From positions 1,302,001 through 1,366,000 of the forward strand of contig CP141148.1 in NCBI GenBank assembly GCA_035235625.1: a stretch of DNA of 64,000 nucleotides, in the 5' to 3' direction. A model generated the notes under the pieces. That model searched no databases and had not been told where the DNA came from. It worked only from the letters and a program-made list of their open reading frames with translations. Position 1 is the first letter of the stretch; each line of letters opens with the position of its first letter. Shown piece by piece: positions 1 through 64,000 of the stretch. The translations under genes were made by a program, and so were the position numbers. This stretch comes from Saururus chinensis (taxonomy: Eukaryota > Streptophyta > Magnoliopsida > Piperales > Saururaceae).

Positions 1-345
1 AGAAACCTCGATTAACTACAATTAATCTATAGTTTACAAATAGTTATGTGTTTTTAAGAGAAGATTGTTTTTCAAATTTTTGTTTTCTTCTTTGTTTGCT
101 TTATTTTTCTTAAGTTTCGATGTTTGTGGGTATCATTACTGCAAACCTTCACGAGACACAACTCGTCCAACTAGGGACACCTAGGGGTTTAAAGGCTTAT
201 TGCATACGTTAAATGCAATCGTGATTTCCTACGAAAGTGGCATTTATTTATTTTTCTAGATTAGTTGTTTTATTTTATTTTTGTTTTGCTCGAGGACTAG
301 CAAAATATAGGTTTGGGGGTATTTGATAAGTATGAAATATATATA
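1..345. other. AT-rich non-coding DNA ending in a possible retroelement 3' junction
   Basis: No coding sequence is visible. Positions 291-330 hold a G-rich run (TTTGGGGGTA) followed by TGATAAGT. This resembles a polypurine tract directly before the 5' end of an LTR in plant retroelements. If so, it belongs to an element other than the copia remnant that begins near 346, and that LTR is truncated. This is inference from one short motif. Confidence 0.3.
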
Positions 346-1345
346 TCTATTTTATATGCCTTTATCTATTGTCGTTGCCAACATCTTCAGTCATCTCTTA
401 CTGCTTTCATTGCTGTCTCTACTAATATATGGCGCAAGAGACTTGTCCACATTCTTGCATACTGCAACATGTTATTTCTAGTTTTCTGTTACTAGTTACT
501 ACTAAAATTAGTTGTGGATGTTCTAATTGTGATATTGGTAAATCACATCATGTACCACTTACTAAATTTTCTATTGTTGTTATAATTCCTTTGCATATTA
601 TTCATTTTGATGTTTAGGGACCTACTCCCACATCCTCTACTTCTTCTTTTCAGTACTATGTTATCTTTGTTAATGACTTTTCACATTTTGTGTGGCTTTT
701 TCCTCTTACTTGCAAATGTAAAGTTTTTCAAAAATTTATTTATTTTCAACCTATTGTTAAATGTCTCCTTGGCAATAAAATTCTTTATTATTGTCTTGAT
801 GGAAGGGGTGAGTATGTCAATAATGCTTTCAAGCCTCATTTTCAACATCAGCGTGCTATTCATCAAATTTCATACTTATGAAACTACATCAACATATTAT
901 GAAAATTATTGTTTGTTTGCTTTCTACTGCTTCCATGCCTCATTCTTTTTGGGTAGATGTTGTCTCTACTGCAATTTTTATTATCAAACGCATGTCTTCT
1001 CAATCTTTACCCAATAAGTCATTTTCACCTTCTTTTTCATAGAGTTTCAAGCTTTACAAACACAAGGCACATGGCAACTTATTCCTCCTCTTTGAGTCAT
1101 CTTGTAATTAGTTGTCGTTGGGTATATAAGATCAAAAAGAATTTTGAAAGGTCTATTTCTCGTTATAAAGCACATTGAGTTGCTAAGGGTTTTCATCAAC
1201 AAGAGGGTGTTGATTATAATGAAACTTTCAATCCGATAGTTACGCAAGTTACTATACGCATTGTTTTAAGTCTTGCTCTTTCTCACAAATCGGTTGTTTA
1301 ATATTTGGATATCTCTAATGCCTATTTACATGGTACCATTTGTAA

Positions 1346-1452
<107 letters not shown>

Positions 1453-2351
1453 CTTCAAGGTTTTATTGATAAACAATTTCCTCATTATGTTTGTAATCTC
1501 CGTAAGGCTCTTTACAAATTAAAGCAGGCTGCTCGTGCTTGTTAGTGCCAGTTAATTGATTTTTTGGTGTCTCGTAAGTGATTTTATTGCCAATGGAGCT
1601 TACTCTTCTTTATTTGTGCATAAAGATGAGTCTTAAATTACATGTCTCTTGGTTTATGTTGATAATATCTTAATGACGAGCTCAAATTATTGTTTCTTTT
1701 GCATTTCATGCATGATATGGGTTGTACTTTTGCTGCAAAATAGGTTGGGGAATTACATTATTTTTTGGGTATAGAAGTTCTTTGCAATTTTAGTCCTATG
1801 CTTCTTTTTTAGCATAAGTATGCCAAAGATATTCTTCAGTGTGCTTTTATGTTGGACTATGCTTGTTGTCTCTCTCTCATTCCAAACAGAAGTTACTTAT
1901 CCTTGGGGTTAAGCCCTTCTCAGATTCCACATTATACAAGAGTATTGTTGGCAATCTTCAATGTCTCACTATTATTCAGCTTGATTTATCTTTTGTTGTC
2001 AATGTTGTTTGTCACTTTATACAAGCTCCATGTGACATTCATTTTTAGGTTGTCAAATACATTCTTCAATATGTAAAAGACACCATTTCTTATGGTATTT
2101 GATTAACTCCCTCTTCTATTAATCTCTTTGCTTTTTTTTTTAATGCTGATTGGGCAAGAGATATTAATGATAGATGCTCTATCAGTGGTTATTGTGTGTT
2201 TATCGGTACCAATCTTATTGTGTATGAAGTGCTAAGAAGCAAGAAACATTGGCTAAGTCTTCCGTTGAAATTGAATACCGATACTTCTTTGCATGTGATT
2301 TTCTATGATAATATCTCTTCTATTAGTTTCTCATCCAATCTTGTTTATCAT

Positions 2352-3848
2352 TGTGACACCCCATCAAATTTTAAAATAAAAGAAACTCACTTTTGAAAAC
2401 ATATCGAAATATATTTCTAAGTACCAAGGATTACAGTGTACCAAAAGAGTAATTATAACACACTTTGTATTATACAAAGATTTCTAAAATTTAGCATAAC
2501 ATGCCTTTATACATAAGTCATTATAAATATTACATAGATTAAAAAAAAGTAAACAAATACTATAGATTTATGAAAGCTCTTCATTAGCTTCTTCATTTTC
2601 AGATGCGATACCTGAGGGTGGGTGAGTAAATTCATACTCAATATGTTAAGTTAAGTTCTAAAAATAAGCTTCATAGATGTATTAATGGTGTCATCCTTTA
2701 TTTAAAATCATTCAAAAAAGTGATAAATTTCAAAAATACAATTAGAGAATGTTATGATACCAGACGACTTACACGTACGCTCATGGGGCAATGAGAGACA
2801 AAAGAAAAAAGATTTTCCCATGATATCCTAATTCCTGTGCGGGCCAGAGCCAAATGTGGTTGTCTCCAGAATCATCATTATGATAATTCCTAGTTTCGAG
2901 AAGTCAGGGACTATCTAGAGGGTATGGTTACCCAAAACTTGAAAAATCTTTTCAAAAGAAAACAAGTTTTAAAAAATAGAGTTTCTTTTTAAAAATATTA
3001 CAGTAATGTCCTTAACAAAACCTCCATCGGTCAAAATCATGGCAAACATTTAGAAATTAAAATCACCTACCTCTAACACACGTAAAGTATAATAAAGAGA
3101 ATCCCTTCTTGAGTTCTTAGACTTTGAGCGGTCAGCTCAAGAGAATAGCCCTTCCGCTGTGTAGAATGCCCTCGATTTAGTGGGGTACAACTTTTGAACG
3201 AACTCAAATGAGTTTAAAATAGTCCAAAAATAATAAAAGTTAGAAAAGAGGAAGATTAGGAGAGGGGTAAGGTTTTCTTGACTTTAGAGGTCACCTCAAG
3301 AAAACGACCCTTCCAATGTGTAGAACACCCTTGATTTAGTAGGAAACAAGTCTTGAATGGGCTAAAACAGACTTAAAATAGGTCAGAAGCAGTGAAAACA
3401 TGAAAGAGGTGAAGAAATAGTTGTGGTGAAAAACATTCACCACAACAGGTGAGGCACTGCCGATTTCGGCGGCACGCGCTGAGCCTTTTTTTTTATAACC
3501 TCAATTTCAAACAATCATAACTTCTTATCCCAGTCTCAAATTCGCTCGTTATAGGTACCGTTGAGCTTGTATTGACAAATGCTATGAAATTAGATCACTT
3601 ATGAGCAGGATTACTTGCACTTTAAAAGTGGATCCCCCCATAGAATATGTTTTCCGAGGTCGTAACTTTCACTTCCGACCTCTATTTTATAAGTTTTTTG
3701 ACTTGTTATGCTCGTATCTATGAGCTCTAACCAACACTTAAGAAATTATTAAATAATAAGCTCTATAGAAATTTAAAAATTTATTATCAATACTCATATT
3801 ATCTTTATTCAAGGAATAAGATCGTGTCAGAAAATTAGGGTTATTACA
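2352..3848 (-). mobile_element. Solo LTR (1.50 kb) inserted in copia RNase H, with 5-bp TSD
   Basis: The segment has TG..CA ends (plus strand TGTGACACCCC ... GTTATTACA) and is flanked by the direct repeat ATCAT at 2347-2351 and 3849-3853. Removing it rejoins the copia RNase H reading. No internal domain is seen, so it is best called a solo LTR. The minus orientation is chosen because the block near 3590-3740 (GACCTC palindrome arms around GTTACGACCTCGG, followed by AGAGCTC-type sequence) appears in the same order as in the array LTRs, whose direction is fixed by PBS and PPT. It carries an internal direct duplication of about 160 bp (about 3100-3420). Confidence 0.85.
3100..3420. repeat. Diverged ~160-bp tandem duplication inside the solo LTR
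   Basis: Two successive copies of a block read (T)TCTT.GACTTT, then a GGTCA.CTCAAGA stretch, then CCCTTCC..TGTGTAGAA.. and GATTTAGT. The copies start near 3114 and 3275. Confidence 0.7.
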
Positions 3849-4045
3849 ATCATGCACAAACAAAGCATATCAAGACTGATTATCATTTTGTTTGAGAGCG
3901 AGTTTTATCAAAGGATATTACTATTAAGCATGTTTCTTCTTAAGATCAAACCACCGATATTTTTACTAAACCTCTCCCAACAACTCATTTTTCTCATCTT
4001 CGAGACAAGCTTCAAGTTGTAACCTCCTTTCAGCTTGTGGGAGAG

Positions 4046-4215
4046 TGTTAAGGCATTTGACATTCTTGTAATATTATATTTGTCCTTGGTCTTTTAGATA
4101 GATTTGGGCAGATTAAAGGCTCTTTATTCACTATAGCCTTGGCCTAACCCAGACTATAGAACTTGTAATCTCTGTATTCATTGTAATGGAAATAAAACTT
4201 TTCTCTCTTTCTTCA
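4046..4215 (+). mobile_element. Probable copia 3' LTR (short)
   Basis: The pol remnant ends in the purine-rich tract CTTGTGGGAGAG, directly followed by TGTTAAGGCATTTG. This is the usual junction of a copia polypurine tract and LTR. The LTR seems to end near 4215 (..TTTCTTCA). It contains AATAAA-type sequence near 4190. The exact end is uncertain because no 5' LTR is available to compare. Confidence 0.6.
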
Positions 4216-4289
4216 GCTATTAGAACCTTTTCATATTTGGCTTTTAATTTCTCCGAGCTTCTCTCTGGCATTTTTTTATAATTAAAAAT

Positions 4290-4805
4290 TGCATTAAAAC
4301 TCAAACAAGGAGAGTATAAGACTGTTCAGAAGTTGTGCCCATAATTACAGGCCCTCCTTGAAGAGTTACAGGAAAACAAGCAGGGCCGCAGCCCAAGAAC
4401 ACAAAAACCAACAACCAAGAGACATTAAAAAACAAAAAGAAAGACTAATTACACCAAAAATCATCAAGGAAAGAACAATTTTCAAGGGTTTTCTCCTTGA
4501 GGTTGAAGCTCTCCAAGAGAGTGCGAATTTGATGCATGATCACAAAAGCAAGACTGGAAGGGCTCTTTTTTTGTATCCCCAGAGATGCACTCGTTTCTTT
4601 CTTGCCAAATGAAGTTGATATAAGCTGTAAAGAGAGACTTGAGGAGAATTGCCGCATAACGGTTCACCTTGATGAAGTGCAGCGACCACCGGATCTCACC
4701 CTCATAGTCCAGAATGACTCTAAAGATGCTGCATTTGTTCAAGAGTAACTTCCATACTTGTTTCGAATAAAGATTAACTTCCATATATGTTTTGAATAAA
4801 GACAA
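4290..4805 (-). pseudogene. 3' fragment of a LINE (non-LTR) reverse transcriptase, zf-RVT region
   Basis: The minus strand encodes a stretch with SKQVWKLLL, then LLKSLFTAYINFIWQERN. This is the typical end of plant L1-type reverse transcriptases (zinc-finger RVT domain: H..FEC..S..VW... and ..IW.ERN.R.F). The domain is partial and starts abruptly near 4805. An AT-rich tail toward 4290 would be the element's 3' end. No endonuclease or RT core is present, so it is a 5'-truncated dead copy. Confidence 0.7.
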
Positions 4806-4869
4806 AAAATATATGCTGAGACAACCTCAGATTGAAATCCAACGGTCGATGATGCTAGCTCGCCAAGGC

Positions 4870-5690
4870 CTATCCAAACAAGACTATCCAAAGGAAAAAG
4901 TTTATATGAGCTTGGGTGTATGTGTGTTAGCGTGAACCTACGTATTATGAGCTATCGAATTGAGAACTGATGGCAGAGGGGGTAGAAAACCAATCCACCC
5001 CCATAAGTTATATCTATTGTCGAATTGACATTAGATGGCAGATGATGCCCATGCTCAAACTAATGTGCATGAGTCTGGACTCATCCAACGAGACTGTCTA
5101 AAGGAAAAAAATTGTATGAGCCCTAGCATTATGAGCCGTTGGATTAGGATCCAATCGGAGAGGGGGTAGAAAATTAATATGCCTCTTGAGTAATGTGAAC
5201 CGATAGATCAAAATAGGATGTCTAATGATAGCCGGGCTCATGCTAATGTGTGTGAGCTTGGGTACTAATGTGCGTGAGTATGGGTTCATCCAAACAAGAC
5301 TATCTAAAGGAAAAAGGGATATCATGAGTCGTCAAATCGAGATCCAATGGTGGAAGGGCATAAAACCAATCTACCCCCCGAGTAATGTCCGTCGGATTCC
5401 AATGATGTTTGGGCCCACGCTAACGTGCATGAGCTTGGGCTCATCCAAATGAGACTATCCAAAATAAGGAAAAAGTTTGTATACACTTGGGCGCATGGCA
5501 CGTTATCATGAGTCCAAGTATTATGTGCCATAGGATCAAGATCTAATGGCGGAGGGGGCAAAAAACTAATCTGCCCCCTGAATAACATCCACCGTTGAAT
5601 TGAAATTGAAATTAGATGGCTGATGATGCCTGGGCTTATACTAATGTGCGTGAGCTTACGCTCATCCAAATAAGACTCTTTTCCAAATAC
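4870..5690. repeat. Tandem repeat, ~160-230-bp unit, about four diverged copies
   Basis: Four successive blocks each begin with a GA(G/C)ACTATC(T/C)AAAGG-like motif (about 4885, 5090, 5300, 5455). Each continues with (T)ATGAG.C......, then a GGATC.A.AT..(C/T)GGAG stretch, then a CC.ACCCCC or TGCCCCC stretch, and ends with AATGTG(C/T)GTGAGC.TGG.(C)TCATCCAA. Unit length varies because of indels. No coding potential is supported. Confidence 0.8.
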
Positions 5691-6200
5691 TATTGATTAT
5701 TAGAGCCACCATTTTAGACCCCACAGATCAACGATGATTTTTAGGTGCTGAAGTCGGTTCATCACTTACAACTTAACGTCAGTGTAGCACATGATTCTTT
5801 GCCAAATGAAAGCCTCTTGATGTCTAGGTTATCCACTGTGAATGACGAATGACTCGGTACCGATACCATATCAAATTAAACCATTCAACTCAAGGTTACA
5901 AAGCTTGGGAGGTTCACGACGACCATGAAAACGGAAAGCATTTTTCATGCTCCTTTTTCACAGTAATCCGAGCATTAAGAATACATGTAAAACATCCATT
6001 TTTTAAATTGACAGTGCACATACTAACACACGTTAACATAAATGGTACTTTTATTAATATGCACTAGTGTATGTGTTATTAATTTAATTAAAAAATAAAT
6101 ACTTCACGTATATTCTTTATGTTCGGCTCATTGTCAAAGTATAGCAAGAAAAATACTTCCCATGAAACCCCACCTATGAATTGGTACACCTGATATATTA
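5691..6200. other. Intergenic, nothing recognised
   Basis: AT-rich single-copy-looking sequence with no gene, RNA or repeat structure that I can support. Confidence 0.6.
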
Positions 6201-6317
6201 ATGAGTCTATAGGCACCCAAATAATCCCGTGAGTACCCCAATACCCCCATAAACCCCTTTATGAAATTACAAGTAAAACAGGGTAAGAGGGGATTAATGG
6301 GGTGCATATAAACTCAT
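6201..6317. mobile_element. 117-bp MITE with ~28-bp terminal inverted repeats
   Basis: The left end ATGAGTCTATAGGCACCC pairs with the inverted right end (ATGAGTTTATATGCACCC on the other strand). The match continues through TAATCCC for about 28 bp. The interior has CCCC-rich runs and the motif GTAAAACAGGG. A related copy lies at about 53400-53498. The target duplication is not clear, so the superfamily is not assigned. Confidence 0.75.
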
Positions 6318-7412
6318 TGCTATATTTTATAGTAACCTCGGTAGACTGCTCAAGTTAGCATATGAAATTACATGCAGTTAATTTTAGTAGCCACGACTGT
6401 TTTTTCATCCTTGGCATTTAAATAGAACCATCCGCTTGTAATAGGATACCAGGCCGACTTGGGAAGAAAATTGAATTTGTGGAATGTATATAAGAGGGAA
6501 GTGCATGCAAGAGACAATTTTGTGGCTGTGTTGCTCGCTATCAGATGTCACCGCCCGACTGAAGATTGGAGCCCACGATTGAATTTAAGTAATCAGGATA
6601 TGCATGTTTGTTTTTTTATCTTTTTTCTCTTTTGCATGTATTTAAATTACATTTGGCTCCTATGCTCTTGAAGATTGGAATCCACGATCGAATTTGTCAA
6701 CGGGGGTATGCATTTTTTTTTATATATTTTTTTTCCAATTGGCTAATGGGTTCTTGATAATATTAGACATGAGATACTGATTCATTTATTTAATTGCATG
6801 AATAAAGAACTTTTAGATTTGTTGCACTGTTCTTATCATACGATAATTGCAAATTAGTCTGTGATGCAAAGAAAATTGGCGTCTTTGTACTGCCAGCTAA
6901 TGGTAGCAGTTCTTGATCTGACTTCAAATAAAGTTGATGAAGTAGTTGACACGTACCGATCAAAAATACAGAAGAAAAGTTGACACCAGCAAGCCAGTCA
7001 AATTCAAAACCTAATCCCGTTCAGACACAACCCACAATCTTTGATGAGCGGAACTGGGTAAAACATGTGGAAGCTGAACAAGCTGACAGACTCGTCAGCA
7101 GTCAAACTCCTGCATGCAAGCCATGTACCATCTTGTTCAATCGAAAACTTGCAATGGCTGTATTTCCGTCCACATTCGTGACTTAAAAGTTGTTGGGCAG
7201 AACAGAGTTGGAAGCGTTTTTTGACTTCAGGCATCTCCTAACAGACAAGGCTAGAAGTGGATGGGAAGAGAGAGAGTATGTGTGAGTGGATACCGGGTTG
7301 GTGAAAACAGCAGCTGTATGATTTAAGCAGCTCATCAGGAGGTAGTAGCTGCGGAGGACAGAGAGGGAGGCAATAGCTGCGGAAGACAGAGGGAGAGAGC
7401 TTTGGATGCGCC
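6318..7412. other. Intergenic and 5' region of the MATE gene
   Basis: No gene is supported. A ~50-bp direct duplication is visible (GAAGATTGGAGCCCACGAT near 6561 and GAAGATTGGAATCCACGAT near 6671). Positions 7250-7412 are purine-rich (GAGAGAG tracts) and probably form the MATE 5' UTR. An ATG at 7406 starts a short overlapping frame different from the gene. Confidence 0.5.
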
Positions 7413-10022
7413 ATGGCATGGAAAGGAGCTTTTCAGCTTTTGGGTATGAACAAATTTGCCGGTAGATGCTGGAGTGAGTCGAAGATGATGTGGGCAATTG
7501 CGGGGTCCGCCATACTCACAGCCGTTTTGCAGTTCACCATTGGGTTTGTCACAGTGGCCTTCGTTGGGCACCTTGGAAACATTGAGCTGGCCGCTATTTC
7601 AGTAGCCCAGAACGTGATCGAAGGCTTTGCATATGGAATTCTGGTCTGTATGTATTATCAACAAGAGTTCTGTTTTTATCTTGTTAAATGATCATATCTA
7701 ATTGTATTTTGTGCAGTTAGGAATGGGAAGTGCCTTGGAAACACTGTGTGGTCAAGCAGTGGGGGCTGGCAAGTTCAACATGCTTGGAATTTACATGCAG
7801 AGGTCATGGATCATAAGTGGGGTGACGGCCTTAGTTCTCACACCACTTTACGTGTTCACATCGCCCATCTTGAAGCTGCTTCACCAGACCGACGAGATAT
7901 CAGAGATTGCAGGGAAGTACTGCATATGGATCATCCCCCAGCTATATGCCTATGCTCTGAATTTCCCCATGCAAAAGTTCTTCCAAGCTCAAAGCAAGGT
8001 CTGGGTGATGACTGTCATATCCGGAGTGGCCTTGGCCCTTCATGTACTTTTGAACTGGGTCTTTGTGACCAAGCTTGGACATGGAGTGGTTGGAGCTGCC
8101 ATTGTTGGTAACATCTCGTGGTGGATCATTATCATAGCTCAGTTGTTTTATCTGGTATGTGGGTTCTTCCCAGATGCTTGGACTGGCTTCTCCCTTGCTG
8201 CCTTCCAGTCTTTGGCTGGCTTCGTTAAACTGTCTCTCTCTTCGGCAGTCATGTTGTGGTTAGTAATCTGATCACATAGTTGTCCGTGTATCCGTTCGTT
8301 TATCTTGGTTTTCTTCCGTTAAATTCTCAGGTAATTAACCTTCTTTGCAGCTTGGAGCTCTGGTATTTAACAGCAGTGATCCTCCTAGTAGGTTCCTTAA
8401 AACACCCGGAAATTGCTGTAGATGCCATCTCTATTTGGTGAGAAATTTCTCCCTGCCTCCTCATGTTTAGTAATTAGTATTTGCAGTAGTTTTGTGGTAT
8501 GTTTCATTTGAATTTGTTGAAATAAATTTATGTCTTTGCTTAAATCAGCTCCTCGGGTTACTGCTGTATGCATGGTAAAATATAGCAGCAGCATGTATCG
8601 ACCAAACATAATAATCTGATGTGTTATCTGTTTTTTGTAGCATGAACTTGGAGCTGTGGACATTTATGATTGCTCTGGGTTTCAACGCAGCGGTCAGGTT
8701 TGTAGGTTTTAATCTTCAAGTAATGACCTTTTTGTTCTTTATGTTTTTTAAAGTAATCAAAGAATTTTATATCTCAAATCCTGTTTTGCAGTGTCAGGGT
8801 CTCGAACGAACTTGGAGCTGGTCGTCCAAATGCTGCAAAATTCTCAGTAGCCATGACGGTGTCTACATCAGTTCTGTTTGGGATTCTCTTCATGAATGCA
8901 ATTATGATATCCAGGACCTACTTCCCCAAGCTCTTCTCTGACAAACCAGTAGTAGTGAAGGAAACTTCAAAGCTTGGATATCTCCTAGCAGTCACCATGT
9001 TGTTGAACAGCATTCAACCTGTCCTCTCTGGTGTGTCTGTTTTTTCATACTCATATTCTAATAGGAAAGAGTTTATACGACCTTGGGCTGATGCAATCGG
9101 CATTGAAAGCCATCAGAGATTTTGATCCGACTGTGTGCATTAAAAGATGGCGCAAACACGATATGTCATGTGTGCCGTCAGATCAAAGTTTGACGGCACC
9201 CGTTGCCCTGGCACGCGTGAGCGACCGCTTATATAAACAGCACTCTTTTTTTATTCCTTGTAAAAGTTAATGTCTTAAAGCTAGCTATTATGATATTGTG
9301 ATACGCAGGTGTGGCAGTTGGTGCTGGCTGGCAGACTTTGGTTGCCCTGATAAATGTAGGGTGCTACTACCTGATTGGGTTGCCCGTTGGTGCCTTGCTT
9401 GGCTTCAAGTTTAAGCTAAATGCCTTGGTAGGAACTGTCCTAGCGTTATCCCAAACCAAATTGTTATTAGATGTTGTGACCAATTGTGAACCAAATTTGG
9501 TGCAGGGCATTTGGTCCGGAATGCTAGTTGGAACTTTACTTCAAACTGCAATTTTGATGTTGATCACGTGTCGAACCAACTGGCAAAAAGAGGTAATTCT
9601 TTTAGTACCGTCTTACAGAAGGCTCAGTATATGCCTTCTCAGAAAACATAATGTGTAATTTTGTTTAAAAAAGAGGGAGGTTATCTAGTACCAATGCTAA
9701 GAAGAGAACGGTAAAAACAGAAAACATAGACAAATATCTGCATGGTATAGGATTATATCTGACCGAATATCCAAAGTTTAGGTGGCGTTGATATTGCATT
9801 TGATAGAATTTTGAAATTTATCTCAACTGTCCGGCTTGATAAGGGATCAACAGATCAAATTCCACAATGCACTAGTAAATCTTTCATATAAGCACGACTG
9901 CTACAAACTTATATAGACGATATAGAATGATGCTCAATTTACATGCACAGGCTTTACTAGCTGAGGAGCGCATGAGGGCATGGGGTGGACCGTCGGAACC
10001 ATCTGAAGCTCAGCAAGCTTGA
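7413..10022 (+). CDS. MATE efflux transporter (DETOXIFICATION/DTX, TT12-like group), 8 exons
   Basis: Multidrug and toxic compound extrusion family membrane antiporter; relatives export or sequester flavonoids, alkaloids or xenobiotics at the tonoplast or plasma membrane using a proton gradient. The substrate cannot be told from sequence. Exons: 7413-7643, 7717-8258, 8351-8437, 8641-8697, 8792-9030, 9309-9427, 9506-9592, 9951-10022. All introns are GT..AG and the joined frame gives 477 aa plus TGA, the usual family length (about 470-510). Exon 1 gives the first hydrophobic segment after a short N-terminus. Exon 2 opens with [19 protein letters not shown], followed by YMQRSWI, the hallmark MATE block. 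Exon 5 starts with [12 protein letters not shown], a second signature. Hydrophobic segments fit 12 TM helices. The start at 7413 is the first in-frame ATG; the N-terminus is slightly shorter than in many relatives, so an upstream coding exon cannot be excluded. The gene ends convergent with HDR. Confidence 0.93.
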
Positions 10023-10768
10023 GGAGACTCATGGTGTGATGCCAAAAGCAAATGACAAATTTGACTGGTGCATACAAACAAGCAATAATTTTACTCTGTT
10101 TCTACGGGAAAGGAAGAAGAGAGACAGATTTGTCAGCAATAACGATGATAGTTCCCCAGAGAAGGATTGGGGCACTGGAAATCCAAACAGATTCTCTTCC
10201 TTTGTATAGTTTCACAAAGTTGATTATAAAGAACTACAGCCTCAAGAGGTCAGTCATAATTCTAGACGGAAGATCGGCCGATCCGTTACAAGCTAATTGA
10301 AGATTTAACGAGCGCAAACACATAAACCCAAGTGACTTATGGCACGTATGTCAAACAACACTTCGTGCATGCTAGTAAACGCGATCCATCTGGCCGTGAT
10401 AATTTTGTTTTCGTTGTTCTTTTAAACAAGCCTGCTTAAAGGTGGTCGCTTATGACCAAACTATCAACAAATTAATTTCTTCCTCATTCTGACAAACAGG
10501 CTTTGGGTGATGAAACAGGTTGTTGAATGTAAACTGGTGGGGAGAAACAAAACATGGGTGATAATTCTTTTGATAATACTTGCACAAATGATAGGCATAC
10601 TTCTGCATACGGACCAGGGTTTATTTGTACTTCTATTCTACAATGACGTCCAGGCCATGCAATCCAGCTCAACTCATTACTAAACCTCATGTTCACCAAT
10701 GATGACTTTCTACATACAGTTATGTTGTACATTTAGAATGTATTGGAACTTCTCTGTTTTCCAGCAGC
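10023..10768. other. Convergent intergenic region with both 3' UTRs
   Basis: This gap separates the stop codons of MATE (+) and HDR (-). On the minus strand AATAAA lies at 10620-10625, about 145 nt past the HDR stop, and is a plausible poly(A) signal. No other gene is visible. Confidence 0.5.
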
Positions 10769-13700
10769 TTACACGAGCTGCAGGGATTCTTCGCGCTTGA
10801 TCTCAAATACCTTGATCAGAACATCTTCCACAACCTGTGGTTTGTCAGGGGCCAGTTAGTTGGAATAAAATTGGCTCTGTTCAAGATAATAGGAACTTAA
10901 ATTGGTTTGTGAGTTTAATGCTTCTCGATAGTTATAATTGAAGCATACAACTCCTTCAGTAATTGGCCAGAGTGAAACTTAACAAATGAACACCATATGA
11001 AGATCTATAAGCTCAATGAATAACGAGGCAAACAAACTCGCAAATTCCAAATTGGATTATTCATTACCTTGTCAGGAGTAGATGCACCAGAAGTTACACC
11101 AATTGTGATAGGCCCCCCAGGTAGCCAGTTTTCTTTTTCAATTAACTCTCCGTGCTGTCCCATTGAATCAAGAAACTAATGTTAAAAACCGATATGAACC
11201 TCATTATTTAACTTAAATGATATTCTTTTGTGCACTTATTCTGTTTTTTAGGACAAACACTTACATTCAATTTATAGCTGACCCTGTTTCCCGGCCCTAT
11301 TCTCTGCTCGCTGTCCACCCAATAAGATGGGATTCCCTCAAGCTCTGCAATCTCTTGCAAATGAGAAGTATTACTGGAATCCCATCCACCAACAACCAGC
11401 ATGAGGTCAAGCTTCTCCTTCACAAGCTCGAACATTGCATCTTGCCTCTCCTGCAATTAAATTTCAGAGAATTAAATAAAATTTGTTATTGAAGTCTTTT
11501 AACGTTTTATTCTTTAGGAAATAGGATGAGCTTACCAAACCGAGATACTATTTGGTAGCCAACTGAACCTTTGGACAGCAATAGGGAGAGTACATAGAAT
11601 TTTAAGGAAAAGGAAAAAATAACATTCCTAGACACAACGACCTTTGTGTGAGTTTAAGAACTCATCCAAGTTCATCTTGAAGTTTATTTAAGGCACTTGG
11701 AGCATTTAGTAAATATATGATTAACCTACTAGATCCAATTAAATCCAATAAGTTAAAGAGAAATGTTTAACAAGACTTCCCCCAATTAAGGTGTATATTC
11801 TCAGGATAAATCCTGTTATTGACAAAACAAGCAACTTTAAATAAAGGTTCAACAATTCAAAATCTATATTTTTAACATATTGTAGAAGCAATATTAGGAT
11901 CTTCACCAAGAGATAAATTACCTGAGTGGCATCACAGATCGTATTAAAGCTCACAACATGATCATTTATATTTTCCACTCCATACTTCCTCATCATGGTC
12001 TTCTCAGCCAGTTTTCCTAGCAAAAAGAACAGCAGGCCTCAAATGTCAAAACTCACATGCACACACATGCAAATATAATATAATTTTAACACAAAAAATT
12101 GCATATGACTCACCAATCTCTTCTGTTTCTCCTTTGAGCATTGTAGTTTGGTTGGCAATGCCTACTTTAAGCAAATCTGTGTCAGGATCAAATCCTTCAG
12201 AAACAGCATACTTAAATTTCTGAAAGTAGAACACCAACAATATCAGCACATATTACAAGAACCAAAGGAAACATCACTTTCTCACTAGGGAAGAATCAAA
12301 AGCGAGGAAAGAAAAAAGGATAAGGGTACCTTCAGAAACTCTTCTTTTGTTGAACTAGATCCATCAAGTTCACCTCTAAGAATGTAATCACATACATACA
12401 TTGCCTTTTAAGACATAGAACACACATATATTCAGAATTGGTAACTTGGGTTCTTAGATTAAAGATTTAAAAAAGAAAAACACCTAATGCAAAACACATA
12501 CTTCAGCCATGTTCTTCACAATAACATACTTTCCAGCAAAAGATGCAGTAGCTATAGTCTCTTCATGAGAATATTTTCCATGAATAATTGAGGTGTAATC
12601 CCCCTTCTTGTGTTTTTCAACTGTGTTCCAGACCTTCCCATAGAAAATTAAAAGCAAACATTATTTCCATAGAATGTAATTGAACTTAGGTTGAGTGGTC
12701 ATCAATGTCCAAAAGAGTACCTTGGATACCCATGGACAAGTTGTGTCAACTATTTGTACATTCTTGTCACTCAATGTCAGCATCTCTTCTACTGCAGCTC
12801 CAAAAGCAGGCAAAATTACAACATCTCCCTCGTTAACAACGTCAAATTGCTTTTTGCCATTCTCCAAAGGTATGAGCTTGACTTCCATCTCTGCCAGCCT
12901 CTACAATAAGAAACATATAAAACTGTAAAAAAAGAGTAATATACCTAAAAAATGTGTAAAAACAAAAACATAGAAGTATGTAATGATGTGAATAACTCGC
13001 AGTTGTCAAGAGATCTACTCCCCAAAATCCAAAGCATATGGTACAATCTATACAATGGGAGGTTGAACTTTTACACTATTTTCTTGCAGCACCACCTCTT
13101 TCAGTCCCTAATATTCCAATTCTTAGCATTTATTTGGTTTCTTGTGGAATATAGTTTTTGCAGCTTCGTCCTTCAGGAAGGCAACCACCAAAATCTCCCA
13201 AGCAAAAAACTCAACACAAATACGAGAGACTGTTTACATAATAGTAGGGGGTGAGATACATGAACATCAGACGCATCTAGGACAGGGCTGATTTGGACTA
13301 TAAGTTCATTTGCAATCCATGAACCCAAGTGTTGTCAGTTCTCATAGTGCCTCATTGAAATGCAAGTTAAGTTGTAGGCCACGAACTCAAGAGCTCTCAG
13401 TTCCTACCAGGCACCAGATTGAAAAACAGTGTCCCGCGGACCAGCCAACATGGAACAAAAGAAATTCTATTCTGATATGACCCATATGATTCATAAATCA
13501 CCCAAGTTTCAGAAAAACAATTTAAGGCAGCCTAGAAGCCCAATTCATCCGCTAATTATCATCCAATTTTTCCAAAGCCAGCTATGCAATTTTAATTCAA
13601 CTAAAATGCATTTAAATGTTTTGAAGTTCCCAACCTTGTTAACCGTGGGGTTGTGGATAATATCATTAGTAATCCAAATTCTCTCAGTCGGAAACTGTTT

Positions 13701-14450
13701 CCTCGCCTCATATGCAATTTGGACCGCCCGCTCAACTCCCCAGCAAAACCCATATGCTGGCGCCAGCTTCACCGTCACATTCCCCCACGTGTACGTGTTC
13801 CCATTTTCCTTCAACGTCTTTATCACATCACCTGATCCAATATGGCATTTAGTCATGTGCAATCACGATGAACATTAAAAAAAAAACTCATCTTTGACGA
13901 AGAGCTCCAAGCATTTGCAGGACATGGACATGAACGAATTATGCTCCAAACGAAATACTGATTGCTAAACTTTCAGTGAATACATCCCATGTCTTCATGA
14001 TGAAGCAAATTATGCTCTAAAACACAGAAAGCTGAAACTATGTGGACTAAATTCGATGGGGGGAAGAGGCCAAAAATCAAACAGAGATGAAAATTTTCTT
14101 GGTGAAGAACGACCATTTATACGCACAGAGAAGAAAACATGCAAAAAAAAAAAAAATGACGTCTTTTAAGTTGAGATCATACTTGTGAATTCTTGGCTCA
14201 TGAGCTCGAGGGTCTCCTCTTTATGCCCGAAACCCTTACGGTTGTAGTTCTTGCTCCTGGTCAAGTTCTTCCTGAACACCTTCGCGTCGAATTCAGACTC
14301 GACAGCCGCCGCGGCGCCGGTGGTTGAAGACTCTGCAGAGCAGCGGACAGAGATAGAAGTCCTGCATCTGGGCCGGAGTCTGGGGCGATTCTCCGGCGGC
14401 AGGAGGTCAGAGCCGGCGGAGAGCCGGCAGAATCTCAGAGAGACGGCCAT
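10769..14450 (-). CDS. HDR: 4-hydroxy-3-methylbut-2-enyl diphosphate reductase, chloroplastic (IspH/HDR), 10 exons
   Basis: Last enzyme of the plastid MEP pathway. It reductively dehydroxylates HMBPP to IPP and DMAPP with a [4Fe-4S] cluster in the stroma, feeding carotenoid, chlorophyll-phytol, gibberellin and ABA synthesis. Exons in transcript order (plus coordinates): 14450-14183, 13831-13635, 12900-12721, 12633-12502, 12404-12330, 12219-12114, 12016-11922, 11450-11265, 11154-11068, 10834-10769. All joins are GT..AG and the frame gives 463 aa, typical for plants. Residues 1 to about 60 are Arg/Ser-rich, like a transit peptide. The three cluster cysteines are seen: Cys119 (FCWGVERA), Cys210 (TTCPWVSK), Cys347 (ICDATQ). 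Conserved [35 protein letters not shown] and [10 protein letters not shown] are also present. The start at 14450 (MAVSLRF) matches plant HDR N-termini; an in-frame ATG at 14498 would add 16 residues. Intact. Confidence 0.97.
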
Positions 14451-15282
14451 GGAACGCGGTGGAATAGAGACGGCGACAATGGCAGCGCACAGAAGCAAAT
14501 GCCAAAGTGTTTGAATTCAGCTTCCAAAGATGCTCCTTTTTATCCCCTAGCTTCTCTGCCCATTTTCCCACTCTGCCAATTAGATACTTCATTTAATATT
14601 ATTGGTCCTCCTAATCCTGATTAATATTTTATTAAAGATTAATCTTATTGAACCCGACTTGTAATGGCCTAATAATGCTACCCATCAACTTCAAATAATG
14701 ATATGTACCTAAAGAAAAAGAAAAAGTTTATATGAGTGATTATGCTCATGATTCTCAACTTCAAATAATTCAAATAATGATAGTGTTAGTATTCCCACAA
14801 TAAAAACACCAATATCACAACAAAAATACCTAAGTTTTAATTAAAATTTACAAATAAATCCTACATAAAATTCACATAGGCACATTTCTCTAAGACTAAT
14901 CAAAACTTATGTATGAATTTTTTATGTTGAAATATTATTTTTCTTTAATAAACAAGGGTAACAGGTATTTGGATATTTTGTAAGAAGGTATTTAGAATTT
15001 TCAAATAGTTGATTTTGGTAGAAATCACTAATCTATTTAGTTTACGTTAATTGGACACTCCTAATTAGTTGGACCTCTTTTAATGATACTCGTTTTGCTC
15101 GTTGGATGTCAACCACTTTGCTCCTTACGGGTAGCAAGCAAACAAAAATGATTTCCTTTCCTCCTGCCTGGGTGACACGAGGAACTCACAGTTGGTTGGA
15201 AAAGTGGGGCCCGCGAAACTTCCCAGTTCAAACACTATAGGACCAAAAAGCCTGGGACCCAGCGTTGATGGATCATCCACAC
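14451..15282. other. HDR upstream region
   Basis: AT-rich 5' flank of HDR (minus orientation). A GGGATAAAAAGG-like stretch on the minus strand near 14531-14542 could be a TATA element about 85 bp upstream of the start codon. This is weak evidence only. No other gene is seen. Confidence 0.35.
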
Positions 15283-15288
15283 CACGTG
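15283..15288. promoter_or_regulatory. G-box (CACGTG), possible HDR regulatory site
   Basis: CACGTG within ACCACGTGTT lies about 830 bp upstream of the HDR start codon. G-boxes bind bHLH/bZIP factors and occur in light-regulated plastid-pathway promoters (family knowledge). The distance is large and a single hexamer is weak evidence. Confidence 0.25.
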
Positions 15289-15340
15289 TTATGACCCTAA
15301 TTTCTGAAGAGTTAGGCTTAAAGGAAAACCACATGCAATG

Positions 15341-15380
15341 CACAGCACAAGTTAGGAATGCACAGCACAAGTTAGGAATG
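15341..15380. repeat. Perfect 20-bp tandem duplication
   Basis: CACAGCACAAGTTAGGAATG occurs twice head to tail (15341-15360 and 15361-15380). Confidence 0.95.
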
Positions 15381-16849
15381 CATGCGATCGAGCTTGGTCG
15401 TGAGTCATGAGAAGAACGTTGCTTTTAGGTCGTCGTCTAAATTATGTCCGATGCCTCACTGTCTCCCCTTCTTTCAGGTTCAGGTTTTGTGTGCTTTCTT
15501 TGGCTGTTTCTTCTCCCATTTCCCATCCTTTGAACGAGTCCATATACTTATGGCGTGATCCACATGTGGTTGGGGATTGGCCGAGGCCTTAAAGTGATGG
15601 AGAGATGCCTTGCCTTCTTGGGCCTTTACATTGTGGTTGCCACATAGTTGCTTGGCTTGGCTGATTTGCCTTGCGAGTACTGCACGGATAGATGCATCTT
15701 GGCCGCCTAAGGAAATTTTTAACTTATTTTCATCAAAATTAAATTGCAAGCCGGTTACTCACAAACATGTGCCATGAAAATAATTCGTGCAAGTTTTTAC
15801 GGGGATGCGCTACTATTGGGCACTCATAGCCAACTCAAGTAGGGACATGAGGGTGTGTAGCATTGCTTTTTTCAATATAGATAAATAAATCTTCTGTATA
15901 TTTAATTTTTCTACCCTAAATTAAAAGTGGTTGCCTAGCTTATTTTATTTTCCTCCTTTTCCTGCCCTCCTAACTGTTGCTTCTATGTGCCCTTCTTCCA
16001 TTGTGCTTCAAGCTTGCCCTCATTTTAATAGACCAAGCATTCTTGTGAATATTTGTCCTCATTTTTTTCTTATGTGTAAAAGAAAAATAAAAACATCATT
16101 TTATTTCCCCCCTCGTCTTGCCTCGTAAAGCCTAACTTTTGCTTCGGTCATTTTCATTCTCCTAACTCTCTCGGTTTCTTTTCTAGAGAAGTCCACTTCA
16201 TCAATCACAGTTGATCAACTACCTACTCTTCTTTATCTAACATTTTGACTGATAAGAGTCTTGTATTGAATGTTGCAAGTAATCGACGCAGACATACCAA
16301 TCACAAGTTGGATTGCTATATAGGCCCGATAGAACTGAAAGACCGGATATGTATAATTTCTTTTAGGAATCTACCCAAAGGCCCATTTTAGAGCCCATTC
16401 AGCACAGAAAACGAGAGATGTACCAAATTTTATATCATGATGTTAGAAATTTTAATTTTTTAGTATTTTTTAGAATGAATAGTTATTTCTCAATTTTAGG
16501 CCTTATTAGGACTCATTTGTCTTCAATGTCTTAAATGTCATCTATTTAAAACAACATTAAATGAGCATGCTTAACTATACAGGCAATGCATGACAACTAG
16601 TACTTCGTTTGTATTAGCTTCAGCGCCCACCGCCTCGCACCCTTTGCCTCTATATTTTTTGAGACCCTCTTCCTTCGCCCTTGCCCCTTCCGATCCCTCT
16701 TCCTTTACCCTTCGCCCCTTGTGATCCATCACCTCTCACCTCTTTTGGTCCTTCAATTATCACCGCCTATATGGGTAATTTTATGCACCAATTGGTGGCG
16801 ACAAATGCATCCCGAGAAACAGCCATCAACAAATACCTATTGTAGAAAA
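15381..16849. other. Intergenic, nothing recognised
   Basis: No gene with a family signature. Positions about 16620-16760 are C/T-rich (repeated CCTCTTCC and CCTTCGCCC words). Short open frames here have no recognisable features. Confidence 0.55.
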
Positions 16850-18100
16850 CGTTTATTATCGTTCTAGTATTTAAAGTTTTTCATATATTCATTAAATTTT
16901 TTTTATCTATTTTCAAATTGTTTGACCATTGCCCAAGTGTTCAAACATTTTGACATATATGTGTTTTAAAATTTTTAACTATTTTATTTTTTATGTCGTT
17001 ATCTGAAAGGTTTACTTTTAAAAGAATTGACTTTGATTTTGTTCTTCTAAAATATTGGGATAAAGTTATGTGATTTTGATGTTGTTCTCTAAAAATATTA
17101 TTTTAAAAAATTAATTTTTTTTTTATACTTATAAATCATTTGGATAAAATATTTTGATTTTGCTTATAAAAGAATAATAATGTTAAAATAATCTAACAAC
17201 AATGTCAAAATATTTGAACACCGTTGTCAAATCGTTTTAACACTATTATTAAAATTATTTAACATTATGTTAAAAATATTTTTAATAGAGTTGTCAAATC
17301 ATTTTGATGATATTGTACAAATATTTTGGTTAGAGAGTAAAATCTTATAATCTTGTTAGTCAAATCGTTTTCATAACATTTTTAATTTGTTTTAACACTA
17401 TTGTGGCAACAATTTAATATAATGTTAAAAAAAATTAACATTTTGTTAAAACAATTCAATAGAGTGTTTAGATATTTTGACATTGTCATCAATTTATTTT
17501 TAAAGTGTTTTTAAAATATTGTGTATTATATTTGAGGATGTGCATATCCAGTGCTATACTACTATATAAGAAAGCGTCCGTCATCTAAGAAGCCTATTGA
17601 GTATTATTGTCATCTGAACTGATTCATGGAATCCCTCTAACAAATAGTGATGATTGTAGATGTTCATATTACATATGAGGAAGCGTATGTCAAGTGCTAC
17701 GCTGCTATCAAGGAAGCTCTCGTCATCTAGAAAGTCTACTAAGTACCATGATTCTAGATGTTAGATTCTAATAATATAAGTTTTTTGAATTATGGAATTA
17801 TTCTTACAAACAAGGATGATTCTAGATATTATTTTGTCGTATGTATTAATATAAGTTTCTAGATTTATTCTTGTAGCTGCATGTCTTCGATTATATATTT
17901 ACAGTATCATGCATTTGTGCGTTCAATAAATATGTCAAAAAGGTAAAATATTTATGTTAAATATTTTCATACATTTGTGTAAACATTTTGACATATGCAT
18001 TTAAATGTCAAAATGTTTTAACATATATTTTAAAATATTTTAATCACATTGGTCAAATGTTTTTAGACATCTCATGACATACCCTAGCATAGGTTAGGAG
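16850..18100. repeat. AT-rich degenerate minisatellite region (left arm)
   Basis: Positions 16850-17480 repeat words such as TCAAATCGTTTTAACA and ATGTTAAAA. Two diverged ~145-bp copies lie at about 17541 and 17684 (CAGTGCTATACT.CTAT / CAAGTGCTACGCTGCTAT, each followed by CGTCATCTA.AA). Positions 17930-18100 contain a unit with GACATATG, TCAAAATGTTTTAAC and CATCTCATGACATACCCT. The same unit type continues at 44173 after the inserted nest, so the two regions were once contiguous. No coding potential. Confidence 0.75.
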
Positions 18101-19489
18101 AGTAACACCAGATAGTTTTCTAAACTTCGTATATTTGGCCACGTAAAAATAAGTGAGTTTGGCCCATAGGTTTTCTTGGTATAATAACATCCTCTTTACA
18201 TAGATTTTTTATACTAAAAAATTTTATTACTAAAGAGTAGATAGAAATAGCTTCGTAAAGCTATATATCAAGAGTACACAAATCGAAGCTTGGATAAGGA
18301 AGGTATGATAGATGTAACATGAAAGAAGTTTTAGAGTACATATGAAAAATAATGAATTTGACTTTTGATCATCCTAAATAGAATAACTTATCATATGCAT
18401 TGAATTTTACCGTGAAACTTTACAAATAGAAACTAGACTCGTATAATTTGAAACACATCTAAGAATACATGAATCGGAATTTGAATGGAAGAGTAATGAT
18501 TGTTTAAAATTGGACCTGAGGTATTGTTATGACTTGCAAATGCCTATGATCTTACCCTTAGTCATTCTTAATAGTATAACTTTTTGTACATAAAATATTT
18601 TAATCTTACATACTAGAAAATAGGTAGAAATATCTTCATAATGCCACCAAGAACACATTAATTGGAGTTTGTATGGTAAAGTTATGGTCATCTGACATTG
18701 AAGCTTGTGTTTTGTCATAGTTATTATCAGTAACTTGGTCGATGTGTCGATAGGTTGTCGATGGTTACAAATAATTTTATGATTTTGGCTAAAAAGCCAC
18801 CTAATTTGACGGTTTTAAACTAAAATTTCATCCACTTTCCCTTTTAAGTGACTTTTAAGGGTTTTAGACTTCATTTCTCCTAGAGAAACTACTCAAAATA
18901 AAGAGGGAGAAAATCAAGGGCTCTCCAAATAAAGTAAATCAAGAGAGAAGGTATATATTTGTGTGGATTTGTCAATTTTCTGCATGAGAAAGGATGTTTA
19001 AATAGTGAAATAGGTCAAATTATTAACTATGTATTGTGATTTAACTTATAATATGTATGCATGATTTAAATTATGAAATTATTAGATATGAAAGTGTGAA
19101 AATAGGATTATTTGTGAATTCCTATCGTGATAATGTTGAGGAATCATGATTTCATGTTAAATTGCAAACCTTGATTCCATGATTTAATTTTGAATTCATT
19201 GTATGAGATATGTTTTGATTACTTGCATGATATGAAAACATGTAAAAGATAATTTATGAAATTGTGTCATGATTATGTTATGATATCATGATATCATGTT
19301 TTTCCTATGTTTAATAATCAATTGATAATAATAATCATAATATTTCATTATGGGAAGGTTGTGTATGTAAATGATTATGATATAGAGTGATTTTGGGAGG
19401 CCGGGGCAGTTTTTATTATTTTTTCTTGATCATCGGCATGTCCATCAACACATTGGTGACATTGTTGATGTAACGAAAGAGATGACAGT

Positions 19490-21582
19490 TGTGGCGCCCC
19501 GACCCGCAAACCGACCCGGGCCGGGGGTCCAAAAACCGATGAAAACCAATGAAAACCAAACCCAGAACTAAGAGCGGCACGCTCTGAGTGCGAGAGTCTT
19601 TTCATTCCTCTACGCGCTACAGAACTTTAGCGCTCTATTGCGCGTAGGCAAGAACTGGCCTAATTATATAACTAATTCGGACCGGGCCAACGTTGCCTTG
19701 CCGTTGGTTGCCTACGTACATATCAGATAACATCCACGATGTTACTCCGATACGATCGGATCCGGACGTAGTTCTGCCTATTGGCTACTACATACAATTG
19801 GCATACCAAAAAACACATACGTAGAAAATACGTATCTCCGAATATTTAATCGGAGTTATACAGAAACACGATAAAACACCGGCAACACACATCTCACTCT
19901 TTCATAGAGACGAGCACCACACGACCACCACAACATGCCTCGCTCTATTCCAGAGCGGATGCATCACATTCACACGTCTCGCTCCAACACTGAGCCGAGA
20001 ACGAACACACACACAACCCGTCTCTCTCTAACCCAGAGTGAGACAACACACATCATGCATATAATCATAGCATAACAATATATAAACACACACACAACCC
20101 GTCTCTCTCTCACCCAGAGTGAGACGGCACACATCATGGCATATAAGCAACACATATCATAATATAACACACACAGCCCGTCTCTCTCTAACCTGCAGCG
20201 AGACGGCACACCTCATAACTAGCACATGTCATTCTATAATTAAATAGAAGGTAAGAAACTCTTACTCCCCTGATGTCTCCCGAGGTAGCGGTATTCGGGG
20301 CGCTCGTTTCTGGGCGTCCTCCTCTTCAGATCCGGAGACAGCGGACAAAGCCTCCCCTAGCCTCCATACGTTCGTCGCCTTACACCGAAAGATGACCCGA
20401 CCAACTCTCCCCTTTCCCGGAGACCACATTTTCTATGTCCGTGGGCGGCGGACAGAACCTCCCCTACTCGGGGTGTCCTTCACACGTCGTGGCCCTTCGG
20501 TGGAGAACGGAGCCTCCCCTACATCGGGCCACTTCTCTTGATCTAGCCCGGTAACGGAGGACAAAGCCTCCCCTCTCACCGGGCCATCTCTCTCTCTCTC
20601 TCTTTCTCTCTTGGGGCAGGAGGGTGGCGGACAGAGCCTCCTCTTGCCCCGGGTCGTTCCTCCCTTATAGGAGCGCCAACTCGAGCAATGGACCATGTCA
20701 TTGCGTAGATCACCCTCGAATTAGCTAGGAACGCCTCAAGAACCACTCAAATCGGACTTAAAATGAGGGAGAAATGAAGAACAGAAGTTTCTGAACGTGG
20801 GAGAGAAATAGGAAAACGTGGAAGAGAAATAGGAAAACGTGGGAGAGAATTCTCCTTTTTTTTTCTGGATGTCAAGGATGCTATTTATAGAAGAATTGGA
20901 TAGATGTGAGGTTGACACGTGTCAACCCTATCCGCTTCGTCAGCAATCCTATCCACTATCAATCCTATCCGCTTTGTCAGCAATCCTATCCACTATCAAT
21001 CCTATCCGCTTTGTCAGCAATCCTATCTACTATCGATCCTATCCGCTTTGTCAGCAGTCCTATCCACTGCATCGTTGATCTTATCCAGAAAGATATTATT
21101 TTATTCAAATAATATCTTAACCTCAAAACGCGATAACTTCCAACCTTGATGTTGGAATCGCACGCTTTTGATACCGATGGACTCGTGTCAACGAGCCCTT
21201 CGAAATAAGACCAAAACATGGGTAGGTCATCCCGCACTTTCAAAGTGGGTCCCGCCCATATGACATTTTTTCCCGAGGTCGGAATCGTGCGTTCTTAGTA
21301 CCGATAGACTCGTATCGACGGGCCCTTTGAAACTAGACCACACATGGGTAGGTTATCCCGCACTTTTCGAGCAGGCCCCGCCCATGTGGCACACTTCCCG
21401 AGGTCATAACTTTCGTTCCCGACCTCCGTTTCGTGTGTTCTTCAATCCGTTACACTCGTTACTCCGAGCTCTACCCGGATACGGGGATTTCACCTAATGA
21501 AACCCCCTGAATACTAACCTCAAATTACTAAATTACCCTTAACCCACCCAGGTTAAGCATAACCGAAAAACGGGTCGTTACA
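19490..21582 (-). mobile_element. Solo LTR (2093 bp) of the array family, minus orientation
   Basis: The ends read TGTGGCGCCCC ... GGGTCGTTACA on the plus strand, the reverse complement of the array LTRs. TSD ACAGT lies at 19485-19489 and 21583-21587. It carries the same sub-blocks (37-bp repeats, TATAAATA, GGGAGGC modules, hairpin repeats) as the array LTRs. No PBS or PPT lies next to it, so it is a solo LTR produced by LTR-LTR recombination. Confidence 0.95.
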
Positions 21583-21587
21583 ACAGT

Positions 21588-22047
21588 GTTGACACTAATG
21601 AGCATCAACACATTGGTATGCTACCAGCAAGTCACCCACAGTGAGGTTGATGCATCGGTGATGCGCCTATGAGGAAGTTATTTTTTTGTTGTCCCATTGT
21701 TGGCAATGGTTCAATACGTTGATGGGTTACTGATGGGTATTGATGACTAACATGTTGGTGAGTCTGCCAATAGTCAATCAATTTTAGGGTAATCTTTAGC
21801 AAGGATTGCTAAGAATATTATGCTATTATTATAAGATATAATATCATGATATTGAATACATAAAATACAATTATATGTAATGATGTGATTGATGATATAT
21901 AGGTATATGGACCATTATGTGTGAAAATTCACACTAATAAGCATTGACACATCGGTGTATTACCAGTAGTGAGGTTGACACATTAGTGACGCACATATGA
22001 GGAAGGTTTTCTTTGTCATCCCACTTTCAGCAAAGGTTTGAATCATT
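21588..22047. repeat. ~330-bp tandem duplication within the outer LTR
   Basis: Two diverged units lie in tandem. Unit 1 is 21588-21925: GACACTAATGAGCATCAACACATTGG, then AGTGAGGTTGA, then ATGAGGAAG, then TTGATTAT-type and AAGATATAATATCATGATATT. Unit 2 runs from about 21930 to 22047, is interrupted by the 3.35-kb LTR, and resumes at 25404-25610 (GAGATATAATAACATGATATT). The words are shared in the same order. Confidence 0.8.
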
Positions 22048-24497
22048 GATAGTGTCACGACCCGGATTTTTAAAAGCATTTTTAAATAGCTTGAATGGTA
22101 GGTAAATTTTTTTTTTCTTTAAATACAAAACAAACCCTTCGATTAAATATCCAGGTCATGATAACTGGGGTTCACAAATACGAATATCAAATCATATGAT
22201 ATTATTTAACATCTGAAAATTCATAAAGACCAGCTCATCCATCTAAGTACAAGTCTGTCACCCGTCTGAAAATAAATAACAAGTTGACTCTCACGTTTAA
22301 GGCACACTTACATATCGGAGTTTCAAAAATGCGAAAACCTCTTGAGCTCGCCAGCCTTGGTGTCACTTGTCGTCGCCTGGAGAATCTGCAATAAAGCAAA
22401 CCAAACAACAACCACAACCACAATGGAGCATCTCCGCCTTCAGGAGAAGAGCTTCCAAAGGACAAAAGGTTTTATTAATATTTTTCGGATCGGGCCAACA
22501 TCACCCGATGTTAGTTGCCTACGTACTCATCAGACAACATCTCTAATGTTTCCAACAAGATCGGATCCAAACGTAGTTCTGCCTAAAAACTATACTATAC
22601 TAAGAAGCATAGCATCACCCATGCAATGCTTAAGTATTTTCAAGCAACCTACATTTTATGCAAGTCCTTTAATCGTTCCACTTGTTCTAATTAAACAAGC
22701 AATATCAATCAATGTTATTAATTATTTCTCGAACCATTGTTCGATAATTAATATTCCCGTCTAATCCCCAAAGACAGACCGACACATCAGATGTCAACCT
22801 AAGTGACAAATGATAAGAAACACCCTGGAATCCACCAGGCCCCTGGAATCCACCAGGAAGTGCCATCTCCCAACCTAGCCCATAAGGACCTGACCGGAGT
22901 GGAAGGGCATGGCCCACAACTGCACCTGAACAGAAGTGGTCAGAGACGCCAACCAAGCAGGATGTCAGCGACCCTAATTGCGTGTACACTAAAAGATCCT
23001 CAATAGATCTGCGGTGAGCCCGGCTCACAAAGAACTCCCTCCAATGGGGAGGTGCAACTACACGGTCAAATCAGCAGCTCCTCAATAGAGCTAAAACTTA
23101 GGAAACCATTCTGAACCCTATCTTGCTCATCTATAAGCCAGGATTCCAAATGACTATCCCAAACCCTATTAGTCCCTTCTAGACTAAGGTTTACAACTCG
23201 AGACATGCCATCGGTTCATCAACCAAGGCAAATCGTCAGGTCAAAGGCTTTGTTCACTGTATGAACTAGTCCCAGACCCCTCTGAGGTATTTTAGTCTTT
23301 ATCTTGATTAGGTGTTCTTGCCCAATCCAAAGCTATCAAACCCCAAACAATTATTCTTTCAATAATTTAAAGATAGTGATAAATTACTATCACAACATCA
23401 ATATCATGAATCGAAACAAAGAACAACATAAACCATAAGAACTGCACAGGTCTAAGCATATCATAATATCAATAATAGAATTCATTAATGATATAAGAAT
23501 CATTCGAGCTCTCGTGCCCTAACCCTCCTTGGGTTATCTTAATAAATCTTTATTAAACTGGTCGAAATGCACCTAAGGCCATTAGAGTAATTATCCAACA
23601 TTGGATACAGTCCTCTCTGCACTCAGGTAAGTCTTTAACCTCTCAAAATGTTTCAGTATTACATTGGCCTGTTAATAGCATCCATGCGAATACGGGCCAG
23701 TTTGCATAGGGGTAGTTCTGTCATTTGGTTTAAGGCCTTAATGATATCCAATGGGTCTAAAATTCAACTCAAGGGTACTACTGGCCTTCATGGACTTTGT
23801 GTAATTTTCTTGGCGTGTAACGGGGTCATGAACCCCTTGAACCGACCCAGGTTTGCTTAATGGTTTACTATAAACCCTAAGGACAAAAGGGTCAATTATA
23901 CACTCACTGGGATTTTTTCTCAATAAGTGGTTTAGCCCATAATTAGTTTACATATTAAACTATCACTGAGAATTTTTCTACTTTTTAGATCAACTCATAG
24001 GCCTTTGAACCGGAGCCTCTAAAACAGGTAAGTGATTTTCACACGATAACTTAACTACCAGGGGTAAAAAGGTCATTTCACAATCTCTGGGATTTTTCCC
24101 CGAGCTGAAACTCGGTCAGAATAATCCCAAACCTCTCCAGATACATGAATATTTTTATAGAATTTATTTGACACTTTTAGCCCCTTGAACCGGACCCGGT
24201 TCACTCCCTTCTCTCTTCTTTTTTTTTTTTTTAAAGAAACTCGACCCGGACCGGGTCGGTTTGGGTCGACGACCCGCAGCGCGGGTCCTCTTCCCCGCGT
24301 CCGGCCAGAGGCGTTTCGGCCTCTGGCGGCGCCGCCACCCCCGCGGCGGAGGTTTGGGTGGCACACAAACCCCGGATCGCCGGAGCACGGTGGAACCGAC
24401 AAGATCGGTCCCGCTGCCGTCCGGTGTCCGGCCGACGGCCAAAAAGCTGGCCCCTTTTTCGTCTTTTTTTTTTTTTAACTGGCGGCGATGCCGCCGC

Positions 24498-24617
24498 GGC
24501 CGGAGCCAGCGCGGCCCAGGCCGGTGCGTCCGGGGCCGTCGTGGCCTGGGCCGGCACGGCCGGGACCGGTGCGGCCACGGCCGGCACGGCCTCGGCCAGT
24601 GCGGCCAGCGGCAGCGT
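24498..24617. repeat. Eight 15-bp GC-rich tandem units
   Basis: The block divides exactly into eight 15-mers of the type GGCCGGGACCGGTGC / GGCCACGGCCGGCAC / GGCCTCGGCCAGTGC. The units are diverged but share phase. The period gives open frames rich in Ala, Gly, Arg and Pro on both strands, which I do not regard as genes. Confidence 0.85.
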
Positions 24618-25032
24618 CTCGCTGTCTGTTTTTCTTTTTTTTCTCACGCGATGACCAAACGGCTTGCAGCGGCAGTTTCACTGCCGCCGCCAAGGCCGCC
24701 GGAGTCGGGGCTTCCGTGGCCAGATCCACGGTCGCCACGGCGAGGGCCAGCGGCCCCCTTTCTAGGATGATTCCGGCCATTGAAAATACTGTTTACTAAT
24801 CACGTGAACAGTTTTTGCAGAAATTTACAGAAATTACTATAACTTTTATTAAAATTAATTAACGACGTCTTTGTCCGTCTCAATTCGAAATCTTACCTCT
24901 AAGGTCGAGTTGTTGTCGATCCACTACCGCCAACGCCTCGCCGGAGTTTCGCCGGAAAATTTGCTTTCCTTCACTGGCCAAAAAGCTCCCCCAATCGGGC
25001 AAAAAGACCCCTATAAAAGCCCTTATTAATTC

Positions 25033-25040
25033 TATTTATA
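25033..25040 (-). promoter_or_regulatory. TATA box of the 3.35-kb LTR
   Basis: Minus-strand CCTATAAATAGAA, about 360 bp from the inferred LTR start at 25398. It implies a short U3 and a very long transcribed remainder (inference). Confidence 0.5.
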
Positions 25041-26454
25041 GGCATGGGATTAGGAGCCCTAATCCCAAGAGAAATTGAGTCCCAAAAACCCAATTTCGGA
25101 ATGCTAAATAATCGGGCCCTCAAAACGACTTAAACGGCCCCATTGCACGTTTAATTCGGGTAAATAGGTCCTACACAATATATTCAACTTCAGATGGTCG
25201 TTTCTCTCTCATCCGGACTCCGATTCGCGCGTTCTTGGTGGCATTTCGAAGCTCTTTCCATCTACTTTCCAATAGAATTAGTTTCAGCCCTAAATTCTAT
25301 CTAAGGAGAAAGTTATTCTAATAATAATATCAATGGGTCAAACACCATAATTTCCACGCATTTAAATTTCGAAACCCAGGAAAATTAGGGATATTACAGA
25401 TAGGCTACCGATGGACATCGGTGATCTGGTCGACACGTAGATGAGTCTATATACAACAAGTTGATTTTGGGGTAAATTCTAGCAATGAATGTTATATGAG
25501 TTAAGTTATTATTATGAGATATAATAACATGATATTATATGCATGAAATGTAATTATATGTGATGTTATCACCGATAGTATTTGGGTTATGTACCTTTGT
25601 ACGTGTGGAAATCTTTATAATAGATTGCACCTCGAGACTATTAGACAAAGGCACTTAACGACAAATGATCATTGTGTCTAAATGGTTCTTTAAGTGAGTC
25701 TTTAGCCATGTAAACATAAAGAGTTTGGTATGAAATAGGACATAGGTCTTTTGGCTCTCTTAAGATAAGAGTTATGTACAATCACTTCCTTAGTATAGGA
25801 GATGTGTTTGAATGGACTAAAGCATTAAAAGATGATTGGTCCTGCATAGTGCAATACATGAGGTTCTGATGATCATGGAAAACGAGATCTCAACCACTTG
25901 GGTCTATGAACCTCTATGAGCCTTAGCCTCATAATGTAGATGGAGCAAGCGAACTTCAGAAGTATTGAAGTTCTGTTGTGAGTAGTTCATTGTAACGACC
26001 CGTTTTTCGGTTATGCTTAACCTGGGTGGGTTAAGGGTAATTTAGTAATTTGAGGTTAGTATTCAGGGGGTTTCATTAGGTGAAATCCCCGTATCCGGGT
26101 AGAGCTCGGAGTAACGAGTGTAACGGATTGAAGAACACACGAAACGGAGGTCGGGAACAAAAGTTATGACCTCGGGAAGTGTGCCACATGGGCGGGGCCT
26201 GCTCGAAAAGTGCGGGATAACCTACCCATGTGTGGTCTAGTTTCAAAGGGCTCGTCGATACGAGTCTATCGGTACTAAGAACGCACGATTCCGACCTCGG
26301 GAAAAAATGTCATATGGGCGGGACCCACTTTGAAAGTGCGGGATGACCTACCCATGTTTTGGTCTTATTTCGAAGGGCTCGTTGACACGAGTCCATCGGT
26401 ATCAAAAGCGTGCGATTCCAACATCAAGGTTGGAAGTTATCGCGTTTTGAGGTT

Positions 26455-26483
26455 AAGATATTATTTGAATAAAATAATATCTT
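26455..26483. promoter_or_regulatory. Perfect 12-bp-stem hairpin in LTR U3
   Basis: AAGATATTATTT, a 5-nt loop GAATA, then AAATAATATCTT. It is conserved in all array LTRs and in the solo LTR. Role unknown. Confidence 0.8.
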
Positions 26484-26504
26484 TCTGGATAAGATCAACG
26501 ATGC

Positions 26505-26648
26505 AGTGGATAGGACTGCTGACAAAGCGGATAGGATCGATAGTAGATAGGATTGCTGACAAAGCGGATAGGATTGATAGTGGATAGGATTGCTGACAAA
26601 GCGGATAGGATTGATAGTGGATAGGATTGCTGACGAAGCGGATAGGGT
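26505..26648 (+). repeat. Four 37-bp tandem repeats upstream of the LTR TATA box
   Basis: The GCTGAC anchors lie at 26518, 26555, 26592 and 26629, an exact 37-bp spacing. The unit core is GATTGCTGACAAAGCGGATA followed by GGATTGATAGTG. This position just upstream of TATA is typical for LTR enhancer repeats (inference). The repeat is present in every copy of the LTR. Confidence 0.9.
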
Positions 26649-26663
26649 TGACACGTGTCAACC
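26646..26663. promoter_or_regulatory. 18-bp perfect palindrome with G-box core
   Basis: GGTTGACACGTGTCAACC lies 20 bp upstream of the TATA box. It contains CACGTG (G-box/ABRE-like) and TTGAC (W-box core) on both arms. It is conserved across the array and in the solo LTR. Confidence 0.75.
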
Positions 26664-26683
26664 TCACATCTATCCAATTCTTC

Positions 26684-26691
26684 TATAAATA
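26684..26691 (+). promoter_or_regulatory. LTR TATA box
   Basis: TTCTATAAATAGCATCC, a canonical TATAAATA. Transcription would start near 26715, giving a U3 of about 0.72 kb. Equivalent sites exist in every array LTR and, on minus, in the solo LTR near 20884. Confidence 0.75.
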
Positions 26692-26929
26692 GCATCCTTG
26701 ACATCCAGAAAAAAAAAGGAGAATTCTCTCCCACGTTTTCCTATTTCTCTTCCACGTTTTCTTATTTCTCTCCCACGTTCAGAAACTTCTGTTCTTCATT
26801 TCTCCCTCATTTTAAGTCCGATTTGAGTGGTTCTTGAGGCGTTCCTAGCTAATTCGAGGGTGATCTACGCAATGACATGGTCCATTGCTCGAGTTGGCGC
26901 TCCTATAAGGGAGGAACGACCCGGGGCAA

Positions 26930-27245
26930 GAGGAGGCTCTGTCCGCCACCCTCCTGCCCCAAGAGAGAAAGAGAGAGAGAGAGAGATGGCCCGGTGAGAG
27001 GGGAGGCTTTGTCCTCCGTTACCGGGCTAGATCAAGAGAAGTGGCCCGATGTAGGGGAGGCTCCGTTTTCCACCGAAGGGCCACGACGTGTGAAGGACAC
27101 CCCGAGTAGGGGAGGTTCTGTCCGCCGCCCACGGACATAGAAAATGTGGTCTCCGGGAAAGGGGAGAGTTGGTCGGGTCATCTTTCGGTGTAAGGCGACG
27201 AACGTATGGAGGCTAGGGGAGGCTTTGTCCGCTGTCTCCGGATCT
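26930..27245 (+). repeat. Five spaced GAGGCT(C/T)(T/C)GT(C/T)C modules in the LTR
   Basis: The word GGGGAGGCT..GTCC followed by a CCGCC or CCG..CCGGG stretch recurs five times at about 60-70-bp spacing (near 26930, 26999, 27055, 27109 and 27217). A (GA)n tract lies near 26967. This lies downstream of the inferred transcription start. Confidence 0.7.
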
Positions 27246-27363
27246 GAAGAGGAGGACGCCCAGAAACGAGCGCCCCGAATACCGCTACCTCGGGAGACAT
27301 CAGGGGAGTAAGAGTTTCTTACCTTCTATTTAATTATAGAATGACATGTGCTAGTTATGAGGT

Positions 27364-27690
27364 GTGCCGTCTCGCTCTGGGTTAGAGAGAGACGGGCTGT
27401 GTGTGTTATATTATGATATGTGTTGCTTATATGCCATGATGTGTGCCGTCTCACTCTGGGTGAGAGAGAGACGGGTTGTGTGTGTGTTTATATATTGTTA
27501 TGCTATGATTATATGCATGATGTGTGTTGTCTCACTCTGGGTTAGAGAGAGACGGGTTGTGTGTGTGTTCGTTCTCGGCTCAGTGTTGGAGCGAGACGTG
27601 TGAATGTGATGCATCCGCTCTGGAATAGAGCGAGGCATGTTGTGGTGGTCGTGTGGTGCTCGTCTCTATGAAAGAGTGAGATGTGTGTTG
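27364..27690 (+). repeat. Hairpin-forming ~80-bp repeats in the LTR
   Basis: Three units begin GCCGTCTCGCTCTGGGT, GCCGTCTCACTCTGGGT and GTTGTCTCACTCTGGGT (27366, 27444, 27526). Each is followed by AGAGAGAGACGGG, which can pair back to CCGTCTC..CTCT. Weaker relatives follow (GCTCTGGAATAGAGC near 27621; CTCGTCTCTATGAAAGAGTGAG near 27659). Confidence 0.8.
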
Positions 27691-28082
27691 CCGGTGTTTT
27701 ATCAGGTTTTTGTATAACTCCGATTAAATATTCGGAGATACGTATTTTCTACGTATGTGTTTTTGGTATGCCAGTTGTATGTAGTAGCCAATAGGCAGAA
27801 CTACGTCCGGATCCGATCGTATCGGAGTAACATCGTGGATGTTATCCGATATGTACGTAGGCAACCAACGGCAAGGCAACGTTGGCCCGGTCCGAATTAG
27901 TTATATAATTAGGCCAGTTCTTGCCTACGCGCAATAGAGCGCTAAAGTTCTGTAGCGCGTAGAGGAATGAAAAAGACTCTCGCACTCATAGCGTGCCGCT
28001 CTTAGTTCTGGGTTTGGTTTTCATTGGTTTTCATCGGTTTGTGGACCCCCGGCCTGGGTCGGTTTGCGGGTCGGGCGCCACA

Positions 28083-29078
28083 AATGGTATCGGAGCTCTG
28101 CTCGACATTGCGAGAGGAAACATATTTTTAAAACAAATATATATACTCCGATTGTGATTTGTGTGTTTACGCACGTGTGTCATCGGCTTTAAGACAAGGT
28201 CCGATATAAAAAAAATTTCCACATGTGTGGCATCAGATTTTATACGAATTCTGATTTTGAATTAAATTCAATCGGAAATATGTGTTTTAAATACGTACTT
28301 AGTATAACTTTTTATACATGATTTGACATGATTAAGCTTATGTGACTGATTTATGGAAGACATGCTATGTATTGAACTGTTTTAGCATGAATGTTGTTGT
28401 GTTTGAACGATGTGATGATTAATTCATGGGCTTAAGAACCCAGAATAATCATAGAGTGATGATGCCCGCCGAGAAAAATAATCGGCAAGTGGCGCGCGCA
28501 GGGTAGAGCATCGTGGGAAAGCTCTGTCCCTAAGTGGCCCTCGTTTGCCCCATGAGCGCCGAGGGTAGGCCGTTGGGTATCGCGGCTTCTGTGATTGATT
28601 GTACATGTGATGATTATTTCATAGGCTTTCGAACATGGAATAATCATAGAGTGATGATGCCCGCCGAGAAAAATAAATCGGCAAGTGGCGCGCACGGGGT
28701 AGAGCATCGTGGGAAAGCTTTGTCCCTAAGTGGCCCTCGTTTGCCCCATGAGCGCCGAGGGCAGGCTGTAGGGTGTCGCGGCTTCTGGATTTCAAGAATT
28801 TGTGGATTTGACATGTTTTGACTCGAGTGTGAGTCTGTGAATGTGATTTGATTTGGAATTGTGCCTGATATGCTTTTATGAGATTTAAGCTGATTTTCTC
28901 TCGGGTGTTTCTAAAAAGAAAAGCGTCCGATTTTAATTCAAATTTTTGTGAAATGCTTGATTCGATTAAATTATCGGAATGTTATTTGTGTTTGCTACTT
29001 AATGAGATCGGATTGTGTTGTGAGGTAAGATTTCTTCGGGCGAATTGCGAGGACGCAATTCATTTAAGGGGGGAAGAA
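28083..29078 (+). mobile_element. Array internal domain 1 (996 bp), non-coding
   Basis: PBS at 28085-28096 (TGGTATCGGAGC) after a two-base AA spacer; PPT at 29066-29078. A ~195-bp block is duplicated in tandem (GATGATGCCCGCCGAGAAAA at about 28459 and 28654), each copy carrying GGTAGAGCATCGTGGGAAAG and GTTTGCCCCATGAGCGCCGAGG. Open frames are all under 100 codons and conflict between strands. It has the CACGGGGTAG variant also seen in domain 2. Confidence 0.93.
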
Positions 29079-31166
29079 TGTAACGACCCGTTTTTCGGTT
29101 ATGCTTAACCTGGGTGGGTTAAGGGTAATTTAGTAATTTGAGGTTAGTATTCAGGGGTTTCATTAGGTGAAATCCCCGTATCCGGTAGAGCTCGGAGTAA
29201 CGAGTGTAACGGATTGAAGAACACACGAAACGGAGGTCGGGAACGAAAGTTATGACCTCGGGAAGTGTGCCACATGGGCGGGGCCTGCTCGAAAAGTGCG
29301 GGATAACCTACCCATGTGTGGTCTAGTTTCAAAGGGCTCGTCGATACGAGTCTATCGGTACTAAGAACGCACGATTCCGACCTCGGGAAAAAATGTCATA
29401 TGGGCGGGACCCACTTTGAAAGTGCGGGATGACCTACCCATGTTTTGGTCTTATTTCGAAGGGCTCGTTGACACGAGTCCATCGGTATCAAAAGCGTGCG
29501 ATTCCAACATCAAGGTTGGAAGTTATCGCGTTTTGAGGTTAAGATATTATTTGAATAAAATAATATCTTTCTTGATAAGATCAACGATGCAGTGGATAAG
29601 ACTGCTGACAAAGCGGATAGGATCGATAGTAGATAGGATTGCTGACAAAGCGGATAGGATTGATAGTGGATAGGATTGCTGACAAAGCGGATAGGATTGA
29701 TAGTGGATAGGATTGCTGACGAAGCGGATAGGGTTGACACGTGTCAACCTCACATCTATCCAATTCTTCTATAAATAGCATCCTTGACATCCAGAAAAAA
29801 AAAGGAGAATTCTCTCCCACGTTTTCCTATTTCTCTTCCACGTTTTCCTATTTCTCTCCCACGTTCAGAAACTTCTGTTCTTCATTTCTCCCTCATTTTA
29901 AGTCCGATTTGAGTGGTTCTTGAGGCGTTCCTAGCTAATTCGAGGGTGATCTACGCAATGACATGGTCCATTGCTCGAGTTGGCGCTCCTATAAGGGAGG
30001 AACGACCCGGGGCAAGAGGAGGCTCTGTCCGCCACCCTCCTGCCCCAAGAGAGAAAGAGAGAGAGAGAGAGATGGCCCGGTGAGAGGGGAGGCTTTGTCC
30101 TCCGTTACCGGGCTAGATCAAGAGAAGTGGCCCGATGTAGGGGAGGCTCCGTTCTCCACCGAAGGGCCACGACGTGTGAAGGACACCCCGAGTAGGGGAG
30201 GTTCTGTCCGCCGCCCACGGACATAGAAAATGTGGTCTCCGGGAAAGGGGAGAGTTGGTCGGGTCATCTTTCGGTGTAAGGCGACGAACGTATGGAGGCT
30301 AGGGGAGGCTTTGTCCGCTGTCTCCGGATGCGAAGAGGAGGACGCCCAGAAACGAGCGCCCCGAATACCGCTACCTCGGGAGACATCAGGGGAGTAAGAG
30401 TTTCTTACCTTCTATTTAATTATAGAATGACATGTGCTAGTTATGAGGTGTGCCGTCTCGCTCTGGGTTAGAGAGAGACGGGCTGTGTGTGTTATATTAT
30501 GATATGTGTTGCTTATATGCCATGATGTGTGCCGTCTCACTCTGGGTGAGAGAGAGACGGGTTGTGTGTGTGTTTATATATTGTTATGCTATGATTATAT
30601 GCATGATGTGTGTTGTCTCACTCGGGTTAGAGAGAGACGGGTTGTGTGTGTGTTCGTTCTCGGCTCAGTGTTGGAGCGAGACGTGTGAATGTGATGCATC
30701 CGCTCTGGAATAGAGCGAGGCATGTTGTGGTGGTCGTGTGGTGCTCGTCTCTATGAAAGAGTGAGATGTGTGTTGCCGGTGTTTTATCAGGTTTTTGTAT
30801 AACTCCGATTAAATATTCGGAGATACGTATTTTCTACGTATGTGTTTTTGGTATGCCAGTTGTATGTAGTAGCCAATAGGCGTAACTACGTCCGGATCCG
30901 ATCGTATCGGAGTAACATCGTGGATGTTATCCGATATGTACGTAGGCAACCAACGGCAAGGCAACGTTGGCCCGGTCCGAATTAGTTATATAATTAGGCC
31001 AGTTCTTGCCTACGCGCAATAGAGCGCTAAAGTTCTGTAGCGCGTAGAGGAATGAAAAGACTCTCGCACTCATAGCGTGCCGCTCTTAGTTCTGGGTTTG
31101 GTTTTCATTGGTTTTCATCGGTTTTTGGACCCCCGGCCTGGGTCGGTTTGCGGGTCGGGCGTCACA
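29079..31166 (+). repeat. Array LTR 2 (2088 bp)
   Basis: It carries CTTTCTTGATAAG, shared only with LTR 5, and GCCAGTTGTATG, shared with LTRs 1 and 4. It ends GGGCGTCACA rather than GGGCGCCACA. Confidence 0.93.
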
Positions 31167-32161
31167 AATGGTATCGGACCTCTGCTCTGACTGCGAGAGG
31201 AAACATATTTTTAAAACAAATATATATACTCCGATTGTGATTTGTGTGTTTCTGCACGTGTGTCATCGGCTTTAAGACAAGGTCCGATATAAAAAAAAAT
31301 TTCCACATGTGTGGCATCAGATTTTATACGAATTCTGATTTTGAATTAAATTCAATCGGAAATATGTGTTTTAAATACGTACTTAGTATAACTTTTTATA
31401 CATGATTTGACATGATTAAGCTTATGTGACTGATTTATGGAAGACATGCTATGTATTGAACTGTTTTAGCATGAATGTTGTTGTGTTTGAACGATGTGAT
31501 GATTAATTCATGGGCTTAAGAACCCAGAATAATCATAGAGTGATGATGCCCGCCGAGAAAAATAATCGGCAAGTGGCGCGCGCAGGGTAGAGCATCGTGG
31601 GAAAGCTCGTCCCTAAGTGGCCCTCGTTTGCCCCATGAGCGCCGAGGGTAGGCCGTTGGGTATCGCGGCTTCTGTGATTGATTGTACATGTGATGATTAT
31701 TTCATAGGCTTTCGAACATGGAATAATCATAGAGTGATGATGCCCGCCGAGAAAAATAAATCGGCAAGTGGCGCGCACGGGGTAGAGCATCGTGGGAAAG
31801 CTTTGTCCCTAAGTGGCCCTCGTTTGCCCCATGAGCGCCGAGGGCAGGCTGTAGGGTGTCGCGGCTTCACGGATTTCAAGAATTTGTGGATTTGACATGT
31901 TTTGACTCGAGTGTGAGTCTGTGAATGTGATTTGATTTGGAATTGTGCCTGATATGCTTTTATGAGATTTAAGCTGATTTTCTCTGCGGTGTTTCTAAAA
32001 AGAAAAGCGTCCGATTTTAATTCAAATTTTTGTGAAATGCTTGATTCGATTAAATTATCGGAATGTTATTTGTGTTTGCTACTTAATGAGATCGGATTGT
32101 GTTGTGAGGTAAGATTTCTTCGGGCGGGTGCGAGGACGCAATTCATTTAAGGGGGGAAGAA
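31167..32161 (+). mobile_element. Array internal domain 2 (995 bp)
   Basis: Same layout as domain 1. It has CGGGCGGGTGCGAGGACG near 32127, a variant shared only with domain 5; other copies have GGGCGAATTGCGAGG. PPT directly before 32162. Confidence 0.92.
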
Positions 32162-34251
32162 TGTAACGACCCGTTTTTCGGTTATGCTTAACCTGGGTGG
32201 GTTAAGGGTAATTTAGTAATTTGAGGTTAGTATTCAGGGGTTTCATTAGGTGAAATCCCCGTATCCGGTAGAGCTCGGAGTAACGAGTGTAACGGATTGA
32301 AGAACACACGAAACGGAGGTCGGGAACGAAAGTTATGACCTCGGGAAGTGTGCCACATGGGCGGGGCCTGCTCGAAAAGTGCGGGATAACCTACCCATGT
32401 GTGGTCTAGTTTCAAAGGGCTCGTCGATACGAGTCTATCGGTACTAAGAACGCACGATTCCGACCTCGGGAAAAAATGTCATATGGGCGGGACCCACTTT
32501 GAAAGTGCGGGATGACCTACCCATGTTTTGGTCTTATTTCGAAGGGCTCGTTGACACGAGTCCATCGGTATCAAAAGCGTGCGATTCCAACATCAAGGTT
32601 GGAAGTTATCGCGTTTTGAGGTTAAGATATTATTTGAATAAAATAATATCTTTCTGGATAAGATCAACGATGCAGTGGATAAGACTGCTGACAAAGCGGA
32701 TAGGATCGATAGTAGATAGGATTGCTGACAAAGCGGATAGGATTGATAGTGGATAGGATTGCTGACAAAGCGGATAGGATTGATAGTGGATAGGATTGCT
32801 GACGAAGCGGATAGGGTTGACACGTGTCAACCTCACATCTATCCAATTCTTCTATAAATAGCATCCTTGACATCCAGAAAAAAAAAGGAGAATTCTCTCC
32901 CACGTTTTCCTATTTCTCTTCCACGTTTTCCTATTTCTCTCCCACGTTCAGAAACTTCTGTTCTTCATTTCTCCCTCATTTTAAGTCCGATTTGAGTGGT
33001 TCTTGAGGCGTTCCTAGCTAATTCGAGGGTGATCTACGCAATGACATGGTCCATTGCTCGAGTTGGCGCTCCTATAAGGGAGGAACGACCCGGGGCAAGA
33101 GGAGGCTCTGTCCGCCACCCTCCTGCCCCAAGAGAGAAAGAGAGAGAGAGAGAGATGGCCCGGTGAGAGGGGAGGCTTTGTCCTCCGTTACCGGGCTAGA
33201 TCAAGAGAAGTGGCCCGATGTAGGGGAGGCTCCGTTCTCCACCGAAGGGCCACGACGTGTGAAGGACACCCCGAGTAGGGGAGGTTCTGTCCGCCGCCCA
33301 CGGACATAGAAAATGTGGTCTCCGGGAAAGGGGAGAGTTGGTCGGGTCATCTTTCGGTGTAAGGCGACGAACGTATGGAGGCTAGGGGAGGCTTTGTCCG
33401 CTGTCTCCGGATCAGAAGAGGAGGACGCCCGAAACGAGCGCCCGAATACCGCTACCTCGGGAGACATCAGGGGAGTAAGAGTTTCTTACCTTCTATTTAA
33501 TTATAGAATGACATGTGCTAGTTATGAGGTGTGCCGTCTCGCTCTGGGTTAGAGAGAGACGGGCTGTGTGTGTTATATTATGATATGTGTTGCTTATATG
33601 CCATGATGTGTGCCGTCTCACTCTGGGTGAGAGAGAGACGGGTTGTGTGTGTGTTTATATATTGTTATGCTATGATTATATGCATGATGTGTGTTGTCTC
33701 ACTACTGGGTTAGAGAGAGACGGGTTGTGTGTGTGTTCGTTCTCGGCTCAGTGTTGGAGCGAGACGTGTGAATGTGATGCATCCGCTCTGGAATAGAGCG
33801 AGGCATGTTGTGGTGGTCGTGTGGTGCTCGTCTCTATGAAAGAGTGAGATGTGTGTTGCCGGTGTTTTATCAGGTTTTTGTATAACTCCGATTAAATATT
33901 CGGAGATACGTATTTTCTACGTATGTGTTTTTTGGTATGCCAATTGTATGTAGTAGCCAATAGGCAGAACTACGTCCGGATCCGATCGTATCGGAGTAAC
34001 ATCGTGGATGTTATCCGATATTTACGTAGGCAACCAACGGCAAGGCAACGTTGGCCCGGTCCGAATTAGTTATATAATTAGGCCAGTTCTTGCCTACGCG
34101 CAATAGAGCGCTAAAGTTCTGTAGCGCGTAGAGGAATGAAAAGACTCTCGCACTCATAGCGTGCCGCTCTTAGTTCTGGGTTTGGTTTTCATTGGTTTTC
34201 ATCGGTTTTTGGACCCCCGGCCTGGGTCGGTTTGCGGGTCGGGGCGCCACA
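32162..34251 (+). repeat. Array LTR 3 (2090 bp)
   Basis: It has GCCAATTGTATG near 33941, shared with LTRs 5 and 6 and the solo LTR. It has a 1-bp loss in CGCCCGAATACCG relative to other copies. Confidence 0.92.
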
Positions 34252-35245
34252 AATGGTATCGGAGCTCTGCTCTGACTGCGAGAGGAAACATATTTTTAAA
34301 ACAAATATATATACTCCGATTGTGATTTGTGTGTTTCTGCACGTGTGTCATCGGCTTTAAGACAAGGTCCGATATAAAAAAAATTTCCACATGTGTGGCA
34401 TCAGATTTTATACGAATTCTGATTTTGAATTAAATTCAATCGGAAATATGTGTTTTAAATACGTACTTAGTATAACTTTTTATACATGATTTGACATGAT
34501 TAAGCTTATGTGACTGATTTATGGAAGACATGCTATGTATTGAACTGTTTTAGCATGAATGTTGTTGTGTTTGAACGATGTGATGATTAATTCATGGGCT
34601 TAAGAACCCAGAATAATCATAGAGTGATGATGCCCGCCGAGAAAAATAATCGGCAAGTGGCGCGCGCAGGTAGAGCATCGTGGGAAAGCTCTGTCCCTAA
34701 GTGGCCCTCGTTTGCCCCATGAGCGCCGAGGGTAGGCCGTTGGGTATCGCGGCTTCTGTGATTGATTGTACATGTGATGATTATTTCATAGGCTTTCGAA
34801 CATGGAATAATCATAGAGTGATGATGCCCGCCGAGAAAAATAAATCGGCAAGTGGCGCGCACAGGGTAGAGCATCGTGGGAAAGCTTTGTCCCTAAGTGG
34901 CCCTCGTTTGCCCCATGAGCGCCGAGGGTAGGCTGTAGGGTGTCGCGGCTTCTGGATTTCAAGAATTTGTGGATTTGACATGTTTTGACTCGAGTGTGAG
35001 TCTGTGAATGTGATTTGATTTGGAATTGTGCCTGATATGCTTTTATGAGATTTAAGCTGATTTTCTCTGCAGTGTTTCTAAAAAGAAAAGCGTCCGATTT
35101 TAATTCAAATTTTTGTGAAATGCTTGATTCGATTAAATTATCGGAATGTTATTTGTGTTTGCTACTTAATGAGATCGGATTGTGTTGTGAGGTAAGATTT
35201 CTTCGGGCGAATTGCGAGGACGCAATTCATTTAAGGGGGGAAGAA
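34252..35245 (+). mobile_element. Array internal domain 3 (994 bp)
   Basis: PBS, 195-bp duplication and PPT as in domain 1. It has the GCGCACAGGGTAG variant shared with domains 4 and 5. Confidence 0.92.
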
Positions 35246-37334
35246 TGTAACGACCCGTTTTTCGGTTATGCTTAACCTGGGTGGGTTAAGGGTAATTTAG
35301 TAATTTGAGGTTAGTATTCAGGGGGTTTCATTAGGTGAAATCCCCGTATCCGGGTAGAGCTCGGAGTAACGAGTGTAACGGATTGAAGAACACACGAAAC
35401 GGAGGTCGGGAACGAAAGTTATGACCTCGGGAAGTGTGCCACATGGGCGGGGCCTGCTCGAAAAGTGCGGGATAACCTACCCATGTGTGGTCTAGTTTCA
35501 AAGGGCTCGTCGATACGAGTCTATCGGTACTAAGAACGCACGATTCCGACCTCGGGAAAAAATGTCATATGGGCGGGACCCACTTTGAAAGTGCGGGATG
35601 ACCTACCCATGTTTTGGTCTTATTTCGAAGGGCTCGTTGACACGAGTCCATCGGTATCAGCGTGCGATTCCAACATCAAGGTTGGAAGTTATCGCGTTTT
35701 GAGGTTAAGATATTATTTGAATAAAATAATATCTTTCTGGATAAGATCAACGATGCAGTGGATAAGACTGCTGACAAAGCGGATAGGATCGATAGTAGAT
35801 ATGATTGCTGACAAAGCGGATAGGATTGATAGTGGATAGGATTGCTGACAAAGCGGATAGGATTGATAGTGGATAGGATTGCTGACGAAGCGGATAGGGT
35901 TGACACGTGTCAACCTCACATCTATCCAATTCTTCTATAAATAGCATCCTTGACATCCAGAAAAAAAAAGGAGAATTCTCTCCCACGTTTTCCTATTTCT
36001 CTTCCACGTTTTCCTATTTCTCTCCCACGTTCAGAAACTTCTGTTCTTCATTTCTCCCTCATTTTAAGTCCGATTTGAGTGGTTCTTGAGGCGTTCCTAG
36101 CTAATTCGAGGGTGATCTACACAATGACATGGTCCATTGCTCGAGTTGGCGCTCCTATAAGGGAGGAACGACCCGGGGCAAGAGGAGGCTCTGTCCGCCA
36201 CCCTCCTGCCCCAAGAGAGAAAGAGAGAGAGAGAGAGATGGCCCGGTGAGAGGGGAGGCTTTGTCCTCCGTTACCGGGCTAGATCAAGAGAAGTGGCCCG
36301 ATGTAGGGGAGGCTCCGTTCTCCACCGAAGGGCCACGACGTGTGAAGGACACCCCGAGTAGGGGAGGTTCTGTCCGCCGCCCACGGACATAGAAAATGTG
36401 GTCTCCGGGAAAGGGGAGAGTTGGTCGGGTCATCTTTCGGTGTAAGGCGACGAACGTATGGAGGCTAGGGGAGGCTTTGTCCGCTGTCTCCGGATCTGAA
36501 GAGGAGGACGCCCAGAAACGAGCGCCCCGAATACCGCTACCTCGGGAGACATCAGGGGAGTAAGAGTTTCTTACCTTCTATTTAATTATAGAATGACATG
36601 TGCTAGTTATGAGGTGTGCCGTCTCGCTCTGGGTTAGAGAGAGACGGGCTGTGTGTGTTATATTATGATATGTGTTGCTTATATGCCATGATGTGTGCCG
36701 TCTCACTCTGGGTGAGAGAGAGACGGGTTGTGTGTGTGTTTATATATTGTTATGCTATGATTATATGCATGATGTGTGTTGTCTCACTGTGGGTTAGAGA
36801 GAGACGGGTTGTGTGTGTGTTCGTTCTCGGCTCAGTGTTGGAGCGAGACGTGTGAATGTGATGCATCCGCTCTGGAATAGAGCGAGGCATGTTGTGGTGG
36901 TCGTGTGGTGCTCGTCTCTATGAAAGAGTGAGATGTGTGTTGCCGGTGTTTTATCAGGTTTTTGTATAACTCCGATTAAATATTCGGAGATACGTATTTT
37001 CTACGTATGTGTTTTTGGTATGCCAGTTGTATGTAGTAGCCAATAGGCAGAACTACGTCCGGATCCGATCGTATCGGAGTAACATCGTGGATGTTATCCG
37101 ATATGTACGTAGGCAACCAACGGCAAGGCAACGTTGGCCCGGTCCGAATTAGTTATATAATTAGGCCAGTTCTTGCCTACGCGCAATAGAGCGCTAAAGT
37201 TCTGTAGCGCGTAGAGGAATGAAAAGACTCTCGCACTCATAGCGTGCCGCTCTTAGTTCTGGGTTTGGTTTTCATTGGTTTTCATCGGTTTTTGGACCCC
37301 CGGCCTGGGTCGGTTTGCGGGTCGGGGCGCCACA
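35246..37334 (+). repeat. Array LTR 4 (2089 bp)
   Basis: It shares GTAGATATGATTGCTG and GATCTACACAATGAC uniquely with LTR 6. It lacks AAA in the ATCAAAAGCGTGCG stretch near 35658 (reads ATCAGCGTGCG). Confidence 0.92.
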
Positions 37335-38330
37335 AATGGTATCGGAGCTCTGCTCTGACTGCGAGAGGAAACATATTTTTAAAACAAATATATATACTCC
37401 GATTGTGATTTGTGTGTTTCTGCACGTGTGTCATCGGCTTTAAGACAAGGTCCGATATAAAAAAAAATTTCCACATGTGTGGCATCAGATTTTATACGAA
37501 TTCTGATTTTGAATTAAATTCAATCGGAAATATGTGTTTTAAATACGTACTTAGTATAACTTTTTATACATGATTTGACATGATTAAGCTTATGTGACTG
37601 ATTTATGGAAGACATGCTATGTATTGAACTGTTTTAGCATGAATGTTGTTGTGTTTGAACGATGTGATGATTAATTCATGGGCTTAAGAACCCAGAATAA
37701 TCATAGAGTGATGATGCCCGCCGAGAAAAATAATCGGCAAGTGGCGCGCGCAGGGTAGAGCATCGTGGGAAAGCTCTGTCCCTAAGTGGCCCTCGTTTGC
37801 CCCATGAGCGCCGAGGGTAGGCCGTTGGGTATCGCGGCTTCTGTGATTGATTGTACATGTGATGATTATTTCATAGGCTTTCGAACATGGAATAATCATA
37901 GAGTGATGATGCCCGCCGAGAAAAATAAATCGGCAAGTGGCGCGCACAGGGTAGAGCATCGTGGGAAAGCTTTGTCCCTAAGTGGCCCTCGTTTGCCCCA
38001 TGAGCGCCGAGGGCAGGCTGTAGGGTGTCGCGGCTTCTGGATTTCAAGAATTTGTGGATTTGACATGTTTTGACTCGAGTGTGAGTCTGTGAATGTGATT
38101 TGATTTGGAATTGTGCCTGATATGCTTTTATGAGATTTAAGCTGATTTTCTCTGCAGTGTTTCTAAAAAGAAAAGCGTCCGATTTTAATTCAAATTTTTG
38201 TGAAATGCTTGATTCGATTAAATTATCGGAATGTTATTTGTGTTTGCTACTTAATGAGATCGGATTGTGTTGTGAGGTAAGATTTCTTCGGGCGAATTGC
38301 GAGGACGCAATTCATTTAAGGGGGGAAGAA
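37335..38330 (+). mobile_element. Array internal domain 4 (996 bp)
   Basis: Same layout as domain 1, with PBS just after 37334 and PPT ending 38330. It has the GCGCACAGGGTAG variant. Confidence 0.92.
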
Positions 38331-40423
38331 TGTAACGACCCGTTTTTCGGTTATGCTTAACCTGGGTGGGTTAAGGGTAATTTAGTAATTTGAGGTTAGT
38401 ATTCAGGGGGTTTCATTAGGTGAAATCCCCGTATCCGGGTAGAGCTCGGAGTAACGAGTGTAACGGATTGAAGAACACACGAAACGGAGGTCGGGAACGA
38501 AAGTTATGACCTCGGGAAGTGTGCCACATGGGCGGGGCCTGCTCGAAAAGTGCGGGATAACCTACCCATGTGTGGTCTAGTTTCAAAGGGCTCGTCGATA
38601 CGAGTCTATCGGTACTAAGAACGCACGATTCCGACCTCGGGAAAAAATGTCATATGGGCGGGACCCACTTTGAAAGTGCGGGATGACCTACCCATGTTTT
38701 GGTCTTATTTCGAAGGGCTCGTTGACACGAGTCCATCGGTATCAAAAGCGTGCGATTCCAACATCAAGGTTGGAAGTTATCGCGTTTTGAGGTTAAGATA
38801 TTATTTGAATAAAATAATATCTTTCTTGATAAGATCAACGATGCAGTGGATAAGACTGCTGACAAAGCGGATAGGATCGATAGTAGATAGGATTGCTGAC
38901 AAAGCGGATAGGATTGATAGTGGATAGGATTGCTGACAAAGCGGATAGGATTGATAGTGGATAGGATTGCTGACGAAGCGGATAGGGTTGACACGTGTCA
39001 ACCTCACATCTATCCAATTCTTCTATAAATAGCATCCTTGACATCCAGAAAAAAAAAGGAGAATTCTCTCCCACGTTTTCCTATTTCTCTTCCACGTTTT
39101 CCTATTTCTCTCCCACGTTCAGAAACTTCTGTTCTTCATTTCTCCCTCATTTTAAGTCCGATTTGAGTGGTTCTTGAGGCGTTCCTAGCTAATTCGAGGG
39201 TGATCTACGCAATGACATGGTCCATTGCTCGAGTTGGCGCTCCTATAAGGGAGGAACGACCCGGGGCAAGAGGAGGCTCTGTCCGCCACCCTCCTGCCCC
39301 AAGAGAGAAAGAGAGAGAGAGAGAGATGGCCCGGTGAGAGGGGAGGCTTTGTCCTCTGTTACCGGGCTAGATCAAGAGAAGTGGCCCGATGTAGGGGAGG
39401 CTCCGTTCTCCACCGAAGGGCCACGACGTGTGAAGGACACCCCGAGTAGGGGAGGTTCTGTCCGCCGCCCACGGACATAGAAAATGTGGTCTCCGGGAAA
39501 GGGGAGAGTTGGTCGGGTCATCTTTCGGTGTAAGGCGACGAACGTATGGAGGCTAGGGGAGGCTTTGTCCGCTGTCTCCGGATCTGAAGAGGAGGACGCC
39601 CAGAAACGAGCGCCCCGAATACCGCTACCTCGGGAGACATCAGGGGAGTAAGAGTTTCTTACCTTCTATTTAATTATAGAATGACATGTGCTAGTTATGA
39701 GGTGTGCCGTCTCGCTCTGTGTTAGAGAGAGACGGGCTGTGTGTGTTATATTATGATATGTGTTGCTTATATGCCATGATGTGTGCCGTCTCACTCTGGG
39801 TGAGAGAGAGACGGGTTGTGTGTGTGTTTATATATTGTTATGCTATGATTATATGCATGATGTGTGTTGTCTCACTCTGGGTTAGAGAGAGACGGGTTGT
39901 GTGTGTGTTCGTTCTCGGCTCAGTGTTGGAGCGAGACGTGTGAATGTGATGCATCCGCTCTGGAATAGAGCGAGGCATGTTGTGGTGGTCGTGTGGTGCT
40001 CGTCTCTATGAAAGAGTGAGATGTGTGTTGCCGGTGTTTTATCAGGTTTTTGTATAACTCCGATTAAATATTCGGAGATACGTATTTTCTACGTATGTGT
40101 TTTTTGGTATGCCAATTGTATGTAGTAGCCAATAGGCAGAACTACGTCCGGATCCGATCGTATCGGAGTAACATCGTGGATGTTATCCGATATGTACGTA
40201 GGCAACCAACGGCAAGGCAACGTTGGCCCAGTCCGAATTAGTTATATAATTAGGCCAGTTCTTGCCTACGCGCAATAGAGCGCTAAAGTTTCGAAGCGCG
40301 TAGAGGAATGAAAAGACTCTCGCACTCATAGCGTGCCGCTCTTAGTTCTGGGTTTGGTTTTCATTGGTTTTCATCGGTTTTTGGACCCCCGGCCTGGGTC
40401 GGTTTGCGGGTCGGGGCGCCACA
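38331..40423 (+). repeat. Array LTR 5 (2093 bp)
   Basis: It shares CTTTCTTGATAAG with LTR 2 and GCCAATTGTATG with LTRs 3 and 6. Near 40288 it reads AAAGTTTCGAAGCGCG where other copies have AAAGTTCTGTAGCGCG. Confidence 0.92.
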
Positions 40424-41417
40424 AATGGTATCGGAGCTCTGCTCTGACTGCGAGAGGAAACATATTTTTAAAACAAATATATATACTCCGATTGTGATTT
40501 GTGTGTTTCTGCACGTGTGTCATCGGCTTTAAGACAAGGTCCGATATAAAAAAAAATTTCCACATGTGTGGCATCAGATTTTATACGAATTCTGATTTTG
40601 AATTAAATTCAATCGGAAATATGTGTTTTAAATACGTACTTAGTATAACTTTTTATACATGATTTGACATGATTAAGCTTATGTGACTGATTTATGGAAG
40701 ACATGCTATGTATTGAACTGTTTTAGCATGAATGTTGTTGTGTTTGAACGATGTGATGATTAATTCATGGGCTTAAGAACCCAGAATAATCATAGAGTGA
40801 TGATGCCCGCCGAGAAAAATAATCGGCAAGTGGCGCGCGCAGGGTAGAGCATCGTGGGAAAGCTCTGTCCCTAAGTGGCCCTCGTTTGCCCCATGAGCGC
40901 CGAGGGTAGGCCGTTGGGTATCGCGGCTTCTGTGATTGATTGTACATGTGATGATTATTTCATAGGCTTTCGAACATGGAATAATCATAGAGTGATGATG
41001 CCCGCCGAGAAAAATAAATCGGCAAGTGGCGCGCACAGGGTAGAGCATCGTGGGAAAGCTTTGTCCCTAAGTGGCCCTCGTTTGCCCCATGAGCGCCGAG
41101 GGTAGGCTGTAGGGTGTCGCGGCTTCTGGATTTCAAGAATTTGTGGATTTGACATGTTTTGACTCGAGTGTGAGTCTGTGAATGTGATTTGATTTGGAAT
41201 TGTGCCTGATATGCTTTTATGAGATTTAAGCTGATTTTCTCTGCAGTGTTTCTAAAAAGAAAAGCGTCCGATTTTAATTCAAATTTTTGTGAAATGCTTG
41301 ATTCGATTAAATTATCGGAATGTTATTTGTGTTTGCTACTTAATGAGATCGGATTGTGTTGTGAGGTAAGATTTCTTGGGCGGGTGCGAGGACGCAATTC
41401 ATTTAAGGGGGGAAGAA
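40424..41417 (+). mobile_element. Array internal domain 5 (994 bp)
   Basis: Same layout. It has TGGGCGGGTGCGAGGACG near 41378, like domain 2, and CACAGGGTAG like domains 3 and 4, so it is a mosaic of variants. Confidence 0.92.
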
Positions 41418-43506
41418 TGTAACGACCCGTTTTTCGGTTATGCTTAACCTGGGTGGGTTAAGGGTAATTTAGTAATTTGAGGTTAGTATTCAGGGGTTTC
41501 ATTAGGTGAAATCCCGTATCCGGGTAGAGCTCGGAGTAACGAGTGTAACGGATTGAAGAACACACGAAACGGAGGTCGGGAACGAAAGTTATGACCTCGG
41601 GAAGTGTGCCACATGGGCGGGGCCTGCTCGAAAAGTGCGGGATAACCTACCCATGTGTGGTCTAGTTTCAAAGGGCTCGTCGATACGAGTCTATCGGTAC
41701 TAAGAACGCACGATTCCGACCTCGGGAAAAAATGTCATATGGGCGGGACCCACTTTGAAAGTGCGGGATGACCTACCCATGTTTTGGTCTTATTTCGAAG
41801 GGCTCGTTGACACGAGTCCATCGGTATCAAAAGCGTGCGATTCCAACATCAAGGTTGGAAGTTATCGCGTTTTGAGGTTAAGATATTATTTGAATAAAAT
41901 AATATCTTTCTGGATAAGATCAACGATGCAGTGGATAAGACTGCTGACAAAGCGGATAGGATCGATAGTAGATATGATTGCTGACAAAGCGGATAGGATT
42001 GATAGTGGATAGGATTGCTGACAAAGCGGATAGGATTGATAGTGGATAGGATTGCTGACGAAGCGGATAGGGTTGACACGTGTCAACCTCACATCTATCC
42101 AATTCTTCTATAAATAGCATCCTTGACATCCAGAAAAAAAGGAGAATTCTCTCCCACGTTTTCCTATTTCTCTTCCACGTTTTCCTATTTCTCTCCCACG
42201 TTCAGAAACTTCTGTTCTTCATTTCTCCCTCATTTTAAGTCCGATTTGAGTGGTTCTTGAGGCGTTCCTAGCTAATTCGAGGGTGATCTACACAATGACA
42301 TGGTCCATTGCTCGAGTTGGCGCTCCTATAAGGGAGGAACGACCCGGGGCAAGAGGAGGCTCTGTCCGCCACCCTCCTGCCCCAAGAGAGAAAGAGAGAG
42401 AGAGAGAGATGGCCCGGTGAGAGGGGAGGCTTTGTCCTCCGTTACCGGGCTAGATCAAGAGAAGTGGCCCGATGTAGGGGAGGCTCCGTTCTCCACCGAA
42501 GGGCCACGACGTGTGAAGGACACCCCGAGTAGGGGAGGTTCTGTCCGCCGCCCACGGACATAGAAAATGTGGTCTCCGGGAAAGGGGAGAGTTGGTCGGG
42601 TCATCTTTCGGTGTAAGGCGACGAACGTATGGAGGCTAGGGGAGGCTTTGTCCGCTGTCTCCGGATACGAAGAGGAGGACGCCCGAAAACGAGCGCCCCG
42701 AATACCGCTACCTCGGGAGACATCAGGGGAGTAAGAGTTTCTTACCTTCTATTTAATTATAGAATGACATGTGCTAGTTATGAGGTGTGGCGTCTCGCTC
42801 TGGGTTAGAGAGAGACGGGCTGTGTGTGTTATATTATGATATGTGTTGCTTATATGCCATGATGTGTGCCGTCTCACTGTGGGTGAGAGAGAGACGGGTT
42901 GTGTGTGTGTTTATATATTGTTATGCTATGATTATATGCATGATGTGTGTTGTCTCACTCTGGGTTAGAGAGAGACGGGTTGTGTGTGTGTTCGTTCTCG
43001 GCTCAGTGTTGGAGCGAGACGTGTGAATGTGATGCATCCGCTCTGGAATAGAGCGAGGCATGTTGTGGTGGTCGTGTGGTGCTCGTCTCTATGAAAGAGT
43101 GAGATGTGTGTTGCCGGTGTTTTATCAGGTTTTTGTATAACTCCGATTAAATATTCGGAGATACGTATTTTCTACGTATGTGTTTTTTGGTATGCCAATT
43201 GTATGTAGTAGCCAATAGGCAGAACTACGTCCGGATCCGATCGTATCGGAGTAACATCGTGGATGTTATCCGATATGTACGTAGGCAACCAACGGCAAGG
43301 CAACGTTGGCCCGGTCCGAATTAGTTATATAATTAGGCCAGTTCTTGCCTACGCGCAATAGAGCGCTAAAGTTCTGTAGCGCGTAGAGGAATGAAAAGAC
43401 TCTCGCACTCATAGCGTGCCGCTCTTAGTTCTGGGTTTGGTTTTCATTGGTTTTCATCGGTTTTTGGACCCCCGGCCCGGGTCGGTTTGCGGGTCGGGGC
43501 GCCACA
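41418..43506 (+). repeat. Array LTR 6 (2089 bp), 3' boundary
   Basis: It ends GGGGCGCCACA directly before TSD TTCAT (43507-43511). It shares GATATGATTGCTG and CTACACAATGAC with LTR 4 and GCCAATTG with LTRs 3 and 5. No PBS follows it. Confidence 0.93.
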
Positions 43507-43511
43507 TTCAT

Positions 43512-44172
43512 AGTTTAATGAGGTGAGGTTGTACTCATAGATGTGGCTATTATGTAATAGAGAACTTTATGACTTATACTTATAGAGAAAGAAACTCCTA
43601 AGTGAAGTCACATTATGATGTTTGGAATCATGAAAAATCATTTGTGAATGTTTTGCTTATTCTACTTATGTGTGGTGGTGGTGATGATGTTTGCTATTAA
43701 AAATGATAATTGTTAATTTGGTGATAATGTAGTGTAATCATGTGCATTGTTATTACATAGTACTTGCTTAGCCATCCCACTAGACAAATTCGTAAATTAA
43801 CATCCATGTTATGTATGTTCCTTGTAGGGTTAAAGTTACTTTAAAACATTGGATATGAAGCAAAGACGATGTTATTAGGCCACTTAGAATATTTATTGTT
43901 TCTTACTTAAAGGTAGATAACTTTAGGCACATGAGGGCTAATTGTATTTGTGTATATCAAGATATTTAGACATATAATTGGGCAAGACCCTATGTGATTT
44001 AAAATATGATTTGACTAGGATTATTATTGTACTTTGATTTAGTATTCTTATGTTTGAAAATGGTTGGCTCATACACCAAGATAATTTGTTACATATTTAA
44101 CAAAAAGTTTTAAAAAATTTGTTTCTGCCGCTTAGATTATAAAAAATGAGTTTAAAATCTCGGGGCGTGATA
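43512..44172. other. Right remainder of the outer LTR
   Basis: AT-rich sequence between the array and the outer element's end. It closes with CCGCTTAGATTATAAAAAATGAG and AAAATCTCGGGGCGTGATA, the mirror form of a TGTCACGCCCCGAGATTTT LTR terminus. No gene. Confidence 0.6.
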
Positions 44173-44590
44173 AGGAAGCTATGACATATGTGCTTAAATG
44201 TAAAAAAAAAAAATTAATACTTATGTCAAAATGTTTTAACCACGTTGGTCAAATGTTTTAACCACGTCCCACGACAAACCCTTAGGGTAGGAGGCTATGA
44301 CATATGTGTTTAAATATTAAAATGTTTTAACACTAACATCAAAACATTTTTACCGCATTCACCAAACATTTTAATAACATCCCACAATAGCCCCTTAGTT
44401 AGCATGACATAGGAGGCTATGACATATGTGTTCAAATATCAAAATATTTTAACTCTTATGACAAAACATTTTCACCGAATAAGTTAAAAAGTTTTTACCA
44501 TATCTCATGACATGCCCTTAGGAGGCTATAATATTGTTTTAAATGTCAAAATATTTTAACTACATCCTGTGTCAAGCCCTTAGTTAGCAC
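44173..44590. repeat. Minisatellite, ~110-120-bp unit, about four copies (right arm)
   Basis: Units begin AGGA(A/G)GCTATGACATATGTG at 44173, about 44290, about 44411 and (partial) about 44519. Each continues with TCAAAATGTTTTAAC and ends with a CATCCCA(C)..A..CCCTTAG-like segment. The same unit type occurs at 17930-18100 on the other side of the nest. Confidence 0.85.
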
Positions 44591-44708
44591 GACGTAGATG
44601 TAGGAAATAGGCTTCATCCTCATGTTGGACTTAAGAAGTGAGGGTCTCCTTTCTATGATTGACATTGGTACAGGCTTGAATGATGACGGCGGTGTGGGCC
44701 ACCATGTC

Positions 44709-45092
44709 CTATATGGCGCCCATGTTGGGCATGAGTAGGAGTATTGTAGGTCCTTGGCATCGTCGTGCTCCTAAATGATGGCTTCTTGCTTTTGGCTCCA
44801 TCGTATAGTGGAGGGAGCTTTGATGGATCAATGGGGCCAAAGTAGTGGAGAGGTCTACTGAGATTTTGGCAATATCAAAGGAGGCTGAGGAGTAGAGTGT
44901 GGGAGCACCATTGCCATTGTTGCCAAGAAATGGAGGTCTCTTCTTCTGAAGAGCAGGCACCATGATAAGAAGAAAGAAGGGATAGGAGGTAGGAGATAAA
45001 GCACAATAATAGGAGAACACACTAAAAAGTTGATCGAAAGCTTTCGAGAAGACGTTGTGTGAAGTCAAACAGAGGAAGATGTGAGGGTGCAA
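44709..45092 (-). other. Unrecognised 127-codon open frame
   Basis: An open frame on minus, from ATG to stop, in otherwise AT-rich DNA. Its product has a hydrophobic N-terminal half and a basic C-terminal half rich in His and Arg, but no family motif that I know. A TATA and splice-donor combination upstream (45721-45613) could belong to the same transcript, but no clear acceptor joins them. It may be chance. Confidence 0.2.
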
Positions 45093-45612
45093 GTAAATAT
45101 ATCAAAAAAAAGGGCAAACATATGAGAAAGGGGAATTCTCTAAAAAAATTAAAAAATAAGAATCTGTCCAACAATAATATGAACTTTAGTAAAACCTTCC
45201 ACAAAAAACATATTGGAAGTTGTCAACATCCCTTTTAAAAAAGTAGAAATTTTAAAGTACAACCTTGATTTCCCTGTTTGTCATTAACATTTTAGAATTA
45301 ATAAAATTACCCCCAGAGTTCATCCTCCCTTAGGTTTAGTTTTTTTTTTAAATTGGTCACCCCTGCAATGTATGAAGGCAACATTGGGGGTGGGTGGCAT
45401 GAATTTTAAAATTTGATGTTAAATAAAGGCTAGTTTTGTCATCTCATAGAAAAAGTTATTAGGTGGAAAACAACTTGTGTGCACCTAATGTTGGGGTGGG
45501 TTTCTAACCATTTTATAACAAGTTTAACATTACTATTAACATGCATAAACCACGCAAAGGTAGAAACACATGAGTATGGAAGGAAGGAGAGACATTTTAA
45601 AGAGGTTGCTTA

Positions 45613-45721
45613 CCTTGTGTAGATGCGCATGATAGGCCGCACACACAATAGGAGTGTGGTCACTCCCTTCTCCGTCTCTCCACCCCTGGCATGCTACGCC
45701 ATCAAATGCTAGTATTTATAG
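45613..45721 (-). promoter_or_regulatory. Candidate minus-strand promoter and first exon with splice donor
   Basis: On minus, CTATAAATA (45721-45713) is followed about 100 bp later by ACACAAG|GTAAGC with the exon ending at 45614, a consensus donor. Between them an ATG gives only a short frame (MRIYT) into the donor. Possible promoter of an unrecognised or non-coding transcript. Confidence 0.25.
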
Positions 45722-48024
45722 AGTGAACCCCACTTTGTTCTGGCCAACTCAGCATTGTCTCCAATTTTGTTTCTAACACTAGTAAAAAAGACAGTAACCA
45801 TGGCCAAGTATAGTAACACATGCTAGATTTTTTTTCCATTTTTGCATTGTATGATATAAGCCCGTTCCATTGAAACTTAGGAAGGTTTAATCACTAAGTT
45901 GAAAATAAAAATTTCACAAATTATTTGTAATCTGTAGTACATACCAAAATAGTCTTGAATGACAAAAGACCACACCCCTCTTGTGATTTGTCAGCAATCA
46001 CATTTGTTTCTTAATTACATGTTTATAACCTATTTGTATAATTTGAATATGCATCTTGCTTAAATGTATATTTTATAGTATAATTTAATGAGATTGTTTT
46101 TAAATTTTGTTTATACCATGATTGGCATAGATGGATGTGCCATATCTTAGGCCGGGGCAAATATTTGGTGGCCCCTCACATTGAGAACGTATCATATCAT
46201 GTCATGCTATGGTAAAAAACAGGAAGGGATTATGATAGGTTTTTTTTTTGACTATATTACTCACAAAATTTTACATTTCCTTATATATTACCCATGTTTT
46301 TTTATATTTATCATCAAAATATAGCAAAAATTAGTTGTATATCCTCAAATATCTCTCAATATGTTTTATCTAAATTAAAAAGTAACTAACATTACTTTAC
46401 TCAATTGGTGTCAAGCATGTAAAGTGGGATCCACCCACCAATTTTCTTCACTGCAACGCCTCGAGGTCATATCAAACTTGAATTTATGCTATTTTGGTTG
46501 CGTTGATATCAAATGAGTGGTGTCATGAGATTGCTATTTTTTTACTTTTAGTAGGCGTCATTAATATATCACACTTCTCATGGTCATAATTTACATTCTT
46601 TATGTTTATTTCTTATTATTTTGGGTTCATTGGAAACGTTTCTTAGAGCCTTATGAGATAAATTATGACCATTTTCAGCAATTCTCCTTAATTAAGTTTC
46701 TAATAAATGGGTCCACCTCCATAATAATATGTCCCATAATATTCTCTCTCTAAATTTAACTATTATGGATTCTAATTATTAAGTACAAATTTATAATTAG
46801 TTATTTTCAATATTTTGTAGAAATAATTAAATTAATAGGACCCACCAGCATAATTATCCTCATAATCTCTCTAAAATTTGAAGAAACAATGTTGATTTAA
46901 GACATTATGATCCAAATCATGATAAATTGATATTGAACTCTATATGGGATGAACCTATTGGCTCATCTAAAATTGTTGATAGTTAATAAAAGAAAAACAG
47001 AAGATCACAACTAAGTTGTTAATCTGGATATGGCTACATTGTCCCCCCTTATGTTCTTTTGTCTCCAACAATGTCTTTAGGAGCACAAAGCAACCAAGAA
47101 CCAATTGCCCCTCCCTTTTACTCAAAACCTTTCTTTAATGTGTTCTGCCACATGTTCGTGCTCAACTATGATTGAAATAATAATTAGACTAATAAATATA
47201 ATGTCATTATATGTAGATATATAAAAAATGTATTGATCATAAGTTACATATAAGGATTATGAGTAGTGTGCTTAGTTTATGCGACATATATTTCCAAATT
47301 TTTTTTAAAATAAAATAAAATTTAAATATATATTAGCATGTGTATTTTTGCTAGTAGATTAAAACCAAATCATTAAACATTTGTGACGTCTTTTTTGGAA
47401 TCCATGTCACTTTTATATGATTTTTAATTTCAATTTTAGTTTGTCCTAGTTAGTGTGACATAAAAAGTTCAATAAGATTTATTATATATTTAAAACAAAA
47501 TTAAAAGTGTAACTCATACGAAAGTTAATATGTGTGTCGGTCTCTAAGAAAGCATATCACAACTTTATTTTATCGCTTGTTTTTTAGTCATGCGACATGT
47601 ATTTTTTTTACAACTGTTTAATATGAAATAATAAAGATATTTGACTATATTAAATTATGTAACCCTTTCATTAGAAAATGCAAGAATCTCAAATTATATT
47701 CTTCTCAATACCTGCCAAGGATAACCCTAAATTCATCATAATGAAAAGGTAATATGAACTAAACTATGTGGTAGTACACTCTCCTAGTAGGAATTTATTT
47801 TATGAAAGATCGTGGATTAATTTTGTGCACTATTGGAATAGGACTTCTGTAGGTAGTTCATTCACACCAAACCCGCTTTTTGTCTCAATGGACCGAGTAG
47901 AAAGTGGGCTCGATGTGAATACGCGCGCAAGGAGCTAGGCCAACTTGTTTCAAACATTCTAACATACATACGAGACAATTGAATGGCACACTCCCTCTCT
48001 CTCAGGTAAGTAATCACTTTTTTA
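45722..48024. other. AT-rich intergenic, nothing recognised
   Basis: No gene or clear repeat. Near 46415-46520 words such as GTGGGATCCACCCACC and CCTCGAGGTCATAT recall the conserved block of the LTRs in this window and may be a decayed LTR piece. An imperfect inverted repeat spans about 47863-47925 (TTCACACCAAACCCGCTTTTT / GAAAGTGGGCTCGATGTGAA). Confidence 0.5.
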
Positions 48025-48194
48025 GGTGCTCCTTATGTTCCATATTAATTGTTATATTTAAAAAAATAGTAATTTTTATTAAATAATAAAACCTTTAAAA
48101 AAAAGGGAAAATAAGTTTATAATACTTTTTTTAAAGTATCTAATCAATTGAAAAAAAAGAACTATTAATATGAAACAAATTAGGATAGAGGGAG
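48025..48194. mobile_element. Stowaway-like MITE (~170 bp)
   Basis: The left terminus GCTCCTTATGTTCCATATTAAT and inverted right terminus CTCCCTCTATCCTAATTTGTT match the CTCCCTCCGTCCC-type ends of Stowaway (Tc1/Mariner) MITEs. The right end is followed by TA. The interior is AT-rich. Confidence 0.7.
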
Positions 48195-48736
48195 TATATT
48201 TTAAGAATCAAATGTTACACTATACTGAATTGTGATATACTTGACTAAAATTATTCCTCAGTGGGTTTTCCATAGTAAAAGCAATAGACGTATCACAATT
48301 CGCATTGCACTAAAATGGGGTTGATAGTGATCAATCAGGTTGGGGCATAGAGCCCTTTCTTAATTCGTTTCAACCCAAGCCTGACATACGTAATTGCAAT
48401 AAGATTGGACACAGCTTTCAATCGTTTTCAGTATTTTCAAGGAAAATGCAGAAAGCAGACAACTTTAACAGCACAGCCTGAAGTGGAGACCGTAGGAAGC
48501 AACCATGCAGTTTCCTTCGTACCAAATGCCAACTTAACCTCCCTCCGTCTTCCACACGACCAAACCTCCTCACCTTCCCTGCAATTTCTCATCTTTTCCA
48601 TTCACACAAGGCATCAACTACACTACAAATTCTCCTCCAATGCCCCTAGTTGCACCTCCCCAGTGCCCCCCCCCACATTTGTATAAGTATATATACATGA
48701 GACTGCCTTGCAAAGCGTAGTAGTAGATTATCACCA
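48195..48736 (+). promoter_or_regulatory. CML gene upstream region with TATA box at 48682-48695
   Basis: TATAAGTATATATA at 48682-48695 lies about 42 bp upstream of the start codon, so the 5' UTR would be very short (about 10-20 nt). A C-rich run (CCCCCCCCC) sits at 48666-48674. The Stowaway-like MITE ends about 540 bp upstream of the gene. Confidence 0.6.
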
Positions 48737-49312
48737 ATGGTTCCGAAGCTATTCTCCAGCAAAAGCTTCAAGCTGACTCTCCCCGCCCGCCGCCGTCAAA
48801 AGCAGGGCTCATCGAGCCCGCCGGTGACGCCTCCCTCGCCGGCTCAGCCGGGATCCTCTAGAACCGGGCAGTATTTAGAAGTGTTTAGACACTTTGATAG
48901 TGATGAAGATGGAAAGATCTCCAGCCAGGAGCTGAGACACTTTTTAGCGTCCAAGGGGGAGCACATGCCACTCAGCCTTGCCGACGCGATCATCGCTGAC
49001 TTCGACTCGGACGGAGACGGGTCGCTTGAGTACAATGACTTTGTGAGGCTGTTGAGGGAGACGGGGGGTGGGGATAGTGGCGCCGTGTGCCATGAAGAGC
49101 CAGGTAGGGAGGAGGAGGACATCAAGGGTGCGTTCGAGATGTACGAGGAAGAGAAGGGCTCCGGCTGCATCACACCAAAGTCGTTGAAGAGGGCACTCAA
49201 CTGGCTGGGGGATGATCGATCGGATGCGGAGTGCGAGGCCATGATCCGGAGCTATGACCTTGATGGCAATGGGGTCATTGATTTCCACGAGTTCAGGCTG
49301 ATGATGGCTTGA
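48737..49312 (+). CDS. Calmodulin-like EF-hand protein, CML41-like, intronless
   Basis: A calcium sensor of the plant CML family, 191 aa, single exon. Residues 1-45 are basic, Ser- and Pro-rich (SSKSFKLTLPARRRQ), like the N-terminal extension of CML41. EF1 loop D54-E65 (DSDEDGKISSQE) is canonical. EF2 loop D90-D101 (DSDGDGSLEYND) ends in Asp instead of Glu. EF3 (about 137-148, EEEKGSGCITPK) lacks the first Asp and the last Glu and should not bind calcium. EF4 loop D174-E185 (DLDGNGVIDFHE) is canonical. The stretch FEMYEEEKGSGCITPK, the ECEAMI motif and DFHEFR are characteristic of the CML41 branch. Arabidopsis CML41 acts in plasmodesmal closure and defence (family knowledge); transfer of that role is inference. 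AATAAA lies at 49451. Codon use is strongly GC3-rich compared with the flanks. Confidence 0.93.
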   Translation: MVPKLFSSKSFKLTLPARRRQKQGSSSPPVTPPSPAQPGSSRTGQYLEVFRHFDSDEDGKISSQELRHFLASKGEHMPLSLADAIIADFDSDGDGSLEYNDFVRLLRETGGGDSGAVCHEEPGREEEDIKGAFEMYEEEKGSGCITPKSLKRALNWLGDDRSDAECEAMIRSYDLDGNGVIDFHEFRLMMA

Positions 49313-50458
49313 TTTCTAGTCTTTCACATACATGAGTGTTGAGTGATTGATGGTACTTGTGCTTTAAGATATGTTGATTAGCAGTAAGTAAACTTCGTAT
49401 TTCTGCTATGCATGTTGAAGCATCTACATATAATCTTATGTAGCAAGCAAAATAAAAATTCTATTACTTTTTCTTTATTCTTTTCTTTGTGGCAAAACAA
49501 AAATGAATGTGCTTATTTTCACCTTGTTAAACTCCTCTGTCCCATTTCTTATTTACCCTAACCACATCTATTTAAATCTCCCACTTATCTTTATATTTAA
49601 AAAATATTTTTTAATCTCTCTTTACCCCACCCCATGTCTTCTTTTCTAGTCCTAGCAACGGCGCCACCTTCAGCAGTCATGACCAAATCTTCCCGTGGTC
49701 AATGCTAAAGGTACTATTTTTTTGTCATGTCAGTTGTAGCCAGGCCAGATCTAGATGTTGGTTACAGCTTGTAGCAGCCAAGAGCCCCGGCCAGCATGCA
49801 CAGTGAGCGTAAGGCCAACAGATTCAACCGTGGCCTGTAGCCAATATTAGGCTGGTCGCGGCCAGCCACCAGTGGTCAAATTTGGTCCCGGCCAGTTCTA
49901 GTTGCGGCCAGACTACGTAGATGGAAAAGAAGGAAGACGAGGTCTTTGTTATTACCGCCATCACGAGAGTTAGAGAAAATAATTGATTTTGTGGTGTTTA
50001 GGTCTTGGGGGAAGTCGGAAGAAATTAATAAGGTGGAGAAGGATGGGGTACTTGACTAAATAAATATAATTTTTTTAAAATTATATATCTGGGGATGGAG
50101 GAATTTACTGGGGCGCAAATAGCTACATTTAAAAAAAAAGATTAGGTAGTCTTTTTGTTGTTTATGTTTGACCATTAAGAACATAAGAGAGAATTTAGTT
50201 TTTGTTATCTTTCTATACCATCAAGGCCATAAAATATCAAAGCTGAGTAGGACACTCATCTCTTTTCCTAAAAGACACATATGCATTGCTGCATGGACTC
50301 CCATAGAACAAGAGTTTTGTGACGAAAAGCAAAGTAACATTAGCAGTTAGTATTTGTATAAAACAACAAAGAAAGTAGACTGCTAAAGTGTTCTTCACGA
50401 AGAAAATAATAAATCTCCATACAACATGGATTAAGATCCAAGAAGTTGCTTATTTTTA
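49313..50458. other. CML 3' UTR and intergenic DNA with a possible 570-bp MITE
   Basis: AATAAA at 49451-49456 is a plausible poly(A) signal about 140 nt past the CML stop. Between about 49535 and 50103 the ends CCTCTGTCCCATTT and CTGGGGATGGAGGA form a weak inverted pair, as in a MITE or other non-autonomous DNA element. The interior repeats GGCCAG words (about 49740-49920). Confidence 0.35.
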
Positions 50459-51010
50459 GGGATGTTTGGGTGTTGAATTTTTTAGAAATAGAAGTAGAAT
50501 TTTTTAGAATTAATTTTAAATATTTACCATTAAATATAAATTACAGTTGGTAATAAAAAAATTTAGAATAAATTTAAATGTCGCATCAACCTAATTTTAA
50601 AATTTTAAATTAATATAACTCTCTCTCATAAACTTAGATATGCACGTTTTTGGTACTATTATGCTCCTAAATTCAAGCCTTATCAAACAAGATCTTACAA
50701 GGGTAAGTAATTTTAAACTTTCAAAGTGAGCCCTACGTATATATCATGTTTCTCGGGGTTTAAATCGATATAAGACGTAACCGTTAAAAAATAATAGAAT
50801 ATATAATTTCAAAACAGGGGCTGGGAGCTGGAATCGACAGAATCACCTCATGATTATGTGATTTTGGCTTGAAACAGTTTAGAATTAACTTTTGGGCAAA
50901 ATTTTTATTTTCACCCAACTTCTACACACAAACATAATTTCGATAATTCAGGCTAAAACTAGGCTGGAATCAATAAAATCTTACAAAATTTTCATACACA
51001 AACAACCCCC
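50459..51010. mobile_element. 552-bp non-autonomous PIF/Harbinger-like (Tourist-type) element
   Basis: The left end GGGATGTTTGGGTGTTGAAT and inverted right end GGGGGTTGTTTGTGTATGAA form terminal inverted repeats of about 30 bp with mismatches. They are flanked by TTA (50456-50458) and TTA (51011-51013), the TSD typical of PIF/Harbinger elements. No transposase frame is present. Confidence 0.72.
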
Positions 51011-51639
51011 TTAATAGATATACTATGCTTGGGTGATACGTATGTGCATTACCTTTCCGAGTGTTGCATGAATGGGTTGTGGTTTTTTCTTGGGGTTTTG
51101 CCCGATAAGGACCTTTACCAAGGCCCAAGGGTAAAACCTATGACACCCAACCGATCCAATTTTTCTAATTCATCATCAGCATTTTCACTTCAAAAGTACT
51201 CTTTTATTTAGATTGAATTTTTAAAATCAATCCCAAAAGGAGCAGTTGGATCATCTCCAGTAGATCCGCCTCCAACAGTGCGAAATCCACTCCTCCATAA
51301 GATCTATCTGCTTTTAATGGCACCAAATTTGCTCATCTATCAAACCCCTCTTTCGATGTTTCACCGCTCAACCAGCTCCTCTGCTAAGATCCTCTGAATT
51401 GCAATTGGCTCTCCACCCCTCCATGATGCCCCTCCAACAAGCTCCTCCACCCTCACAACTTCTTCCACTCTGCCTCTACATTGGGTCTTCCACCCATCTG
51501 CAATGCCCCTTAATCAAGCTCCTCGACCCTGTAAGGATGTATCCATCCACTGACCAATCAAACACAAATGAAAGGGTCAAAGCGGTAATAACAATGCAGT
51601 GTCTGATGATTGGTTCGAAAACAAATTTGACATGGATTA
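51011..51639. other. Intergenic, nothing recognised
   Basis: C-rich words (CTCCACCC, CCTCCAACAAGCTCCTCC) recur at about 51240-51530 without clear periodicity. No gene supported. Confidence 0.5.
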
Positions 51640-52633
51640 AAAAAGCCAACAGAAGATGGTTAGAAGAACATTACCATGCACGACCTCTTCCATAGCCACT
51701 ACCATTGGCTTGAAAACTATGTCCACAAACATTTTGAAATTCATTTCCACCATTGTTTAGGAATCCATTTCCACGACTAGTTTGCTGATATCCATAAAAC
51801 TAAAAATATGAGTCATGACTGGCATGTCCACGACCATTTGGAATAAATGTATTGTGTTGAGCATTTTGGCGAACACTTGTCTGATAAGTAATTGTAGTAG
51901 AAGATTGAGAAGAAGTGGAACTAGTAGTAGTTTGAAATGCAACATGAGTAGAGCTAACTTAGTCCAATGCAACTTTAGAAGACAAATTAAGTTCTTCAAC
52001 TAAAAGATAAACATGAAGATACTCAAAACTCAAATCAAAGGATTGAGTTTGAATCGAAGTTTTGAATGACTTGTACTCACACAGTATTCCATTAAGTGTG
52101 TAAAGAATCAAGTCTTTATCAATAACTACAGATGAGGTGGCGAACTGATCAACAATAATCTCACATGTTGAAGAAAATTAGACATAGAAAGTGATCCTTT
52201 CTTCACATTTTGAAGTTGTTGTTTCAATTGATGAATACGAGATCTGGTTAGTGACATGAAGCGCTTTTCCAGGGACTTCCAACAAGTGCTAGAAGGAAAA
52301 GTCCGATTAACTAAGAATGTTTGGTGAAATTGTTGCATGCAAACAACTCAGCAAGTGACTATAAGAGATATTCCGGGAAACAAAGTTTATATTTGGAACA
52401 AAATTTCCCAAGTCATAAGATGCATAGGCCGGCATAATTTTTGGATCTGATTAAGTGAAATGATCTAATCGATAAGCTAGGAGCATATTGTATATCTGAG
52501 TTCCCCAAATCAAGTAATTATGAGCTTCAAGTTTGATGCTAGCCAGGGAATGGCTGTTTGAGATAAAAGTGTTGAGCCCTAGTGTGAGATATGGAATCAC
52601 AGATTTTGCGAAAGAAGATGAAGTGGTATTCAT
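51640..52633 (-). pseudogene. Decayed Ty1/copia gag (UBN2-type)
   Basis: Read on minus in shifting frames, 52633 gives an ATG and then an NYLIWGTQIYNMLLAYRL block, the usual gag N-terminus of plant copia elements. About 52290-52130 gives SLEKRFMSLTRSRIHQLK and QNVKKGSLSMSNFL. About 52110-51980 gives an LNGILCEYKSF-like segment. The 3' part (about 51900-51640) is Gly- and Asn-rich, as in the linker before the zinc knuckle. Stops and frameshifts occur throughout. A PBS-like site lies upstream at 52669-52680. No pol follows, so the element is truncated at about 51640. Confidence 0.8.
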
Positions 52634-52668
52634 GGCAAGATCGCAGGGTCACATACACTGGTTTTTTC

Positions 52669-52680
52669 GCTCAGCTACCA
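52669..52680 (-). other. Degenerate primer binding site of the copia remnant
   Basis: Minus-strand TGGTAGCTGAGC matches the initiator-Met PBS (TGGTATCAGAGC) at 10 of 12 positions and sits 36 bp before the gag ATG. The 5' LTR expected beyond it is not delimitable. Confidence 0.5.
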
Positions 52681-52689
52681 TATCAAATA

Positions 52690-53399
52690 TCTTAATGGCA
52701 TTAATTTCAGCTCAATGAGCATTTAGTGGGTACATGTATTTACACAACTCCACTAGGCTATCAGGTCCTCCACAAGAGGAGGTTGTCCCAGGGCTGGCAG
52801 AGGTGGTGGTGCTTTACATAGTAAATTTATATTGTAAGGCTTATATAGTATACATTTATTGTAAATTTATATTGTGTGCTTACCATACCTTGGTGGTGAA
52901 GTGGCGGAACATGTGGTGGCCACAATGATGACTGCACAGTTGTAGAGGCAAAGATGATAATGATGGTGATAGAGAAGGTGGTGGCACCAACAATAGTAGG
53001 ATGATGGTGACAATGGGGTGGCAGATGTGGAAGTAACGACAAAGAGCTGGTTGTGGAGGCAAAGGCATCAACAACATGTGGTGGCAGGGTGCCAATAGAA
53101 TGGAGATTTCTTGGCCATAGCGTTTGGGTTGGTGGGGGCAATAAGTTATGAAGAAAAGATGAATTTGATATAATAAGGGGTTGTTGAGCATGGGAGGTGT
53201 TGGGACCCATTGGGTTATAAGTATTGGTTCAAACACAATTTTTTTTCTATTAAATATTTTTTAAAAAAATAAGGAATAATACATTAAACCTCAAATTAGT
53301 TTATTTTGAGAGAAGAAATAAGACAGCTAAGGGACAAAGAGAGTATTTAGTTTGTCATGGAAAAAACACACAAAAGTATCTTGTCAATTAAGCAAGAAT
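52690..53399. other. Intergenic, nothing recognised
   Basis: TAAATTTATATTGTA words repeat near 52820-52875. Positions 52890-53215 are rich in GGTGGT/ATGATG words that leave His- and Pro-rich open frames on minus without family features. May contain the copia 5' LTR remnant. Confidence 0.4.
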
Positions 53400-53498
53400 G
53401 GGTCTATATACAACCCAATAATCCCCCGAGTACCCCAATTACTCTCTAAACCCCCTCATAAACTTATGAGTAAAACAGGGTATTGAGTAGATTATTCG
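53400..53498. mobile_element. Truncated second copy of the 6201 MITE family
   Basis: GGGTCTATATACAACCCAATAATCCCCCGAGTACCCC and then the word GTAAAACAGGGTA match the left half and interior of the element at 6201-6317. The right inverted repeat is missing or replaced where the LTR at 53499 starts. (The first motif spans 53400-53436.). Confidence 0.6.
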
Positions 53499-54689
53499 TG
53501 TAAGATCCAAGAATTTCTTAATTCTCTAATAGATAACACGTTAAAATTAAAGAAGTTTAATCCTTTAACCTTATTAGTTAAATAACTTCTTGATTAAGTT
53601 AAATTTAGAGTTAAGACTAATATATATAGTTAGAAACTAGACAATAAGATCTTTGAAATGCCACTAAGAATGTGCAAATCAGAGTTTTGATGAGTGGGAT
53701 ATGATAGTTGAAGTTGTACTATATACACCAGACTCGATTACACGAATTAGACCTAGAATTTGGCCTTTTAGGCTCATTTAAGTTCAGTAACAGGAATAGT
53801 AATTTTAGAACCAATTTAGGTGGCCCAAAGGTGGTTTAGTAGCCCAAGTCCTAAGGGGATTAGGAACCCTAATCCCCATCACTTATAAATATTTCATAAG
53901 GGCCTTAATCAGAGAGTATTTTTAACTTTTAGAATTAGCTAATATTTTTGGAGCCCTAGTGTAACGCCCGAGATTTTTCATCCCTTTTCCTCAAAACTCA
54001 TAGACATTTTTTTTTTCCATAAATTGGAGTCAAAACGATAAAATCAAAACCTGTTTATGATTTAAAACATCATACGGTTAAACATCATACTGTCAAATCA
54101 AATATCCCCAGGCGCTACTCGAAAACACACGTACGAATAAATTTTGCTATGATCATAGACTTTTAAATACAAATCACTCTCCGGGCATCCCTGAGTACAA
54201 GTCCCATAACAGTCCACAGACTGATCCAAACAAAAGTCCAGAATAAACATCATGATGTCTCATCTCACCCAATACAGGAGATCGTGGCACAAATAAACTC
54301 ACAGAGAGTCAAGCTGATACCTGAGTCAACGGGAATCAATCCACCGCTGAAACGAGCGTCCATCTCCAGGAGCTCTCCGCACAACCTGCAAAACCTCCCG
54401 TACAACGGGGCTAAAAATAGTAGGGTGAGTATTTTCATACTCAGTAGGAAAATACCCAGTAGGGGAAATCCCAAACGGTGAACTCCAAGTTCATAAACAC
54501 ATGCGTCATGCAACTCAAACATGAAGCAGAAGCATATCAATATCATGCTCAAATTCATACAAACATGCCAAATGCACCAACGTGCCACAAACATACCGAA
54601 GGCACCATCGTGCCAAAATCATACCAAAGGCACCAACGTGCCAAAGCATACTATTCAATCAACTTACACAAACACTCTTATCCAGGGTC

Positions 54690-55060
54690 ATACAACTTAC
54701 TCGTACCACCGTACGCATACTCATACAACATACGCATACTTGTACGACCTTACTCGTACAATCGTATGCTCACTCATACAGCTTACACATACATGTACGA
54801 CCTTACTCGTACAATCAGACTCGTACGACCTCACTCGTACAGTCTGCACAAAATCATACTTACTGTCTTACTCAGAAACATATTCTCACAATCGTACTCA
54901 TACTCTTACAGTCGTGCTCACACATACACTTACAGTTTTACTCATACTCATACGCTTACAGTCTTACTCATACTCATACACTTACAGTCTTGCTCATACT
55001 CATACGCTTACAGTCCTGCTCATACTCATACAGTCGTACTCATAATCGTACACATATCAA
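54690..55060. repeat. Short tandem repeat, ~18-25-bp unit (CTCATAC..TTACAGTC)
   Basis: About 15 degenerate copies of ACTCATACGCTTACAGTCTT and ACTCGTACAATCGTA words. They create long Tyr/Ser/Thr-rich frames in all three plus frames, which are a repeat artefact. Confidence 0.85.
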
Positions 55061-55288
55061 CGACCACTGAAGCTCATTACAACTAATAAGCTCCAGCATC
55101 GAAATGGAAAAGAATGCCACTGGGGCAACACCTTAACCTCCGGGGAGTGACTAGACGCCATGGACTTTTCCGAAGGTAAGGCACACCAATGCTCATGGGG
55201 CACTGGATCAAACAGGTAAGAGTAGATCCATGATACTACTTACCTGAGCGCGCAAACATAAACACCCACACATAAGGGGTCATACAGT

Positions 55289-55424
55289 TGCCCACCATAA
55301 TGGGTCTTATAGTGCCATAGAATCGCCCACCATAATGGGTCTTATAGTGCCATAGAATCGCCCACCATAATGGGTCTTATAGTGCCAGAGAATTGCCCAC
55401 CATAATGGGTCTTATAGTGCCATT
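55289..55424. repeat. Four 35-bp tandem repeats
   Basis: The unit begins CGCCCACCATAATGGGTC and continues TTATAGTGCCATAGAAT. Copies start at 55289, 55324, 55359 and 55394. Each contains the short inverted repeat CCCACCATAATGGG. Confidence 0.92.
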
Positions 55425-55498
55425 GCCACTCTTGGGCAGAAAACATACAGTGCCACTTGGGCAGAAACGTACAGTGCCACTCTTGGGCGAAAACATAC

Positions 55499-55740
55499 AA
55501 CGCTCTCAACAGAGCATCAAACGTCTGGGCTTACACAGCACACAGACCAAATCAGAAACGTACATCGCTCTTAGCAGAGCATCAGACGTCTGGGCTTCAT
55601 ACAGCACGCAGACAAAGTCAGAAACGTACATCGCTCTCAACAGAGCATCAAATGTCTGGGCTTATACAGCACGCAGACCAAATCAGAAACGTCGCTCTCA
55701 GCAAAGCATCAGACGTCTGGTGCTCTACATAGCACACAGA
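55499..55740. repeat. Four ~61-bp tandem repeats
   Basis: The unit is (AT)CGCTCTCAACAGAGCATC followed by A.ACGTCTGGGCTTATACAGC and ACGCAGACCAAATCAGAAACGT. Three diverged units of the same repeat occur inverted at about 63590-63765 in the second copy. Confidence 0.9.
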
Positions 55741-56469
55741 CAACATCCCGCAGGATAAACACCATGGCAAGACATGATAAACGCTCGGCCAACTCATCAG
55801 CGGCCAGCTCAAACACGGAACTTAATCCGTCGAACCCTCAGGTCTCAAACTCACAACGCTATCATTAGCTGTGCTTATAATTCCAGTTTGAATTAAATAT
55901 ATTATGCGGTACAATTATGCCACACAAACTCACAGTCCTCGACTGATCAAACTGAAGCTGAGCCCGATCGAAACCCAAGTTCGTCAGGGCAGCAGACTTC
56001 ACTTACCCGTCCACATCATGGACAAAACTCATCGTACAACAAACCCTTACAGTCTTACGTACTTCGCCATCCATCTTATGGCCAAATCCTCTTACACTGA
56101 CATCCTCAAATAACGCTCCTCAGAGCCAACCCAGTTGTCGCCCTCTTACTTATATCTCACTTATTATACTTACTTTTCACTTCATAATATGTACGTTATG
56201 CTTGTACAATTATGAACGCTCTTACTGTCTGACAAATGCCCAACATATAATCCACCCCAAACTGATCCATTCTAATCCTTGCCCGTCATACTCTTATCCT
56301 CTGTCATACGCTTACACAACTGCATCCAAATTCAGACAAAGCTTCTGTCACCTCTTACTGTCCATCGCCCATACCTCTGCCCACAAACACATACGCACAT
56401 CCAAAGCATAGGCAAAAGCCATCATACATACGCAACATACACATACGGTCATACATACATAACTTACAA

Positions 56470-56880
56470 ACATGCACGCTAGCCATCACTAGCACATGCA
56501 TACACACGTCAAACATGCACGCTAGCCATCACTAGCACATGCATACATTCACACATACATCAAACATGCACGCTAGCCATCACTAGCACATGCATACATC
56601 AAACGTACACGCTAGTCATCTCTAGCACGTGCACACACATTCTTACATACTTCAAACATGCACACTAGCCATCACTAGCACATGCATACATTCACACATA
56701 CATCAAACATGCACGCTAGCCATCACTAGCACATGCATACATCAAACGTACACGCTAGTCATCTCTAGCACGTGCACACACATTCTTACATACTTCAAAC
56801 ATGCACGCTAGCCATCACTAGCACATGCATACATACGTACTCCAAACATGCATGCTAGCCATCACTAGCACATGCATAAT
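56470..56880. repeat. Tandem repeat of ATGCACGCTAGCCATCACTAGCAC, about eight copies
   Basis: The core CATGCACGCTAGCCATCACT followed by AGCACATGCATAC recurs with variable CATACATTCACACATAC spacers (33-60-bp units, some in a higher-order repeat near 56590-56800). The core carries CTAG..CTAG inverted words. Only about two copies are present in the relative at 62755-62835. Confidence 0.9.
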
Positions 56881-57099
56881 CCATACATAGCATACTGACA
56901 TATTTGCTAGCCATCGCCAGCGCATACATACTCCACATCCATAAAACATGCATACATCTCATGCATATCAATCATACCATACAATCATGCTTACACGCAC
57001 ATCATGCAATCGGATCGTTACTTAACATCCAAGCATGGAATCATACAATCCTAGCATGCTGCTACTCATTCAAAGCATGCTTCATGAATTTACGAGTTC

Positions 57100-58850
57100 A
57101 AAGCTCCCCTACCTCGTAATCATGACGTTCGATGGCGAGCACACGACGGTGGCGGCGTCGGCGGCGGAGTTGGCGGTCAAAACCGTTGCCTGGCTGAGAG
57201 AACTGTTGTCCTGAGGGTTTTAGGATGCGCCGGAACTGGTCACGGCCAAACAGGGTGTCAGAAATCAATGCGGTAAAATCCGCGATCCACGGCGGCACAC
57301 TAGGGCGGCCGGGAGAAATCTCATGCCAACATAAGTGGCGGTGCGACCATAGGTCGAGGGTGTACTCTGAAGATCAGCCAGTGGCTAAAACGTGCACAGC
57401 CGGCCACAAGACGTCGAAATCGGCCGTGGACAGCACCCAACGGCAACGATTCCGGTCAACAAAGGCCCACAGAAGGGCGGAGAGCGTGGGGCAACGCTCG
57501 AGAATCAAAGGAGAGGTGGAGGACAGCTCTAGTGATCAACTCCACTCGGTGGCAAAGCCAACCGATGGTTAGGCGGCACGAATGCGGCGCCTAAACCCAG
57601 AAGTACACGCGTGGCCACATGCGCACGCGGCCCAAAGGGCGGGGGAGAGGGCTGAAATGAGGTGACTCATGGCCCATAAAAGCCAACAGGGCTAAGGCCC
57701 TTAGCTGTGGCCAATCTAAGTGGCGACATCGCTGATCGCCACCCACAACCAATACCCATGGTGCGGCGGCTGTGCATCTCGCACGACAGAGAGCAGGGGA
57801 AGGGTTCACGGTCGAGCAAAGGCTATGAGGCCGTCACTGGCCAAGGCCTGAGCAGGTGAACTCGTCCACCTTCTGTCAAGGTAAGACATACAAATTCTTG
57901 CCCGAGGCCGTCCGGTACCGACGGCGTAAAATAGGCAAGAAGGGTCAACGGCACACATGCCGGTAAGGTGGACTAGCTGCGGCTACAGGCTGCAAGGCTG
58001 AACAAGACCTAGAGGGTGGCCCACTGGTGTCACCGGGCTGGGGCGGAGCCGAACTACGGTCCGCTAAATCAAATCTGGCGTCCGACTGATAACGTCAGTC
58101 ACAACGTCCAAAACGGACGTAGGCCAAAATAGGGGACGACCGGAGAAAACCCGTAAGGGCGGAGCGGCCATGGGGGCGGCGGCTGGCTGGGGGTCGGCCT
58201 TGCGGTCACTGGACCGCGGCTGGCCGAACAGAGGCCAAGCGGAGCCATCTTCGGCCAAAGGCAGCAATTTCCAGCGCCGGTAGTCCCAAACACACAGGCC
58301 AAAAGCGGTTCAGAAGGTCTGGTCGGAGGGAAGATAGAGGACGGAGGCGAAATCGGCCAGGGAGAGGTGGCTCAATCACGTCGCCGGACCAAGGCCGGGC
58401 CGGACGGAGGTCCGATCGGCCGCAGCTCGCCACCGGCGGCCCCAAATCGACCAAATCGTCCGGCGGAAAAACAGGGCAGAGAGGGGGATGAGGACGGGCG
58501 GCGAAACAGGGCAGCAGAGAGAGGGAGCGGGACGGCGGAGCTGGGGCCGTCCGGGGCCGGGGGAGTGGCCTCCCGCCGTCGCCGGCCCATGGCGGAGCCG
58601 TGGGCGGCCGGCCGGCCCTCGCCGGCTCGCGGCGGCGGCGGAATCGCAATAACACAGTAAAGGGCGGCTAACCGGGAAAAGCAGGGGCGGAGCGGCCGTG
58701 GGGCCGGGACGGCGGCTCCCCTGCCGTCGCACGGCCAGGGCGGAGCCGGTGCGGCGGTCCACTGGCCCACCGGCGGCCGGCGGCGGCCGGGCACAGTGAA
58801 CAGGCGGAAATGGGGGGGCGGCCACTGTTCATCGCGCAGGACGTTCTGGA
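57100..58850. other. GC-rich segment of the giant LTR
   Basis: A G+C-rich, CpG-rich stretch with GGCGGC and CGGCCG words gives several Pro/Arg-rich open frames of 100-150 codons on both strands. None has a domain. It is homologous to 60700-62550 in the inverted relative, where the frames are not conserved, so it is treated as non-coding LTR DNA. Confidence 0.6.
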
Positions 58851-60401
58851 TCGGGCGATCCCGATCTTTTATCCGTTCTCCTTTATTTTTTTCTGCTTAC
58901 GTCCCCAATGCGCGTTAACCCACTGGTTACGCGTCAAACCTCCAAAATTTGCGCCGTAAGCGCGCAGCGAGGCCCGTGGCCCGCGACTAAGCCCCACACC
59001 CGACTCTACGGGTATAAATACGGGGAAAAAACACAAATACCCACACGCTGAAACGTCACATTTTCCTGCCGAAAATGACCAGAAAAATGGCAGAAAAATC
59101 CCAAAAAATCGTAGAAAAATCAGGGACCTTACACCTAGCCTCTCTCAAGGTGAATTAATTTAAAAAAATTCTCCTTAATCCCTTAAGTTTTGATGGGAGA
59201 TTTAAGGTCCTTCATACCTAATCATAATTCTCATGTCTTTTTTTATTAAAATTTCCAAATTTCTCTAATTTCATTTGTAGAACCCTAGAATTTGGTTTTT
59301 GATTCAAAACCTTGTGATTCATACTTAGAATTCCTTAGGCATAAGGAAGTACTTGAAATTACTTGTTTATGGTATTTGTAAGCATTTATTTGGTAGAAAT
59401 CATGATTTATGCTGAGATCTAATAAAAAACCTTAATTTTTAGAATAAGGATCCTTTGATTTAAAGGATTGTAAATATTTATTTGCCCTATAAGTAAGGGG
59501 TTTTAATTTTTGTGATTTATTTATTGCATTAGCACATTGTTTGATAATGTTAATCATGCTTCTTGATGAAGAATAGTTATATGACTTGGTTCTTCTCTTT
59601 AATTGAGAGATTTTGATGTTGTTTGTGCATGTTTCTATATGGGTTTGATGAGAGATGTATATTTTTTAATTTTTATGGATATGACAACCTAGATCTTTCA
59701 TTTCATAGTGTTGTTCATATTGAAATTAGAGATTTTTAATCATGTTTAAGGTAGAGATTAATATGTAATTAGTGAATTGCTTGAATATGTTATAGTCTCT
59801 ATTTTGGATTCACTACTACCTTTTAGATACTTTTACTTTCGATTTTTACTCTCAAATTTTTTCTAGACGTAGATTATCATGTCTAGAACTTATTTCTAAT
59901 TTTTTAGATTTATTTAGAATAATATGTATTTATTATATTTTTTAGATACGTGTTGTACAATAATACAATTTTCTATTTTTTTGTTTAGAAGTATGTATAG
60001 GGATTAAAACATATGATTTTTTATTCCTTCTTTTTATAATGGATTGATGTACATGTTATGAGCATTGTCTCATTAATTAAATAGAAAAAAAAATATTTTC
60101 ATACTTATTTTCATATGATATTTATTTACAATTATTAATACTATAGTGTAGGTTTCTGTAAATTTTCACTATGCTTTGTGTTTATTTATTGTTTTTCTTA
60201 AAATGTATGAGTTATATGCTGTGATTATGCATGCTAAAACATTTAGTATGAAAATAAATGGGATATTGTATTGTTGATTGTGTTAATTTGTTACTTTCAA
60301 TATGTTTAATTTATTAAGGATATGCATATGATAAACTAGGGAATTGAATGTAATAAGTTAAGTATGATTGTTTTACATTAGGGTTTCTTATGCATATATT
60401 T

Positions 60402-63400
60402 TGTAAGGTCCCTGATTTTTCTACGATTTTTTGTGATTTTTTTGCTATTTTTTTGGTCAATTTCAGCGGGAAAATATGACGCTTTGGCGTATTTGGTCAC
60501 GATATTCTTACCCGTATAGTCGAGTGTGGGTTCAGTTGTAGGCCACGGCCCTAGGCGCGCGTTTACGGCTCAAAAATTTGAGAGAGAAGGAGACTCTAGA
60601 AGATATGGAAAAAAGGAAAAAAAATAATAAAAAGAAGGAAACGGGCTCGGGCTCAGCCGAGCCCGATCTAGATGTTTTTGCATCAGTGCACACCACCCCC
60701 TCTCTCATCTGTTATAGCTGGAGGAGCGCCGCCTGTGGGCCGCCGGCCGACCTCGGCCTGGTGATGGCCAGGCCTCCTCCCCGATGTCACCCTAGCCCGA
60801 TTCGCCCCCGTGAGCTCCTCCCCTGTTTTCCCTGGTCCCTCCGCACTCTCTCTGTCTCGTGTTTCAGCGGTGCTGGTGGTGGCCGATGGGCTCTGCCCGG
60901 CCTCCATCCGGCCAACCTCAGGCCGGCGACAACAGGGCCGCCACCCTGGCTAGTCCCGGTAGCCCCCGGCCAGCTTCTTCCTCCCTGGTTAGACCCCTAT
61001 CTCTCTTTCACTGTGATCTGAGTTGAGTCGCCGCCGTGGGCCGCCAAGGGCCGGCCGGCCAGCCACGGCTCTGCCTTGGGCCGGCGACGGCAGGAGGCTA
61101 CCCCTCCCGGCCCCAGTGGCCTTTTCTCTGCTGCCCCACTCATTTCCCCCCTCTCTGCCCTCTCTGCCAATGCTCTATTTTTGTGAAACAGAGGCCTCCG
61201 ACGGCGAGCCTTGGCTGATGGACCTCCGTCCTGCTCCGTCCCGGTTGAGGTTTGCCGACCCTAGCACTGTTCCACCTCCACCCAGCCACGCCCTGCTCCG
61301 GCCACCTTCCCTCCCTAGCACTATTTTCCCCTCCGGTCAGCCCCTATTTTTGGTCTATGTCCGTTTTGGACGTTGTGACTGCCACTGCTAGCCGGACGTC
61401 GGACATGGCCATGTGGACCTTTGTCCAGCTCCGCCTCAGCCCAGTGATGCTAGTGGGCCACCCCTCCGGGCCTTGTTGAGCCTCCGTTTACTCCGCTTTG
61501 TCGGAACCAGATCCGCATCTCGTGCTCGGGTGCTCTCACTGGGAAAAACAGGGTCTCTATTCCTCACTATGGTGTTTGTCTGGCATGTCGCCATTGACTT
61601 TGGCCATCACCTCTAGCTGGAGATAGCTCCTCCTGGCCGCTAGGGCCACGATGGAGTCGGCCAGAGCTGCCAGTAACCCCTGCTCCTTTGTGCCGCAGGG
61701 TTTTTCACCCGTTTTGGGCCACTGTAGCGTCTCCTCTAGACACTTGTAGTTTGATGGGTTTCAGCCTAGAGATGGTTGGCCGCCCTAGTGTGGCACCACC
61801 TCTCTTCTTTCGGCATGAGCCAGGTTCCCCCTCTGTCGATTATGTGTCTGACCGCACTATAGGGAGTGCCATGTTTTGCCCTCTTACCGTCCTACCTCCA
61901 CCGGACACCGTATGGCCTCTAGTTGGCCTACCTCGACAAGACAATGGCAAAGGCCATATTTATCAGTCGCCACCCTTGGGCATGGCCTTACCGCCCTTCC
62001 GAGCCTTGGGCTAACACCGTCTAGCCCTCTCCCCATTCCTTTGGCCATGTGTGCAAGTAGTCGCGCATGCAGTTTAGAGTTTAGGTGTCATTTTGGCATC
62101 GCCTGACCGTCGGATGGCTCCGCCATCATCTGGAGTTGACATCAAAGTCCTCCACCACCTCTCCTCCATCCTTGAGTGTCATCCCACGCCCTCTGCCCTT
62201 ATGTGGGCAGTTGTAAATGCAAAATCGATGTCGTTGGGTGCTGTCCACGGCCGATTTTGACGTCTTGAGGCCAGCCGAATATTTCTCAGTTGTCGGCCGA
62301 CTTTCATTTAGTACACCCTTGAATTTTGGTCTCACCTGCCACTCGTTGGCACAATCTTTCTCTCGGCCACCCCTAGTGTGCCGCCGTGGATCGCGGATTT
62401 TGCCGCGTTGACTTTGACACCCCATTTGGCCGTGTGTAGTTCCAGCGCTTCCTAAAACCTCGGGACAACAACTCTCTCAGCTAGGCAATGGTTTTGGCTG
62501 CCAACTCCACCACCGACGCCGCCACCGTTGTGTGCTCGCCATCAAACGTCATGATTACGAGGTAGGGGAGCTTTGAACTTGTAATTTCATAATAGCATGC
62601 TTTGAATGAGTAGCAACATGCTAGGATTGTATGATTCCTTATTTTGGATATTAAATCATCACTTGTTTGCATTATGCAAGAGAATGAATTATGCCACGTT
62701 GAGATGCATATGTTATGTATGTGAGTTGTAAGCATGTTTTATGTATGTGAAATGTGTATGTGCTAGTGATGGCTAGCGAATGTGTTAGTGTGCTACGTAT
62801 GTGTGTGATGGACATGCTAGTGATGGCTAGCGATTTTGAGTAAGTTGCGTATGTGGATTATGTGTGAGGGCAGAGGTATGGGCAATGAACGATAAGAAGT
62901 GGCAAGGTGTTTGGTTAGGATTTGTATGTGTATGTGTACGTGTATGTGGATGTGTAAGCATGTGACAAAAGACAACAGACGTAGTTTGATAGGTAAGGAG
63001 TGGAGCAGATTGGTTTGGTTCGGTTTGGAGCGTACGTCAAGGGTTTTGTAAGTAAGTGGACTTAGGCTTGGAGCCTTATGGAGGTTTACTAGATAGTAAG
63101 GGCATGCATAATTGTACAAGCATAACGTACATATTATGAAATGAAAGGTAAGCATAATGAGTGAGGTATTAAGTAAGAGGGTGATAACGGGGATCTACTG
63201 TGAGGAGCTCAGTTTGATAACGTATGTGTAAGATGTTTTGGCCATAAGGTGGATGGCGGAGATTGTATGATTATGTAAGGATTTGTGTACGGTAAGCTAT
63301 GTTGTGACTTGGTCGGGTAAGTAAAGTCTGCTGCCCTGACGAACTAGGGTTTCAATCGGGCTCAGCTTCTATTTGATTAGTTGAGGACTGTGAGGTTGTG

Positions 63401-64000
63401 TGGCATAATTGTACCACATAATTTACTTAATTCAAACTCGAATTATGAGAAAGCTAATAATAGTGTTGTGAGTTTGAGACCTGAGGGTTCAACGGATTAA
63501 GTTTCGTATTTGAGCAAGCTAATAATGAGTCGGTTGAGCATTTATCATGTCTTGCCATGGTATTTATCCTGCGGGATGTTGTATGTGTGTTGTATAGAGC
63601 ACTAAACGCCTGATGCTCTGTTGAGAGCTATGTATGTTTCTGATTTAGTCTGTGTGTTGTATGAAGCCCAGACGTCTAATGCTCTGTTGAGAGCGATGTA
63701 TATTTTTGATGTGGTCTGTGTGCTATATTAAGCCCAGACGTTTGACGCTTTGTTGAGAGCATTGTATGATTCTGCCCAAGAGTAGCACTGTATGTTCATG
63801 CCCAAAAGTGGCATTGTATGATTCCGCCCAAGAAGCACTGTATGATTTCTACCCAAGAGTGGCACTGATACTATAAGACCCATAATAGTGGGCAATTGTT
63901 TGGCACTATAAGACCCCTTATGTGTGGGCAATTGTATGACCCCTTATGTGTGGGTGTATGTTTGCGCACTCAGGTAAGTAGTATCATGGATCTACTCTTA
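60402..64000 (+). mobile_element. Diverged relative of the giant LTR, inverted, running off the window
   Basis: It starts TGTAAGGTCCCTGATTTTTC, the reverse complement of the 59133 end. It then follows the giant LTR in mirror order: the GC-rich segment, TAGTGATGGCTAGCG words (62765-62830), TACCACATAATTTACTTAATTC (63413), three ~61-bp repeats (63590-63765), the TGCCCAAGAGTGGCA words, and CAGGTAAGTAGTATCATGGA at 63971. Many substitutions and indels suggest it is not a recent duplicate. The far end and TSD are outside the window. Confidence 0.82.

Follow-up and report, generated by a model that had tools for sequence, protein, structure and literature searches.

How did six long terminal repeats (LTRs) and five interiors of one retrotransposon come to lie inside a single target-site duplication (TSD)? 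A locus of Saururus chinensis raises this question. It lies in a 64,000-nt stretch of DNA, here called the window (C9:1302001-1366000), of a genome that we searched in all its 516,460,831 bp and 11 contigs. A first-pass annotation of the window proposed two routes, unequal crossing-over between the LTRs of one insertion or integration of a pre-formed concatemer. These are the right candidates, and both are left open in the literature; the pattern of variants favours unequal exchange, while the concatemer is disfavoured only. We put the probability that one insertion was followed by unequal exchange between LTRs in place, from one to two, four and five units, at roughly 0.7.

Architecture of the array

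The array occupies 25991-43506 of the window and has five units as assembled. Six LTRs of 2,088-2,093 bp alternate head to tail with five interiors of 994-996 bp, with an LTR at either end. All parts lie on the forward strand: LTR1, the outer 5' LTR (25991-28082), interior 1 (28083-29078), LTR2 (29079-31166), interior 2 (31167-32161), LTR3 (32162-34251), interior 3 (34252-35245), LTR4 (35246-37334), interior 4 (37335-38330), LTR5 (38331-40423), interior 5 (40424-41417) and LTR6, the outer 3' LTR (41418-43506). The LTR starts are offsets from a self-comparison, which gives successive periods of 3088, 3083, 3084, 3085 and 3087 bp and pairs 25991-40423 with 29079-43506 as direct repeats of 99.2% identity. 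The limits of the parts were set by boundary inspection, together with an ORF scan for interior 1 and variant comparison for LTR4. Each inner LTR is used twice, as the end of one unit and the start of the next: LTR2 is common to units 1 and 2, LTR3 to units 2 and 3, LTR4 to units 3 and 4, and LTR5 to units 4 and 5.

The whole block is enclosed by one 5-bp TSD, TTCAT (25986-25990 and 43507-43511, found by boundary inspection). The inner LTR junctions were examined for further TSDs or TSD remnants and none was seen; nested independent insertions were rejected on this ground. Self-comparison and boundary inspection thus bear out the six-LTR, five-interior array with periods of 3083-3088 bp and a lone TTCAT described in the first-pass annotation.

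All six LTRs start with TGTAACGACC. The five interiors all end in ...AAGGGGGGAAGAA, a polypurine tract, with the LTR directly after, and the 23-base interior/3' LTR junction is exact at each of them. LTR1 to LTR5 end in ...CACA and are followed by AATGGTATCGGA(G/C)C..., which, judged from the motif, is a putative primer-binding site of the initiator-Met type; LTR6 ends in ...CACA followed by TTCAT. With TG...CA ends, a primer-binding-site-like motif after the 5' LTR and a polypurine tract before the 3' LTR, the unit has the hallmarks of an LTR retrotransposon.

The element is non-autonomous, because interior 1 has no ORF above 120 aa (its longest stop-to-stop ORF, on the antisense strand) and no Pfam match at E 0.1 was found for the equivalent ORF of interior 4. 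No gag-pol coding interior was found in these 994-996 bp, and reverse transcriptase is absent from the element. TRIM elements have very short LTRs (about 100-250 bp) and a small total size, whereas the LTR here measures ~2,090 bp and the interior ~995 bp. A macrosatellite is a long array of tens of units or more, and this array has only five. The phrase "transposon turning into macrosatellite" used in the first-pass annotation was overstated for five units at one locus, the other loci with several junctions being short. A copy in viral contigs was rejected, since scanning these with a 31-base LTR pattern gave 0 exact matches.

The units are not identical, LTR pairs differing by 6-16 substitutions in ~2,090 (0.3-0.8%) and interiors by 1-14, and thus the array is not a single unit copied by the assembler. 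An assembly artefact could also consist in a wrong number of units, or in collapse or expansion of the repeat. Among the private differences, many are homopolymer indels or changes of several adjacent bases, and the private substitutions are transversion-rich (12 transitions and 8 transversions in the LTRs, 4 and 8 in the interiors). Some of these may be consensus errors, and they were left out of use. However, shared and private variants occur in linked combinations across units, the block lies inside one clean TSD, and two further tandems of relatives are present in the same assembly. We regard an artefact as the least probable of the explanations weighed here, and a very improbable one.

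Relatives in the genome

The nearest outgroup is a solo LTR on the reverse strand of the window (19490-21582), with its own TSD, ACAGT (19485-19489 and 21583-21587). It belongs to the same subfamily, in inverted orientation, with 98.9-99.2% identity to the six array LTRs. The genome LTR searches scored the best 40 candidates, and the counts are lower bounds. Among these candidates at least seven LTRs reach 99%, all inside the window, namely LTR1 to LTR6 and the inverted solo LTR; the next full-length LTRs, on C8 and C6, are at 95%.

Around the best other LTR matches we read 15 loci, which comprise 12 solo LTRs, two LTR-interior-LTR elements (L015, L017) and one broken inverted piece (L022). 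An exact 5-bp TSD flanks eight of the 12 solo LTRs (L009-L013, L016, L018, L019). Since 12 of the 15 loci are solo LTRs, LTR-LTR recombination is common in the family. The interior search added two single elements (L025, L026), a locus where only one side yielded an LTR (L027) and a truncated interior-LTR-interior remnant (L024). In four ordinary relatives, the two LTRs differ from each other by 0.8-1.3%. By this yardstick of LTR divergence the array is young, although exchange between units would lower its figures too.

The exact 23-base interior/3' LTR junction occurs 96 times, counted by eye in a list of 100 that exact matches head; with up to two mismatches there are 436 occurrences, of which those 100 were listed. 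Grouped within 10 kb, the exact junctions form 90 loci, namely 87 single, two double and the array with five, so that more than one junction is present at three of the 90. At the double locus on C2 (L028-L029), a 5.27-kb unit is repeated at 99.2%; the locus holds three LTRs around two interiors, and the first of these LTRs is truncated where the stretch ends. At the one on C4 (L030-L031), a 5.75-kb unit is repeated at ~99.2%; its first interior matched only partly and the preceding LTR was not seen. The search for other arrays of alternating LTRs and interiors that the first-pass annotation had called for thus yielded two doubles and one truncated remnant (L024), all short. Short tandems recur in this genome, and of all loci in the exact-junction census the five-unit array is the longest.

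Variants shared among units

We aligned the six array LTRs with the neighbouring solo LTR and 17 other family LTRs, the latter two making up 18 outgroup rows; the LTRs of L024-L031 lie outside this alignment. The units share substitutions at seven sites (four in LTRs, three in interiors), against 0.16 expected under a star of identical units, and none of 20,000 trials reached this number. The excess has P = 0.0003 when changes can fall only on 600 LTR and 300 interior hotspots and P = 0.015 with 300 and 150; for the LTR sites alone with 300 hotspots, P = 0.08. A concatemer of identical units predicts private variants only, and simultaneous insertion of such units is disfavoured by the shared variants. 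When the solo LTR is added as a seventh row, there are 13 four-gamete conflicts among seven informative sites, or seven conflicts without the three-allele column 1256.

Two sites can be polarised. At site 524, A is present in LTR2-6, whereas LTR1 retains the G found in 15 of the 18 outgroup rows; at site 2068, T is present in LTR1-5, whereas LTR6 retains the C found in all 18 rows. Judged by these two sites, each of the four inner LTRs thus resembles LTR6 in its left part and LTR1 in its right part, which is the direction that unequal exchange predicts (3'-like left, 5'-like right). A concatemer from two sources predicts the reverse, with inner LTRs LTR1-like on the left and LTR6-like on the right. 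The direction argument draws mainly on these two sites, and 524A is also present in 3 of the 18 other LTRs aligned. LTR4 is LTR6-like at 561 and 880 on the left and LTR1-like at 1772 and 1787 on the right. The pair 1772T/1787A is common to LTR3, LTR5, LTR6 and the neighbouring solo LTR, while LTR1, LTR2 and LTR4 have the usual family state; this distribution needs a reversion or a short conversion.

When a unit is taken as the right half of the upstream LTR, the interior and the left half of the downstream LTR, two kinds can be told apart. P units (3 and 5) have 1772T/1787A, the family state 680T in the interior and 561T/880A downstream. Q units (1, 2 and 4) have 1772-/1787G and interior 680C, and units 1 and 2 also have interior 614G and 823G in common. 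The units run in the order Q Q P Q P. A two-unit duplication would leave the left/right pattern that is seen in LTR4, which lies between a P and a Q unit.

One alternative is that a concatemer was pre-formed from several cDNAs or circles in one cell and inserted whole by integrase, the differences between units coming from the source copies. It accounts for the single TSD at once, and ready-made tandem or concatenated-cDNA insertion has been proposed for TRIM arrays and Cassandra in the sections of PMC11899658 and PMC7215508 cited here. However, several distinct sources would be needed, carrying alleles that are absent among the other copies aligned: the derived 498T, 561T and 2068T occur in 0/18 other LTRs, and interior 614G, 680C and 823G in 0/7, 0/7 and 0/8 other copies with a base there. 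But 524A is present in 3/18 and 880A in 1/18, and even the closest relatives beyond the window reach only 95%, so that absence elsewhere is weak evidence. We consider such a concatemer unlikely, but the most serious rival to exchange in place.

Another alternative starts from a read-through transcript, made from a one-LTR circle or a donor array; its reverse transcription and integration would have moved the array as an array. After reverse transcription the outer LTRs are identical to each other. LTR1 and LTR6, however, differ by 15 substitutions, the second largest distance of the 15 pairs, and the family state is found in LTR1 but not LTR6 at 524, and in LTR6 but not LTR1 at 2068. In addition, no donor array of the 99% subfamily was present among the best 40 candidates scored. 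Although a tandem-transcript route is suggested in the Discussion of PMC11899658, and concatenated Cassandra transcripts are reported in the part of PMC7215508 drawn on here, the distance between LTR1 and LTR6 disfavours this route, and it seems highly improbable.

New cDNAs could also have recombined by homology into the resident element, independently of integrase, with units added singly. This would likewise leave one TSD and breakpoints in LTRs, and a report from yeast is mentioned in the Background of PMC11899658. The incoming alleles would then be expected elsewhere in the family, but most derived alleles are specific to the array among the copies aligned. We give this route very little weight. 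Recombination with cDNA from the same element would be hard to tell from unequal exchange.

Duplication histories

The enumeration covered 32 duplication histories and seven classes of breakpoint, 60,368 combinations in all. Several indel columns were left out (77, 108, 1772 and 2086 of the LTR, 125 of the interior), since the length of homopolymers is prone to error; column 1256 was left out as well, having three segregating alleles and another variable base next to it. Column 1772 was considered only jointly with 1787, and the interior patch at 956-964 was treated as one site. Dropping these rows may improve the fit of a history.

On the six LTR sites alone, four histories tie, each explaining five sites with one change. 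This leaves one site unexplained under exchange, against two extra changes for five free cDNA haplotypes with free joints, and the margin over a heterogeneous concatemer is thin on these sites. Over ten shared sites (six LTR, four interior), a single change per site accounts for eight sites in the best fit; 12 combinations fit equally well, and every one of them has the history 1->2->4->5 units, the breakpoints falling inside LTRs. When each site was dealt out anew, eight or more sites were reached in 1 of 400 controls; when the order of whole inner LTRs and interiors was shuffled, in 32 of 400. Thus, the linkage of variants is informative, and order alone is not significant.

The two misfits are LTR3, which lacks 498T, and a derived patch near column 960 that interiors 2 and 5 have in common. 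Both lie on either side of the joint between interior 2 and LTR3, at most ~540 bp apart, so that one conversion tract would explain both. This tract is an added step in the exchange history.

Discussion

Together, the single TSD, the shared inner LTRs, the conflicting allele combinations and the excess of shared sites appear to favour unequal exchange in place. We propose the following model. A single non-autonomous LTR retrotransposon would have inserted once, as the structure of the locus indicates, producing the 5-bp TSD; at the moment of such an insertion both LTRs are identical. Misaligned LTRs would later recombine between sister chromatids or homologues. Each exchange would duplicate whole units of half-LTR, interior and half-LTR, and leave a hybrid LTR whose left part derives from the downstream (3') LTR and whose right part derives from the upstream (5') LTR. 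Three exchanges, from one to two, four and five units, and about one short conversion tract may suffice. The same recombination between LTRs, with deletion as its outcome, would have produced the solo LTRs seen elsewhere in the family.

Tandem LTR retrotransposons have been published in rice, Arabidopsis, almond and cotton (Morales-Diaz et al. 2025, PMC11899658). According to the sections of that paper used here, plant tandems with shared inner LTRs and one TSD are common and polymorphic, and unit number varies between individuals at some loci but not all. They resemble our array in the alternation of LTRs and interiors, the LTR at both ends, the shared inner LTRs, the one TSD and the high identity. 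The two rice loci detailed there have three LTRs and two interiors, against six and five here, and the 28 selected rice cases contain protein-domain coding regions, whereas interior 1 here lacks any ORF longer than 120 aa. Yeast and kangaroo-centromere tandems, cited in its Background, also share LTRs, but in other hosts and element families.

Small non-coding elements in tandem are likewise described in the cited parts of the TRIM papers. TRIM arrays include L3I2 and, in maize, L5I4 (PMC4717578), and for Wukong of maize six LTRs in one case and seven in another are described and taken to suggest unequal crossing over (PMC4528315). Wukong has an LTR of 230 bp and an interior of 72 bp (PMC4717578, PMC4528315), against ~2.09 kb and 1.0 kb here. 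Cassandra, also non-autonomous with LTRs alternating with interiors, forms arrays of at least 12 LTR copies, for which the sections cited discuss both unequal crossing over and concatenated cDNA; its LTR holds a 5S RNA sequence (PMC7215508), whereas the window here has no Rfam match at the gathering threshold. The array is thus a further case of a published structure and less exceptional than first claimed. It is distinguished by a non-coding interior, by LTRs that exceed those of TRIMs in length and by a history that can be read unusually well.

Whether plant LTR tandems were inserted ready-made or grew in place is left open in the sections of PMC11899658 cited here. At our locus, the shared variants, the near-identical solo LTR and the family outgroups allow a stepwise history and a ranking of models. 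The same approach is applicable to other arrays. The locus itself brings no new kind of element to light.

It is tempting to speculate that one local network of exchange links the array to the inverted solo LTR 4.4 kb away, and that conversion within it homogenises an older pair of insertions. This reading comes from the two having the only 99% LTRs among the best 40 candidates scored and the 1772T/1787A patch in common; we hold it to be rather doubtful. If true, conversion may make both older insertions look young.

Near the array there are also MatE exons and an EF-hand gene. A name in use for plant proteins, "Protein DETOXIFICATION", is borne by the chains that match the MatE exon best among solved structures.

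Among the matches listed by the LTR searches (best 40 candidates, 516-Mb genome), only two loci belong to the 99% LTR subfamily: the tandem array at 25991-43506 and a solo LTR at 19490-21582 on the reverse strand. The two loci lie in opposite orientation with 4.4 kb between them, and each has a separate TSD. It looks unlikely that this closeness arose by chance.

A second, decayed tandem of the array's family is present at C1:22978500-22988000 as a truncated interior-LTR-interior remnant. Related longer elements form short tandems on C2 (8.71-8.73 Mb; unit 5.27 kb) and C4 (10.71-10.72 Mb; unit 5.75 kb, the first one incomplete), the units being about 99.2% identical in each.

Every array interior carries a 196-bp segment twice in tandem, with an identity of about 90-91% between the two copies (28400-28791 in interior 1, with four equivalents in the others). 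Since L015 and L017, two ordinary LTR-interior-LTR relatives elsewhere in the genome, have both copies in their interiors too, the duplication is older than the array. Many differences private to single array units are transversion-rich runs of neighbouring changed bases. The adjacent multi-base changes, at columns 1255-1256, 1810-1811 and 1963-1966 of the LTR alignment and columns 21-25, 86-87 and 821-822 of the interior alignment, could be either consensus errors or multi-base mutations.

Near the array lie MatE transporter exons (7702-9658) and an EF-hand gene (48701-49312). The window also holds a long imperfect inverted repeat (arms 55217-59133 and 60402-64000, reaching the window end), whose pieces are 76-92% identical in the window self-comparison. 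This repeat may be a foldback element or a TIR element of large size.
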